Shown: piece by piece, positions 1 to 64,000 of the stretch
Layout: every line of letters begins with the position of its first letter
Position numbering within the stretch: position 1 is the first letter of the stretch
NCBI RefSeq assembly: GCF_029867415.1
Contig: NC_081182.1
Span: forward strand, 19,193,983-19,257,982
Direction: 5' to 3'
DNA: 64,000 nucleotides
Source: Vicia villosa
Lineage: Eukaryota > Streptophyta > Magnoliopsida > Fabales > Fabaceae
The notes under the pieces: model-generated
Told to the model about the DNA's origin: nothing
The model's input: only the letters and a program-made list of their open reading frames with translations
Database searches by the model: none
Position numbers and translations under genes: made by a program

Positions 1-403
1 TCTCATATGATTCAATCTTATCTTGTCTGCAATTATGCTTATTTGCTTTTGGCTCCACCAGCTTTTTCATTTTTGATGCTTCCTCACTCACCATTCTAAT
101 TTTCATATAAGAGTACTAGTACTTCATAATTGACATGGCTATGACTATGACTTTTTCTCTAATAATGGTTTGTAAGTTAGTTTTGGTAAGCAAAATTTTA
201 ACGGAGATGGTAACTTAATTAACCATCATTTTAACTTAACTTGATAGTTTCAAAAGTATACCTTAGTTAATTCACAAACACGCTCAACTCAATATAATTC
301 ACAAACACTCAGCTCTACATACATAGACACAACACAAACTCTTTATGTTATATAATCTTACATAAAGTTGTTAATGAATATCTAGTCACATATTAACCCT
401 AAA
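1..403. other. AT-rich intergenic sequence, no gene seen
   Basis: I see no open reading frame of note and no RNA gene. The last part, about 385-403, already resembles the sequence just downstream of the CCR-like final exon at 37020-37035 (both read 'atattaaccctaa'). Confidence 0.6.
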
Positions 404-485
404 ATGTGAGGACTGCGTACAAGCATAAGTAATACGCATGAAACCTTTCACGCGTAGTACTTATACTTGTACGCAATCCTCACAT
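404..485. repeat. Short inverted repeat derived from CCR-like 3' flank
   Basis: Arms at about 404-431 and 456-485 are reverse complements over about 28 bp with only a couple of mismatches, separated by a loop of about 24 bp. The left arm matches the segment just 3' of the CCR-like last exon at 37030-37060 ('gcgtacaagcataagtaa'). It lies directly beside the larger hairpin at 485-785. Confidence 0.85.
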
Positions 486-785
486 AATTGAACCTGCAGT
501 CAAAGGAACACGTAATGTACCAGTGCATGCTATGTTGACGAGGAGGATGTAAAACGGCGGTTGAGCTCTGCGAAACCGCATGAGTTTGGATTGGCCGATA
601 GTTTTTAAAATAGTGACAATAGCACGCACTGGTTCATCGCGTTACATATTGTTACTAATTCTAAAACTATCGGCCAATCCAAACTTATTTGCAGTTTCGC
701 ATAGCTCAACCGCCGTTTGACTTTCTCCTCGTCAACATAGCACGCATTGGTACATTACGTGTTCCTTTGACTGCAGGTTCAATTA
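485..785. repeat. Large CCR-derived hairpin (inverted duplication)
   Basis: Arms of about 136 bp (485-620 and 648-785) are reverse complements with scattered mismatches, around a 27-bp loop. The loop (621-647) is itself a diverged copy of 738-764, 'agcacgcantggt'. Each arm joins two coding pieces of the CCR-like family with no intron: one resembles the start of exon 2 (compare 8983-9018) and one resembles exon 5 (compare 37185-37330). A transcript would fold into a long, nearly paired stem. No TIR-type TSD was seen. It may be a foldback rearrangement or a young hairpin-RNA locus; neither is proven. Confidence 0.8.
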
Positions 786-839
786 TTAGCTGTCAGAATA
801 ATTAGACGTCTGAAGGAATTGTTTCTTTATTGTACACCA

Positions 840-1376
<537 letters not shown>

Positions 1377-2292
1377 TGTAGATGTTATTGATTGGCTGTA
1401 TTTTTTGGTAAAACAAATAGTGTCTTTATCATGTCAAACCTGGTGTCTTGACATGCATTGTTTTGAAGTCTTTCTTGTAGTTTTTCTTGTGCAGGCTTTT
1501 ACCTGATGTCAAGACCGATGTCATGACATCCGAAGCTGCTGTGTTTTACTATGTTCGCGTTATGATCTGTTAAGCCTCTGCGCGCCTCTTTTGGAAACTT
1601 TGGATATTGTTTTGTTTCAGAACAATGTTATGCGATGGATCTTTGCCTTATGGAAATGGTTTTAATTAGGTTTAAAACTGATATTGGATCCAAGGCCCAG
1701 CTGCTGCAAGGATATATATATAACAAATGAAGAAGCTGCTGCATGTATGTTTTTTTTAGGGTTTTGCCGTCCAGAAGTTTGTTGTGCTGTTCGTCTGTGT
1801 ACTAGATTTCTTGTAAGCCAAACAATCATCATGATGATTGTCTTGGTCTAGGCGTTTTTGTTTTGAGTTGTAAAAAGTACTCAAAGCTTTTAAGCACGAG
1901 TACTATTGTTCTTGATCGAAGCTTTTAAGCAAGATCAAGGTGTGTTTTTGAAGAGTGTCTTCTTTTGCTTTTCGTCTGTTAGTTTGTCATCACTGCTGTG
2001 ATTGAGGGGGAGTGAGTAGGAGCTCTGGTCTAGCAGTTTAGATTGAAGTTGCATTGGGTAGATATTAAGTGAAAGGCGTAATATTGAGTTGTATTACCTT
2101 GAATTAATATTACTTATAGTGGACTTCCTCCCTGGCTTGGTAGCCCCCAGATGTAGGTGTGTTTGCACCGAACTGGGTTAACAATTTTCCTGTGTTATTT
2201 ACTGTTTACTCTTTGTTCATTTGCTTGAAAACATTCAGATAGTGATGTCGTGACATCCTGTAAGACATCGCGTGTCTGAGTCCAGAATTTCA
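1377..2292 (+). repeat. 5' LTR of the Copia element
   Basis: It is 916 bp, starting TG and ending CA. It is followed directly by the primer-binding site. Near-identical to 7519-8435. It contains short palindromic 'gatgtc..gacatc' motifs near its 3' end. Confidence 0.95.
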
Positions 2293-2294
2293 AT

Positions 2295-2306
2295 TGGCAT
2301 CAGAGC
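2295..2306 (+). other. Primer-binding site (tRNA-Met type)
   Basis: TGGCATCAGAGC lies 2 nt after the LTR end. It differs by one base from the common plant Copia initiator-tRNA-Met primer site TGGTATCAGAGC. Confidence 0.85.
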
Positions 2307-2362
2307 AAGCACCCTGCCTGTTTTTTACTGGGTGAGATCTAGGGAAAGTATTTTCTGGTTCG

Positions 2363-4267
2363 ATGGACAAAGAAGGTGGTGGATTTATAATGAGACCACC
2401 CATTCTGGATGGTTCTAATTATGATTATTGGAAACCTCTCATGGTGGCTTTTCTGAAATCTGTGAACAGCAAAGCATGGAGAGCTGTGAACAAAGGATGG
2501 GAACATCCTGTTATTATTGATAAAGATGGCAACAAAACTTTTAAACCAGAGGAAGATTGGGACAAAGATGAGGAGGCATTGGCGCTTGGCAACTCTAAAG
2601 CCCTAAATGCTTTATTCAATGGAATTGACAAAAATATATTCAGACTGGTTCACCAGTGTGAACTAGCCAAAGATGTCTGGGATATCCTAAAGACTACTCA
2701 TGAGGGCACCTCCAAAGTGAAGATGTCAAGACTTCAACTGCTAACTACTAAATTTGAAAATCTAAGGATGAGGGACGATGAAAGTATTAAGGATTTTCAT
2801 ATGAATTTACTCGATATTGCTAATACCTCAGGAGCTTTGGGAGAAAAAATGTCTGATGAAAAGTTGGTGAGGAAAATCCTTAGATCCCTACCTAAGAGAT
2901 TTGATATGAAGGTCACAGCTATAGAAGAGGCACAGGACATCAGCCAAATGAAGGTAGAAGAGTTAATTGGATCTCTTCAAACTTTTGAGATGGGAATCAA
3001 TGAAAATTCTGAAAAGAAGAACAAAAGCATAGCTTTTGTGTCCAACTCTAGTGAAGAAGTAAAGGAAAGTAGAGAAGAGAATGTATCTGAATCTATAGCT
3101 ATGCTTGGTAAACAATTCAACAAAATTATGAGAAGGATGCATCAGAAGTCAAGACCTAATGTCAAGAACATCTCATCTGACATCAATGGATCTTATGACT
3201 CTGGCAGAGGAGCTAAACCAGAAGAAAAGTACAATCACAACAAAGGGATCCAATGTCATGGATGTGAAGGGTATGGACATATTAGAGCTGAATGCCCTAC
3301 CTATCTCAAGAAACAAAAGAAAGGATTGTCAGTCTCCTGGTCTGATGAAGATTCAGAGAGTGATTTTGAAGAAGAATCAGCCAAACATGTCACAGCCCTT
3401 ACTGGAATTTGCAATTCTGATGAAGATTCTAGGAAAGACGAGCTAACCTTTGAAGAACTGGCAGGTTCCTACAGAAAGTTGTGTATCAAATGTGCAGAAG
3501 TGTGTCAACAAGGTGAAAAGCAGAAGAAATACATAGCTCAGTTGGAGGCTGATAACAAAGAGCTTAATGAAACTATATCTGAACTGAATGGTGAAACTAT
3601 CCTGTTACAATCCAAACTTGATCAGATGTCAAAATCAGTAAAAATGTTGAACAGTGGCACGGATATGTTGGAGGAGATCTTGCAGGTTGGAAAAAGTTCA
3701 AGAGATATGTCTGGTATAGGTTTTGTTGGTGCAAAGAAATATGTCCAAGATAGTAGCAGAACTAAACCTGAAGCTGAGATGTTGAAGCCGATGTCAAAAC
3801 ATGTGACTCAACATCACGAGAAAGGTGAAATGAAGAGAAAGTTTCAAAGATGGAGATGTCATTACTGTGGAAGATTTGGACACATTAAGCCTTTTTGCTT
3901 CAGACTACATGGATATCCAGATCAAGCTGCTTCTTACAAACCTAAGCAGATCATGCCCATCCAGAAGCAACAATGGAAACCTAAAAATATGGCCTTAATA
4001 GCCCATACATCTCTTAGAGTTTCAGCCAAAGAAGACTGGTATTTTGATAGTGGATGCTCCAGACACATGACTGGACTCAAGAATCTGCTTGTTGATATCA
4101 AAAGCCATTCTACTAGTTATGTAACCTTTGGTGATGGAGCTAAAGGAGAAATCAAAGGAGTTGGAAAATTAGACTGTTCAGGAGTGCCAAGTTTAGAAGG
4201 TGTTTTGTTTGTCAAGGGCCTGACAGCTAACCTCATAAGCATCAGTCAACTGTGTGACCAAGGATAG
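2363..4267 (+). CDS. Copia gag and start of protease, ended by TAG
   Basis: This 634-residue frame holds a UBN2/retrotran_gag-type N-terminus (about residues 10-200) and a coiled, charged middle. It has two CCHC zinc knuckles, C-x2-C-x4-H-x4-C, near residues 298 and 498. The aspartic protease active site, WYFDSGCSRHMTG, is near residue 560. Gag would package the element RNA and the protease would process the polyprotein. The frame ends at TAG (4265-4267) inside the protease-integrase linker, after a LISISQLCDQG motif that normally continues without a break. The downstream pol frame is in the same reading phase, so this is a single nonsense codon, not a frameshift. The bases after the stop are CAA TTC. 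Confidence 0.9.
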   Translation: MDKEGGGFIMRPPILDGSNYDYWKPLMVAFLKSVNSKAWRAVNKGWEHPVIIDKDGNKTFKPEEDWDKDEEALALGNSKALNALFNGIDKNIFRLVHQCELAKDVWDILKTTHEGTSKVKMSRLQLLTTKFENLRMRDDESIKDFHMNLLDIANTSGALGEKMSDEKLVRKILRSLPKRFDMKVTAIEEAQDISQMKVEELIGSLQTFEMGINENSEKKNKSIAFVSNSSEEVKESREENVSESIAMLGKQFNKIMRRMHQKSRPNVKNISSDINGSYDSGRGAKPEEKYNHNKGIQCHGCEGYGHIRAECPTYLKKQKKGLSVSWSDEDSESDFEEESAKHVTALTGICNSDEDSRKDELTFEELAGSYRKLCIKCAEVCQQGEKQKKYIAQLEADNKELNETISELNGETILLQSKLDQMSKSVKMLNSGTDMLEEILQVGKSSRDMSGIGFVGAKKYVQDSSRTKPEAEMLKPMSKHVTQHHEKGEMKRKFQRWRCHYCGRFGHIKPFCFRLHGYPDQAASYKPKQIMPIQKQQWKPKNMALIAHTSLRVSAKEDWYFDSGCSRHMTGLKNLLVDIKSHSTSYVTFGDGAKGEIKGVGKLDCSGVPSLEGVLFVKGLTANLISISQLCDQG

Positions 4268-7057
4268 CAATTCAACTTCACTAAAGCTGAGTGTGTGGTT
4301 ACTAATGAAGAAAAGGAAGTAGTAATGAGGGGTGTCAGATCCAAAGATAACTGCTACTTGTGGGTGTCTCATGAATCCAGCTACTCTACTGTTTGTTCTA
4401 AAGAAGAAGAAGCAAAGCTGTGGCACCAAAAACTTGGTCACCTTCATCTAAGAGGTATGAAACGAATTATTTCTCTGGAAGCTGTAAGAGGAATTCCTAA
4501 GCTACAAATTGATGAAGGAAAAATATGTGGTGAATGTCAGGTAGGAAAACAAACCAGGATGTCACATCCAAAGGTTACACATCTGACTACTTCCAGAGTT
4601 CTTGAACTTCTACATATGGACTTGATGGGACCAATGCAAATAGAAAGTCTTGGAGGAAAGAAATATGCTTATGTGGTTGTGGATGACTACTCCAGGTACA
4701 CTTGGGTAAACTTCATCAGAGAAAAGTCAGATGTGTTTGATGTTTTCAAGGACCTATGTCAAAGAATTCAAAGAGAAAAAGAAAATGGTGTTGTGAGAAT
4801 CAGAAGTGATCATGGAAAGGAATTTGAGAATCAAAAGTTTGCTGAATTCTGTTCCTCTGAAGGAATACATCATGAATTCTCTTCCCCTATTACTCCACAG
4901 CAAAATGGGGTTGTTGAACGAAAGAATAGAACTATTCAAGAATCAGCAAGAGCTATGATCCATGCTAAGAATCTTCCTATCTACTTCTGGGCTGAAGCCA
5001 TGAATACTGCTTGTTATGTCCATAATAGAGTTACCTTAAGAAAAGGAACCTCTACCACCCTATATGAGATCTGGAAGGGAAGAAAACCCACTGTCAAATA
5101 CTTCCATGTGTTTGGTAGTAAGTGTTACATTCTTGCTGATAGAGATCACAGGAGGAAGATGGATCCCAAGAGTGACGAAGGAATCTTTCTGGGCTACTCT
5201 ACAAACAGTAGAGCCTATAGAGTATTCAACTCAAGAACCAAAACAATAATGGAATCCATAAATGTTGTGGTTGATGATGTTCACAATCAAGCAGATGTCA
5301 CAGAAGATGTCGGAACATTCTGGGATCTTACAGCAGAAGGGTCTACAAGAGAAGATGATTGCAGTCCCACTATCACAGAAGCTGAGACTGAACCCCCTAA
5401 CAAGAGTCCTTCTATAAGACTTCAGAAAGATCATCCTAAAGAACTTATTATAGGAGATCTCAACAGTGGAGTTATTACAAGATCAAGAGAAGTTGTCTCA
5501 AACTCTTGTTTTGTATCAAAGATTGAACCTAAAAATGTCAAGGAAGCATTAACAGATGAGTTCTGGATTAATGCCATGCAGGAAGAACTAGGCCAGTTTG
5601 AAAGAAATGAAGTATGGGAGCTGGTACCAAGACCTAAAGGTACTAATGTCATTGGAACTAAATGGGTTTACAAGAACAAGTCAGATGAACTGGGAACTGT
5701 TATCAGAAACAAAGCAAGGCTAGTTGCTCAAGGATACACCCAAGTTGAAGGAATTGACTTTGATGAAACCTTTGCCCCTGTTGCCAGACTTGAGTCAATT
5801 AGGCTATTGTTAGGGATTGCTTGTATTCTGAAATTCAAACTATACCAGATGGATGTGAAGAGTGCTTTCTTGAATGGATATTTGAATGAGGAAGTCTATG
5901 TAGAACAACCTAAAGGTTTTGCAGATCCAAACCACCCTGATCATGTATACAAATTAAGAAAAGCTCTTTATGGTTTGAAACAAGCCCCTAGAGCTTGGTA
6001 TGAGAGACTAACTGAGTTTCTTACTAGCAATGGATACAGGAAAGGAGGGATAGATAAAACTCTTTTTGTTAAAGATGAAGGAGGGAAGATTCTGATAGCT
6101 CAAATCTATGTGGATGATATTGTATTTGGTGGGATGTCAGACAAGATGACTAGACATTTTGTTGATCAGATGCAATCTGAATTTGAAATGAGTCTAGTTG
6201 GAGAATTAACCTATTTTCTTGGGCTGCAAGTCAAACAGATGGAAGACTCAATCTTTCTTTCTCAGAGCAAGTATGCTAGAAACATTGTCAAAAAGTTTGG
6301 AATGGAAAATGCTTCTCACAAAAGGACACCAGCACCTACCCATTTGAAGCTGACCAAAGATGAAAAGGGAACCAGTGTTGATCAAAGTCTATACAGAAGC
6401 ATGATAGGAAGTCTGCTGTATCTTACAGCCAGTAGACCTGATATTGCATTTGTTGTTGGGGTATGTGCCAGGTATCAAGCAGAACCCAAAACCAGCCATA
6501 TCAATCAAGTCAAGAGGATCCTGAAATATGTGAATGGTACTTGTGAATATGGAATGCTCTACTCTCATGGGTGTGAACCCATTCTCACGGGATATTGTGA
6601 TGCAGACTGGGCAGGAAGTGCTGATGACAGAAAAAGTACTTCAGGAGGATGTTTCTTCTTGGGTAATAATCTTATTTCATGGTTCAGCAAGAAACAAAAT
6701 TGTGTGTCTCTGTCCACTGCAGAAGCAGAATACATTGCAGCAGGAAGTAGTTGCTCTCAGCTTGTTTGGATGAAACAGATGTTATCAGAATACAATGTCA
6801 CACAAGATGTCATGACATTATATTGTGACAATTTAAGTGCCATTAACATTTCAAAGAATCCTATTTAGCATAGCAGGACCAAGCACATTGATATTAGACA
6901 TCATTACATTAGAGATCTTGTTGAAAATAAAACAATTGTCTTGGAACATGTTGCTACAAATCTTCAACTAGCTGATATTTTCACAAAAGCCTTGGATGCA
7001 AATCAATTTGAAAATATAAGAAGCAAACTAGGCATTTGTCTTTGTGAAGGATTATAG
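4268..7057 (+). pseudogene. Copia pol: integrase, reverse transcriptase, RNase H (one internal TAG)
   Basis: It continues in phase with gag. The integrase has an HHCC zinc region ([10 protein letters not shown] to CGECQVGKQ) and the D-D-E residues in [15 protein letters not shown] and GVVERKNR. The RT carries [27 protein letters not shown] and the catalytic YVDDIVFGG. RNase H shows GYCDADWAG and [11 protein letters not shown] second in-frame TAG (6866-6868) sits before HSRTKHIDIRHHYIR, cutting off the last 62 codons, which stay open to TAG at 7055-7057. The usual residue there is a non-stop codon in relatives, so this looks like a point mutation. Products would copy RNA to cDNA and integrate it in the nucleus. 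Confidence 0.9.
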
Positions 7058-7234
7058 CAATTAATTGGATGTGGGACCAGCACTATTTCTCTCTTGACTG
7101 TCAAGTATACTCTGCTGATGGTGGTGATGATCATACTGTTGGGAGTGATGACTGAGGAGGGTGAGGATGCTGATGCCCGGACTAGTAGCTCCAATGATGT
7201 GGAGATGAGTACGGAGAATGATTCTGAAGTGTAA
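7058..7234 (+). other. Possible readthrough extension of pol with a membrane-like segment
   Basis: The pol stop at 7055-7057 is TAG followed by CAA TTA, the leaky-stop context known from tobacco mosaic virus and reported for SIRE1. In phase beyond it, 58 codons stay open to TAA (7232-7234). They contain a hydrophobic run (LLMVVMIILLGVM, about 7112-7150) followed by an acidic, Ser-rich tail. In SIRE1 the env-like frame lies here. Only a short piece or an unrelated stretch is present in this copy. Function is inferred only. Confidence 0.5.
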
Positions 7235-7503
7235 ATCTTCATCTGCTGTTTGGCTTCTTTTGTGGCTAGAAAGGGGGAGAAGTGATAGATGATGTTGATG
7301 GTTTGGTTGTTGGTGTGGTTGCTGTTATTCTGTTTGGTTCCTGAATTGGTTGTTGGTGTGGCTGCTGTTATTTTGTTTGGTTCGTTGGATGTACTATGAT
7401 TAATCAAGCAAGATGTTATTGTGTCGGATCCTTGTTTCTATTGGCTGCTGTTTGTACTCTGATCTCTGATGGTATCATCTATTATTGTTTTAGCCAAAAA
7501 TTC

Positions 7504-7518
7504 GCCAAAGGGGGAGTT
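7504..7518 (+). other. Polypurine tract
   Basis: GCCAAAGGGGGAGTT directly precedes the 3' LTR, as expected for the plus-strand primer of an LTR retrotransposon. Confidence 0.9.
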
Positions 7519-8435
7519 TGTAGATGTTATTGATTGGCTGTATTTTTTGGTAAAACAAATAGTGTCTTTATCATGTCAAACCTGGTGTCTTGACATGCAT
7601 TGTTTTGAAGTCTTTCTTGTAGTTTTTCTTGTGCAGGCTTTTACCTGATGTCAAGACCGATGTCATGACATCCGAAGCTGCTGTGTTTTACTATGTTCGC
7701 GTTATGATTTGTTAAGCCTCTGCGCGCCTCTTTTGGAAACTTTGGATATTGTTTTGTTTCAGAACAATGTTATGCGATGGATCTTTGCCTTATGGAAATG
7801 GTTTTAATTAGGTTTAAAACTGATATTGGATCCAAGGCCCAGCTGCTGCAAGGATATATATATATAACAAATGAAGAAGCTGCTGCATGTATGTTTTTTT
7901 AGGGTTTTGCCGTCCAGAAGTTTGTTGTGCTGTTCGTCTGTGTACTCGATTTCTTGTAAGCCAAACAATCATCATGATGATTGTCTTGGTCTAGGCGTTT
8001 TTGTTTTGAGTTGTAAAAAGTACTCAAAGCTTTCAAGCACGAGTACTATTGTTCTTGATCGAAGCTTTTAAGCAAGATCAAGGTGTGTTTTTGAAGAGTG
8101 TCTTCTTTTGCTTTTCGTCTGTTAGTTTGTCATCACTGCTGTGATTGAGGGGGAGTGAGTAGGAGCTCTGGTCTAGCAGTTTAGATTGAAGTTGCATTGG
8201 GTAGATATTAAGTGAAAGGCGTAATATTGAGTTGCATTACCTTGAATTAATATTACTTATAGTGGACTTCCTCCCTGGCTTGGTAGCCCCCAGATGTAGG
8301 TGTGTTTGCACCGAACTGGGTTAACAATTTTCCTGTGTTATTTACTGTTTACTCTTTGTTCATTTGCTTGAAAACATTCAGATAGTGATGTCGTGACATC
8401 CTGTAAGACATCGCGTGTCTGAGTCCAGAATTTCA
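7519..8435 (+). repeat. 3' LTR of the Copia element
   Basis: It is 917 bp and near-identical to 1377-2292. Differences by eye include C/T in 'gatctgtt', A/C in 'tgtactagat', T/C in 'aagctttt' and 'gttgtatt', one fewer T in a T-run, and one extra TA. Confidence 0.95.
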
Positions 8436-8611
8436 ATGGAGTTTTAAAAAAATGCTATATTTGTAAATTATGTGTGAACTATGTCAGAGATGTATAGATG
8501 ATGGTCAACTATGTTTGACCTATGTCCACAAACTACAAAATACGTCCCTCTGATACGCCACTTTATTTCATTTTCACTCACTATAAAGAAAACAAACTCT
8601 AGGCCTAGTAC

Positions 8612-9436
8612 CAAAAATTCTATATGCAACATTAGCATTAGTGGGTGACTCTGACAATGGTCTCATAACATGAGTAGGGCAAGTGCTAATTAAATCAAGC
8701 GCATCTCTTTTTGCAATTTTCACTGCATTCTTTTCTGTCATTGTCTTGGCGTAGCAATACCACCTCTGAAAGATATGCAACGTATTAGTTTATTTATTTA
8801 CATAAAAATCACTTTATATGTAAAAATAAAATCTCAACAACCTTATATTTTAGGCAGAAATCTCCATCAGACCAACTTAACTCATTAATGGGTCCAGTTT
8901 TTGAAAAATAGAGATTTTTTATTATGGCAGCCCCCGATGAAACATACACTATTCGTTTGACATTAGCAATTTTACAAGCCTGAAGTACATTGCATGTTCC
9001 TTGGATCGCAGGTTCAATTACTTCCTCCTACAATATTAAAGAAAAATGAGAATTACAATCAAACTAGTATGCAAAAGAAAAAAAACATTTTAAATATTTT
9101 TTTGGTTACCAAAGGATTTTTAACGTGAGCAAACGGAATAGGACAAGCAAGGTGGAAAACACCTCTGCATCCCACAACTGCCGGGAGAATAGAGCTATAA
9201 TCCAAAATATTTGACTTAAAGAGTCGAAGCTGATTTGGAAAAGAAGTCATTATTTTGCCTAATAGTAGACATTTAGTAAGACAGTCTGGTTGTGGTACTT
9301 TAGTGGTCGCATGTACGTAATATTCCTTCGATAGCAATAAATTGAGTAGCCAGGAACCAATAAATCCATCTGCGCTAATGACACGGAGAATATTGGTAGT
9401 GCTACTACCAGATGGGGAGTTCGATGATGATGCCAT
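8612..9436 (-). pseudogene. CCR-like SDR gene fragment, copy A (exons 1-3)
   Basis: Three exons of a cinnamoyl-CoA reductase-like protein (extended SDR, DFR/CCR branch) can be read on the minus strand. Exon 1 is 9436-9110, starting MASSSN; exon 2 is 9027-8842; exon 3 is 8765-8612. All have GT donors and AG acceptors. Exon 1 keeps GFIGSWLLNLLLS and GVFHLACP, but the first Gly of the GxxGxxG dinucleotide motif is Ser. Exon 2 reads NVKRIVYVSS; exon 3 has the YxxxK catalytic pair in WYCYAK. Exons 4-5 are absent: downstream comes the Copia element, then the duplicated module. CCR enzymes reduce hydroxycinnamoyl-CoA with NADPH in lignin synthesis; substrate cannot be told here. Without its C-terminus it is very unlikely to work. 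Confidence 0.8.
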
Positions 9437-9587
9437 TTTCCTGCAATACAATTGAATAAAGCATTTCAAATATGATTTAAAAAACTAGAAAAAAAAATAA
9501 TTGGATTAATTGCAATGAAGAAGGAGAAGATAGAATTGAAATATTAACCAAAAAAAATAATTGAAAAGACAAGAGTTAACCAAGCTT

Positions 9588-9732
9588 ACAATATTCTGGA
9601 ACTAAGTTTGGAGCTGGAACTTGTAAGTTAGTTTGGAGCTTGAACTTGTAAGTTTATAATATTCTAGAACTAAGTTTGGAGCTTGAACTTGTAAGCTTAC
9701 AATATTCTGGAACTAAGTTTGGAGCTGGAACC
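9588..9732. repeat. Short tandem repeat, about 30-62 bp unit
   Basis: Three to four imperfect units of 'ctggaactaagtttggagct' plus 'gaacttgtaag' occur upstream of CCR-like copy A. Related units lie at 18885-18975 and 18260-18300, marking the same duplicated 5' region. Confidence 0.85.
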
Positions 9733-9739
9733 TTCTTAT

Positions 9740-10252
9740 ATAATAAATATTTTGCTTTTATAATGGTTTGAAGCTTATGTTTGCACAATTGGCCCTTATA
9801 TAATAATAATTTGCTTGAATGTTTCCTAAAATGAATACAAAGTTTTTTATTCCAAATACAATTGACCCTTTTTCTTAACTTTTGTAACTAACTTATTAAT
9901 GAGAGTAAAATATATGTGCAATTTACACATATCCAATAAGCTGAGTTCCAAATAATACATTGAGAAAATTGTTTTTTTAAAAGATGAAAATTCCACGTCG
10001 TCCTTCATAGCCATAAAGTATTGAAAAAAAGAAGAGAATCATTTTGTTCGGTGCATCTATGTTTTGTCATATTCTCTAAAAACATTCCAAATCTAAGCAA
10101 AAATAGAAGAAAAATATATCTTTTGATGTGCTTTTTATTCACTTTCTGTTGCTATACTTAATAATGCAAAAAAAAAACTAATAAAAAAAAAGTATGTTAT
10201 CTGTGTCTCATCGTAAAAAAATATGTATGTTTATTTATGTGCTTCACCGTAG

Positions 10253-10331
<79 letters not shown>

Positions 10332-10639
10332 TATTAAATATCACAAAAATTATAAAATATGCTAAAAGTTATTGAGAGTTTATAAAATATAATGATAATA
10401 AGAGTTTAAAAAGTAATAAATTACATTAAAGAATGTTAATTGAAATATTAATTAGACCAAATAAATATTTAAACTAGTCTTTTATATTTTGTAACTCGTA
10501 TTATTTAATTATTGCAAGTCACTCACTTATTATATTGATATAAATATTAATTACAAATTTGATCGGTTATTATTTGTGTTCTATTCTTATTAACATGTGT
10601 GAGTGCGCACGCGTGCCTGCGTGCATCCGTGTGTGTAAA
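9740..10639. other. AT-rich intergenic stretch with a (TTA)n tract
   Basis: A pure ATT/TTA microsatellite occupies about 10254-10334. Otherwise I see no gene. The end (10625-10640) runs into intron-like sequence of CCR-like copy B. Confidence 0.7.
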
Positions 10640-10800
10640 AATAAAATCTTAACAACCTTATTTTCTAGACAAAAATCTTTATTAGACCAACAAAACTCAT
10701 CAGTAGGTCCAATTTTTGGAAAACGGGATTTTTTACAATGGCAGCTACCGATGATACACACAACTCATTTGATATTGGTATTGCTATTAGAAAAGCTACT
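10640..10800 (-). pseudogene. CCR-like copy B, 3' part of exon 2
   Basis: Read on the minus strand, it matches exon 2 of copies A and C: an SSVAAIVKNPVF stretch, then DEFCWSNKDFCLENK and a GTTGTT donor at about 10658. It is disabled by a frameshift, because the two parts are in different frames. The upstream part of the same exon is beyond the LINE, at 17095-17165, so this exon was split by the LINE insertion. Confidence 0.75.
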
Positions 10801-11142
10801 AACGCAAAGGCTACCACATCAACAATAACTTGGTTCTTGGACTTCAAATTAAGAAAACATGCGCGAGAACGGAAACGGACGGCGACAGCCGGCCTAAACT
10901 TCCTTTGTTTAGGCAGGTTCCGGTGGGGATTTTTGGGGGTTTTGTTTAGGGTTAACTCCCATCTCTTCTTCTTCGGTTTAAATTCATGGCCTTAGGGTCA
11001 GCTACCTTGTTGGAGAGTTGGATCGGTTTTCTCTACCAAAGCTTCGCGAGCTCCATCTTCTTCTTTTCCGCACCGTTTTCTGTTTCAGGTTACGTTCGCA
11101 GGTTTTTAGGGTTTCTGTTCCGGTTGTGTTTCTTCAGCTGGG

Positions 11143-13253
11143 TTGGTTTGTTTCCAAATGCAGCGTGGTGGTTGGACGAAAGTTTCGCACAGAAAGCGTT
11201 TTGCCCCGAGGTGGGATACGTTTCCTTTCGGTGGGCGTAATCGCAACGCTTCTGACAGGAATGGAGAGGTAACTTCTCTGTTCGTTTCTGAGTTCCCGGA
11301 GGCGACTACTGCAAGGGATTTGTTTGAACTTTTTGGTTGTTCTGGGAATGTGGTTGAGGTGGCGATCTCTCCGAGGCGAAATTCTTTGGGGAAAAGGTTC
11401 GGGTTCGCACGTTTTGTGGAGGTTACAGATGGAAGAATGTTGGCGGTTCGCTTGGATAATGTTATTATGGGTGGAAAGAAGATTCATGTTAATTTGCCTA
11501 GGTTCAACAGGGATCAGTTTAGGGTATCAAACTTTTCTGGCGGTCCAGTTAGGGGCAACCTGGGTTCCTACGGGGCTCGGGATTCAGGTGTGAACAAGCC
11601 TCAGGTCAGGCAGGTGTTTGTGAAGAAAAACCGCTCGTTCGCAGAAGCTGTTTGCCCTATTCTTTCACCTACCGGCGTGAAGGCGAAGGGTAACATTCCT
11701 TTGGTATATCAATCCTCTGCCGAGATCAGAGGTAGATTAGCTAAAGCGTTTGTCGGCAAAGTTTGTGTTCCGGGGTCGGCTCACAGGATTCAAACCTACT
11801 TTGAAATGGAAGGTGTGTATGCGATCAAAGTCTCTCCTTTGGGCAGTAACTCTTGTTTGTTAGAGGAATTAGAGGAAGGTTTTATAGAAGACTTAATCGG
11901 CGAAGGTGAGGTTTGGTGGAAGAGTTGGTTCTCGGAGATTAAGAAATGGGAGGCGGTTTCGGTGGAAACGAATAGGGACGTCTGGCTTAGTATTTATGGC
12001 ATTCCGCTTCACGCTTGGAGTCCTAATTTTTTTATCTCTTTAGCGGAATGCTGGGGAAGGTTTATTTGCATTGATGAAGCCACGGCGAAAGGAGATGTCT
12101 TCGACGTTGCAAGAATTTTGGTTAATCTGCCCATCGCTTCTGTGGTTCCCGTTTCTATCACTTCTTCTATCGATGGGCTGGACTTCGTGTTGTTTATCAG
12201 AGAGGAGGCTCAGGGTCAGTTTCGAATTCCGCTCAAGTCTTCTATGGGCAAGTCATTGGCCAGTAGTTCTTCTGACTCGGGGGATGTTTGGCTGAATTAG
12301 AACGAGGGAGTGGAGGGAAGCGTGTCTGATAGCATCGAGCAGTTCTCCGATGAGAATTCGCTGGACGGAAATGGCATTGCTGAAGGTGGAGCGAAGAGGA
12401 ATTCTGTTGAGGACAACTCTATCGCAGCTGCGGGTTTTGTGAACTCGAAGGGCTCTCATGCTGGTAAGGTTGGACAGTCTGCGACTCAGGCTTTAGGCCT
12501 TTTCGATTCTGCTGTTAATAATTTCAGGAATCTTCCGCGGGCAGCTGAGCGCCGGAAGGCTTTATCCGGCAATACAAACCTGTCTTCAAATGGAGTGCAG
12601 CCAGCGATTGCTGCGTCTTCTGGTCACAGTGCGAAGGATGAGGAGACGGTTGTGGAACCATGTTTACCGCTTGTTATGCAGAATGGGCTGAAGGTTCGGG
12701 GTAGTGCTAAAGGTTTTTTGGCCAGGGAAAGTCCTATTTGTTCTGGAAGTGATGCATCAGCCGGTATTGGTCATGTTATGGGAGGGCAACACGAGACTGG
12801 TTCTAAGGAGGTTGGGCCAATTTCATCTTCTCAATCCAGGGTGCTGTGTTCTTTGGGTGGATTGGGGTTACATTCAGGACATAAAAAGGTGCGGTACAGG
12901 AGGGTGGAAGATATTGGGTTCAAATCTCTAAGATGTAGGCAGGGGGGCGGAAGTTTGTTTCAAAACCTTCGGGGCAGCATCTTTGCAAAACAGTAGCGGC
13001 ACAAACTAGGGACAGTTTTGGTTCGGTGTGCTACGGGAATCACCCGGAGGAATCGGATATTTGTAGGAACAATGGTAGGCAGTGGGATTTCCTTAAAAAG
13101 GATGTTGGAGAGAAATTATGGGAGGCTATAGTGGCATTGGGAGTTGTTGATGAGAAGGGGAGGAACAATCTTGTCTGTAGAATTGAGGAGTTGGAAAAGG
13201 GGCGAGAGGCATTATTGGATAGAAGGAAGGAGCACACCAAACCGGGACAATGA
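11143..13253 (+). pseudogene. LINE ORF1 (RRM, nucleic-acid binding), interrupted
   Basis: The main open part, 11143-12300, has a likely start at 11158 (MQRGGWTK). It contains an RRM-like fold (SLFVSEFPEATTARDLFELF, then GKRFGFARFV) at about residues 45-120 and a plant-LINE DUF4283-like middle. An in-frame TAG at 12298-12300 is followed by 228 more codons in the same phase (12310-12996), ending in TAG. The C-terminal piece is in another frame (13026-13253), with a charged IEELEKGREALLDRR helix. So ORF1 has one nonsense codon and one frameshift or stop near 12996. The protein would coat LINE RNA. Confidence 0.8.
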
Positions 13254-16200
13254 TTATCGGTTCTTTGAATATTAGAGGGGGAGCTAATGCGCTCAAGAGA
13301 AGGCGTATTAGTACTTTGATTGACAAAGGAAATGCGGATATTTTTTTTCTTCAAGAAACAAAAATCACCAATATGGATGAGAACTTGGCCAAGAGTTTGT
13401 GGAGACATCCGGAGATAAATTTTTCCTTTTCAAACTCGGTGGGTAGATCGGGCGGTTTGATTACTATGTGGAAGAAGAGTAATATGGACGTTCTTCTTAG
13501 TTTTAAAGGTGAAGGCTATTTGGGTTTGAAACTTTGTTGGAAGGATGATATTTACTACGTAGTGAATGTTTATTCATCTTGTGATTTACGTAAGAAGAAT
13601 GCTTTGTGGGACAATTTACTTGACTTGAAGGATAAGTATAGTGATGGGGAATGGATAATAGGAGGGGATTTCAATGCAACCAAAAATGGTAGAGAAAGAA
13701 AAGGGAGAGGAAGTGGTTGTATCAAGAAGGAGATGGAGCTTTTTGAGGAGTTCATCTTCAAGAGTTCTTTGGTTGATATTCCGTGCAAAGGGAAGAAATA
13801 TTCGTGGTTTAGTGGTGACGGTAAGTCTATGAGCCGGATAGACCGTTTCTTATTATCTAACACCGTCGTGAATAGGTGGGAGGTAGTTGGTCAATTCATA
13901 GGGGATAGAGATGTTTCGGATCATTGTCCCATATGGATCATGACGGATAAATATAATTGGGGGCCGAAACCATTCAAATTTAATAATGAATGGTTTTCTT
14001 TCGATTCTTTTATTCCTTTTGATGAAAAAGAGTGGAAATCTTTGAAGGTGGAAGGAAGAGGCGACTTTGTTTTGAAAGAAAAGCTTAGAATCCTAAAAGA
14101 CAAACTCAAAAAGTGGAATTCCGAAGTCTTTGGTAAAATAGATTTGGAGATAGCGGAGGGAGTTGCCGAGATTAACCATGCCGATGATAGGTTAGCCTCT
14201 TTATCTAACTCTTTTTCTCTTAATTTTCTTGATGAGAATGTGGATATAAGAAAAAAGGCAACTAGTTGTTTTTGGCGGAACTTGAGAATTAAAGAGAACA
14301 TGCTTCTTCAAAAATCTAGATTGAAATGGCTTAAGGAGGGAGATTCCAATAGCGGTCTTTTTCACAAAGTCATGAAGAATAGAAGAAGACTTAATCATAT
14401 TGGTCCGATTTGTGCATCGGGAAGAATGGTGGAGTCGGTGGAGGATGTGAGGGAGGAGGTGTTTAAACACTTCGGGAACAAATTCATTGAAGCGGAGGAG
14501 GATAGACCGGTGTTAGAAGGCATTTCTTTCAATTCAATAAGTAGGGAAGAAGCGATGGATATTGAGAAACCTTTTCTAGAAAGCGAGATAAAGGAGGCGG
14601 TGTGGGAATGTGGTGATTCTAAGAGCCCGGGGCCGGACGATTACTCTTTCCTTTTCTTTAAAAAGTGTTGGAATGTTGTCAAAGAAGATTTTATCAAGTT
14701 CTTCAATTACTTCTACCTTGGTAGACCCATTGCTAAGGTAATCACTTCATCTTTTTTAACTTTAATTCCGAAATCTAATAATCCTATTGGATTAGACGAT
14801 TATAGGCCCATTTGCTTAGTGGGATGCCTTTACAAAGTGGTGGCGAAGCTTTTGGCGGGGAGATTAAAAGGGGTTCTTAATTCTATTATTTATCCGTGTC
14901 AAAGTGCTTTTGTCCCCGGTAGGTACTTGTTGGACGGTGTGGTGGTGGCTAATGAGGTAGTGGATTATGCGAGAAAGGAAGGAAAAGAGTGCATTTTATT
15001 TAAGGTAGATTTTGAAAAAGCATATGATAAGGTGAGTTGGAAATTCTTGAGATACATGTTAACTAAAATGGGTTTTGGCGAGAGGTGGTTGAAATGGATG
15101 GACTCTCTCGTGTTTAAAAGCAACATGTCCGTTTTAGTTAATGGATGTCCTACGAAGGAGTTCGAGGTGAGTAGAGGGTTGAGACAAGGAGATCCTCTTT
15201 CCCCCTTTCTTTTTGTTTTAGTTGCGGAGGGCCTCTCGGGAATTGTTAAAAAATCTATTGAGATGGGGGATTTTCAAAGTTTCAAGATTAATGGTAATTG
15301 TCCGGTTGAGATGCTTCAATTCGCGGATGACACTTTAATTGTGGGTGAGAGTAATTGGAAACACGTGTGGGCTTTGAGAGCGGTGCTTCGGCTTTCGAGC
15401 TTGTGTCGGGTCTTGGAATTAATTACCAAAAAAGCAAGTTGATTGGGATTAATTCTAATCATCACTTTTTGGAAGCGATTTCTCAATTCTTTTCTTGTAA
15501 ATTGGAAGAGAGCAATTTTTATTTCCTTGGAATCCCCATTGGGTTCAATCCGAGGAAAGAAGCTACTTGGAGTCCTCTTTTGTCTAAGTTAAAGAATCGT
15601 TTGGAGGGGTGGTCGAACCGTTTTTTAAACTTGGGTGGTAGGATTACTCTTCTCAAGTCCGTGCTAAGCTCTTTGGCCATTTTTACCTTATCTTTTTACA
15701 AAATTCTGAGAAAAGTGGCAAAGAAGATTACAAGTATTCAAAGTAAATTTTTATGGGGAGGCGTTGAGGAAAGAAGGAAGATCCATTGGGTTAGGTGGGA
15801 GGAGGTCACGCTTCCTTTGCATAAAGGGGGGTTAGGAGTCAAAAATTTATTCTCTTTTAATTTGGCTCTTCTTAACAAGTGGAGATGGCAGATTATTCAA
15901 GGGCAAGATACTTTGTGGTTTAAAGTTTTGAATTCTCGGTATGGTGACGTTACTTCCAAAATGTTCGGGAGTGAAGGAGCTAATAAAGCCCTTTCAAAGT
16001 GTTCTTTTTGGTGGAAGGATATCTTAAAAATTAATTCTTCTTCTTCTCTTGATCCAATTGTTGATTTGTGTAGGTTTTCCGTCCATAATGGTTTTTCCAC
16101 TCCGTTTTGGGAGGCGAGGTGGTTGGGTGATTTTACTTTGAAAGATTTGTTCCCGGATTTTTATGCCATGACCCGGTTGAAGTTTGTTTCGGTGGCGGCC

Positions 16201-16977
16201 ATGGGAGGGTGGAATGATGGTGTGTGGAATTGGGGGGATTTCGGTTTATCCGAGGTGGAGGTGGAAGAATTGCGGTTGGAGGAGACTTTGGCGGATTTTA
16301 AAGGGAAGGTGGCGGATTTTAGCGGTTGGTTGGAGGGAAAGGATTCCGTTGTGTGGAATAATGCTGATGATAAGGTTTTTTCGGTTGCTTCTTGTTACGA
16401 TTTCTACAACAAACTTCGCTTTCGTTTTGGCCCCCCCATTAGGAACGATGGTGCTTTCATGTTGTTGTGGAAATTGGAAGTTCCTTTTAAATTCAAGGCC
16501 TTCGGTTGGAGACTATTCCTTAATAGGCTTCCGGTGAAAGATTTGTTGAATTTCCGAGGTATTTCATTTTCTTTAGAGGATTCTAAATGCTTGTTTTATG
16601 GTCTTTGTTTAGAGACTTGCAATCATTTATTTTTTGGTTGCTTGGTGGTGAAAAATATTTGGAGTGAGGTTGCTTTTTGGGTTGGTAAAGGGGACACGGT
16701 AGATGATGAGTGTTTATCGAATTTTATGGATTGGCACTCTTTTTTTCGTAGTAAAAAAGTTAAGCATAGGAAGTTGGGAGTGGTTTGGCTAGATACCACG
16801 TGGATAATTTGGATGGCTAGGAATGGTAGTTGCTTTCGGAAGGAAGATTGGAATGTGAATAATACGGTTTGGAACATTAAGCACTTGGTTTGGAGGTGGT
16901 CTTTTTGCGGGAAAATTACTTACCCCAATTATTCTTTCTACGAATTTTGCATGGATCCTTTGCATTTTTTGTCGTAG
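13250..16977 (+). pseudogene. LINE ORF2: endonuclease plus reverse transcriptase (one frameshift)
   Basis: ORF2 begins at 13250; its ATG overlaps the ORF1 stop as ATGA. The apurinic-type endonuclease spans about residues 1-230: SLNIRGG, FFLQETK, GGDFNA, SDHCPIW. The RT follows: LIPKSNNP, DYRPICLVGCLYK, SAFVPGR, then RGLRQGDPLSPFLF and the catalytic FADD at about 15321. At about 15388-15394 the frame shifts by one base and continues as 15395-16977. The last 200 residues hold the zf-RVT region (LWKLEVPFKFKAFGWR), where one expected Cys is Tyr (KCLFYGLC). The protein nicks target DNA and primes reverse transcription there. Confidence 0.9.
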
Positions 16978-17094
16978 TTGTAATTGGTTTGTAATCTTTC
17001 TTTTTTGTCGGGTTATTCCGTTTCTCTGTGTAATCAGGTTGGAGAACCCTTAGTTCTCCGTTTTAATATATCTTGCTTACACAAAAAAAAAAAA

Positions 17095-17556
17095 TTTGAC
17101 ATTGGTATTTTTAGAAGCTTTAAGTACATTACGTAATCCTTTGACAACTCGTTCAATTACTTCCTTCTGCAATAATAAAGAAAAACGAGAATTACTCAAT
17201 CAAACTATTATGCAAAAGAAAAAAATTGAAATATTTTTGTTGTTACCATAGAATTATAAACATGACCAAATGGTATAGGTCAAGCAACGTGAAAAAATAC
17301 CTATGCATCCAGTAATTACTGGGAGAAGAGATCTATAATCCAAATTGTTTACCTCAAGGAGTTGAAGATTCTGAAAAGTAATCCTTATTTTTGCCAATAG
17401 TGAACTTCTATTAATACGGAATGCATGTTCAGAATATCCTTTGGCCAACAATAATTTGAGTAGCCACTACTCAATAAAACCATATACTCCAATGCCGCAG
17501 AGTATATATGTAGTGCTACTGTCAGATGCGACATGCTGACATTGGATCGTCATGCC
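17095..17556 (-). pseudogene. CCR-like copy B, exon 1 and 5' part of exon 2
   Basis: Exon 1 (about 17556-17245, minus) aligns with copy A from the initial ATG through LRLFKSN-like and GVFHLA-like stretches, but has an in-frame TAG early (in place of the SWLL region) and several frameshifts. The start of exon 2 is at about 17165-17095, then the LINE poly-A end interrupts it. The gene is dead. Confidence 0.75.
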
Positions 17557-17569
17557 ATTATCCTGCAGA

Positions 17570-17903
17570 TACAATTGAATAACAGCAACATATTTGGCTA
17601 AAAAACATAATTTTTTCAACTTTCCAAAGATCAACTAAAAACATTATCGTTACAAATATGATTAAAAAACAGAATAATTAAAATGCAGAGGGAGCATATA
17701 TGAATTGAAATATTTGAAAAGAGATAATTGACCGCTAACAAATTTAGGTTGAACTATAGCAGAGAACACAAAATAGAAAAGCTATTAAAAACTACAACAA
17801 CCTATGAAAAGAAAAGGAAAGAGGCAAAAATAGAAGCAAACAAGCAAAGAGGCAAAAATAGAAGCAAACATATATCATGACCAACATCTCAACTAAGATA
17901 ACT
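17570..17903. other. Upstream flank of CCR-like copy B, no gene
   Basis: AT-rich sequence similar in places to 9440-9570 ('aatacaattgaataa', 'gaaatattaacc'-like). A 24-bp direct repeat 'gaggcaaaaatagaagcaaa' occurs twice at about 17820-17870. Confidence 0.6.
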
Positions 17904-17911
17904 CAAGAGTT

Positions 17912-18193
17912 TTGTTTTTTTGAAACGGAAAAATAGATATATTAAAAAGACATAAGACATGCCAAAGTTACTAGCTATAACACAAGTTACACCCAAAGAC
18001 CCAACAACCAGCTGTCAAAAGCCAAACAGTCACTCACCTCCTACTACGGGAAAAAACATTAAACAGAAGAAAAATCATGCAACAAACCAACACATTAATT
18101 AGCAAGGAGAAAGCCACACTAAGGCACTCCAAAACTAGAAGACACAACACATGCCCTATCGAAGAGCCTGCTTAAACCAAATGCTTATAAAGA
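17912..18193 (-). mobile_element. 5'-truncated LINE 3' end, antisense
   Basis: Read on the minus strand, this is a LINE-like 3' UTR ending TTTTAATATATCT followed by an A-rich tail (plus-strand T-run at 17914-17922). The same TTTTAATATATCT precedes the poly-A of the LINE at 17064-17076. Flanking copies of CAAGAGTT at 17904-17911 and 18194-18201 are a likely target duplication. The uninterrupted sequence 'agacaagagttaac' is kept near copy A at about 9570. Confidence 0.65.
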
Positions 18194-18201
18194 CAAGAGT
18201 T

Positions 18202-18654
18202 AACAAAACTTACAATATCTATATGGAAAGTTAGTATTTATGTACCTTCTTTTATGATGGTTTGAAGTTGTAACTTGTAAGTTAGTTTGGAGCTGTAACC
18301 TGTATTTGCACTATTGTGGTTTGATGATGAACCTTCTTATATAATAATATTTTGAACTAATGTTTCCTAAAAGGAATACAAATTTTTCATCCTGAATATG
18401 GAATGTTTCCAAATATAATAAACCGAATCGGCCGGCCGGTTCAGCCGGATGGACCGGGAACCAGACTAAGTTCGATCTCAATAGTGCTGAAAACCTATAT
18501 GCTTCAGAACCGGCCAATAAGCCGAAAAACCGGACTGAAACCAATAAAACCGGCGGTTTGTCTAAACTTACATGTTGAACCATAATTGCCATTTCGTATC
18601 AACTTCTATGTATTTTTTTAAAAGATTGTTGATTTGATACCAATCTAAAATGGA
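18202..18654. other. Intergenic, with a GC-rich CCGGTTC-type repeat
   Basis: 18425-18565 is rich in 'ccggttcagccgg', 'ggaccggga' and 'accggcggttt' motifs, unlike the AT-rich surroundings, and resembles dispersed plant 'ccggttcaaccggt' repeats. I cannot assign the family. Confidence 0.4.
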
Positions 18655-18730
18655 GATATAGTGATGACACAGAGTATATTGGTAGTGCTACTACCAGATG
18701 GGGCGTTGGATGATGAGGCCATTATCCTGC
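18655..18730 (-). pseudogene. CCR-like exon 1 remnant (start region only)
   Basis: On the minus strand it matches the first 20 or so codons of copy A, from the ATG at about 18722 (compare 9375-9436), and then is lost. Its upstream flank (18730-18975) also matches 9437-9732. It joins abruptly at 18976 to the duplicated module. Confidence 0.7.
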
Positions 18731-19054
18731 AAATACAATTGAATAATAGCATTTCAAATAAGATTTTAAAAACTAGGAAAAAAACAGATTAATTGGATTA
18801 ATTGCAATACAGAGGGAGAAGATATGTATTGAAATATTAACCAAAAAGAAATAATTGAAAAGACAATGCAAGACCTAGCTTACAATATTCTCGAACTAAG
18901 TTTGGAGCTGAAACTTGCAAGTTAGTTTGGAGCTTGAACTTGTAAGCTTACAATATTCTGGAACTAAGTTTGGAATTTTGAAAAAAAATTAAAATTATTT
19001 TAGCATATTTCAAAGAGATATTTTTCAAATCAATTTAAAAATTGTGTTGGTTAA

Positions 19055-22000
19055 TGTCGCACCCCAATTTTTGACCCACGCATTTTTATTTATTTTTGAC
19101 TTGTCGCATTTCATTTCATCGTTCATACATTGCATCGTTGCATTTGTTTTGAAAAATTAGACTTTTATTAAAATCGACAAAAAAAAATAGCGTTTCGTTT
19201 TGCATTTTTCGCGTATTTTTATCTTTAGTTTAATTAAGTTTATAAAAGATAATATAATAAAAAATAAATTTAGATAGTTTAGTTTAGATTAATTTTTGGT
19301 TTTATATTGAGCTTTTTGGTATCATTTTATTTTTAGTTTAGATTTATTTTAGTTTTAATATCATTTTTATTTTTATTTTAGATTCAATTTAGAATTAATT
19401 TTAGTTTTGATAGTATTTTAGATTTAAATTAGAATAATTTAAAATCTTAATATCACTTTAGATCATTTTTTATTTATTATCATTAACATTTTTATTTTAT
19501 GTTATTAGTTTTTATCATTGTTATTACTAAATTCTTTTAGAAAAAAATATTAAACAAAACAAAAGCCTTTGCTTTAGGCCCATTTACATTTGGTCTTAGC
19601 TTTTTTTTTTTTACAAAAAAAAGACAAGGTAATCCAGAAAAAGTCAAACAAAAAAATTGTCTTTCTCCTTCCTCTTTCCCACGCCTCTGCTCCATCAAGT
19701 CTGCTCCAAAACCTGCAAAATCAGAGCAACAATAAGCCAAAACTTTCACCATTATAATCAATACAGAGCCTGCACAAGAAAGCAATAGAACAGAGCAACA
19801 AGTATGTTCAAATTCCATCTAATTTCCCCCCAAAAGCTTACTTCAAGCTATCTATAAATCAGACTTCTCATTCACAGCAAGAAAAAAAAACCGATTCAGA
19901 GAAGAAAAAGCCACAAAAATCATAGAAAACACTTAACCGAATCTTCAGTTCCCTCAAATATTCAACCCAACCACATCGCACCACACATCCCTCGCTATAA
20001 ACGGAACCACAAGCATCAGTTCAGCAACGTACAACACAACAAATGCAGCACATTCACACAGAAGCGGAATCATAGCGCAAACTCGCATCGGAGAAGAGGA
20101 AGGAAGTGAAGAACGACAACAGAGTAAAGATCATACCTGATTTATTTCTTGTTTCCTATTTTGCTTTAATCTTCAAATATTGATGTAATTTGTAATCCCT
20201 GATTGAAAGATAATGAAATCGGGGAAGTTAGGGTTTTGAAAGGGGCAAAGGGTACCGATCTGTCTTCTATGTTTGTTTTGCGTAAGTGTTTGCGGGCTAT
20301 GTTGTTGGTATATGTGTGCGAGAAAGAGACGAGAAAATGGAGCTTCGAAGCTCCTTCCATGGTGTTTCGTTTCTTTTAAAACAGCGAGAGATGGCGAGAT
20401 GAGGAAGAGGATTGAGTCCTCAGAATCTCGTTTCCTCTTTTAATGTTTCTCTTTCTTAATATTAACCTCTTGTTTTATTTTTATTTATTTTTAATTTAAT
20501 TTGAAAGAATCAATTAAAATATTTTGTGTTTGTTTAAAGCATGCGCACATTTGTTTCCTTTCTTTTAAGACATTTAGTTTTCTTCTTTTTTTAGTTATTA
20601 ATAATCCAATTTGATTTTTGTTATTAAGTTTTAATAATTGTTTAATAAATAAATTCTAAATGACTTAGTGAACTCCTTTTTCTTATATTTAAAAAATCAA
20701 ATTTTAATTAAAAATATTTTAAGGATGAGATACGTTTCTCTTCCATTTTTTATAGGAATTGTTTTGTTATTATTTTGATTCTAGGTGCATCATCATGTAG
20801 TTTTATTTGTTTATTTATTTTAGCTTTTAAATAAAAAGAGAGAGTAAGTATTTTTTAAAAAGAATATACTTTCTAATAGAAATTAAGTTTTTTTAATGAA
20901 AAATAACAAAAAAAAGATTTTCTTTTTCAAATGAAATAAAAACTCCAAAACAATTTAAACAATCGAATTGAGTTTTGAGTTTTAATGGTTGAAGAAGGGT
21001 TTGTACGTACTTGTACAAGTTGTTCTTTAAGCGTTTAGGCGATGGCCGTTAAGCCATTGTTCGAATGTTTAGATTCCATTAAAGACTCCATAAAATTTAA
21101 ATGCTTTCTTTTAATAATTAAATCAAATTTAGTCGATAATGGATGAATCAAGAGGGGTTTGTACGTACTTGTACAAGTTGTTCTTTAAGCATTTAGGCGA
21201 TGGCCGTTAAGTCATTGTTTGGATGTTTAGACTCCATTAAAGACTTCTTAAAAATTGATTTGTCTCACCTTTTTACAAAACACTTTCTTTTAATCAAATC
21301 ATTTTTAGTCAATAACGGATAATGAAGAAGGGTTTGTACGTACTTGTACAAGTTGTTTTTCAAGCGTTTAGGCGATGGCCGTTAAGCCATTGTTTGAGCG
21401 CGTAGACTCCGTTAAAAGACTTCGTAAACTCGATTTAGCAAATACTCTTTCAAGTATTTTAAGCGATGGCCGTTAAGCTTTTGTTTAAATATTTGGATCC
21501 AATTAAATATCTTTCAACTCTTCAAATCAATCTTTTTTCATAACCTACGAGGGGGTTGTACGTACTTGTACAATTTTCTCTTCAAGCATTTAGGCGATGG
21601 CCGTTAAGCCTTTGTTTAAATGTTTGATTTATCTTAACAAACAAACTTCAAATTTATTCACACCTTTTAATTTTAAAACTTTATTTCATAAAACGAGACA
21701 CTTAGTTAAAATTCAAATGCAATTCTATTTCCACATGTGAAGATTTAACATCTTCCACTCGAATGCGATGATGGCCGAAATCATGTCTTATCTTGATTTA
21801 GTTATCCATTCTTGTAGTGATATCATATCCATGTGCGCGTAGTATTTCCATTTGAAAGCGATCGAGTACCTCTCGCTAAAATCAATCAACAAAACTTTTC
21901 GTAGTTTGCCCGAACTACGATTGCTCTGACTTTCCCATTGCACTAGGGAATACGTAGGCACAAGATACAAATGTCTTGGCGAGCACAATAATAAAAAATC

Positions 22001-22309
22001 TTATTTTTGTTTCTTTCTTTTTTCCAACCTAATAAATAACGCAAGTAGATATAAGCTAACAATTAATCACGAGATTAACTAAATGGGTCCCATCGAGTAC
22101 GATGGAGGTGAGGGGTGCTAATACCTTCCCCTTGCTTAACCGACTCCCGAACCTAAATTTGGTTGCGATGACCGTCTTATCCTGTTTTCTTTTTCTTCGT
22201 GGGTTTTATCGATATTTTCCCTTTCCTTTTGGAATAAATAAAGTTCGGTGGCGACTCTGTTGTACTTCGAACGCGTGAAAACGCGTCGAGTCACATTTTT
22301 ACCGCTACA
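19055..22309 (+). repeat. 5' LTR of the Ogre-like element
   Basis: 3255 bp. It contains an AT-rich first half, then five spaced units with TTGTACGTACTTGTACAA (see 20990-21625). No protein-coding role is evident; apparent small frames are shared unchanged with the 3' LTR. Confidence 0.95.
20990..21625 (+). repeat. LTR-internal tandem subrepeats with palindromic core
   Basis: About five units, spaced roughly 100-175 bp, share 'gggtttgtacgtacttgtac' then 'ttaggcgatggccgttaag'. Cores are near 21001, 21160, 21332, 21553, with a shortened unit at about 21445. The same array lies in the 3' LTR at 29424-30059. Confidence 0.9.
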
Positions 22310-22333
22310 GAAAGTGGCGACTCTGCTGGGGAA
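22310..22333 (+). other. Primer-binding site of the Ogre-like element
   Basis: TGGCGACTCTGCTGGGGA starts 6 nt after the LTR end. Ogre elements are described as using tRNA-Arg; this match is from memory and not verified. Confidence 0.7.
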
Positions 22334-23101
22334 TCCCTAAGAGAGTCAACCCTAGTTTAGTTTTTTCTTGTATTATTGTTAGCTTTATTTATTTGCTTAT
22401 TTATTTCCTTTATTGTTTGATTTCTTATTGTATGGTTGGAATATTTTGATTATTGGCACTTTATGGACAAAGCTCTACACCCGAGCTCAAGAAACACATA
22501 AGATAAGATGGTGGGTTAGTATTAAACTTGCTTGACGTAGTGTCAAGTGGGAGGTACTAATACCCCGCCTAGAGTAGGTCCTTTGAGAAGATGTCTTTGG
22601 TTAAGTAAGTTATTTACTTGAGCGATGATGTTTTCAATTTGGATTGTTAACTCTAGGGACCTTTAGAAAAACCCTTAAACCATGACTTTATAGGAAATGG
22701 TGGTTTCGCGCCCAACTTGCGTAACGTAACTATTACCGTGGGTAAGTGCGAAAACCACACTCAGAATAGGCTTCATTTGAAAACATGGTTGTGTGGGAAG
22801 TTATTTGCTAGATGATCAAGTTTTCAAAAGTAGCTTGTAACTCTGAGAACTGTGTTTAGAACCTTGTCGAAAAAACCTTAGAACTATCCTATTGTGTGCC
22901 ACTTTGTGTTAAGAAATCAGAATATTTCTGTTCCATATGATTTGAAATCCATTACATGTAAACCATTCATGACATACATGCGTCCATATTCATTCGAGTT
23001 GTCAACTCATACCGTCTGTATTCATCTTCAACAGTCTTCTGTTAACCGTCAAGCTGGTTCCTCCACACGATTACGAGACTAGAGCCAACGTTAGAAGAAG
23101 A
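22334..23101 (+). other. Leader of the Ogre-like element
   Basis: No long frame. Two diverged copies of a unit lie at about 22500-22680 and 22695-22880, sharing a 'taactctgagaac' or 'taactctagggac' segment and 'aaaccttag' or 'aaacccttaaac'. The leader would carry packaging signals, by inference. Confidence 0.5.
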
Positions 23102-24634
23102 ATGGCAGATCAAGAGCAACACAATGCTGAAGTCAGAATGGAGATTGAAGATTTGAAGTCAGGAATGACTAAGCTCACTGAAATGTTGCAAGTTCTGATT
23201 GCTAGAGGAGAACCACCTCAAAGGACTGTCATTCAAGAAATCACCGATGATGTTGAAGACCCTATTCCTGTTCAGAGGCCCGCCACTACTTGGCCTGAGT
23301 TTGGTTTACCTCCAAATTATTCTCCGCCTCACGCCACTGCTGCTATGTTGGGTCAAACTTCACGACCAATGTTCCAAGCTCCGATCATGACTGAGTCTCA
23401 GCCAATTGTGCACACTGCTGCCCAGACCGCTTATGGGAATCCTCTCTTTGAATACCAGCCTGGAGACCATCAAAGTGAAAGCCAAAAAGAAGCTGGTGAT
23501 ATTGATGAAGTCAAAGAACAATATCAAATTCTGGAGAAAAGACTAAGAGCTATGGAAGGCGCTGATTACTTTGGGGTCGCTGCTGAAAACATGTGCTTAG
23601 TTTCTGATTTGGTCATACCTGCCAAATTCAAAACTCCCGAGTTTGAAAAGTACAAAGGGTACACTTGTCCAAGAAGTCATTTGACCATGTACTACCGCAA
23701 GATGGCTGCCTATACCAAGAACGACAAATTGTTGATTCACTGTTTTCAAGATAGTCTGACTGGCGCTTCACTGAAGTGGTATATGGGACTGGAGAAGAGT
23801 CGTATCCATTGCTTTCAAGATCTGACTGATGCTTTCATGAAACAGTACAAGTATAATCTAGACATGGCTCCTGATCGCCGTCAATTACAAAATATGTCCC
23901 AAAGGGAAAGAGAGTCCTTCAAGGAGTATGCTCAACGCTGGAGAGAACTAGCTTCTCAAGTGGAACCTCCTTTGGCAGAAAAGGAATTAACTGGAATGTT
24001 CATGGATACTCTCTCGCCTATCTACTGGGAGAAGATGATTGGAAGTGTGTCCTCCAACTTTACTGACTTGGTGACCATTGGTCAAAGGCTAGAAGAGGGA
24101 ATCAAGAATGGCAAGGTTGCCAATGCTGCTGAATCTTCTAATGGTGCAAAGAAACCTTATGGAAACTTCCATAGGAAAAAGGAAGGAGAAACAAACGTTG
24201 TGAGCGACGAAGGAAGAAGACCTCGTCAAAGGACTAATAACTATGATCAACCAATTGTAGTTACTGTTGCTCCTGTGACTAAGGTTCCGCAAGTTCAAGC
24301 TGCTCGACCTCAGGCTGCTAACCCGAATCAGACTCGTAATAGGATTGACTTCGATCCTATTCCAATGACTTATACTGAGTTATATCCAGCTTTGGTCCAC
24401 AAAGGGTTGATTACAACGAGATCTATGCCTCCGCCTCGAAACCCTCTCCCTGAAGGTTTCAGATCTGATCTTCATTGCGCTTTTCATCAAGGTGCGGCAG
24501 GCCATGATCTGGAAAGATGTTTCCCTCTGAAAGAAAGAGTTCAAGAGTTGGTTAGAACGAAGCTGCTCACTTTCAAAGACATCAATCCCAATGTTGTCGA
24601 CAATCCTTTGCCTGAGCATGACAAAAATGGCTGA
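23102..24634 (+). CDS. Gag protein of the Ogre/Tat-like element
   Basis: 510 residues, starting MADQEQHN. The N-terminus is a coiled segment; residues about 60-85 read WPEFGLPPNYSPPHA, typical of legume Ogre/Tat gag. The retrotransposon gag domain is at about residues 160-345 (FKTPEFEKYKG, CPRSHLTMYYRKMA, DSLTGASLKWY, FKEYAQRWRELA). A zinc-binding-like motif CAFHQGAAGHDLERC is near residue 458, C-x2-H-x5-H-x4-C, unlike the usual CCHC. The frame is intact from ATG to TGA, which fits a young copy whose gag may be made, while pol must come from another element. Confidence 0.9.
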   Translation: MADQEQHNAEVRMEIEDLKSGMTKLTEMLQVLIARGEPPQRTVIQEITDDVEDPIPVQRPATTWPEFGLPPNYSPPHATAAMLGQTSRPMFQAPIMTESQPIVHTAAQTAYGNPLFEYQPGDHQSESQKEAGDIDEVKEQYQILEKRLRAMEGADYFGVAAENMCLVSDLVIPAKFKTPEFEKYKGYTCPRSHLTMYYRKMAAYTKNDKLLIHCFQDSLTGASLKWYMGLEKSRIHCFQDLTDAFMKQYKYNLDMAPDRRQLQNMSQRERESFKEYAQRWRELASQVEPPLAEKELTGMFMDTLSPIYWEKMIGSVSSNFTDLVTIGQRLEEGIKNGKVANAAESSNGAKKPYGNFHRKKEGETNVVSDEGRRPRQRTNNYDQPIVVTVAPVTKVPQVQAARPQAANPNQTRNRIDFDPIPMTYTELYPALVHKGLITTRSMPPPRNPLPEGFRSDLHCAFHQGAAGHDLERCFPLKERVQELVRTKLLTFKDINPNVVDNPLPEHDKNG

Positions 24635-26389
24635 AAAATGAGAATGACAAGACACTCCCCTAAAGCCAAGTGTTTCGTGATAGGATAGCTCCTCCTCGTC
24701 ACCGATTAGTCACTAGGCCTTGTTTCCCGTTGTTTGTAATTTCCTTATGTTATCTTGTGTACTGCATTTGAATTTTGTTTGTTCTTGATTATTAATTTTA
24801 ATGAAATGAGCATTGCGTGTTTCAATTCAATCCATTGTGTTTATCTTTATGCTTCATCTTTCAAAAAACAAAAATATATATTTCTTGTTCACTTTCTTTA
24901 TCAAACTTTTCTTTTATGCAAAGATTGGAGGGAGGATGATGAAAACAAAAATACCCAAGTTGTTCAATTGTATGCTTTCAAGTAAGACTTTGCTGATGAT
25001 GTACAGGCATTGTTTCAATTCCCAAATACTGGAGAAATAAGGAAGTTAATCCCTTGTCAACCCCTTTGAGCCTTCGAAGTTGGAGTTTCTTTTTTAAACG
25101 AAAAAACCCGCAATTTTAAACCTGGGGCAGGGTAGTTCTCAGTTAATTTGGTTGTGCATTCACTTTCAAGAAAATCATTTAGTACACCTTTCAATAAGGG
25201 TTTCAATCAAAAGTGACCAAGATGGTTATCATTAATCATTCTCAAGGCAGTCACTATCTTTCATATAAAAAATTTCAAAGAAAAAGCCCGCTAAGTCAAA
25301 ACCTATAAAGGAGACTTAGGCAAAACTGGGGCATCCCGCTGACTGTAATTTCAAATAAAGACAGTTCAGGCAAAATTTAGGGATATAAAAAAGGGAGAAG
25401 TCTATAATTTCCTTGAACAACAATAAAACGTTGTGACTATTAAAAGGAAGAAGTGACGACCGTCTCAAAAGATTCCCTTGGCCTTTAAACCATTATCATT
25501 ATCACAGGTGCAATTCCAAAAGCTTTTTTGGAACCTGAATGCATAGTCTGATTTAACTGAGCGTAGGATTGAAGATCATCACGGAGAATGGGGTGGGTAC
25601 AAATACATTTTGAGCCTTTTATCCTTTGTTTCTGAAACCGTGAACCAAGCCACGTTACAACCTTCAAAAGACCTAATTGAAGCGAGGTTTATTTTGAAAG
25701 CATACTACAACAAGGTTGCGTTAACCTGACTCCTAAAGATTTCTGCAAATTGTTTGTTTTACCATACCTTTTGCTTTATCCATCACTTTGAATGTCTAGA
25801 CAACTGTGTTTGGACCTTTGATTATTTTCTATACATCAATAACATCATTCCAATAATGATTTTGAATTTTGATTTCAAAATATGCTTTGAGCATTGCATT
25901 AAGGTTACCATTTTTGAATGAACATTTTATTTGCAAGCAAGTACTCATCTTTCAAGGAAGTTCAAACAGTCGAGAAACTTGATCAGTGATCCTATCGGGG
26001 GCACGTTACTTCAAGATCCTGTTGTTCAAGACTTATACTGGGGCATATGTTCCCAACATTCATTTCAAAGAACTGAAGCAACGATCAGATAACAACCAGT
26101 CAATCAGGGGCAATCTTCTTCAGCAATCCCCAAACATTTTATCAATCCTTCTCAAAAGGATCATCAGTGTGACATAACAGAATTGACAATCTTCTTGTGT
26201 TGAGGAATCAGAATTCCAATCTTCCCTCACAAAAGAGTCTACCTCAGTGATCATAATCAATTACATTGCATTCATCATTCATATACCATACATTGAAAAT
26301 TTCATATATCATGCATACTCATGTGCATTTCCTCAACTATTGTTGTATGTAACATATTACCTTATGGTCTAGGTCCAACCCTTTTGACA
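24635..26389 (+). other. Noncoding internal region of the Ogre-like element
   Basis: No pol motifs in any frame; only short broken frames. A-rich runs and 'aacctggggcaggg'/'aaaactggggcatcc' phrases repeat at about 25120 and 25325, possibly decayed pieces of polypurine-tract-like sequence. Confidence 0.7.
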
Positions 26390-27260
26390 TTTTGTAAAAT
26401 TTCTCTTCATTCATGTTTTACCTTGAGTGCCCCTAATACTTTGTTCTCAAAATCCAATCCTGTTTTATCTTGATTGTCTCTTTTGTTGCTTCATTCATGT
26501 TTTACCTTGAATGTCTTTGATGTTTTCTTTTCAAAGTCCAATCATGTTTTACCTCGATTGACTTTTGTTGCTTCATTCACGTTTTATCTTGATGAGTCGA
26601 TCACGTTTTATCTTGGTTGCCTTCGATCATGTTTTATCTTGATTCCCATCTAATACCTGAGTCAATCATGTTTTACCTTGATTGTCTTTGATCATGTTTT
26701 ATCTTGATACCTCCAGTCAGGTTTTATCTTGACGTTCTTCAATCATGTTTTATCTTGACGTTCTTCAATCATGTTTTATCTTGATGAAATCCTTTGATCA
26801 TGTTTTATCTTGATTCCCCTTCATTACGTCGAGTCAACCATGTTTTATCTTGGTTGTCTTTGATCATGTTTTATCTTGGTTGTCTTCAGTCATGTTTTAT
26901 CTTGATATTCTTCGGTCATGTTTTGTCTTGATATTCTTCAATCATGTTTTATCTTGATTGTCTTCGGTTATGTTTTATCTTGAATACCATTCGATGTCGT
27001 TCAATCACGTTTTACCTTGATTGTCCTCTGATGTTGGCCCGTTCATGTTTTATCTTGAATGTCCCTGAATATTTTCTTTTCAAAGTCTAATCACGTTTTA
27101 TCTTGGTTGACCTTCGTGTTCCTCAGTCATGTTTTACCTTGATTATCCTTTTGTGTTCTTCCATCATGTTTTACCTTGATCGTCACTTAATACATCCTCG
27201 TTCATGTTGGGCATCTCATATGTTCTTTTCCCGAAGTTCAATCACGCTTTACCCTGAATA
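26390..27260 (+). repeat. Minisatellite in the 3' untranslated part
   Basis: About 25-30 imperfect units of 'tcatgttttatcttgat' plus a variable spacer (unit about 22-50 bp; best copies at 26620-26970) run just upstream of the 3' LTR. Tandem arrays in the 3' UTR of Tat/Ogre elements are a known source of plant satellites. Confidence 0.9.
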
Positions 27261-27488
27261 CTTTTGTTGACTATCTTTCCTCTCCGATTTCATGTCTTTG
27301 GTGTGATCGCTTGTTTCAAGCCTTATTCCCCACAGAATTCAGAATGTCTCATATCATATTGCATTAAAAAAAGGTGTCCATTGCATTCATGCCATAAGCA
27401 TTGTTGCGGCGATCTTAGGACAAAAATTGTGTACTTTGTATTTAAGTCTCTTCACATCCTCGATAGAAGAAACTTAAATAGGGGCATC
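27261..27488 (+). other. 3' end of internal region with polypurine tract
   Basis: Short unique stretch ending 'aaacttaaataggggcatc' directly before the 3' LTR; AAATAGGGG is the likely plus-strand primer. Confidence 0.7.
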
Positions 27489-30400
27489 TGTCGCACCCCA
27501 ATTTTTGACCCACGCATTTTTATTTATTTTTGACTTGTCGCATTTCATTTCATCGTTCATACATTGCATCGTTGCATTTGTTTTGAAAAATTAGACTTTT
27601 ATTAAAATCGACAAAAAAAAATAGCGTTTCGTTTTGCATTTTTCGCGTATTTTTATCTTTAGTTTAATTAAGTTTATAAAAGATAATATAATAAAAAATA
27701 AATTTAGATAGTTTAGTTTAGATTAATTTTTGGTTTTATATTGAGCTTTTTGGTATCATTTTATTTTTAGTTTAGATTTATTTTAGTTTTAATATCATTT
27801 TTATTTTTATTTTAGATTCAATTTAGAATTAATTTTAGTTTTGATAGTATTTTAGATTTAAATTAGAATAATTTAAAATCTTAATATCACTTTAGATCAT
27901 TTTTTATTTATTATCATTAACATTTTTATTTTATGTTATTAGTTTTTATCATTGTTATTACTAAATTCTTTTAGAAAAAAATATTAAACAAAACAAAAGC
28001 CTTTGCTTTAGGCCCATTTACATTTGGTCTTAGCTTTTTTTTTTTTACAAAAAAAAGACAAGGTAATCCAGAAAAAGTCAAACAAAAAAATTGTCTTTCT
28101 CCTTCCTCTTTCCCACGCCTCTGCTCCATCAAGTCTGCTCCAAAACCTGCAAAATCAGAGCAACAATAAGCCAAAACTTTCACCATTATAATCAATACAG
28201 AGCCTGCACAAGAAAGCAATAGAACAGAGCAACAAGTATGTTCAAATTCCATCTAATTTCCCCCCAAAAGCTTACTTCAAGCTATCTATAAATCAGACTT
28301 CTCATTCACAGCAAGAAAAAAAAACCGATTCAGAGAAGAAAAAGCCACAAAAATCATAGAAAACACTTAACCGAATCTTCAGTTCCCTCAAATATTCAAC
28401 CCAACCACATCGCACCACACATCCCTCGCTATAAACGGAACCACAAGCATCAGTTCAGCAACGTACAACACAACAAATGCAGCACATTCACACAGAAGCG
28501 GAATCATAGCGCAAACTCGCATCGGAGAAGAGGAAGGAAGTGAAGAACGACAACAGAGTAAAGATCATACCTGATTTATTTCTTGTTTCCTATTTTGCTT
28601 TAATCTTCAAATATTGATGTAATTTGTAATCCCTGATTGAAAGATAATGAAATCGGGGAAGTTAGGGTTTTGAAAGGGGCAAAGGGTACCGATCTGTCTT
28701 CTATGTTTGTTTTGCGTAAGTGTTTGCGGGCTATGTTGTTGGTATATGTGTGCGAGAAAGAGACGAGAAAATGGAGCTTCGAAGCTCCTTCCATGGTGTT
28801 TCGTTTCTTTTAAAACAGCGAGAGATGGCGAGATGAGGAAGAGGATTGAGTCCTCAGAATCTCGTTTCCTCTTTTAATGTTTCTCTTTCTTAATATTAAC
28901 CTCTTGTTTTATTTTTATTTATTTTTAATTTAATTTGAAAGAATCAATTAAAATATTTTGTGTTTGTTTAAAGCATGCGCACATTTGTTTCCTTTCTTTT
29001 AAGACATTTAGTTTTCTTCTTTTTTTAGTTATTAATAATCCAATTTGATTTTTGTTATTAAGTTTTAATAATTGTTTAATAAATAAATTCTAAATGACTT
29101 AGTGAACTCCTTTTTCTTATATTTAAAAAATCAAATTTTAATTAAAAATATTTTAAGGATGAGATACGTTTCTCTTCCATTTTTTATAGGAATTGTTTTG
29201 TTATTATTTTGATTCTAGGTGCATCATCATGTAGTTTTATTTGTTTATTTATTTTAGCTTTTAAATAAAAAGAGAGAGTAAGTATTTTTTAAAAAGAATA
29301 TACTTTCTAATAGAAATTAAGTTTTTTTAATGAAAAATAACAAAAAAAAGATTTTCTTTTTCAAATGAAATAAAAACTCCAAAACAATTTAAACAATCGA
29401 ATTGAGTTTTGAGTTTTAATGGTTGAAGAAGGGTTTGTACGTACTTGTACAAGTTGTTCTTTAAGCGTTTAGGCGATGGCCGTTAAGCCATTGTTCGAAT
29501 GTTTAGATTCCATTAAAGACTCCATAAAATTTAAATGCTTTCTTTTAATAATTAAATCAAATTTAGTCGATAATGGATGAATCAAGAGGGGTTTGTACGT
29601 ACTTGTACAAGTTGTTCTTTAAGCATTTAGGCGATGGCCGTTAAGTCATTGTTTGGATGTTTAGACTCCATTAAAGACTTCTTAAAAATTGATTTGTCTC
29701 ACCTTTTTACAAAACACTTTCTTTTAATCAAATCATTTTTAGTCAATAACGGATAATGAAGAAGGGTTTGTACGTACTTGTACAAGTTGTTTTTCAAGCG
29801 TTTAGGCGATGGCCGTTAAGCCATTGTTTGAGCGCGTAGACTCCGTTAAAAGACTTCGTAAACTCGATTTAGCAAATACTCTTTCAAGTATTTTAAGCGA
29901 TGGCCGTTAAGCTTTTGTTTAAATATTTGGATCCAATTAAATATCTTTCAACTCTTCAAATCAATCTTTTTTCATAACCTACGAGGGGGTTGTACGTACT
30001 TGTACAATTTTCTCTTCAAGCATTTAGGCGATGGCCGTTAAGCCTTTGTTTAAATGTTTGATTTATCTTAACAAACAAACTTCAAATTTATTCACACCTT
30101 TTAATTTTAAAACTTTATTTCATAAAACGAGACACTTAGTTAAAATTCAAATGCAATTCTATTTCCACATGTGAAGATTTAACATCTTCCACTCGAATGC
30201 GATGATGGCCGAAATCATGTCTTATCTTGATTTAGTTATCCATTCTTGTAGTGATATCATATCCATGTGCGCGTAGTATTTCCATTTGAAAGCGATCGAG
30301 TACCTCTCGCTAAAATCAATCAACAAAACTTTTCGTAGTTTGCCCGAACTACGATTGCTCTGACTTTCCCATTGCACTAGGGAATACGTAGGCACAAGAT

Positions 30401-30743
30401 ACAAATGTCTTGGCGAGCACAATAATAAAAAATCTTATTTTTGTTTCTTTCTTTTTTCCAACCTAATAAATAACGCAAGTAGATATAAGCTAACAATTAA
30501 TCACGAGATTAACTAAATGGGTCCCATCGAGTACGATGGAGGTGAGGGGTGCTAATACCTTCCCCTTGCTTAACCGACTCCCGAACCTAAATTTGGTTGC
30601 GATGACCGTCTTATCCTGTTTTCTTTTTCTTCGTGGGTTTTATCGATATTTTCCCTTTCCTTTTGGAATAAATAAAGTTCGGTGGCGACTCTGTTGTACT
30701 TCGAACGCGTGAAAACGCGTCGAGTCACATTTTTACCGCTACA
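27489..30743 (+). repeat. 3' LTR of the Ogre-like element
   Basis: 3255 bp, same length as the 5' LTR with a constant 8434-bp offset. Identical in every part compared by eye. Confidence 0.95.
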
Positions 30744-30748
30744 GTTAA

Positions 30749-31543
30749 CACAATGCTATTTTGGATAATATCATAAGTATATTAGGACGCTTTAAAATGA
30801 CGTATTTTTTTAGTATATTACAACAATGTAAAATTTGAATACATCTGATTATTATGTGAATTAAATGGGATTTGGAACCGCCACTATTTTCAAACAAAAA
30901 CTATCAATTTAAATGTAAATTGCCTTTATTTTTATTGCGGCAGCCAAATTTATGGAGTTTTTAAAAAACGCTGTATTTGTAAATTATGTGAGAACTATGT
31001 CAGAGATGTATAGATGATGGTCAACTATGTGTGACCTATGTCCACAAACTACAAATTTATGGAGTTTTTTATGATAATATATTTATTGCCTTACCATTTG
31101 TGAAAATATTATAACTATAAAATTGTTTTACATAATACTATTTTTTTAACAAATATTTTTAACTAGTTTCTAACATACTTATCATTATAAATAAATAATT
31201 TTTAAACAACAAATATTTATGCAAACAACACCCATATTTATTATAATAACACTCATATTTTTTATAGTAAGAAATAAGAACAAACAACACCCATTTACAA
31301 CTATAATAACAAACAACACCCATTTGCAACCATTTAAGTAAATTAAAAAAAAATTAAAGAAAAAATACGTAGTTTTGATGAACACCCAATTTAGATTTGA
31401 ATTCTTTGATTGTCTTGAATGATAAAAATATATCTAAAAACAGAAAACAAAAATTAAATATTAGAAATTATTATCTTATATAAACTAAAGTACATAAATT
31501 AAACATTAAATGAAATATAATTTAAAAGAACTATACCTTTAAT
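30749..31543. other. Rest of duplicated module, then AT-rich sequence
   Basis: 30749-31070 continues the module interrupted by the Ogre-like element and matches 33109-33420; it lacks the CCR-like exon 3 that follows at 33463. 31070-31543 is AT-rich with a repeated 'aaacaacacccat' phrase (31208-31325). No gene seen. Confidence 0.7.
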
Positions 31544-31558
31544 AATTAGTAAGAACTA

Positions 31559-31817
31559 TACACAAGTGTAGCTATAATCTCTTTATCAATGTCACCTATG
31601 TGGTTAGTCAGTCCAAACACCATCTCATTTCTCACTTTCCACACAGCATAGACTTTGGAATGCTAAGAAATATAGGAAACAGTTAGCAATGCTTATGCTA
31701 TAGGTGTAGGCACTTAGTTTGTTTGGTTTTCTGGTTTTGTACTTTGGCTGGATCGTGAGCGATCGCCGTGTATAGAGTGTTTTTTTAATTAATCAAATTT
31801 TATTGATTCAAAAAAAA
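31559..31817 (+). mobile_element. 5'-inverted (twin-primed) LINE insertion
   Basis: It ends in A9-A10 and is flanked by a 15-bp duplication AATTAGTAAGAACTA (31544-31558 and 31818-31832). The right part (about 31672-31817) is a sense LINE 3' end. The left part (about 31559-31670), read on the minus strand, encodes VWKVRNEMVFG, a typical LINE C-terminal stretch. Opposite orientations inside one TSD are the signature of twin priming. Confidence 0.8.
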
Positions 31818-31829
31818 AATTAGTAAGAA

Positions 31830-31870
31830 CTAGTTTGATACCCGTGCGTTCGCACGTGTACCCGTCGGTT
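31830..31870 (-). mobile_element. Helitron-like 3' terminus
   Basis: On the minus strand a stem CGTGCG-AA-CGCACG (31856-31843) is followed 9 nt later by CTAG (31833-31830) and T, matching the hairpin-plus-CTRR-T end of Helitrons. The other end was not located; it could lie anywhere up to about 32490. Confidence 0.5.
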
Positions 31871-32493
31871 TTGCGCTTTTGGATTGAGGAAAATAAAAAG
31901 TATTAATAAAAGATTAAATTTGAGTTAAAATGAGAAAAGTATTAGTATAGAATAAAAATTGGAAAGATCAATTATTTGACTTAAATTTTTACTGTTTTAT
32001 CAACAGTAGAATAAAATACGACATGCATAAAGAATAGACAACACAATATTGATTGTCCAATGCAATAAACTTAGTCACATTTACTTCCAACATATTAACA
32101 TCACAACAATTGGCAGCTTCCATCATCACCTATTGCCTCTTGTTCATTTTTCTAGCTGCCTATGTCATGACACCTTTGAATTAAAATATAATACGTTAAT
32201 AAACTATATAAAAATAACCATAGGGATTTATATAGAGATCTTTAGAGGAGTAATATAATTCTTTTTTTTCCTCAACTGATACATCTAGTTTCAAAACCAC
32301 TTATATCCTTTAAGCACTTAAGAGTTCTATCATTAAAGTTAACTATTATGGTAACCTAATCATCATGCAAAATTAAATATTTTAGAAATAAGATAAGATT
32401 ATGACAAGATAGGGTTTGAATTATCCTTAAAATATTGAAATGAGATTCGTACCCCATATTACATACCGGGCATATCCAGGCAGAAGAGGAAGA
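31871..32493. other. AT-rich sequence, no gene seen
   Basis: May be the body of the Helitron-like element at 31830. No coding evidence. Confidence 0.5.
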
Positions 32494-32501
32494 GGAAAAT
32501 A

Positions 32502-32686
32502 CGGGCATGGATCCTCTAACTTCCCCTTCTCTACCTTTTCCTAACTTTCTCTCTATCTCTCACTTGATATACTTTCTCTCACTAATTTTTCCCTCCAAAA
32601 TTAATATCACCATCTCCCTTATATCATACAAATATTGCCTAAAGTCACCCTAACTTTCCCTCCTTAAAGTTAGAGGATCTTTACCC
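32502..32686. mobile_element. Small MITE with 8-bp TSD (hAT-like)
   Basis: Terminal inverted repeats of about 20 bp (CGGGCATGGATCCTCTAACT at the left; the right end is its near reverse complement, ending GGATCTTTACCC). They are flanked by GGAAAATA at 32494-32501 and 32687-32694. Interior is C/T-rich with no frame. An 8-bp TSD points to the hAT superfamily. Confidence 0.75.
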
Positions 32687-32817
32687 GGAAAATACATGTT
32701 ATATGTCACTTTAATGTTGCACAACCCCTATCAATCCTACTAAATCAACTAATTCTCCCCTTATCATACAGAAAGCCATGATAAAAGAGTGAACAAAAAG
32801 AGAAGTGTTTTATTAAT

Positions 32818-33462
<645 letters not shown>

Positions 33463-34280
33463 CTATATAGAAAACAAACTCTAGGCCTAGTACCAAAAAT
33501 TCTATATGCAACATTAACATTAGTGGGTGACTCTGACAATGGTCCCATAACATGAGTAGGACAAATGCTAATTAAATCAAGCGCATCTCTTTTTGCAATT
33601 TCCACTGCATTCTTTTCTGCCATTGTCTTGGCGTAGCAATACCACCTCTGAAAGATATGCAACGTACGTATTAGTTTATTTATTTACATAAAAATCACTT
33701 TAATGTAAAAATATAATCTCAACAACCTTATATTTTAGGTAGAAATCTCCAATAGACCAACTTAACTCATTAATGGGTCCAGTTTTTGGAAAATAGGGTT
33801 TTTTTTTATTATGACAGTCCTCGATGAAACATACACTATTCGTTTGACATTAGCAATTTTACAAGCTTGAAGTAGATTGCATGTTTCTTGGATCGCAGGT
33901 TCAATTACTTCCTCCTACAATATTAAAGAAAAATGAGAATAACAATAAAACTAGTATGCAAAAGAAAAAAAACATTTTAAATATTTTTTTGGTTACCAAA
34001 GGATTTTTAATGTGACCAAATGGAATAGGACAAGCAAGGTGGAAAACACCTTTGCATCCCACAACTGCCGGGAGAATAGAGCTATAATCCAAAATATTTG
34101 ACTTAAAGAGTCGAAGCTGATTTGGAAAAGTAGTCATTATTTTGCTTAATAGTGGACATTTAGTAAGACAGTCTGGTTATGGTTTTTAGTGGTCGGATGT
34201 ACGTAATATCCCTTCGAGAGCAATAAATTGAGTAGCCAAGAACCATTAAATCCATCTGCGCCAATAACACAGAGAATATG
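33463..34280 (-). pseudogene. CCR-like SDR gene fragment, copy C (exons 1-3)
   Basis: Same three exons as copy A: exon 3 about 33652-33499 (WYCYAKTMAEKNAVEIAKRD), exon 2 about 33908-33729, exon 1 about 34277-34010. Exon 1 has lost its start codon and carries stops or frameshifts after the LLSKGYYV region; exon 2 also has shifts ('ttttttttatt' run). Exon 3 is the least damaged and keeps YxxxK. Exons 4-5 are absent. Confidence 0.8.
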
Positions 34281-36938
34281 AAAATTTAATTAGAACTTCA
34301 GAAACATTATTAAATTATTAATACTTGTTGAATATATCTTATAATACTTTCGTGAGTTAGCTTATATCTATTTTGGTGAATACCATGGAAAACTATACAT
34401 TGAAGATCAAAAGGGCAATTCATATATATAGCACATACATGAAAACATAATCTAGCTTATTTCTATTTTTGTCAATAACATGGAAAACTATACATTGAAG
34501 ATCAAAAGGGCAATTCATATAGCACATGAAAACATAATTCAACAAGCATCATTTTTACACATTTAAGGTAGAGACTTAGTATTCTCACCTTATTTATTAA
34601 TCAAGGAAATCATAATTGTTGTACGGAGCTTCCCTTTTGAATAGAGTTTTTTTTCTCTTCTTGAGTTTCATTGCTTGAATTGAGAGGAAAAAGTAATTGT
34701 AATGAGAAGAGATCTCCTTTGATTTGGATTGAGTTGAGTTTGAAGGAACTGATTTGCTTTAATTTATATCCCTGTGTATGTGCATCATGTTTCTTGCTTT
34801 ACTATTACAAAGCATATGTGAATTCATCATGAAAAAAACTTGATAAGACAATAGTACTACATTGGCATGCGATTTTTTTTTTTTGAATTAAAAAAGTGAT
34901 TCACTAAAAAGGGAAAAAGTAGAAAGCCATTATTATCCTCACTGCATGTTGATCATAACTTGTTCTTCGTCTTGTTCTGTTTCATGAAATTTCGTAATGT
35001 TGGTGTTTTATAAGTAATAAAAACAGAAGCCGAGCCAATAAATAAGCCAAGCCAAATTACAAGACGAAAACAAACAATTAAACTGAGCTGAAAGGAACAG
35101 CGTGCGTGGTGTAATGATGAAGAATGATGATGAGTAATGAAAGTGAGAGCGAGTGAAATTACCAGATGATCCAAGGAAATTGATAGGAGATTTAGGGTGT
35201 TTCTGTAATAATGTGTCTGTAGTTCTCAGAGCTTAACTCAAAAGCTTGTGAAGAATGAATCGTAGGATAATGGTGTTTCTGTTCTCTTTATATAATTATC
35301 TCTGGGGGTGCATATTGAAACTTTTTAAAAAATAATTAAAGTTAATTTGAATTTATTTTTTAGAAATTAAAAAATAATAATATTGGTATCCAATAACATT
35401 AATATTTATAACAAATATTACATAATTTTTTTAAAAAATTTTTAAAAATATTATTCAAAAATAGTAATTTAGTAAGGAATTTGAAATACCAGTTATTTTC
35501 TAGTACTAATTATTTTCAATTATTTCTCGCTTTTTTATGTTTGTGCCAAATTTTGTGGCGATGACTTACTACTTCCCTTATAGTTTTACTCACACATCTA
35601 GAAAACTAATAACCCCACCAGATTTAATTTAACATCCTTTAAATATCCATTTCAACATTTGCCACATTACTGGTTCTTAAGACTTATCTAAAAATACATC
35701 TAGAAAATTAATAACCCATCCAACTACTCTTTATAATTTAAAACGTAGGGTTGTAAGTTAGAACATATAATAATAAATCAATAATTAAATAAATATCATT
35801 TCCAAAAGAGAAAGAAATGGTAAAATAATGGATATAATTCACCTTTAAATTATGGTAGATTGGTATTTAATGAATAATGGTTTAAAAATTAGGATGGAAA
35901 TATTGAAAGAAAGAAGGGAATCATATTTGTATTTTGGTTTACTTTTTAACTTTACAAGAGGAAGATAAGATTATGGGTGTTAATTGGATGGATAAAGTTC
36001 TTTTACAAAGCATATGTGAATTCATCATGAAAAAGACTGGATAAGACAATACATTGGCATATGAGAACTTTTTTTATTTTGAATTAAAAAAGTGATTCGG
36101 GAAAAAGTAGAAAGCCATTATTATCCTCACTGCATGTTCATCATAACTTGTCGAATAAAGTGAGAACAGAAAATTTTTATTAGCTGAAGTAGCTTGAAAT
36201 GGCGCTGATTATTTCTTCGACATTCTTCAATATCCTATATACCAAGTCACAAAACTGCTAACCATTAATATCCTTTATTTTCATTTTCATGTTGAATTTA
36301 TGTTTCTATTTGTTAAAGAAATATGACCGTTGTTTTATGCTTAAACTGTTTGATTTTTTTTTTCTAAAAGGGAATCAAGTGGCTCATGAAATCTCGGCAA
36401 TCCAACAATGCCTTGACTCAAGATTAGTTTGAATTTTAAAGATGTTTTGATGTTGTAGTTTCAGCTTTCTGATTTTGCATCATGTATTCCAAAGATGTTT
36501 TACTTGAATGATTAAGTTAAATTTATTCTTGTCTCAAATATAATTGAGCAATATTTTCTATTAGACTGAAGAAAAAATTGCAAGATTAAATTACAAAAGT
36601 GTAGAGAGGAGAACCGAAACGAAACAAAACCCCACCATGCTTTTATTAACACAATAATCATATTTCATAATGCTACATATATTATAATAATTTAATTTGC
36701 TTATAACTAGTGTCAAGGGCCCGTTTTACCATTCAGGCTGCACATGCCTAAGTTGATGTAGGCTCATTTGTGAAAATGGCCTGCATAATCCCTAATCTCA
36801 AGCTAACAGTAACTTACAGTTTAATATACAAAATACAAGCAGCATCTTCAACCTTCGCTTTAAATTCTGAGAGAAGTCCAACTCTTCAACCTTCGCTTTG
36901 AATTTTGAGAGAATTCCGACTCGTAATACCAAATCTGG
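34281..36938. other. AT-rich intergenic sequence with local duplications
   Basis: A tandem duplication of about 90 bp lies at 34365-34545 ('atggaaaactatacattgaa' twice). 34553-34690 matches 38455-38570, and 34795-34975 matches 36000-36150, so pieces have been copied within the region. Apparent frames such as 34953-35174 show no recognisable protein. 35300-36900 holds nothing I can name. Confidence 0.6.
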
Positions 36939-37184
36939 CTACATAATTAACCTGATATGCGCAAACACTTGCTTAAGAAAATGTATAGCATGTATAACCG
37001 TGAAATATATATGAGATTCAATCATATTAACCCTAAGATATGAGGATTGCGTACAAGCATAAGTAAGCATGAATGGGTCTGCTGTAGCACTTGTCACTAG
37101 CAAACAGACACTGTTTGGAAACCAAACATAAATTCTTATTATAAAAATTAAGTTATGAAATATACGACATAGCGCTCTCTCTGG

Positions 37185-38128
<944 letters not shown>

Positions 38129-38159
38129 CTGAAAGATATGCAACGTATTGGTTTATTTA

Positions 38160-39730
38160 TTTACATAAAAATTATTTTATATGTAAAAATAAAATCTCAA
38201 CAACCTTATATCAATAACAACATTTGACTAAATAAAAGGCTAAAATAGAATTTTATTAATAGGACAGAATAGGCGATGAATTCAAATACCTAGAGATTGT
38301 GAATTTATGGTTTATATGCTCAATTGCATCAACAGAAAAGAAGGAACAATGGTTTGACGAAGGAAATTAAACAACCAATGAACTCAAAATTGGTAAAATA
38401 AATACATGACCAACAAAAATCAAACTGAATAAAAAAACAAGACATAATCAATCAGATTTAAGGTAGAGACTTAGTCTTCTCACCTTATTAATCAAGGAAA
38501 TCATAATTGTTGTATGGAGCTTCCCTTTTGAATATAGTTTTTTTCTCTTCTTGAGTTTCATTGCTTGGGAGTCATAATTGTTGTAGGGAACCAGAAGAAA
38601 TCATTGATGTACCAGAGACTGGTATGAACCTGTTGTGAATGCTCTCACAAGGAATCCTCAAATATGGCTTGATTTTATGATGAAGTAAGTGAAGAATTTG
38701 AAGATAGCTTTCTAAGATTCATATATAGCATATAAATCATATAATAAGCATATGTCTTGAATGAGAGAAAAAGGTGACAATTTCTATCTTTTGTTTTGTA
38801 AATTGGTGGTGAGAGTTAAAGAGAAATATTTATATATGAACAAATGTGTGTAGTGTTGTGTTTGAATGAAGAAAGACGAGAGCAGCACTATTATTTATAG
38901 TACGGGAAATAAATTTTACTTTCTCTTTGGATGTCTTTTCTTTATAGATGATGTCATATGGTACGTAATGGCTTGAATTCATTTGGCTTTATGAAATAGG
39001 TTTCTTTTTATAAAAATACTGTATGAACAAATCATATTACCCCATCTGGCTTGAATTCATTTTCCAGTTGAAGAAAGTTGCGGAAGAAACATTATAGGAA
39101 CCAAAGTTTAATATAATTTATAATGTCAATCACACTGCTATTATATTGAAACTTTGAACAAAGTTTAATATGATTTATAATATTTAATATGCTTTATACA
39201 AACCACATTGAACAAAGCATAATTGAAAGATAGAGGAATCAAAACACATAATTACAACTTTGAATAAAAGAAAGGATAACTCAATTTTGAATAAGGGATG
39301 ATGAGTTGAAAAAATTAACGAATTTTTTTTTTTTAAGAACATAGGTATTTTTTACAATGAGCTAGGTTGGAAGTTGGACTTTGGATTAAATTTGTCTGTC
39401 TCTTCTACAACATATGTACAAAGAAATTGGCCAAATTTTTTTCATTGATTTTTCTCTATATCAATGAAATTGGATTCATCTAAGAAAGAATTTCTTGTAT
39501 TGACATAGACATAACATTTAGGATCCCCTCTGATTTAGGATCCCCTATCACCAATCAACACCAATTATGTTTCCAGTACATAGCACATAATATTTTGCGT
39601 TAATTAAATTTACCAATTTTTAAAAAATATTCTCTCTTTTATCTCTTATATTCTCTTTATTTTATAAATTTTATTTACTAGTTATTATTATTTTTTGATA
39701 AATTTTATTCACTAGTTATTATCTTGCAGA
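38160..39730. other. Intergenic, no gene seen
   Basis: 38455-38570 duplicates 34553-34690. The rest is AT-rich with no recognisable coding or RNA feature. Confidence 0.6.
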
Positions 39731-39734
39731 TGAG

Positions 39735-40560
39735 AGAGTAAAAAATTACATCCCAAGTAATTGTGACAAATATTTTATAAACATTTTAATTTATTACGAT
39801 TTGACTGTAATAAATTTGAGGGTAGTCCACGTTGCCCTAAAGATGATCTTATTGTTAATGAAATTTTAAATTTTAATCACACAGTTATGATTTATGCATC
39901 CGAATTACATTCTTGGCTTTTTAGAAATCAAGGACAGAATAATACGTGAGTAAAGATTAGATTTGTATTCACTAGTAATTCAAAGTAAACACAAAGTGAA
40001 AAATGCCTTCACCACTTGAGGTTGAAAAGGTTATATACTCCTCTATGAAATGTTTTATCTATATGTTTCTCAATCATATAAATCAACTATGTGATGATTT
40101 TATATGTCAAATGCTTAAAAAACAAACATTGCTCTAAATTATTCCTTGCCTTTGAAAGTGAAAGATGAAGCACTTCCACTATTCACTTGAATGATTTTTG
40201 CAATTCCCACTAAAATTTCTTTGAAGAATAAAAGTAAAAAAGTAAACATTTTTTCTTAACTTTATTACTTTTCAATTCCCACTAAAATTTCTTTGAAGAA
40301 TAAAAATAAAAAAGTAAACATTTTTTCTTAACTTTATTACTTTTCAATTCCCACTAAAATTTCTTTGAAGAATAAAAATAAAAAAGTAAACATTTTTTCT
40401 TAACTTTATTACTTTTCAATTCCCACTAAAATTTCTTTGAAGAATAAAAATAAAAAAGTAAACATTTTTTCTTAACTTTATTACTTTTCAATTCCCACTA
40501 AAATTTCTTCGATGCTTCAAATATATCAGTAGTACCTTTCTTTTAATAAACAATCATACC
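39735..40560. repeat. Intergenic block duplicated at 45700-48970
   Basis: 39740-39935 matches 45705-45836 and 39936-40560 matches 48139-48960 ('caaagtaaacacaaagtgaa', 'gcctttgaaagtgaaaga'). Here the sequence 'ggctttttagaaatcaagg' is continuous, while in the second copy a MULE-like element splits it. Confidence 0.85.
40202..40506. repeat. 72-bp tandem repeat, four copies
   Basis: Units start at 40202, 40274, 40346 and 40418, with a partial fifth at 40490; each begins AATTCCCACTAAAATTTC. The first unit differs by one base (aaagtaaaa). The second copy of the block (48850-48900) has only one unit, so the array grew after the duplication or was lost there. Confidence 0.95.
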
Positions 40561-41145
40561 CATCGGACGGTATAAATAATTGTTTGAATATGTATTGAAA
40601 AATACTAACGAGTATTTTTGGAGTATTTTATAAGAGTTTAAAAAAATATGTTTTATTTTAAAATATTTGTATTCAATGCAGAAATAATTAACTTTTTAAA
40701 GAAAAAATATATATATTTTTTGAAAATACTTATATTTAATACATTGAAAATATAAATAATTGTTTTTTGAAAGAATCTTTTTTTTATTTAGAATTTTTAA
40801 AAAATATCTCTGGATCACTCGTTAACATAACCCGTATGTATATGATAGGGTCGACCCAAAAGTCAAGCCACCAAGGCTACGACTTTAGGTCTCAAAAGTC
40901 TAGACTTAAAAAAGGTCTTAAATTTTTTTTATTTAGTTATAAAAATATATAAAGATACGTTAGTCACATATATAATTGTAGTTTAGTTGATAAAATTTAA
41001 GCCTCTTTTTTTTTTATTCTTGAATTCAACTCTTACCAACCACACAATTATTATTCAAAAATATATTTTAAAACCACTTGTTAAATATGTGTTTGACAAT
41101 AAATAAGCACTTGCTTTGGCAAAAAACCATGTTTTTTATAAAAGT
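40561..41145. other. AT-rich intergenic sequence, no gene seen
   Basis: Nothing recognisable. Apparent frame 40767-40952 shows no known protein. Confidence 0.5.
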
Positions 41146-41647
41146 AGTAAGCACGTTGACACTTGTTACCACTTCGTAAGAGAATGCATCGAGAAGAATG
41201 AGGTAAAGTTGAAGTATGTGATGTCTCAAGAATAATCTACCGACATTTTCACCGAGCCACTCAATTTAGAAACTTTCGTGAAGCTAAAGAGTCATAAATC
41301 AAGTTTAACGGGGGATGTTGAAATATTAATATTGATTTGGGCCTAAATTTATTATTTGGTTTTTTGGGCATAGTTATTTTGGGATTAGGTAATATTTCTA
41401 GATAAATCTGGTAGTATTTGGAGTGTATAGATATTTTTTATTGTTGTAATATTTTCTATAATACTCTTTGAATTTTTAGGGTTGAGAACTCTCTAGAATT
41501 AGTGTGTCTAGAGTTCTCCTTAGAATATTATAAATAGGGATGTAATTTCACACTTTTGTATCAAACAAAAATACAAAATTCTCTCTTCCATAAAGAATTC
41601 TCCCGCCTATCAAGTTTTTATTCAAGCCTCAAATATTCCTAAACACA
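41146..41647 (+). mobile_element. Copia remnant: end of RNase H plus 3' LTR
   Basis: 41150-41315 encodes the end of a Copia RNase H (KHVDTCYHFVRECIEKNEVK, then DIFTEPL) with one internal TAA. A polypurine tract AACGGGGGA ends at 41315. The LTR starts TGTTGAAATATT at 41316 and runs to about 41645 (AAACA). It has a TATA box TATAAATA at 41529-41536. The upstream rest of the element is missing. It is unrelated to the Copia element at 1377. Confidence 0.75.
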
Positions 41648-41689
41648 AAGATCTTAATTTCAAGACAAATGTAACAATTGTCACCTATA

Positions 41690-42268
41690 AGAGGAGGGGT
41701 GGGGGGAAGAGGAATATCAAAGAGGAGGGAGAAAGAGGTGTATTTTTCGGAGATACATCTCTGAACTAATCTTAAAAAATTTTAAAAATACATTTTCGAA
41801 TTAAATTTTGTCATCAAAATACTAGCAAAGTGAATTTACATTTTCAAATAAGGCTCTCTAATGTTAGATGAAGTAATGCTACAAGTGAGTTTACCTACCA
41901 TCAAAGTACTAGCAAACTAATACCAAGAATTTAACAATTCACAATAATAAACAATGGAGGAGCAAAACAAATAGAAGGAACTATAACAGTCACCACCTAA
42001 TCTAACTTGGGATCAATGGAATTTCAAACAATGGATGGTAATTGAGAATTGACATAAGAAAATAAAAAAACAAAAAAGAATTGCAAGTCATTTTCATGTG
42101 TACGGTTAAATTCAGATTATGATCACTTAGATACCCAATACAAGAGGCCTTTATGCAAAACGTACTCTTCAGCTTTTATCCCCACCACCGTCAAGAACAA
42201 AATTCAATTCAAATACAACTTCCATATTCAAACATTTAATTAATACTTCCACCATTCTATATTCAAAC
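41690..42268. other. Intergenic with one isolated palindromic 20-mer
   Basis: TTCGGAGATACATCTCTGAA at 41746-41765 belongs to the palindrome family of the element at 45837-48130, suggesting a decayed relative here. No gene seen. Confidence 0.5.
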
Positions 42269-42269
42269 A

Positions 42270-42379
42270 TCTTTAATATATTAAAACAGGATACATGTTT
42301 AGGCGTCAACTTTAAACCAAAATCCCGCCTAAACATGTGCATCGCCTAAACATGTGCATCACACGGGGTAAAGTACTAG
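42270..42379 (+). mobile_element. Possible 110-bp mini-Helitron
   Basis: It starts TC after A (42269) and ends CTAG before T (42380), with a small stem (TGTG-CAT-CACA) 10-15 nt before the end. Inside, ACATGTTTAGGCG and CGCCTAAACATGT form an inverted repeat, the latter present twice. It fits Helitron rules but is very short. Confidence 0.4.
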
Positions 42380-42403
42380 TTTAATTAATACTAGCAAAGC
42401 TTT

Positions 42404-43236
<833 letters not shown>

Positions 43237-43719
43237 TTATTAATAGGATAAAAGAGATCCATATAATATCTTTATTCAATTAGATAATTCAATTGATAAT
43301 TATGTGCGACTCATTTGATATAAGATGCCTGAGTTTGAATATGCAATTAAGTGCTTGTTTGTTAATAGAGTTATGCTACTTTGACACAAAGCCATTTATA
43401 CCTAAGTAAGATAATGTTTTAGCCTTACACGGTATTTTAGGTAAGTCAAAAAATTATTTAAAAAATAAGAAACATGTATTTATGGTATAAACGGTGTAAA
43501 TGTATTATTTAGTTTCAAAATAACATAACTTTTGTTAATAAGCGGATGGAATAACAATAAAATTGTTAGTTTTGAATTATAGTATATATAAGAGACGTGG
43601 AAGAAAACGAATATTTTTTTAAATTAACTGAAAACTCTTGCACTTTTATAGAATAATGAGAAATAATTTTTAATTTTTTTCATAAAAAGTATTTATTTAT
43701 AAATACCAATAATTAATAC

Positions 43720-45280
<1,561 letters not shown>

Positions 45281-45282
45281 TT

Positions 45283-45379
45283 TTATTTTTTTATGAGTTA
45301 AATGAAGAAATTGTCTTTTTATTAATGTTAACTTTGATTTTTATGTTAACTTCTTCATTTAACTCATAAAAAAATAAAA
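45283..45379. repeat. Short inverted repeat
   Basis: 'ttttatttttttatgagtta..gaagaa' at about 45283-45311 and its reverse complement at about 45350-45379 form 29-bp arms with a 38-bp loop that contains a smaller repeat 'atgttaact'. Confidence 0.8.
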
Positions 45380-45432
45380 TTATTCTTTTAAACTAAAGAC
45401 GACTAATCAATTTAATTCGTCATTCAATCATT

Positions 45433-45622
45433 TCAATTAATTCTCATGAATTGAAAATGTAAATTAGGGAACGATCTGACTGATTTTTATTAAATAAAAT
45501 AATAATCCTTTTACCTCGGTTGTCATTTCAATTAATTTTCATGAATTGAAAATGTAAATTAGAGAACGATCTGACTGATTTTTATTAAATAAAATAATAA
45601 TCCTTTTACCTCGGTTGTCAAA
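45433..45622. repeat. Tandem duplication, about 94-bp unit
   Basis: Two head-to-tail copies starting TTTCAATTAATT and ending CTCGGTTGTCA, differing by a few bases (ctcatg/ttcatg, aggg/agag). Confidence 0.9.
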
Positions 45623-46299
45623 GGAATTAATCTCCTGTCTCAAATTATTAGAAAAAAATTTATTAAAAAAATTAAATTATAATAATTTAAAATATAACTT
45701 TGTTTTAAGAAAAAAGTATTTGAAAATAGTTAAAATAACCATGATTTGAAAGTAATAAATTTGAAGGTAGCCCCATCTTATTTTAACCACACGATTTTGA
45801 TTTATGCATTAGAACTATATTGTTGGCTTTTTAGAAGAAAATTTCTTTAGCCACCTCCCTATGGGGGTCACCCCCAGCGAAAATCCCAAAATACCCCTGC
45901 TTCGGAAATGAACTTCCGAAACGCATTTTTTTTTAAATTTCTACAATTCGGAAGTGCATCTCCGAAAACACCTCATGGGGGTGTCTTCGGAGATGAACTT
46001 CCGAAAACACCTCATGGGGGGTGAATTCGGAAATGAACTTCCGAATTATGCAGAAACTGATTTTTTTTTAATGTTTTTTTCTTAAACAGTCTCGCATTTT
46101 AATTAAACGCAAACGACAAATAAAATAAGCGACATATAAACAGAAAATACTAATATGATAAATAAAATCCAAAAACACTGTGCGAAAGATACAATCCGAA
46201 ATCAAAACAAAACAAAACAAAACACGTCAAACAAAACAAAAACACGTTATTCTGCCCGACGAGCGTTACAAAATACACATCAAACAAAACAAAAACACA

Positions 46300-46512
46300 T
46301 TATTCTGCCCGACGAGCGAACTCCTCCGAATGAAGATACTGATACCAATCCTCATCCCACTCAGTCTCAGAACCATCAGCATCAACCACGACTCTCACGC
46401 CAGATAGTTGAGCTTGAGCATCCGGGCCCCAGGCCCCCTGGGAACGAGAAGTAGAGCCGGTCGAAACCTTCTTCTTCTCCTTCACCTCCTTTTTTCCCTT
46501 AGCGCCACCCAT
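46300..46512 (-). CDS. Unrecognised 70-residue protein inside the MULE-like element
   Basis: Starts MGGAKGKKEVKEKKK, Lys-rich, then Ser/Gly-rich, with an acidic DADGSETEWDEDWYQYL stretch, ending EEFARRAE. It has no domain I can name. The coding region includes one half of a 40-bp direct repeat (46230-46270 and 46280-46320, 'ttattctgcccgacgagcg'). It may be a captured gene exon or the tail of a longer spliced frame beginning at 46809. Confidence 0.35.
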   Translation of the reverse strand: MGGAKGKKEVKEKKKVSTGSTSRSQGAWGPDAQAQLSGVRVVVDADGSETEWDEDWYQYLHSEEFARRAE

Positions 46513-46725
46513 TCCTGCGTAAAAATGAAGAAAGAAAGGTCCATGAGACCTCCTTTTATAAAAGAAGAAAGGGGACAAAAACGCTTGGGAAACGGACAAG
46601 TCATTAAAGAACAAAGACGTTGGAAACCAGCGACACGCCGTCAAAGAAGTCAAAAGCATGCACACAAACTTCAAAGAAACAGACACAATAAACAAAGGCG
46701 TTAAAAATAAAGTACTTGCAAATTA

Positions 46726-46809
46726 AAACGGACACTCCCTACCCTGTGTAGCTGACGCAGTCTGGGTCTCCCTACCCTGTCTGATGCGTGCTGGTTGGTT
46801 GCCTGACAT
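46726..46809 (-). CDS. Short exon-like frame, possibly N-terminus of a plant mobile domain-type gene
   Basis: Reads MSGNQPARIRQGRETQTAS, followed by a repeat of the QGRE unit, then a stop. Similar starts occur, from memory, in legume plant-mobile-domain (MAIN-like) proteins carried by MULEs. A GTAGGG near the end could be a splice donor leading to 46512-46300. Unverified. Confidence 0.25.
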
Positions 46810-47004
46810 GTTCCTGTAAACAATTGAAATCGATTAATATGCGAGACAAAATAAAAAACTAAAAAATTTGAACTTCTAATACAATTCGGAAGTTCATTTC
46901 CGAAAACTGGGATGGAGGTGTTTTCGAAAATGAACTTCCGAAACATCCCTGCGATGGGGTTTTCTGAAACATCCATGGCAGACCCCAAAATCAAACATAA
47001 AACC

Positions 47005-47627
47005 TGTTCTGGACTGGCCCAAAGGTTGGGCCCAACATGGTTTCGGCCCAGCGAAACCCCAAGGGTCCAATAATCATCCATGGCCCAGTCTCATGCCCGA
47101 GATGCCCGTCTAAGGCATGCTCGGCAAGATGTCATCCTCGGCTAGGTCACAGGGCACCCAGCAAGATCACACGTTCCCCGTGCAAGTAGACGCTCGGATG
47201 TGGCGTTACTCCCGAGCGTCGCTCACTGCCGAGGACCCTGCTCCGCGCAGGGCTCCTTCATATCCAATCCTCCGAATAGTACGGACCCCACGTGGCTCCT
47301 AAAAGACCGCGTCCTCCCTTGAACTTCGGAGCGGTTAACCAGGACAGAGGGCATACACGCACCTCCGATATTTCCGCTCAGGAAACCTGGCAGTCTCCTA
47401 TTTGGACTTGGGAATCCAACCCAATAGCGAGATCATGGCCCAGCGCTGGGGGCTATAAATACCCTCTTTAACCAGAGGGTCAGGTATTCAATTCTTTCTA
47501 ACCTTTAGCTAGTACTTGCACTCCTTTGCTCGTCTTCTCACTTTGGCATCGGAGTACCTTGCAGGTACACCCCCTCCTCCTTCCTAGAAGATCCAGTCCG
47601 AGCAGCCTACGACGATTCTTCTGATCA
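47005..47627 (+). mobile_element. Solo LTR (623 bp) nested in the MULE-like element
   Basis: Starts TGTTCTGGACTGG and ends CTTCTGATCA, with TSD AAACC at 47000-47004 and 47628-47632. A TATA box CTATAAATACC is at 47453-47463. It is GC-rich compared with its surroundings. Type is LTR retrotransposon, probably Gypsy; the internal region was lost by LTR recombination. Confidence 0.85.
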
Positions 47628-48138
47628 AAACCAATTCAAAAAGCTTCTAAACAACCTAAATACTACTAACAACCAGTCCATATATCATTTATGGAATTGA
47701 AACCCTAAATAACATGCATTTGAATAATGAATCTAACAAATTTAAAACTTACTAATTGAGTGATTTGTGGGCTTTTGAATGTTGTATAGCAATGTGATTG
47801 GAGCCTTGATGCAGCCTTGGAAGTGTGTTTGCACAAATTTTCGCCTTTGCTTGTTTTTTATTTGAGTTAGGGTAAATGAATGGGGGAGGGAGAGTGTTTT
47901 GATAAATCTGCAGAACGCGCAGTATTTCGGAAGTTCATTTCCGAAATGCTGTTTTCGGAAATGAACTTCCGAAATAAGATAATTTTTTCAAAAAAAAAGG
48001 CGTTTTCGGAGATGCATCTCCGAAAACACCTTTTTCTTGCATTTTGGAAATGCATTTCCGAAGTCAGAGGTAGTATGGAGTTTTCACCAGAGGTGGACTA
48101 GAAGGTAGGGAGGTTGGCACAGAAATTCTCTTTTAGAA

Positions 48139-48970
48139 ATCAAGGACAAAAAAGTACGTGAGTATAGATTCGATTTGTATTCATTAGTAATTCAAAGTAA
48201 ACACAAAAGTGAAAATGCCTTCACCACTTGAGGTTGGAAAGTCTACATACTCCTCTATGTAATGTTTTCTAAGTAATAACATAAACCAACTATGTGGTGA
48301 TTTTATATGTCAAATGCTTGAAAAACAAACATTGCTCTAAATTATTCTTTGCCTTTGAGAGTGAAAGAAGAAGCACTTCCACTATTCACTTGAATGATTT
48401 TTGCAAAAGACATCTCCTATCTTTTCAAATTCTCTTTCTACTCAACTTTATACTCATGGCTATTGTTAATTTGTTTTGGAAGGTCAAAAAGAGAAAGAGC
48501 ATGGACGAACTTGCTTATGGGAGGTAATGTTAGGATCCAACAATTAAGGATCTCTTTGAAAGTATTAGGAGACAAATGTGGAATTTGTATTGTTAATGTA
48601 TTAAAAGTTTTGATATTATGCCATTTTCATTCAATGTTAACCATTGTTTGCTTGAGAACTCTATTCTATTTTTAGATGAGACCTTATCTTTACTTTTTGA
48701 AGCATAAGTGCTTTTTTTTAATCTTTCAATGAGGCGTGGATTATAGACAAAGGAGAAATAAAAGCTTGCGATTGACTATTTTTATTATGAACCATACTGC
48801 TTAATTTTGATCAACTTGTATCCTAGTTTAAATTAAATTAAAAAAAAATAATATTTTTTCTTAACTTTATTACTTTTTAATTCCCACTAAAATTTCTTCT
48901 ATGCTTCAAATAGATCAATAGTAACTTTTTTTAATAAACAAACACACCTCTCAGATCATATAAATAATCC
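48139..48970. repeat. Second half of the duplicated intergenic block
   Basis: Matches 39936-40560 but with only one copy of the 72-bp unit, and with extra sequence at 48415-48845. No gene. Confidence 0.8.
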
Positions 48971-49279
48971 GCTAAGTATTTGGTCATTTCAATATATATA
49001 TATTTATTGGTATATTGGTATGAAGGCTCGCGAGCTTCATAACCGTTCATTTATTGAGATGGACATTTGTCATTTAGTTGTTTCTTATATAATTCAAGTT
49101 CTATCAAAACTTGGGGAAGTGTATCCCTATACATTACAGTACGAGAGAGGAAGTTAATAAGGAGAAATCACTTTCTCTTAAATAATATGGTAGTTGAGTG
49201 TCCACATTCCATGCTCTTAAAATTGGGTATTATCCTATTGAAGCTTAAGATCCAGGCGAAGGAATTCCTATAAATACCT

Positions 49280-49660
49280 CGCTCCATCAACATGCAAATG
49301 AAAATTATTGAAGCTTCTGATTCCTTAAAATGTAAACTTCTCTCCGAAACTTTCAAAGATGCAACAATAAGTTGGTATATGTGTCTGCCACGACTCTCGA
49401 TCACTCGCTACCAAGACTTGGTGAAGAAATTGTTCTATTGGTTTGCAACAACAATGCACAGAAAGCTGACTACCACTAGCCTTTTCAACATTTGGCAAAC
49501 CCTTTTCGAATAATTGAGGGAATATCTCGCGTGCTTCAATGAAGCGACACTCAAGGTCATCTACCCCAACTAAAAAATGTTCATAGTAGCATTTTATAAT
49601 GGGCCGGGGGTGAAATATTCTAATGATTCTTTCACTCACGACCCGAAACTTTCTTAGATG
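49280..49660 (+). pseudogene. Ty3/gypsy gag fragment
   Basis: Translates to a gag-domain piece: NMQMKI, LKCKLLSETFKDATISWYM, LPRLSITRYQDLVKKL, then a TAA at 49511 and LREYLACFNEATLKV beyond it. Two further stops follow. No LTRs or pol adjoin it. Confidence 0.7.
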
Positions 49661-50367
49661 AGGTGGTGACGCATGCATGCAGAATGTTATATAAAGGAGT
49701 AGAAAAAATAAAGCGGAATCAAACATAATAGACTAAAAATTGCATTATATAGTTTTAATATATTATATTATGATGAAACAATAAATTAAAAAAATAGATC
49801 ATTTTATTCTATCTGATTTTAATTAATCCAAACAATATGATTTTATTTTATCACATCACACTTCTTTCCATCACAAAGATAATAATATATTAGTAGTTCC
49901 TAGTTTATTACATACATCAAAATAAAACATTAAATTATTGGTCACCATGATTTTCTTTGAGTCTTTTTAACCCGCCATCAACTTGTTATCCTCTTCTATT
50001 ATTTCCTCAGTTTCCATACTCATCTTTATCATCTTTAACTTGTATTCATTTTTTCCTATTTAAAGGTAACATGAAATGTCACCGTCAAATTGCTGCCAAT
50101 ATTCTAGGGTCATTGTAATGAAGGAATATCAAGTTCATAATTTGTGGACAGAACTTTTATACGTGTGTTTTTTATGAGGAAATTGAATAGTATAAGAAAA
50201 GTATAATGGACCAAACTTTGTTACTTGCTTCAATATCACAATAAGAATCAAAGTCAAGGAAAAATACATTGTAGTTTGTGTTGTATGGTAAAGCCAATTC
50301 GAATATTCATATTCATCAATTTATTTACTTTATTAACCTTCCTCAGAATAACTACCACTTGGACATG
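49661..50367. other. Intergenic, no gene seen
   Basis: AT-rich sequence, nothing recognisable. Confidence 0.6.
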
Positions 50368-50372
50368 CATGC

Positions 50373-52779
50373 TGTAACACCTCAATTCTATCCACGGAAT
50401 TTAAATAAAATCAGAGTATAAAAATTCACAAAATAAACGATTGAGGTATCACATATTTATTCTCAAACACAAATCACCTCGTCGCATAAGCGGATACATA
50501 GCATTCACCAAATACGGAAGAACCGACAACATCAAAATAATAGACTTTAACATGAATCAACTTCCATAGAAGTGCAACGGAAACTCAACAATTAGTTCAA
50601 GGATTCATAGCATCTTAATTCAACAATGAACACAATTAAAGTGGCAATCTCAAATAAACAACTCAAGTATTTGCCAAAACATATAATAAATCAAAAGCAA
50701 GTAAATTAACGCGTTCGTCCCCCCGAGTGCTACGTATCAGAGCGACAACGACTCAAGACCAACTCGGCTAACCTCCTCTCAAAGCGAATCACCTGCACGT
50801 TATCAATATAAAGGAAACGAAGAAACAAAGAAAGGGTGAGATATCAATTCATATAATTGAGCGCATGATAAATTATATATCAGAAATTAGACATATTCGG
50901 TTAATCGTATTCACAAGTATTGATATCCTCATATTATTCACAAAGACATTAATTCACAATTCACATACTTCCGTCATATAACAAGTCACAAAAATACAAT
51001 CACAATGTAATCACAAACGTCACGCTATGAATCACATAAAAATATATGGGACATGACTCATCTACATGCATGTGGTACCAATCGGAGCTTCAGCCCCCGT
51101 CACCAATTGCCCAATTCAGAGGCACAAGGCATAAGCCTTCATCACTAATTTGCCAATCTAGGCCGTCACAATATATATGCAAATGTATGCGACTCAATGA
51201 ACTGAACATCACACAACATCATCATCATCATTTACTTCACAAAATATTCGTCACAAGGCGCACGCCCATATCATAATTATTATTGACTATTAAAGGTAAT
51301 AACATGTCACACATAATACAACAACTTCATATAACAACGAAACAATTCCGACAACTCATCAAATCAACAGTCGATACCATTAACAAATAATCACAAACAT
51401 ATTCACAGCAAATCACAATTACGGTCAAATGCTCAAGATATCGTAATTTACCGATAAACCAAATAATTAATCTAAGTTCACGTTTATTCCACTTAAATAG
51501 GCTTATAAAAAATTAATTCAACTATTAATTTAATCGACCGATTAATATCGCAATTTTGATAAAAGAACACCACCACGTTAATGTACTAATTAAACTTAAT
51601 TACCACGTAAATTTTCATCAAATTCCGGACAACTAATTATACCGCTTAACTCGGCTATTTCCATCAAACGGGACTATTTTGTATTTATTATTTCTATATT
51701 ACACACTTCCTAATCCTAATTCTAATACCTACTGATGTAAGGAACCGAGCCATTAAAAACTATCCCAATGTTTAATCTCAGTCCATTCTATTTCTGTTCC
51801 TAATTATAGTATCCAATTTTGTATCATTTCACCATTAAATTTCGTTCTCAGGCTATAAAACATATAATGAAACATGGCACAGAAGAAAACAATTCTACAA
51901 GCCAAATTGCAAAGTGAAACTAAATCCATTCTTAATCATGTGTGAAACAGAAATGTGTACTAATATAAATGTGTACTGCTACATAACCTTCTTACAAGGT
52001 AGCTAAAAGTAATAAAAATGAACAACAACTACAGCATCACACCAACATAGAAGTTTCAGAATCATATAAGTAACACCAACAGTAACGGCAACTTCAATTT
52101 TCAGAAACAAATAGCACGGCCAATGCAAATATTCAGCAATGAACATATTCAATACAGTAAGTAAAACCTAAATCCCTAATCCCAATATACAATTGCTCAT
52201 AAGCCACATTATAGGAAGAGAACTCCACCCTTACCTTGTTTGGATTGAAGAAAACTCTAGCAATCCTAGTATTTGGGTTGGAATTTCTCAAGCTTGGCTT
52301 CTCCTCTTCAAGACCTAGCTCCCTCACTTCCCAAAATAATTTCTATTTTCTCTTTTTTGGTTTTCTACACTATCTATACTATGCTTCTATTTTTTATTAT
52401 AACATTGGGCCTAACAATTAATACCACATTTCTTAATTAAAATAGGCCCAACATGCTCATAAACATAAAATAAATTAAAATATTATTTCTAGTGATATTC
52501 AACTTTTATTCTATTAAAATAAAAAATCCGATTATTCAAATATACCGATTTTTTACTCATTGCTTCATATTTCCGGTCTAATCTCAATTACTCGGAAAAT
52601 TTCCAAAACGCTAGATATTAGCTCATTAATATTTCTAATACTAAAAATATGAAAATTTCTGACTAAATATCAATCAGCTATCTCGAACTAATACCGACTA
52701 AATCGCCTCAAAATGCGAAAATTCAGTAAACATCACAAATATCTAAATTAAACAAATAATTATTTTTCCGAACGTTACA
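50373..52779 (+). mobile_element. Large solo LTR (2407 bp)
   Basis: Starts TGTAACACC and ends CGTTACA; TSD CATGC at 50368-50372 and 52780-52784. TG..CA ends and a 5-bp TSD fit an LTR retrotransposon, and TGTAACACC starts are common in plant chromoviruses such as Tekay/Del. No internal region or long frame. 51030-51190 repeats 'cgtcac..aattgcccaatt' and 'tcac..aatttgccaatct' phrases. Orientation is uncertain. Confidence 0.8.
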
Positions 52780-52784
52780 CATGC

Positions 52785-52910
52785 ATATGAAAAGCTCAAA
52801 CATAGCTCCAACAATGTGTATGAAAAAAAAGAAAGAATCACAACAAGCTGTTATATGCCACAAAACTTGTTACATTGAAATAGTATATATTTTACACTCA
52901 TTTATCAAAA

Positions 52911-53007
<97 letters not shown>

Positions 53008-53488
53008 TACTCCATCTAATCCTTCATATTAAAAAAATTTAAAAACATGAAAATCAATATAATAATTAGAAATAATAATTTGTTTTAGGGTTCTTACATC
53101 CATTTATATTAAAACACATACATCGAATAAATATTTAAAAGATATTTTAAATATTTAATACATGAAGTTGGACCATCTGAAATCATATATTCAACTTTTG
53201 TTGTTAAGTGAAAATTATTTCCTAACCAGTGTTTTTGGGACACTTTTTAAATGATTAAAGTAATACATTTTTTTAAAAATACGTACATTCAATACATTGA
53301 AAATGTATTAGAAATTAAAATCATGATTTTTATAAAGAATTTTTTTTATTTAGTATGCTTAAAAAATACCCTGAGGATACTCATTAACAAGATCCTTTAT
53401 AAAAATATTTATTAGTGTTAAATGACGTTCATGTAGAACTCCAATTCAATTAAAATATTTATGATAAAAAAAGCTACAAAATTGTGAC

Positions 53489-53566
<78 letters not shown>

Positions 53567-53909
53567 ACAAAAAAATCCTAAATCTTTTTTATAATAAAAA
53601 ACGGAATTAATATTAATTAATATATAATAAAAAAAATTTGAATGTTTTTAAATTTGTGTTTACTAAAATATATAATTAGTTTGGTAAAAGGGAATCCGAT
53701 CATACATAAAAAAAAAACATGTTTAAAGTCCCTTTAAAATTAAGTATTTTCACTTTACTTTTCTATAAAAAAAATTATTAAAGAATTGTCTCTCTAAAAT
53801 TATAAATGTTAGCTTTTTGTCTCTCCTACAACTTAACGATTGAATTAATGACGATTTTTAACGACAGTTTACTATTTTGAGATTGACTTAGCGACGATTT
53901 TATTATGAG
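52785..53909. other. AT-rich intergenic sequence with two microsatellites
   Basis: (AAT)n at about 52909-53006 and (TA)n at about 53491-53564. Nothing else recognised. The end (53700-53909) continues, in similar style, after the CACTA element ('gggctaaaagtttaat'). Confidence 0.8.
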
Positions 53910-53929
53910 CACTACAAAAAAGAAGCTGT

Positions 53930-54145
53930 GCAGCGACGTGGCCCCCACGTCGCAACATGCAATATCACGTGGCCCCCAATATCATGTAGCGACGTGGAAA
54001 ACACGTCAGAAAGTAGCGACGTGCCTCCCACGTCGCAACAGAGTTACATGGGGAACATGTATCTGCACACACAGCAGGTGTGGCAGGTGGGACAGGTACG
54101 TTTGTTGACCAGTGTAGCGACGTGGTCTCCACGTCACTACATTAA
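53930..54145. repeat. CACTA left subterminal repeats
   Basis: Inverted GCGACGTGG..CCACGTCGC units at 53933-53953, about 53990-54010, 54016-54038 and 54116-54138. In En/Spm such repeats bind the TNPA protein. Confidence 0.9.
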
Positions 54146-54452
54146 ATGTTTTTTTTTTTAAATTTAATAAGCAGGAGCTATTTCATTTTATATAATTAAT
54201 TTATTTATTTATATAATAAAATTAATATATAATAAAATATATATAATAAATTTTATATAATAAATTCTATAAAATAAAATTTATATAATAAAATTAATAT
54301 AATAAAATTTTATAAAATAAATTCATATAATTAATTTATATAATTAATTCAATTAAATAAAACTAAACATTTAAAACTAATATTTTAATGAATTAAAATG
54401 TATAATAAGTTACATAAAAATAAATTAAAAACAAATAAAATACAAAATTTTT

Positions 54453-56635
54453 TTAAGAAGCATCATCATCCGGAAAATAGTTATCCGGATTAAAATCATC
54501 AGCCACTCCGTCATCCTCCGGCTGATCTTGAGGAGGAACATTACTGTAATTCCCACCTCCTAGCATAAACCGTCTCATATGCTCCTCCATCTCAGCTTGT
54601 TTCTTCATAATGCCCTCTATCTGCCGCGCATGTTGCTCCTCCATATCAGCCTGCCTCTTCCGCATCATCTCCAACTGAGCCTCACTTTCGCGTCTCGCCA
54701 TTTGCCTTATTAATTCAGTTTGTTCCTGTGTCAGATTTGGTTGACGCGATCCACCCTCTCCATCCTGAATTCTTTGGAACAGATTACGGTCACCAGATCT
54801 ATAGCTGGACGCCAAATTTCCAGCCCCAAATAAGCAACCATTAGGCCCTTTATCTTTAATAACATCACACCAAATGTAGTGATCAACATCCGCGTTAAGC
54901 GGCTCCCCCTCTGCTGGCATGAATTGAGGATTATTTTCCAGAAAATTGGCAAGTCGTTTATCATATTCTTCCTGCACACATATATACATATTATAAATTA
55001 AAATATATTAAAACGTTGCCACGTGATTTTCACGCCACAACTTATGATTTGCCACATGATTTTCACGTGGCAATTTATCAATTGCCACATGAAATTCACA
55101 TCACAAACTTTGTACCAATATAAAAAAATAAACAACGTAAATTTCACTTACAAGATACATCCTCGTGCGCTCGTCGACAACACCTCCCGATCTCCTTGTC
55201 CGGGTCCTCGAAATCAGCTCAGGCATCAATGGTCTTCTCCCCAACTGCTTAGCCTATATAATATAATTAAAAATAATTAGTAAATTATATTATGAATAAA
55301 GATGTAACTTAAAAATTTTAAAACTTTTACCAATCGTCGGGCATGCTCGGCGGTGCTAATACTTCCAACTGTGTTGACACAACCGCCCTTTTCAGATGCC
55401 CTCATCTTCTTAAAAGTTTCTGATTTAGCCCGGAATTCTGGAGTCCTCCAATATATTACAAGCTCCTGAAAAACCTCCTCGCCTATCCAGCTAGGACGGA
55501 TGTCGTGAAGCTCATAATTCTCCCTTACTCGTCGCAGCATATCAGACATTCTTTTAAAGCATCTGGTATTGAAAACTTTCTAAACGGTTTTTTCACTCAA
55601 TGGATCCCACACGCATTTCTCCTGCAATAATGTTTTGTATGACATCAAAATAAAATGTTAAGTAATTATAATGAGAATTTCATTTAAATAACCATAACTA
55701 AAAAAATAAATTAAATGCACAACTTAAATAAATAACAATACCTTAAACATTCTAAACCATTCATCTTTATTATCGACGTCCCCATAGCTCTTAAAAGCTG
55801 ATTTATATATCTGCTGAACTATATAGTTAACAATCCTTGCAGCAGTCCGACTCGGAGTAAAACTGAAAGAAAAAATGAAAATGTTAGATATAAATTTATA
55901 CAAAAAATGAAAATATATACATACTATAAAAGTTTTTAAATAGGAAACTTACTTGCTTCCTTCGGGATGAATCCAAAATCTACCGTCAACGACATGAATC
56001 TCATCGGGATCATCCCTCCCACGAAGATCAGCTCCGTCTATCTCATCAACTGCCTCATCAACCTCACGGGCTGGTACATGTGTGGGATGTGGGGTGCGTG
56101 AGCCTCCAACCTGTGTGGGGCGTGGACTAGGAGATCGTCCAGCCTGTGTCGGACGTGGACGGGGAGATCGTCCAGCCTGTGTGGGGCGTGGACTAGGAGA
56201 TCGTTCAGCCTGTGTCGGAGGTGTACTGCTGGATCCTCCCGTATGCTGAAAGGAGGAAGTCATCTGCATGGGATATGAGAAACCAGATCCTCCAGTATGC
56301 AGGAAGGATGAAGGCATGCCAGTATGGGCGAATGGAAAGCTGGGCGGGGGCACACCAGTATGTGTGAATGGAAAGCTAGGTCCTCCCGCCTGCTGGAAGG
56401 ACGAGGGCACACCAGGATGCTGGAAGGATGGCGGTACCGCTGAGTACTGGAAGGATGGCGGTACCCCAGACGGGAATGTGTGGGAGGAGAGTAATGGGGT
56501 AAAAGCCTGAGTACTGGCTAAAGACATAGGATCAACACTCTGAGGGCGGGAAGACACGGCCATGTGAGGCGCCTCACATACTACTATCCTCGGACGTTGG
56601 GACTTCTTACCACTATCTTTACTCTTAGGTGGCAT
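54453..56635 (-). pseudogene. TNPA-like gene of the CACTA element (Transposase_24 type)
   Basis: Five exons can be read on the minus strand: 56635-55950, about 55866-55743, about 55622-55333, about 55254-55151 and about 54972-54453, with GT..AG borders. Exon 1 starts MPPKSKDSGKK and holds Pro-rich repeats (PSFQ.TGVP and TQAGRSPSPRP units). Exons 2-3 carry the Transposase_24-like region (RTAARIVNYIVQQIY, WFRMF, ending STAEHARRL). Exon 5 has a coiled coil rich in Met, Glu and Gln and an acidic C-terminus. An in-frame TAG lies in exon 3 (55582-55580). In En/Spm the TNPA protein binds subterminal repeats; that role is inferred here. Confidence 0.8.
55014..55110. repeat. Intronic copies of the CACTA subterminal repeat
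   Basis: Three diverged 'gttgccacgtgattttcacg' type inverted units lie in the last intron of the TNPA-like gene, far from the element ends. Confidence 0.7.
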
Positions 56636-56820
56636 TTTACCTATTTTATTATTCATCAACACATAAATATTCATCAACACATAAATATTCATTAACACAT
56701 AAATAGATATTCATTAACACATAAATATATATTTAATAGATATTCATTAACACATAAATAAATATTCATTAACACATAAATAAATATTCATTAACATATA
56801 AATATACATTCAATGTTTAG

Positions 56821-59800
56821 TTATTCTTCATCTTCGCTATCCACATCATTCTCTTCATCATTCTCTTCATCATTCTCTTCATCATTATCTTCGTCGTTCT
56901 CTTCGTCGTTCTCTTCGTCATTCTCTTCATTGTTGTCATCGGATTCAAACTCTTCATCATTCTCTTCATCCACATTATTTTCAACCAACAATATAGATGC
57001 ATCAACTTGATGTCCCTCAACAATTGTATCAGACAAACTTGTAATGTCTTCAGCTGCAACCACTTCATTAATTTGATCAACATCATCAACTTGATAGGCA
57101 ACATCTTCTACTTGATCGCCATTTTCAATATGACCTTGCGGTTTTGTTTTTATTACAACACACCATCCTCTTTTACGTGTCACAAATGAAGGATAAGGTA
57201 CATAATAAACTTGCCTAACAATATTTGACATTATGAAAGGATCATACTCTTTGTATTTCCGGTTCATTTGAATCTCAACAGTACCGTATGACCTGTCTAT
57301 TTTTGTGCCTCTACTTGGATCATACCATTCACAATAAAACAAGACAACTTTATTTTCTAAATCCATGTAATGGTATACCAACTCGTAGATATGTTTAATA
57401 ACTCCATAAAATTCATCTTCACCACCATCTGTAACTCCTTTTACAAATACACCACTGTTTATGGTTTTTTTCCCTTCGGTCCATGCCTCAGTGTGAAACT
57501 TATATCCGTTCACGAAGTATGTGTGATATTCATTTGCGCTTTGGATAGGGCCTTCTGCCAAGTTTCTCAAATGGAGTATTTCTGGAGTTGGTGGAAACAC
57601 GGTAGACAATCTTTGCTTGAACCATAAGGGAAATTGAGCATGAATGACGCCAGATGTTGACTGTACACCGGTACTATGAAAATAGGCATTGTTAAATTCC
57701 CTACAAAATATACACCATAAGTTAAATAAGTTTGGTATACAGACATTGTCAACAAAGGTAAAAAAACTATTGGGTAAACTTACTCAAGGTATTGTTTAAC
57801 TTCGACGCAATTGATCAAGACATGGACATGTGCGGATTGCATTTCTTTCTGGGTCAACCAATGCACACTCTTCTTTCCAGAAGGTCGACCTGGAAGACCG
57901 AATACTGATAAGGTGAATTGACTCCTCTGGTTGACATTTACCGGATTTCGTATGGTTCTAGGAGTTAACATCAAGTGATTGAAATAATGACTGCAAAAAT
58001 GTGATGTTTCTCGATGCAGGTAATGTGCACATATAGAACCTTCAACTCTTGCTTTATTCTTCACTGATCGCTTTGAATCACCCATGAACCTTTCAAACAG
58101 ATACATCCACCTATATTGAACTGGTCCACCAAGAAAGGCTTCATATGCAAGATGCACAGGTAAATGTTCCATTGAGTCGAAGAAACCAGGCGGAAATACT
58201 TGTTCCAACTTACAAAGAATGATTGCAATGTTTTGGTCCAACTTCATGATGTTTTCCACTTTTAAAGCTGACGCACAAATATCTCTAAAAAACTGACTAA
58301 TTTCAGTCAGTGGATCAAGAACATGTTTGGGTAGCGAGCCAAATGCAATTGGTAACAATTGTTCCATGAAAATGTGACAATCGTGACTTTTCATTCCATG
58401 CAACTTCCCAGTGTTAGGGTCAGCACACCTTGATAAATTTGATGAATACCCATCGGGCATTCTCAAACCTTTTAGCCATCGACAAACAGCTTTAGCTTCT
58501 TGGGAAGTCAAAGTGAAACAAGCCTTGGGTTTTAATAACTTTCCATTCGGTAGAGGCTTCAACTCCAACTCTCTTCTGTTACACCATTTTTCCATGTCTT
58601 GTCTGGCCTTTTCATTATCTTTTGTTTTGCCTTTCACATCCATCACTGTGTTAAATACATTATCAAAAAAATTCTTCTCAATATGCATAACATCTAGATT
58701 ATGGCGCAACAAGTTATCCTTCCAATACGGGAGGTCCCAAAATATACTTCTTTTTGTCCAATTGTGACTCCGTATCCTTCAATTCGGCATTCTTTGCCAG
58801 TATCTGTAAATTTTGGTAGCTCACTAACTTGTTCCCATATAGCCCATGGTGACAATCGAGGCGGAGGCGAATCTTTCACTCGTACATCTTTTTTAAAGTT
58901 TGTCATGTTTCTTCTATAGGAGTGATTTCGTGGTAAGAATCTTCGTTGACAGTCAAACCACGAGATTTTCCCACCTTTATCCAACGTGAACCCTTTGTTG
59001 TTTCCCATGCAATGCGGACAACCCATTTTGCCATGCGTACCCCAACCAGACAACATGCCATATGCTGGAAAGTCGTTGATGGTCCACATCAATGAAGCTC
59101 GCATTATAAAGTTTTCTTTACGTGATATATCATAAGTCCATTCTCCAATCCACAATCTCTTCAAATCATCAATTAAAGGTTGTAAATACACATCAATTCC
59201 TGCTTTTGGACTCGAAGGTCCTGGAATGACGCACGTCAAAAACATGTATGGTTTTGTCATGCACATCTCAGGAGGGAGGTTGTAAGGGGTTACAATAACT
59301 GGCCAACAAGAATATGCGGTTCCCGACCCTTGGACATATGGAGTAAATCCATCAGAGCATAAACCAAGCCTGACATTTCTAGGTTCTGCGGCAAAATCAG
59401 GATGCATTCGATCAAAATGCTTTCATGCCTCGCCATCAGATGGATGTCGCATAGTGCCTAGACTTGTGTTATTTGTGTGATGCCATGTCATTTGACTTGC
59501 ACTATGCATTGAAACAAACACTCTTTTTAACCTTGGTATTATCGGAAGATAAAACATGGACTTTACTGCTACACGGTCTTGATTAGTGTTAACGGCTCTA
59601 CTGGGAACTTTATATCTTGGACTCTTACAAAACTTACATTCCTCCAACAACCCCATCTTGAGTACCAAACTCATTGTCGTAGAACAACATACAGCCATTA
59701 ATGCAACAATCAATCTTTCTTACTCTTAAGCCCAACTTCGACACCAACTTCTTTGCTTCATAAAATGTTGTAGGCAAGTTATCTTTCATTGCAGTTGAGT

Positions 59801-60410
59801 CCAACATCATCTTTACGAAGAATTCCAAACACTGATCAGGAACATTCCAATTTGCCTTGGCGGCCAACAATCTCACACAAATTGATAACTTTGATTCAGA
59901 CGATCCATCAAACAACGGCGTATTCATCTCATTCAACAACTGATAACATTTCTGCGCTTCCTCATTCGGCAACTCTTCCCCACCAAAATCTTCAGGCTCA
60001 TCATAGGTCACGTTCACACCAAAAGCATCCTCAACCATGTCACCAATCAGATTAAAGTTTTCCTCATATTCCACAGGCGGCCGACTACTTGAAGCATGAG
60101 AGTTGCTAGTCGCTGGTACGTTACTAGGCAGTTTTTCACCGTTAAACGTCCAAACCCAATAATTTGCAATGAAACCCCTTCTATGCAAATGAGCTGTTAT
60201 TTCCTGTGGGTCACTAATTATTGGTCTACATTCACATTTAAGACAGGGACACCTAACTCCTCCTTCGCTTCGACATAATTCCTGAGCAAACGCCCAACTG
60301 ATAAACCCTTCAACTCCTACTATAAAATTGGGTTTAAGTCCCATTCTTCCTGGAAATGTTCTATCGTACATCCAACTACGATAATACCGATAATATTCCA
60401 TACTGCACAT
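56821..60410 (-). pseudogene. CACTA transposase gene (tnp2/TNPD type)
   Basis: Domains in order: Transposase-associated N-terminal domain (60401-60150, YDRTFPGRMGLKPNF, CPCLKC); the tnp2 transposase core (about 59700-58800, FAAEPRNVRLGLCSDGF, WTINDFPAYGMLSGW, CPHC); a DUF4218-like region (58712-57780, LLRHNLDVMHIEKN to MEHLPVHLAYEA); an intron (about 57779-57702, GTAAGT..TTGTAG); and a DUF4216-like last exon (57701-56821). Lesions: frameshift near 59655, TGA where relatives have Trp (59425-59423), frameshift near 58770. The C-terminus ends in tandem NDEENDEE-type acidic repeats. The enzyme would cut element ends for transposition in the nucleus. Confidence 0.85.
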
Positions 60411-61870
60411 TTATACAATCATTGTCATTTTGAGTTAAAATACTAATCAACTTAATATTATTCTTAGACGTATACTAGTTAATATTTACTATTCTTAAAA
60501 ATATTATTTAATATTTTTAACTACACACGTTATATTGAACATATTTAACCATAAAGTAATTATTTTTTTAACTACACATTTTAAACTACATATATTAGAA
60601 ATATTATTTAATAAAAATACTATTGTTATGTTTTTGTTACATATATAGTAATAAAAATAAAAAATAAGAAATAAGAAATATTACTATTATATTTCGAAAT
60701 ATACAAACACATACATATTATGTTTTTATAACATATATATACAAATTCAGTTTTAAATCTATTATATATGAATAAAATAAAAAATAAAAATAAAAAAAGT
60801 TTTTATTAAATATATGATATACATATACATATTTTGTTTTTATTAAAAATGTTTTTAGTATAATATTACTCATTATAATAAATAATATATATAATAAAAA
60901 TTAAAAATAAAAACTTTATAATATATAACTATTATATTAGTTTTGCATATATAAAATTTGTTTAAGTTATAATAATCTATTTTTTAAAGTGAGAACTTTA
61001 TAATATATATCTATATTATATTCTTAAAAATGAAAACTTTATAATATATATAACTATTATATTCTTTTTAAAATTATATTAATATTTATAATAATCTATT
61101 TTATATATTGTAAAATATTATAATATATATAATAATTTTAATAATAGTTTTAATATATCATATACTAAAAACAATTTTAATAATTTTAATGTTTTTATAA
61201 TATTAATAGTTTTAATATATAATATATAATAATGTTTGTATAGTTTTAATAAAAATATTAATAAAAAATATACTAAAAACAATTTTAATATAACAATTTT
61301 TTTAAAACACATTATAACAATTTTAATATATCAATTTTTTTCTAATAATTTTACAATTTATAAAAACACATTATAAATCTATACAAACACATACATATCT
61401 TAATAAATCTACTAAAAAATCTATAACACATACATATTATCTTAATAAATCTACTAAAAAAATCACATTATAAATCTATACAAAAAATCTATACCATATA
61501 TCTAACCCAAAAATCATTATAAATTACATTAAAAATATATTTTATTTACTTACCTCTTCTTCAATCTACTCCTCCTTCTTCAATCTACTCTCCTCCTTCT
61601 TCAATCTACTAAAACTATACCAAAAAAAATCAAAAGTTAATAACAGAATAAAGAATAAAATTATAACATAATACTTATTCAACCTCTTAATTACCTTTGA
61701 TATCAAAAAAATATTTGGATTGATGCAGTTGAATTTTGGGAGATTGAATTTCTGGTTTTGGTTTTAGTTTTGGGGGAGAAATTCTTACTATGTGAAACTG
61801 GTTTTTCTTTCTGAGTTTTGGATCTGCAACGAAGGTGTGGGGGAGTGAAGTGAATTGCTCTCATAAATAA
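60411..61870. promoter_or_regulatory. AT-rich 5' region of the CACTA transposase gene
   Basis: About 1.4 kb of extreme AT sequence without a gene, then a 'cttcttcaatctactcctc' triplet repeat (61556-61610). It must hold the element promoter, but I cannot point to it. Confidence 0.4.
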
Positions 61871-61874
61871 TCAA

Positions 61875-62300
61875 AGTAGCGACGTGAAGTAAACTTCGCT
61901 AGTTGCCACGTTGTAAACACGTCGCAACAAGCAAACGGTAATATTTAATTAATGTCTCTGCCATAAATGCTGTCACCTAGTCAATTCTTGGGAACGTTAT
62001 AAATGTTGCGACGTGTTTACAACGTCACAACTTAATTTTTTAAAATTTGAATCTCCCCCCAATCTCCCCCCATGTGAACGTTATTGCTTTTTAAATTTTA
62101 ATTTATACATTTAATGTAGCGACGTGTTACCCACGTCACAACATTTTTCACGTAACCCAACGTCTGACACCTCATTACTTTATGTTTATAAAGTTATTTT
62201 AAATTTAAAAATATGTTGCGACGTGGTTGTCACGTCGCTAGAGGCAATAATTACCCACGTGACTTCCACGTCGCTAATATGTGTCGCTGGGGAGCACTTT
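61875..62300. repeat. CACTA right subterminal repeats
   Basis: Inverted units such as GCGACGTGTTTACAACGTCAC (about 62008), GCGACGTGTTACCCACGTCAC (about 62120) and GCGACGTGGTTGTCACGTCGC (about 62218), plus others at about 61878 and 62258. Confidence 0.9.
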
Positions 62301-62314
62301 TTTTTGTAGTGGAG

Positions 62315-62632
62315 GGGCTAAAAGTTTAATTTTTTAACTTTAAACTAGTGATTCTTTGATAAATTTTTTCAGAGGCACTAAAAATAAAAATACATACATT
62401 TTAAAAGGATTTTAAAATATTTAACCATATAGTTAAATTTTACAGTCAGTATTTTACTTCGATCATAAAAGGATTTTAAAATATTTATCCATATTATATA
62501 CATACACCTTCCAGTCACTCTAACTAACCGCTGCATCACTCTTTCTTCAAATTATTTTTCACATAAATTCTGCATTTAGTTTCATGATTCTGCAACACTC
62601 TTCATTTCATTGATCTTGAACGGTGTTTCAAC
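62315..62632 (+). promoter_or_regulatory. Promoter and 5' UTR of the H+-ATPase gene
   Basis: 318 bp between the CACTA end and the start codon. A TATA-like ATATTATATACATACACC is at about 62487-62504, so the transcript may begin near 62525. A 'aaaaggattttaaaatattt' direct repeat occurs at about 62402 and 62466. Confidence 0.5.
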
Positions 62633-63471
62633 ATGGGAGGTATCAGTCTTGAAGAGATCATCAAGAACGAGAACGCTGATCTGGTATGTTCATTATTTTA
62701 TTTTTTTTCATGAAAATTCGGTATCTGATCTTTCTACGGACTAATCAGCGTATCAGACACAGTAAAATCAGAGTAAAATTCTGTATAGATAAATACAACG
62801 TAGAAATTGTTAACATCTGATTTCAACTTTCATCAACAATCTTCAATCTCCATATGAATCATCACGCTAATATTTGGATTTTATTTTGTTGATTATTAAA
62901 CTAGTCACGAAAATTTGATGAGAATACTATTCATATATCAGCTTGTTTATGTTTTGCCGCGTCAATATAAAATGCGTTTTAAGTAACTACTACGCTAACT
63001 AACTTTCTACACTTTCTTTCACGCGCCTTGTTGAGCGCGTGTATCAAACTTTCTCTATTTTATTTTGAATTTTGTTGAATTTGAGTTCATGATTTTCACT
63101 GGAAACGTTTTCAGGAACGGATTCCGGTGGAGGAAGTGTTTGAGCAGCTGAAATGTTCGAAAGAAGGTTTATCGTCCGACGAAGGAGCGAATCGGCTTCA
63201 AGTTTTTGGTCCGAACAAATTGGAAGAGAAAAAGGAGAGCAAGTTTTGGAAGTTTTTAGGGTTTATGTGGAATCCTTTGTCATGGGTTATGGAAGCTGCT
63301 GCTATTATGGCGATTGCTTTGGCTAATGGAAGTGGAAGACCTCCGGATTGGCAGGATTTTGTTGGTATTATTTCTCTGTTGGTTATTAACTCAACTATCA
63401 GTTTCATTGAAGAGAATAATGCTGGAAATGCTGCTGCTGCTCTCATGGCTGGTTTAGCCCCCAAAACAAGG
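62633..63471 (+). CDS. Plasma-membrane H+-ATPase, first two coding exons (partial)
   Basis: Exon 1 is 62633-62683 ([17 protein letters not shown], then GTATGT); exon 2 is 63115-63471 ([14 protein letters not shown] to LAPKTR, after TTTTCAG and before GTATAA). Together 136 codons, in phase. The protein is a P3A-type pump that uses ATP to export protons across the plasma membrane. The visible part is the cytoplasmic N-terminus, a cation-ATPase N-domain-type segment, and the first membrane helices ([18 protein letters not shown], then [20 protein letters not shown]). The catalytic DKTGT lies further on, beyond the window. The reading frame is clean. Introns are GT..AG. The CACTA element sits close upstream. 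Confidence 0.97.
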
Positions 63472-64000
63472 GTATAATTATATCCTAAATCTATTACTAT
63501 TTCTGTTTTTTAAGTGAGTAAATAGTAATTTTGATCTCAGGAAAAAAGGCGTGTGTTGGCGACACAACGCCAACACTTGTGATTTCGTTCAACTTATTAA
63601 TTTTTTAAAATTATTATGACTGTTTACTTCAAATTTATTCTTGAAATTGTAAGATTGGATTCACCGTGTTATCGATATTCTAAAATGATTTTTGAAATTG
63701 CAAAATTGTAATCGAATTTGTCCCTTGGTTGGTATTTGTAGTGACTGAAATTAAATTAAGTTGATAATATCTGGGATGAATTTGAAAGTGATTGAATGAT
63801 TTTAAGGATTTATTTGATAGCAGATCCCCCAGAAAGAGGGAGGGACTTGATTAACATTTGCAGTTCTAGGGATCATTTTGAAATATTGATAATATGGGGG
63901 AAGAGATTGATAGAACCCTACAATTTCAAGAACCAACTTGGATATTTACTTGGTGTTTGGGGCTCTATATGTCTATTTTCTTTATTAATTGATGTTAATT
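63472..64000 (+). other. Second intron of the H+-ATPase gene (continues past the window)
   Basis: Begins GTATAATT. No coding sequence seen; contains a short imperfect palindrome 'gtgttggcgacacaacgcca' near 63552. Confidence 0.8.

Follow-up and report, generated by a model that had tools for sequence, protein, structure and literature searches.

A double hairpin made of CCR-like gene pieces in Vicia villosa, probably the product of a DNA rearrangement

Two adjacent strong hairpins, made of inverted pieces of a broken CCR-like, lignin-enzyme-like gene copy, were identified on contig 3 of Vicia villosa. The DNA analyzed, here called the window, comprises 64,000 nt (contig positions 19193983-19257982), and all other coordinates without a contig refer to it or to the named locus. 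As the best account of the hairpins we propose that a CCR-like copy, already broken, was rearranged at the DNA level; it is probably not a selected gene now. Most probably the locus is an inert remnant, from which incidental siRNAs may arise. Two neighboring inverted repeats had been predicted at this place from the sequence, and both were recovered at 404-485 (hairpin 1) and 484-786 (hairpin 2).

The arms of hairpin 1 (404-443 and 446-485) were found alike at 36 of 40 sites, corresponding to 90% complementarity over 40 nt. The original prediction of a 28-bp arm fits an unbroken run of 28 pairs on the minus strand with G-U pairs counted, while the arms themselves extend over 40 nt. In its minus-strand fold hairpin 1 has 38 base pairs, including 3 G-U pairs, one mismatch and a loop of 4 nt, and its total of 82 nt has the size of a pre-miRNA. 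Hairpin 2 is larger, with arms at 484-621 (138 nt) and 647-786 (140 nt) that are identical at 126 of 138 sites when aligned end to end with one 2-nt gap. It is composed of the repeat pairs 484-580/690-786 (97 nt, 93%) and 580-621/647-688 (42 nt, 88%). The folding of 400-790, suggested beforehand as a check, yielded -269.5 kcal/mol for the plus strand compared to a mean of -93.6 (sd 5.5, z -32) for shuffled sequences, with 0 of 100 shuffles folding as well; the minus strand yielded -279.9 kcal/mol. The double-hairpin structure is far beyond chance. A stable fold-back, as in plant MIRNA precursors, and a long near-perfect inverted repeat, as in inverted-repeat siRNA loci, are both present. Pooled over both hairpins, 16 of 178 sites (9.0%) are different between the arms, and because of these differences a fold-back read or an assembly artefact is unlikely. 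Post hoc it was observed that all 12 arm differences of hairpin 2 lie outside its outermost 39 sites (484-522), which carry none. Inverted repeats of at least 60 nt within 600 nt were found at three places in the window, namely the hairpin locus, an AT-run palindrome (901-1024) and, with two pairs, an element at 43836-44056. The hairpin locus is the sole gene-derived one among them.

The predicted composition of exon 2, exon 5 and 3' flank turned out to be right when the hairpins were matched to two CCR-like copies of the window, termed A and D. Piece A (389-443, plus strand) is CCR-like 3' flank in the local orientation of the family, with 404-443 serving as left arm of hairpin 1. Its stretch 389-442 is 89% identical over 54 nt to 37023-37073 of copy D and also matches the loci L005, L006 and L008. 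The right arm (446-485, minus strand) is an inverted copy of this flank, A', as seen from its agreement with the complement of 404-443. The left arm of hairpin 2 (484-621, minus strand) consists of an exon-2 piece followed by an exon-5 piece with a 28-bp internal deletion. The loop (622-646, plus strand) contains extra exon-5/C-terminal sequence, which is found in the right copy only and aligns to exon 5 of copy D. On the right side an exon-5 piece (619-741), with the gene on the minus strand, shares the 28-bp deletion with the left arm, and an exon-2 piece (746-786, minus strand) matches L003 and copy A. For exon 2, identities were 94% over 36 nt between 750-785 and L003 (contig 3, 19128270-19128305) and 86% to 8985-9020 of copy A; for exon 5, 676-741 was 82% identical to 37256-37321 of copy D and 629-678 was 80% identical to 37181-37230, the rest of this exon toward its 3' side. 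The stretch 619-671 also aligns to L020. Both arms therefore hold pieces of the same family in opposite orientation, as in an inverted duplication of gene-family pieces. According to the alignment, the 28 bp of exon 5 missing from both arms were kept in copy D, L005, L006 and L010 (contig 7). At two places a CpG is common to both arms and L010 and absent from D, L005 and L006, and two further arm CpGs occur in none of the four. From the deletion and this CpG pattern, the source copy probably branched off before the divergence of D, L005 and L006. A protein search for a gene with an exon 5 of the relic type gave 4 candidates, none at an E-value of up to 10.

A spliced transcript had been considered as possible source of the intron-free joint, which was not borne out. 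The exon-2 piece of the hairpin corresponds to about nt 8-43 of exon 2. In copy A this exon starts at ~9027 after an AG (splice site by reading) and the part represented in the hairpin is 9020-8985. In copy D exon 5 starts at ~37359 (splice site by reading), and the hairpin piece begins at ~37321, ~38 nt inside. With the joint inside both exons and not at an exon-exon junction, it is unlikely that the source was spliced. A CCR-like retrocopy made from a spliced transcript would account for exon 2 being joined to exon 5 without an intron; with the position of the joint, the absence of exons 3-4 and the lack of any A or T run of at least 6 in 301-900, we regard it as extremely improbable.

A rearrangement of DNA, in contrast, would account for the order of the pieces. 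On the plus strand of copy D and its relatives, A (3' flank) is followed by C' and B' (exon 5), and exon 2 comes later in the gene; the hairpin locus shows A, A', B, C, C', B'. A'-B-C (444-621, minus strand) is the reverse complement of C'-B'-A, the result expected when part of a tandem pair A-C'-B'-A-C'-B' is flipped, and hairpins 1 and 2 would therefore represent the two ends of one inverted segment. From this comparison with copy D we infer that both hairpins go back to a single inverted segment within two relics arranged in tandem. In a first step a CCR-like copy lost its middle part, by which exon 2 became fused to exon 5, and also 28 bp inside exon 5, as shown by the presence of both features in both arms. 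The fused relic with its 3' flank would then have been doubled in tandem and an offset segment, comprising the 3' part of unit 1 and the 3' flank of unit 2, would have been flipped, as suggested by the piece order; alternatively, template switching during break repair may have given the same order. The two ends of the flipped segment would consequently have become the centers of both hairpins, and the arms then drifted to the 9% difference, with no sign of pairing having been kept in tests of little power. Tandem doubling followed by inversion is one of several orders of events which give the same layout.

Doublings of both kinds were observed at L020 (2030-6680), where the 3' flank of a CCR-like copy occurs twice in tandem and a different stretch is accompanied by an inverted duplicate. 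The tandem doubling (4668-4986/6364-6680) is 96% identical over 319 bp, with the 3' flank at 4715-4765 and 6409-6459, and the inverted doubling (2030-2419/6031-5611) is 86% identical over 421 bp. Such events therefore occur in the CCR-like family. Among the five longest inverted pairs per locus in the fetched relatives L014-L021 (8 loci, 66.5 kb), pairs of at least 92% were found in L014 and L020 and pairs of 70-75% in L015 and L016, with none in the other four loci.

A 46-nt direct repeat brackets the hairpin locus, with its left copy at 276-321 and its right copy at 856-901 (both plus strand, 87% identical); homology to a paralogous segment at 32814 begins inside the right copy, at 864. This repeat would fit break repair with template switching. 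Insertions of that type and tandem duplications likewise form mosaics of nearby pieces in both orientations with a flanking direct repeat; for the hairpin locus such a mechanism is putative. Direct repeat and palindromic layout would also suit a transposable fold-back element or MITE carrying gene pieces in its arms. However, a whole-genome DNA search with 404-785 (2.03-Gb assembly, best candidates scored) revealed no second copy of the hairpin. The best candidates were the hairpin locus itself (both strands) and one 36-nt exon-2 match, L003, and no other exon 2::exon 5 fusion was among them. Dispersed copies and shared ends, as known for such elements, were not seen among these candidates, nor was there a clear target-site duplication, with one 5-nt match between 381-410 and 781-812. 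Moreover, the homology of the left arm to the 3' flank of the gene extends beyond the hairpin edge, to 389. We consider a mobile element of this kind quite improbable.

Beside the hairpin the window contains five CCR-like pieces, all on the minus strand, and the nearest public proteins are Vicia villosa CCR-like models. Copy A (8608-9463; CCR-like piece 9436-8610), in which exons 1-3 are open, was the neighbor of the hairpin before a copia element (1377-8437, LTRs 99.2% identical) inserted between the hairpin and the 3' part of this copy. Copies B (34280-33492) and C (17529-17080) and a fragment at 10779-10657 are further pieces. Copy D (37023-38134; CCR-like piece 38134-37134) is the best relative of the hairpin arms in the window, and its reading agrees, by eye, with the public Vicia villosa protein model P0006. 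This model was built on the incomplete copy D (37134-38134), with exon 5 in a shifted frame at its end. A segment of ~7.9 kb with copy D (36797-44723) is doubled ~63.7 kb leftward on the same contig; the duplicate corresponds to L014 3062-10000 plus L015 1-801, in pieces that are 96.7, 98.1 and 93.3% identical. Other elements of the window are a LINE-type open frame (13250-15442) that encodes an endonuclease and a reverse transcriptase domain and a large LTR retrotransposon with LTR-like ends at 19055-22310 and 27489-30744 and a Retrotrans_gag frame at 23102-24634 between them. Because its ends of 3256 bp each are 100% identical, this retrotransposon inserted very recently.

The original prediction of a young locus fits poorly with the divergence of the arms. 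Copies A and B differ by ~5% (44 of 943 sites or CpG pairs; 94% identity with gaps), and the LTRs of the neighboring copia element by 0.4% (4 of 898), or 0.8% with gaps. The arm difference of 9.0% is ~2 times the former and >10 times the latter, and by this rough clock the inversion would be older than the duplication of A and B.

The double hairpin could in principle yield small RNAs, of whose production the sequence alone gives no sign. The near-perfect stems would, if transcribed, be cut by Dicer-like enzymes of the DCL3/DCL4 type, and a fold of such size is likely a Dicer substrate if transcribed. We analyzed the 16 arm differences, 10 transitions and 6 transversions, for traces of selection on pairing. 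The transitions leaving a G-U pair numbered 4 on the plus and 6 on the minus strand, an even split within chance. For comparison with neutral drift, 16 random changes were placed on a perfect hairpin in 120 simulations, of which 111 (plus strand) and 81 (minus strand) equaled or exceeded the fold strength of the real sequence. These simulations take one arm as starting point, disregard the 2-nt gap and have low power. Neither an excess of G-U-saving changes nor a fold beyond drift, features which would be supportive, not strictly defining, was found in these low-power tests. The pairing pattern looks like ordinary drift. The hairpin region contains 22 CpGs, a number reached or exceeded by 14 of 1273 sliding windows; the observed/expected ratio of 1.27 is less exceptional, with 170 of 1273 windows. 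Changes between the arms were found at 3 of 11 CpG pairs and 13 of 156 other sites, compared to 4 of 18 and 40 of 925 between copies A and B.

Potential targets were searched by comparing all 21-mers of 404-786 with 46 of 52 loci, the 6 loci overlapping the hairpin or copy D being excluded. The scanned loci were the best 30 of 142 CCR-like matches and a few others, and several of the 46 overlap each other. The best match per locus had 0 mismatches in 2 loci, 1 in 5, 2 in 3, 3 in 12 and at least 4 in 24. With four shuffled hairpins 2 mismatches were reached in no locus and 3 in 5, 0, 2 and 2 loci. Ten of the 46 loci were found at 0-2 mismatches, of which nine, some of them overlapping, are incomplete CCR-like copies: the relic L003 (with L019 containing it) and the D-type copies L005, L006, L007, L008, L014, L020 and L021. 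For these copies, exons 1-2 or other parts could not be located. The arm 21-mers had 0 mismatches to L003, 1 to D-type copies and 2-3 to others. The tenth locus, L026, was rejected as target, its 2-mismatch match (573-594) being non-coding and ~1.3 kb upstream of the first exon of a CCR-like gene. For the full-length CCR gene of contig 5 (P0012; pieces 2293915-2296411) the best match, in exon 2, had 3 mismatches, a level also reached by shuffles, which gave 2, 6 and 3 such hits in one scan. Among the scanned loci, the suggested targeting of CCR-like mRNAs elsewhere would find its best partners in incomplete copies. With no selected pairing detected and at least 3 mismatches per 21-mer to full-length CCR in the scanned loci, a putative functional small-RNA role is unsupported. 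If transcribed, the locus would at present give incidental siRNAs matching mainly itself and other incomplete CCR-like copies.

Length and strength of the stem, together with the close 21-mer matches to L003 and the D-type copies, would be compatible with a working hairpin-RNA locus, transcribed and giving DCL3/DCL4-type siRNAs that silence the CCR-like cluster of contig 3 in cis and trans; in maize, miRNA-like folds were described to coincide with more small RNAs and methylation (PMC10760457). We judge this rather unlikely, as changes are not biased toward the preservation of pairing and the best partners are incomplete copies. The 22 CpGs by themselves do not suggest long dense methylation, but with CpG decay in the arms at least as high as that separating copies A and B they do not decide for either reading.

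Less probable still is a young MIRNA gene with hairpin 1 as precursor aimed at CCR-like 3' ends. Size and minus-strand fold of hairpin 1 are suitable, its best 21-mers are one mismatch away from the 3' flank of copy D, and MIR1444 provides a published precedent for inverted duplication of a target family (PMC5223194). However, the stem is nearly perfect, good partners are located in incomplete copies, and the Rfam matches to MIR859, mir-466 and MIR156 stay far below gathering scores, for which reasons we consider it very improbable. The best match had 37.3 bits compared to a gathering score of 130, and assignment to a described Rfam MIRNA family was rejected. Such matches carry little weight because the repeat hairpin at 43836-44056 scores higher and fails as well; of its 27 Rfam matches, all below gathering score, 26 are to miRNA families (best 6.2e-16). 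The region of this repeat hairpin (43711-44180) is MITE-like with AT-rich ends and may itself relate to repeat-derived miRNAs. Finally, the offset inversion might have made a two-hairpin precursor, one part MIRNA-sized and one siRNA-sized, which is expressed and acts to silence the CCR-like cluster of its own chromosome. We think this unlikely; if true, the locus would be a catchable intermediate between a gene relic and a small-RNA gene.

The inverted-duplication route to plant MIRNA loci has been described (PMC5223194, PMC3707012), and the original prediction that inverted repeats of gene-family pieces form a fold of the type thought to give rise to plant MIRNA and siRNA loci is supported. 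Arabidopsis MIR161 and MIR163 and poplar MIR1444, the latter from PPO genes, similarly contain opposed pieces of the target family folding back, and partial gene copies in the genome are a further likeness (PMC5223194). In contrast to these, the hairpin locus is a candidate, has two hairpins from one putative offset inversion and an exon 2::exon 5 fusion in its arms, and among the scanned CCR-like loci no full-length target pairs well. Loci of the miR822, miR839 and miR869 kind, which are DCL4-dependent, also have inverted repeats highly similar to a gene family (PMC3707012); according to this 2013 review, none of the DCL4-dependent miRNAs was described in legumes by then. Among the papers listed on CCR hairpins, siRNA or phasiRNA and on Vicia villosa small RNA, none evidently concerns such a locus, and the term "small RNA" does not occur in the main text of the Vicia villosa assembly paper (PMC10659084).

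The observation of the double hairpin stands, with the small-RNA interpretation as a possibility. A single rearrangement within a tandem gene cluster in decay could give two adjacent strong hairpins without an RNA step, and the inverted-duplication model takes such hairpins as the starting material for new MIRNA genes. If it gives no small RNAs, the locus would warn against calling a small-RNA gene from fold strength and similarity to genes alone. If small RNAs are found, it would represent an early case, datable against its relatives.
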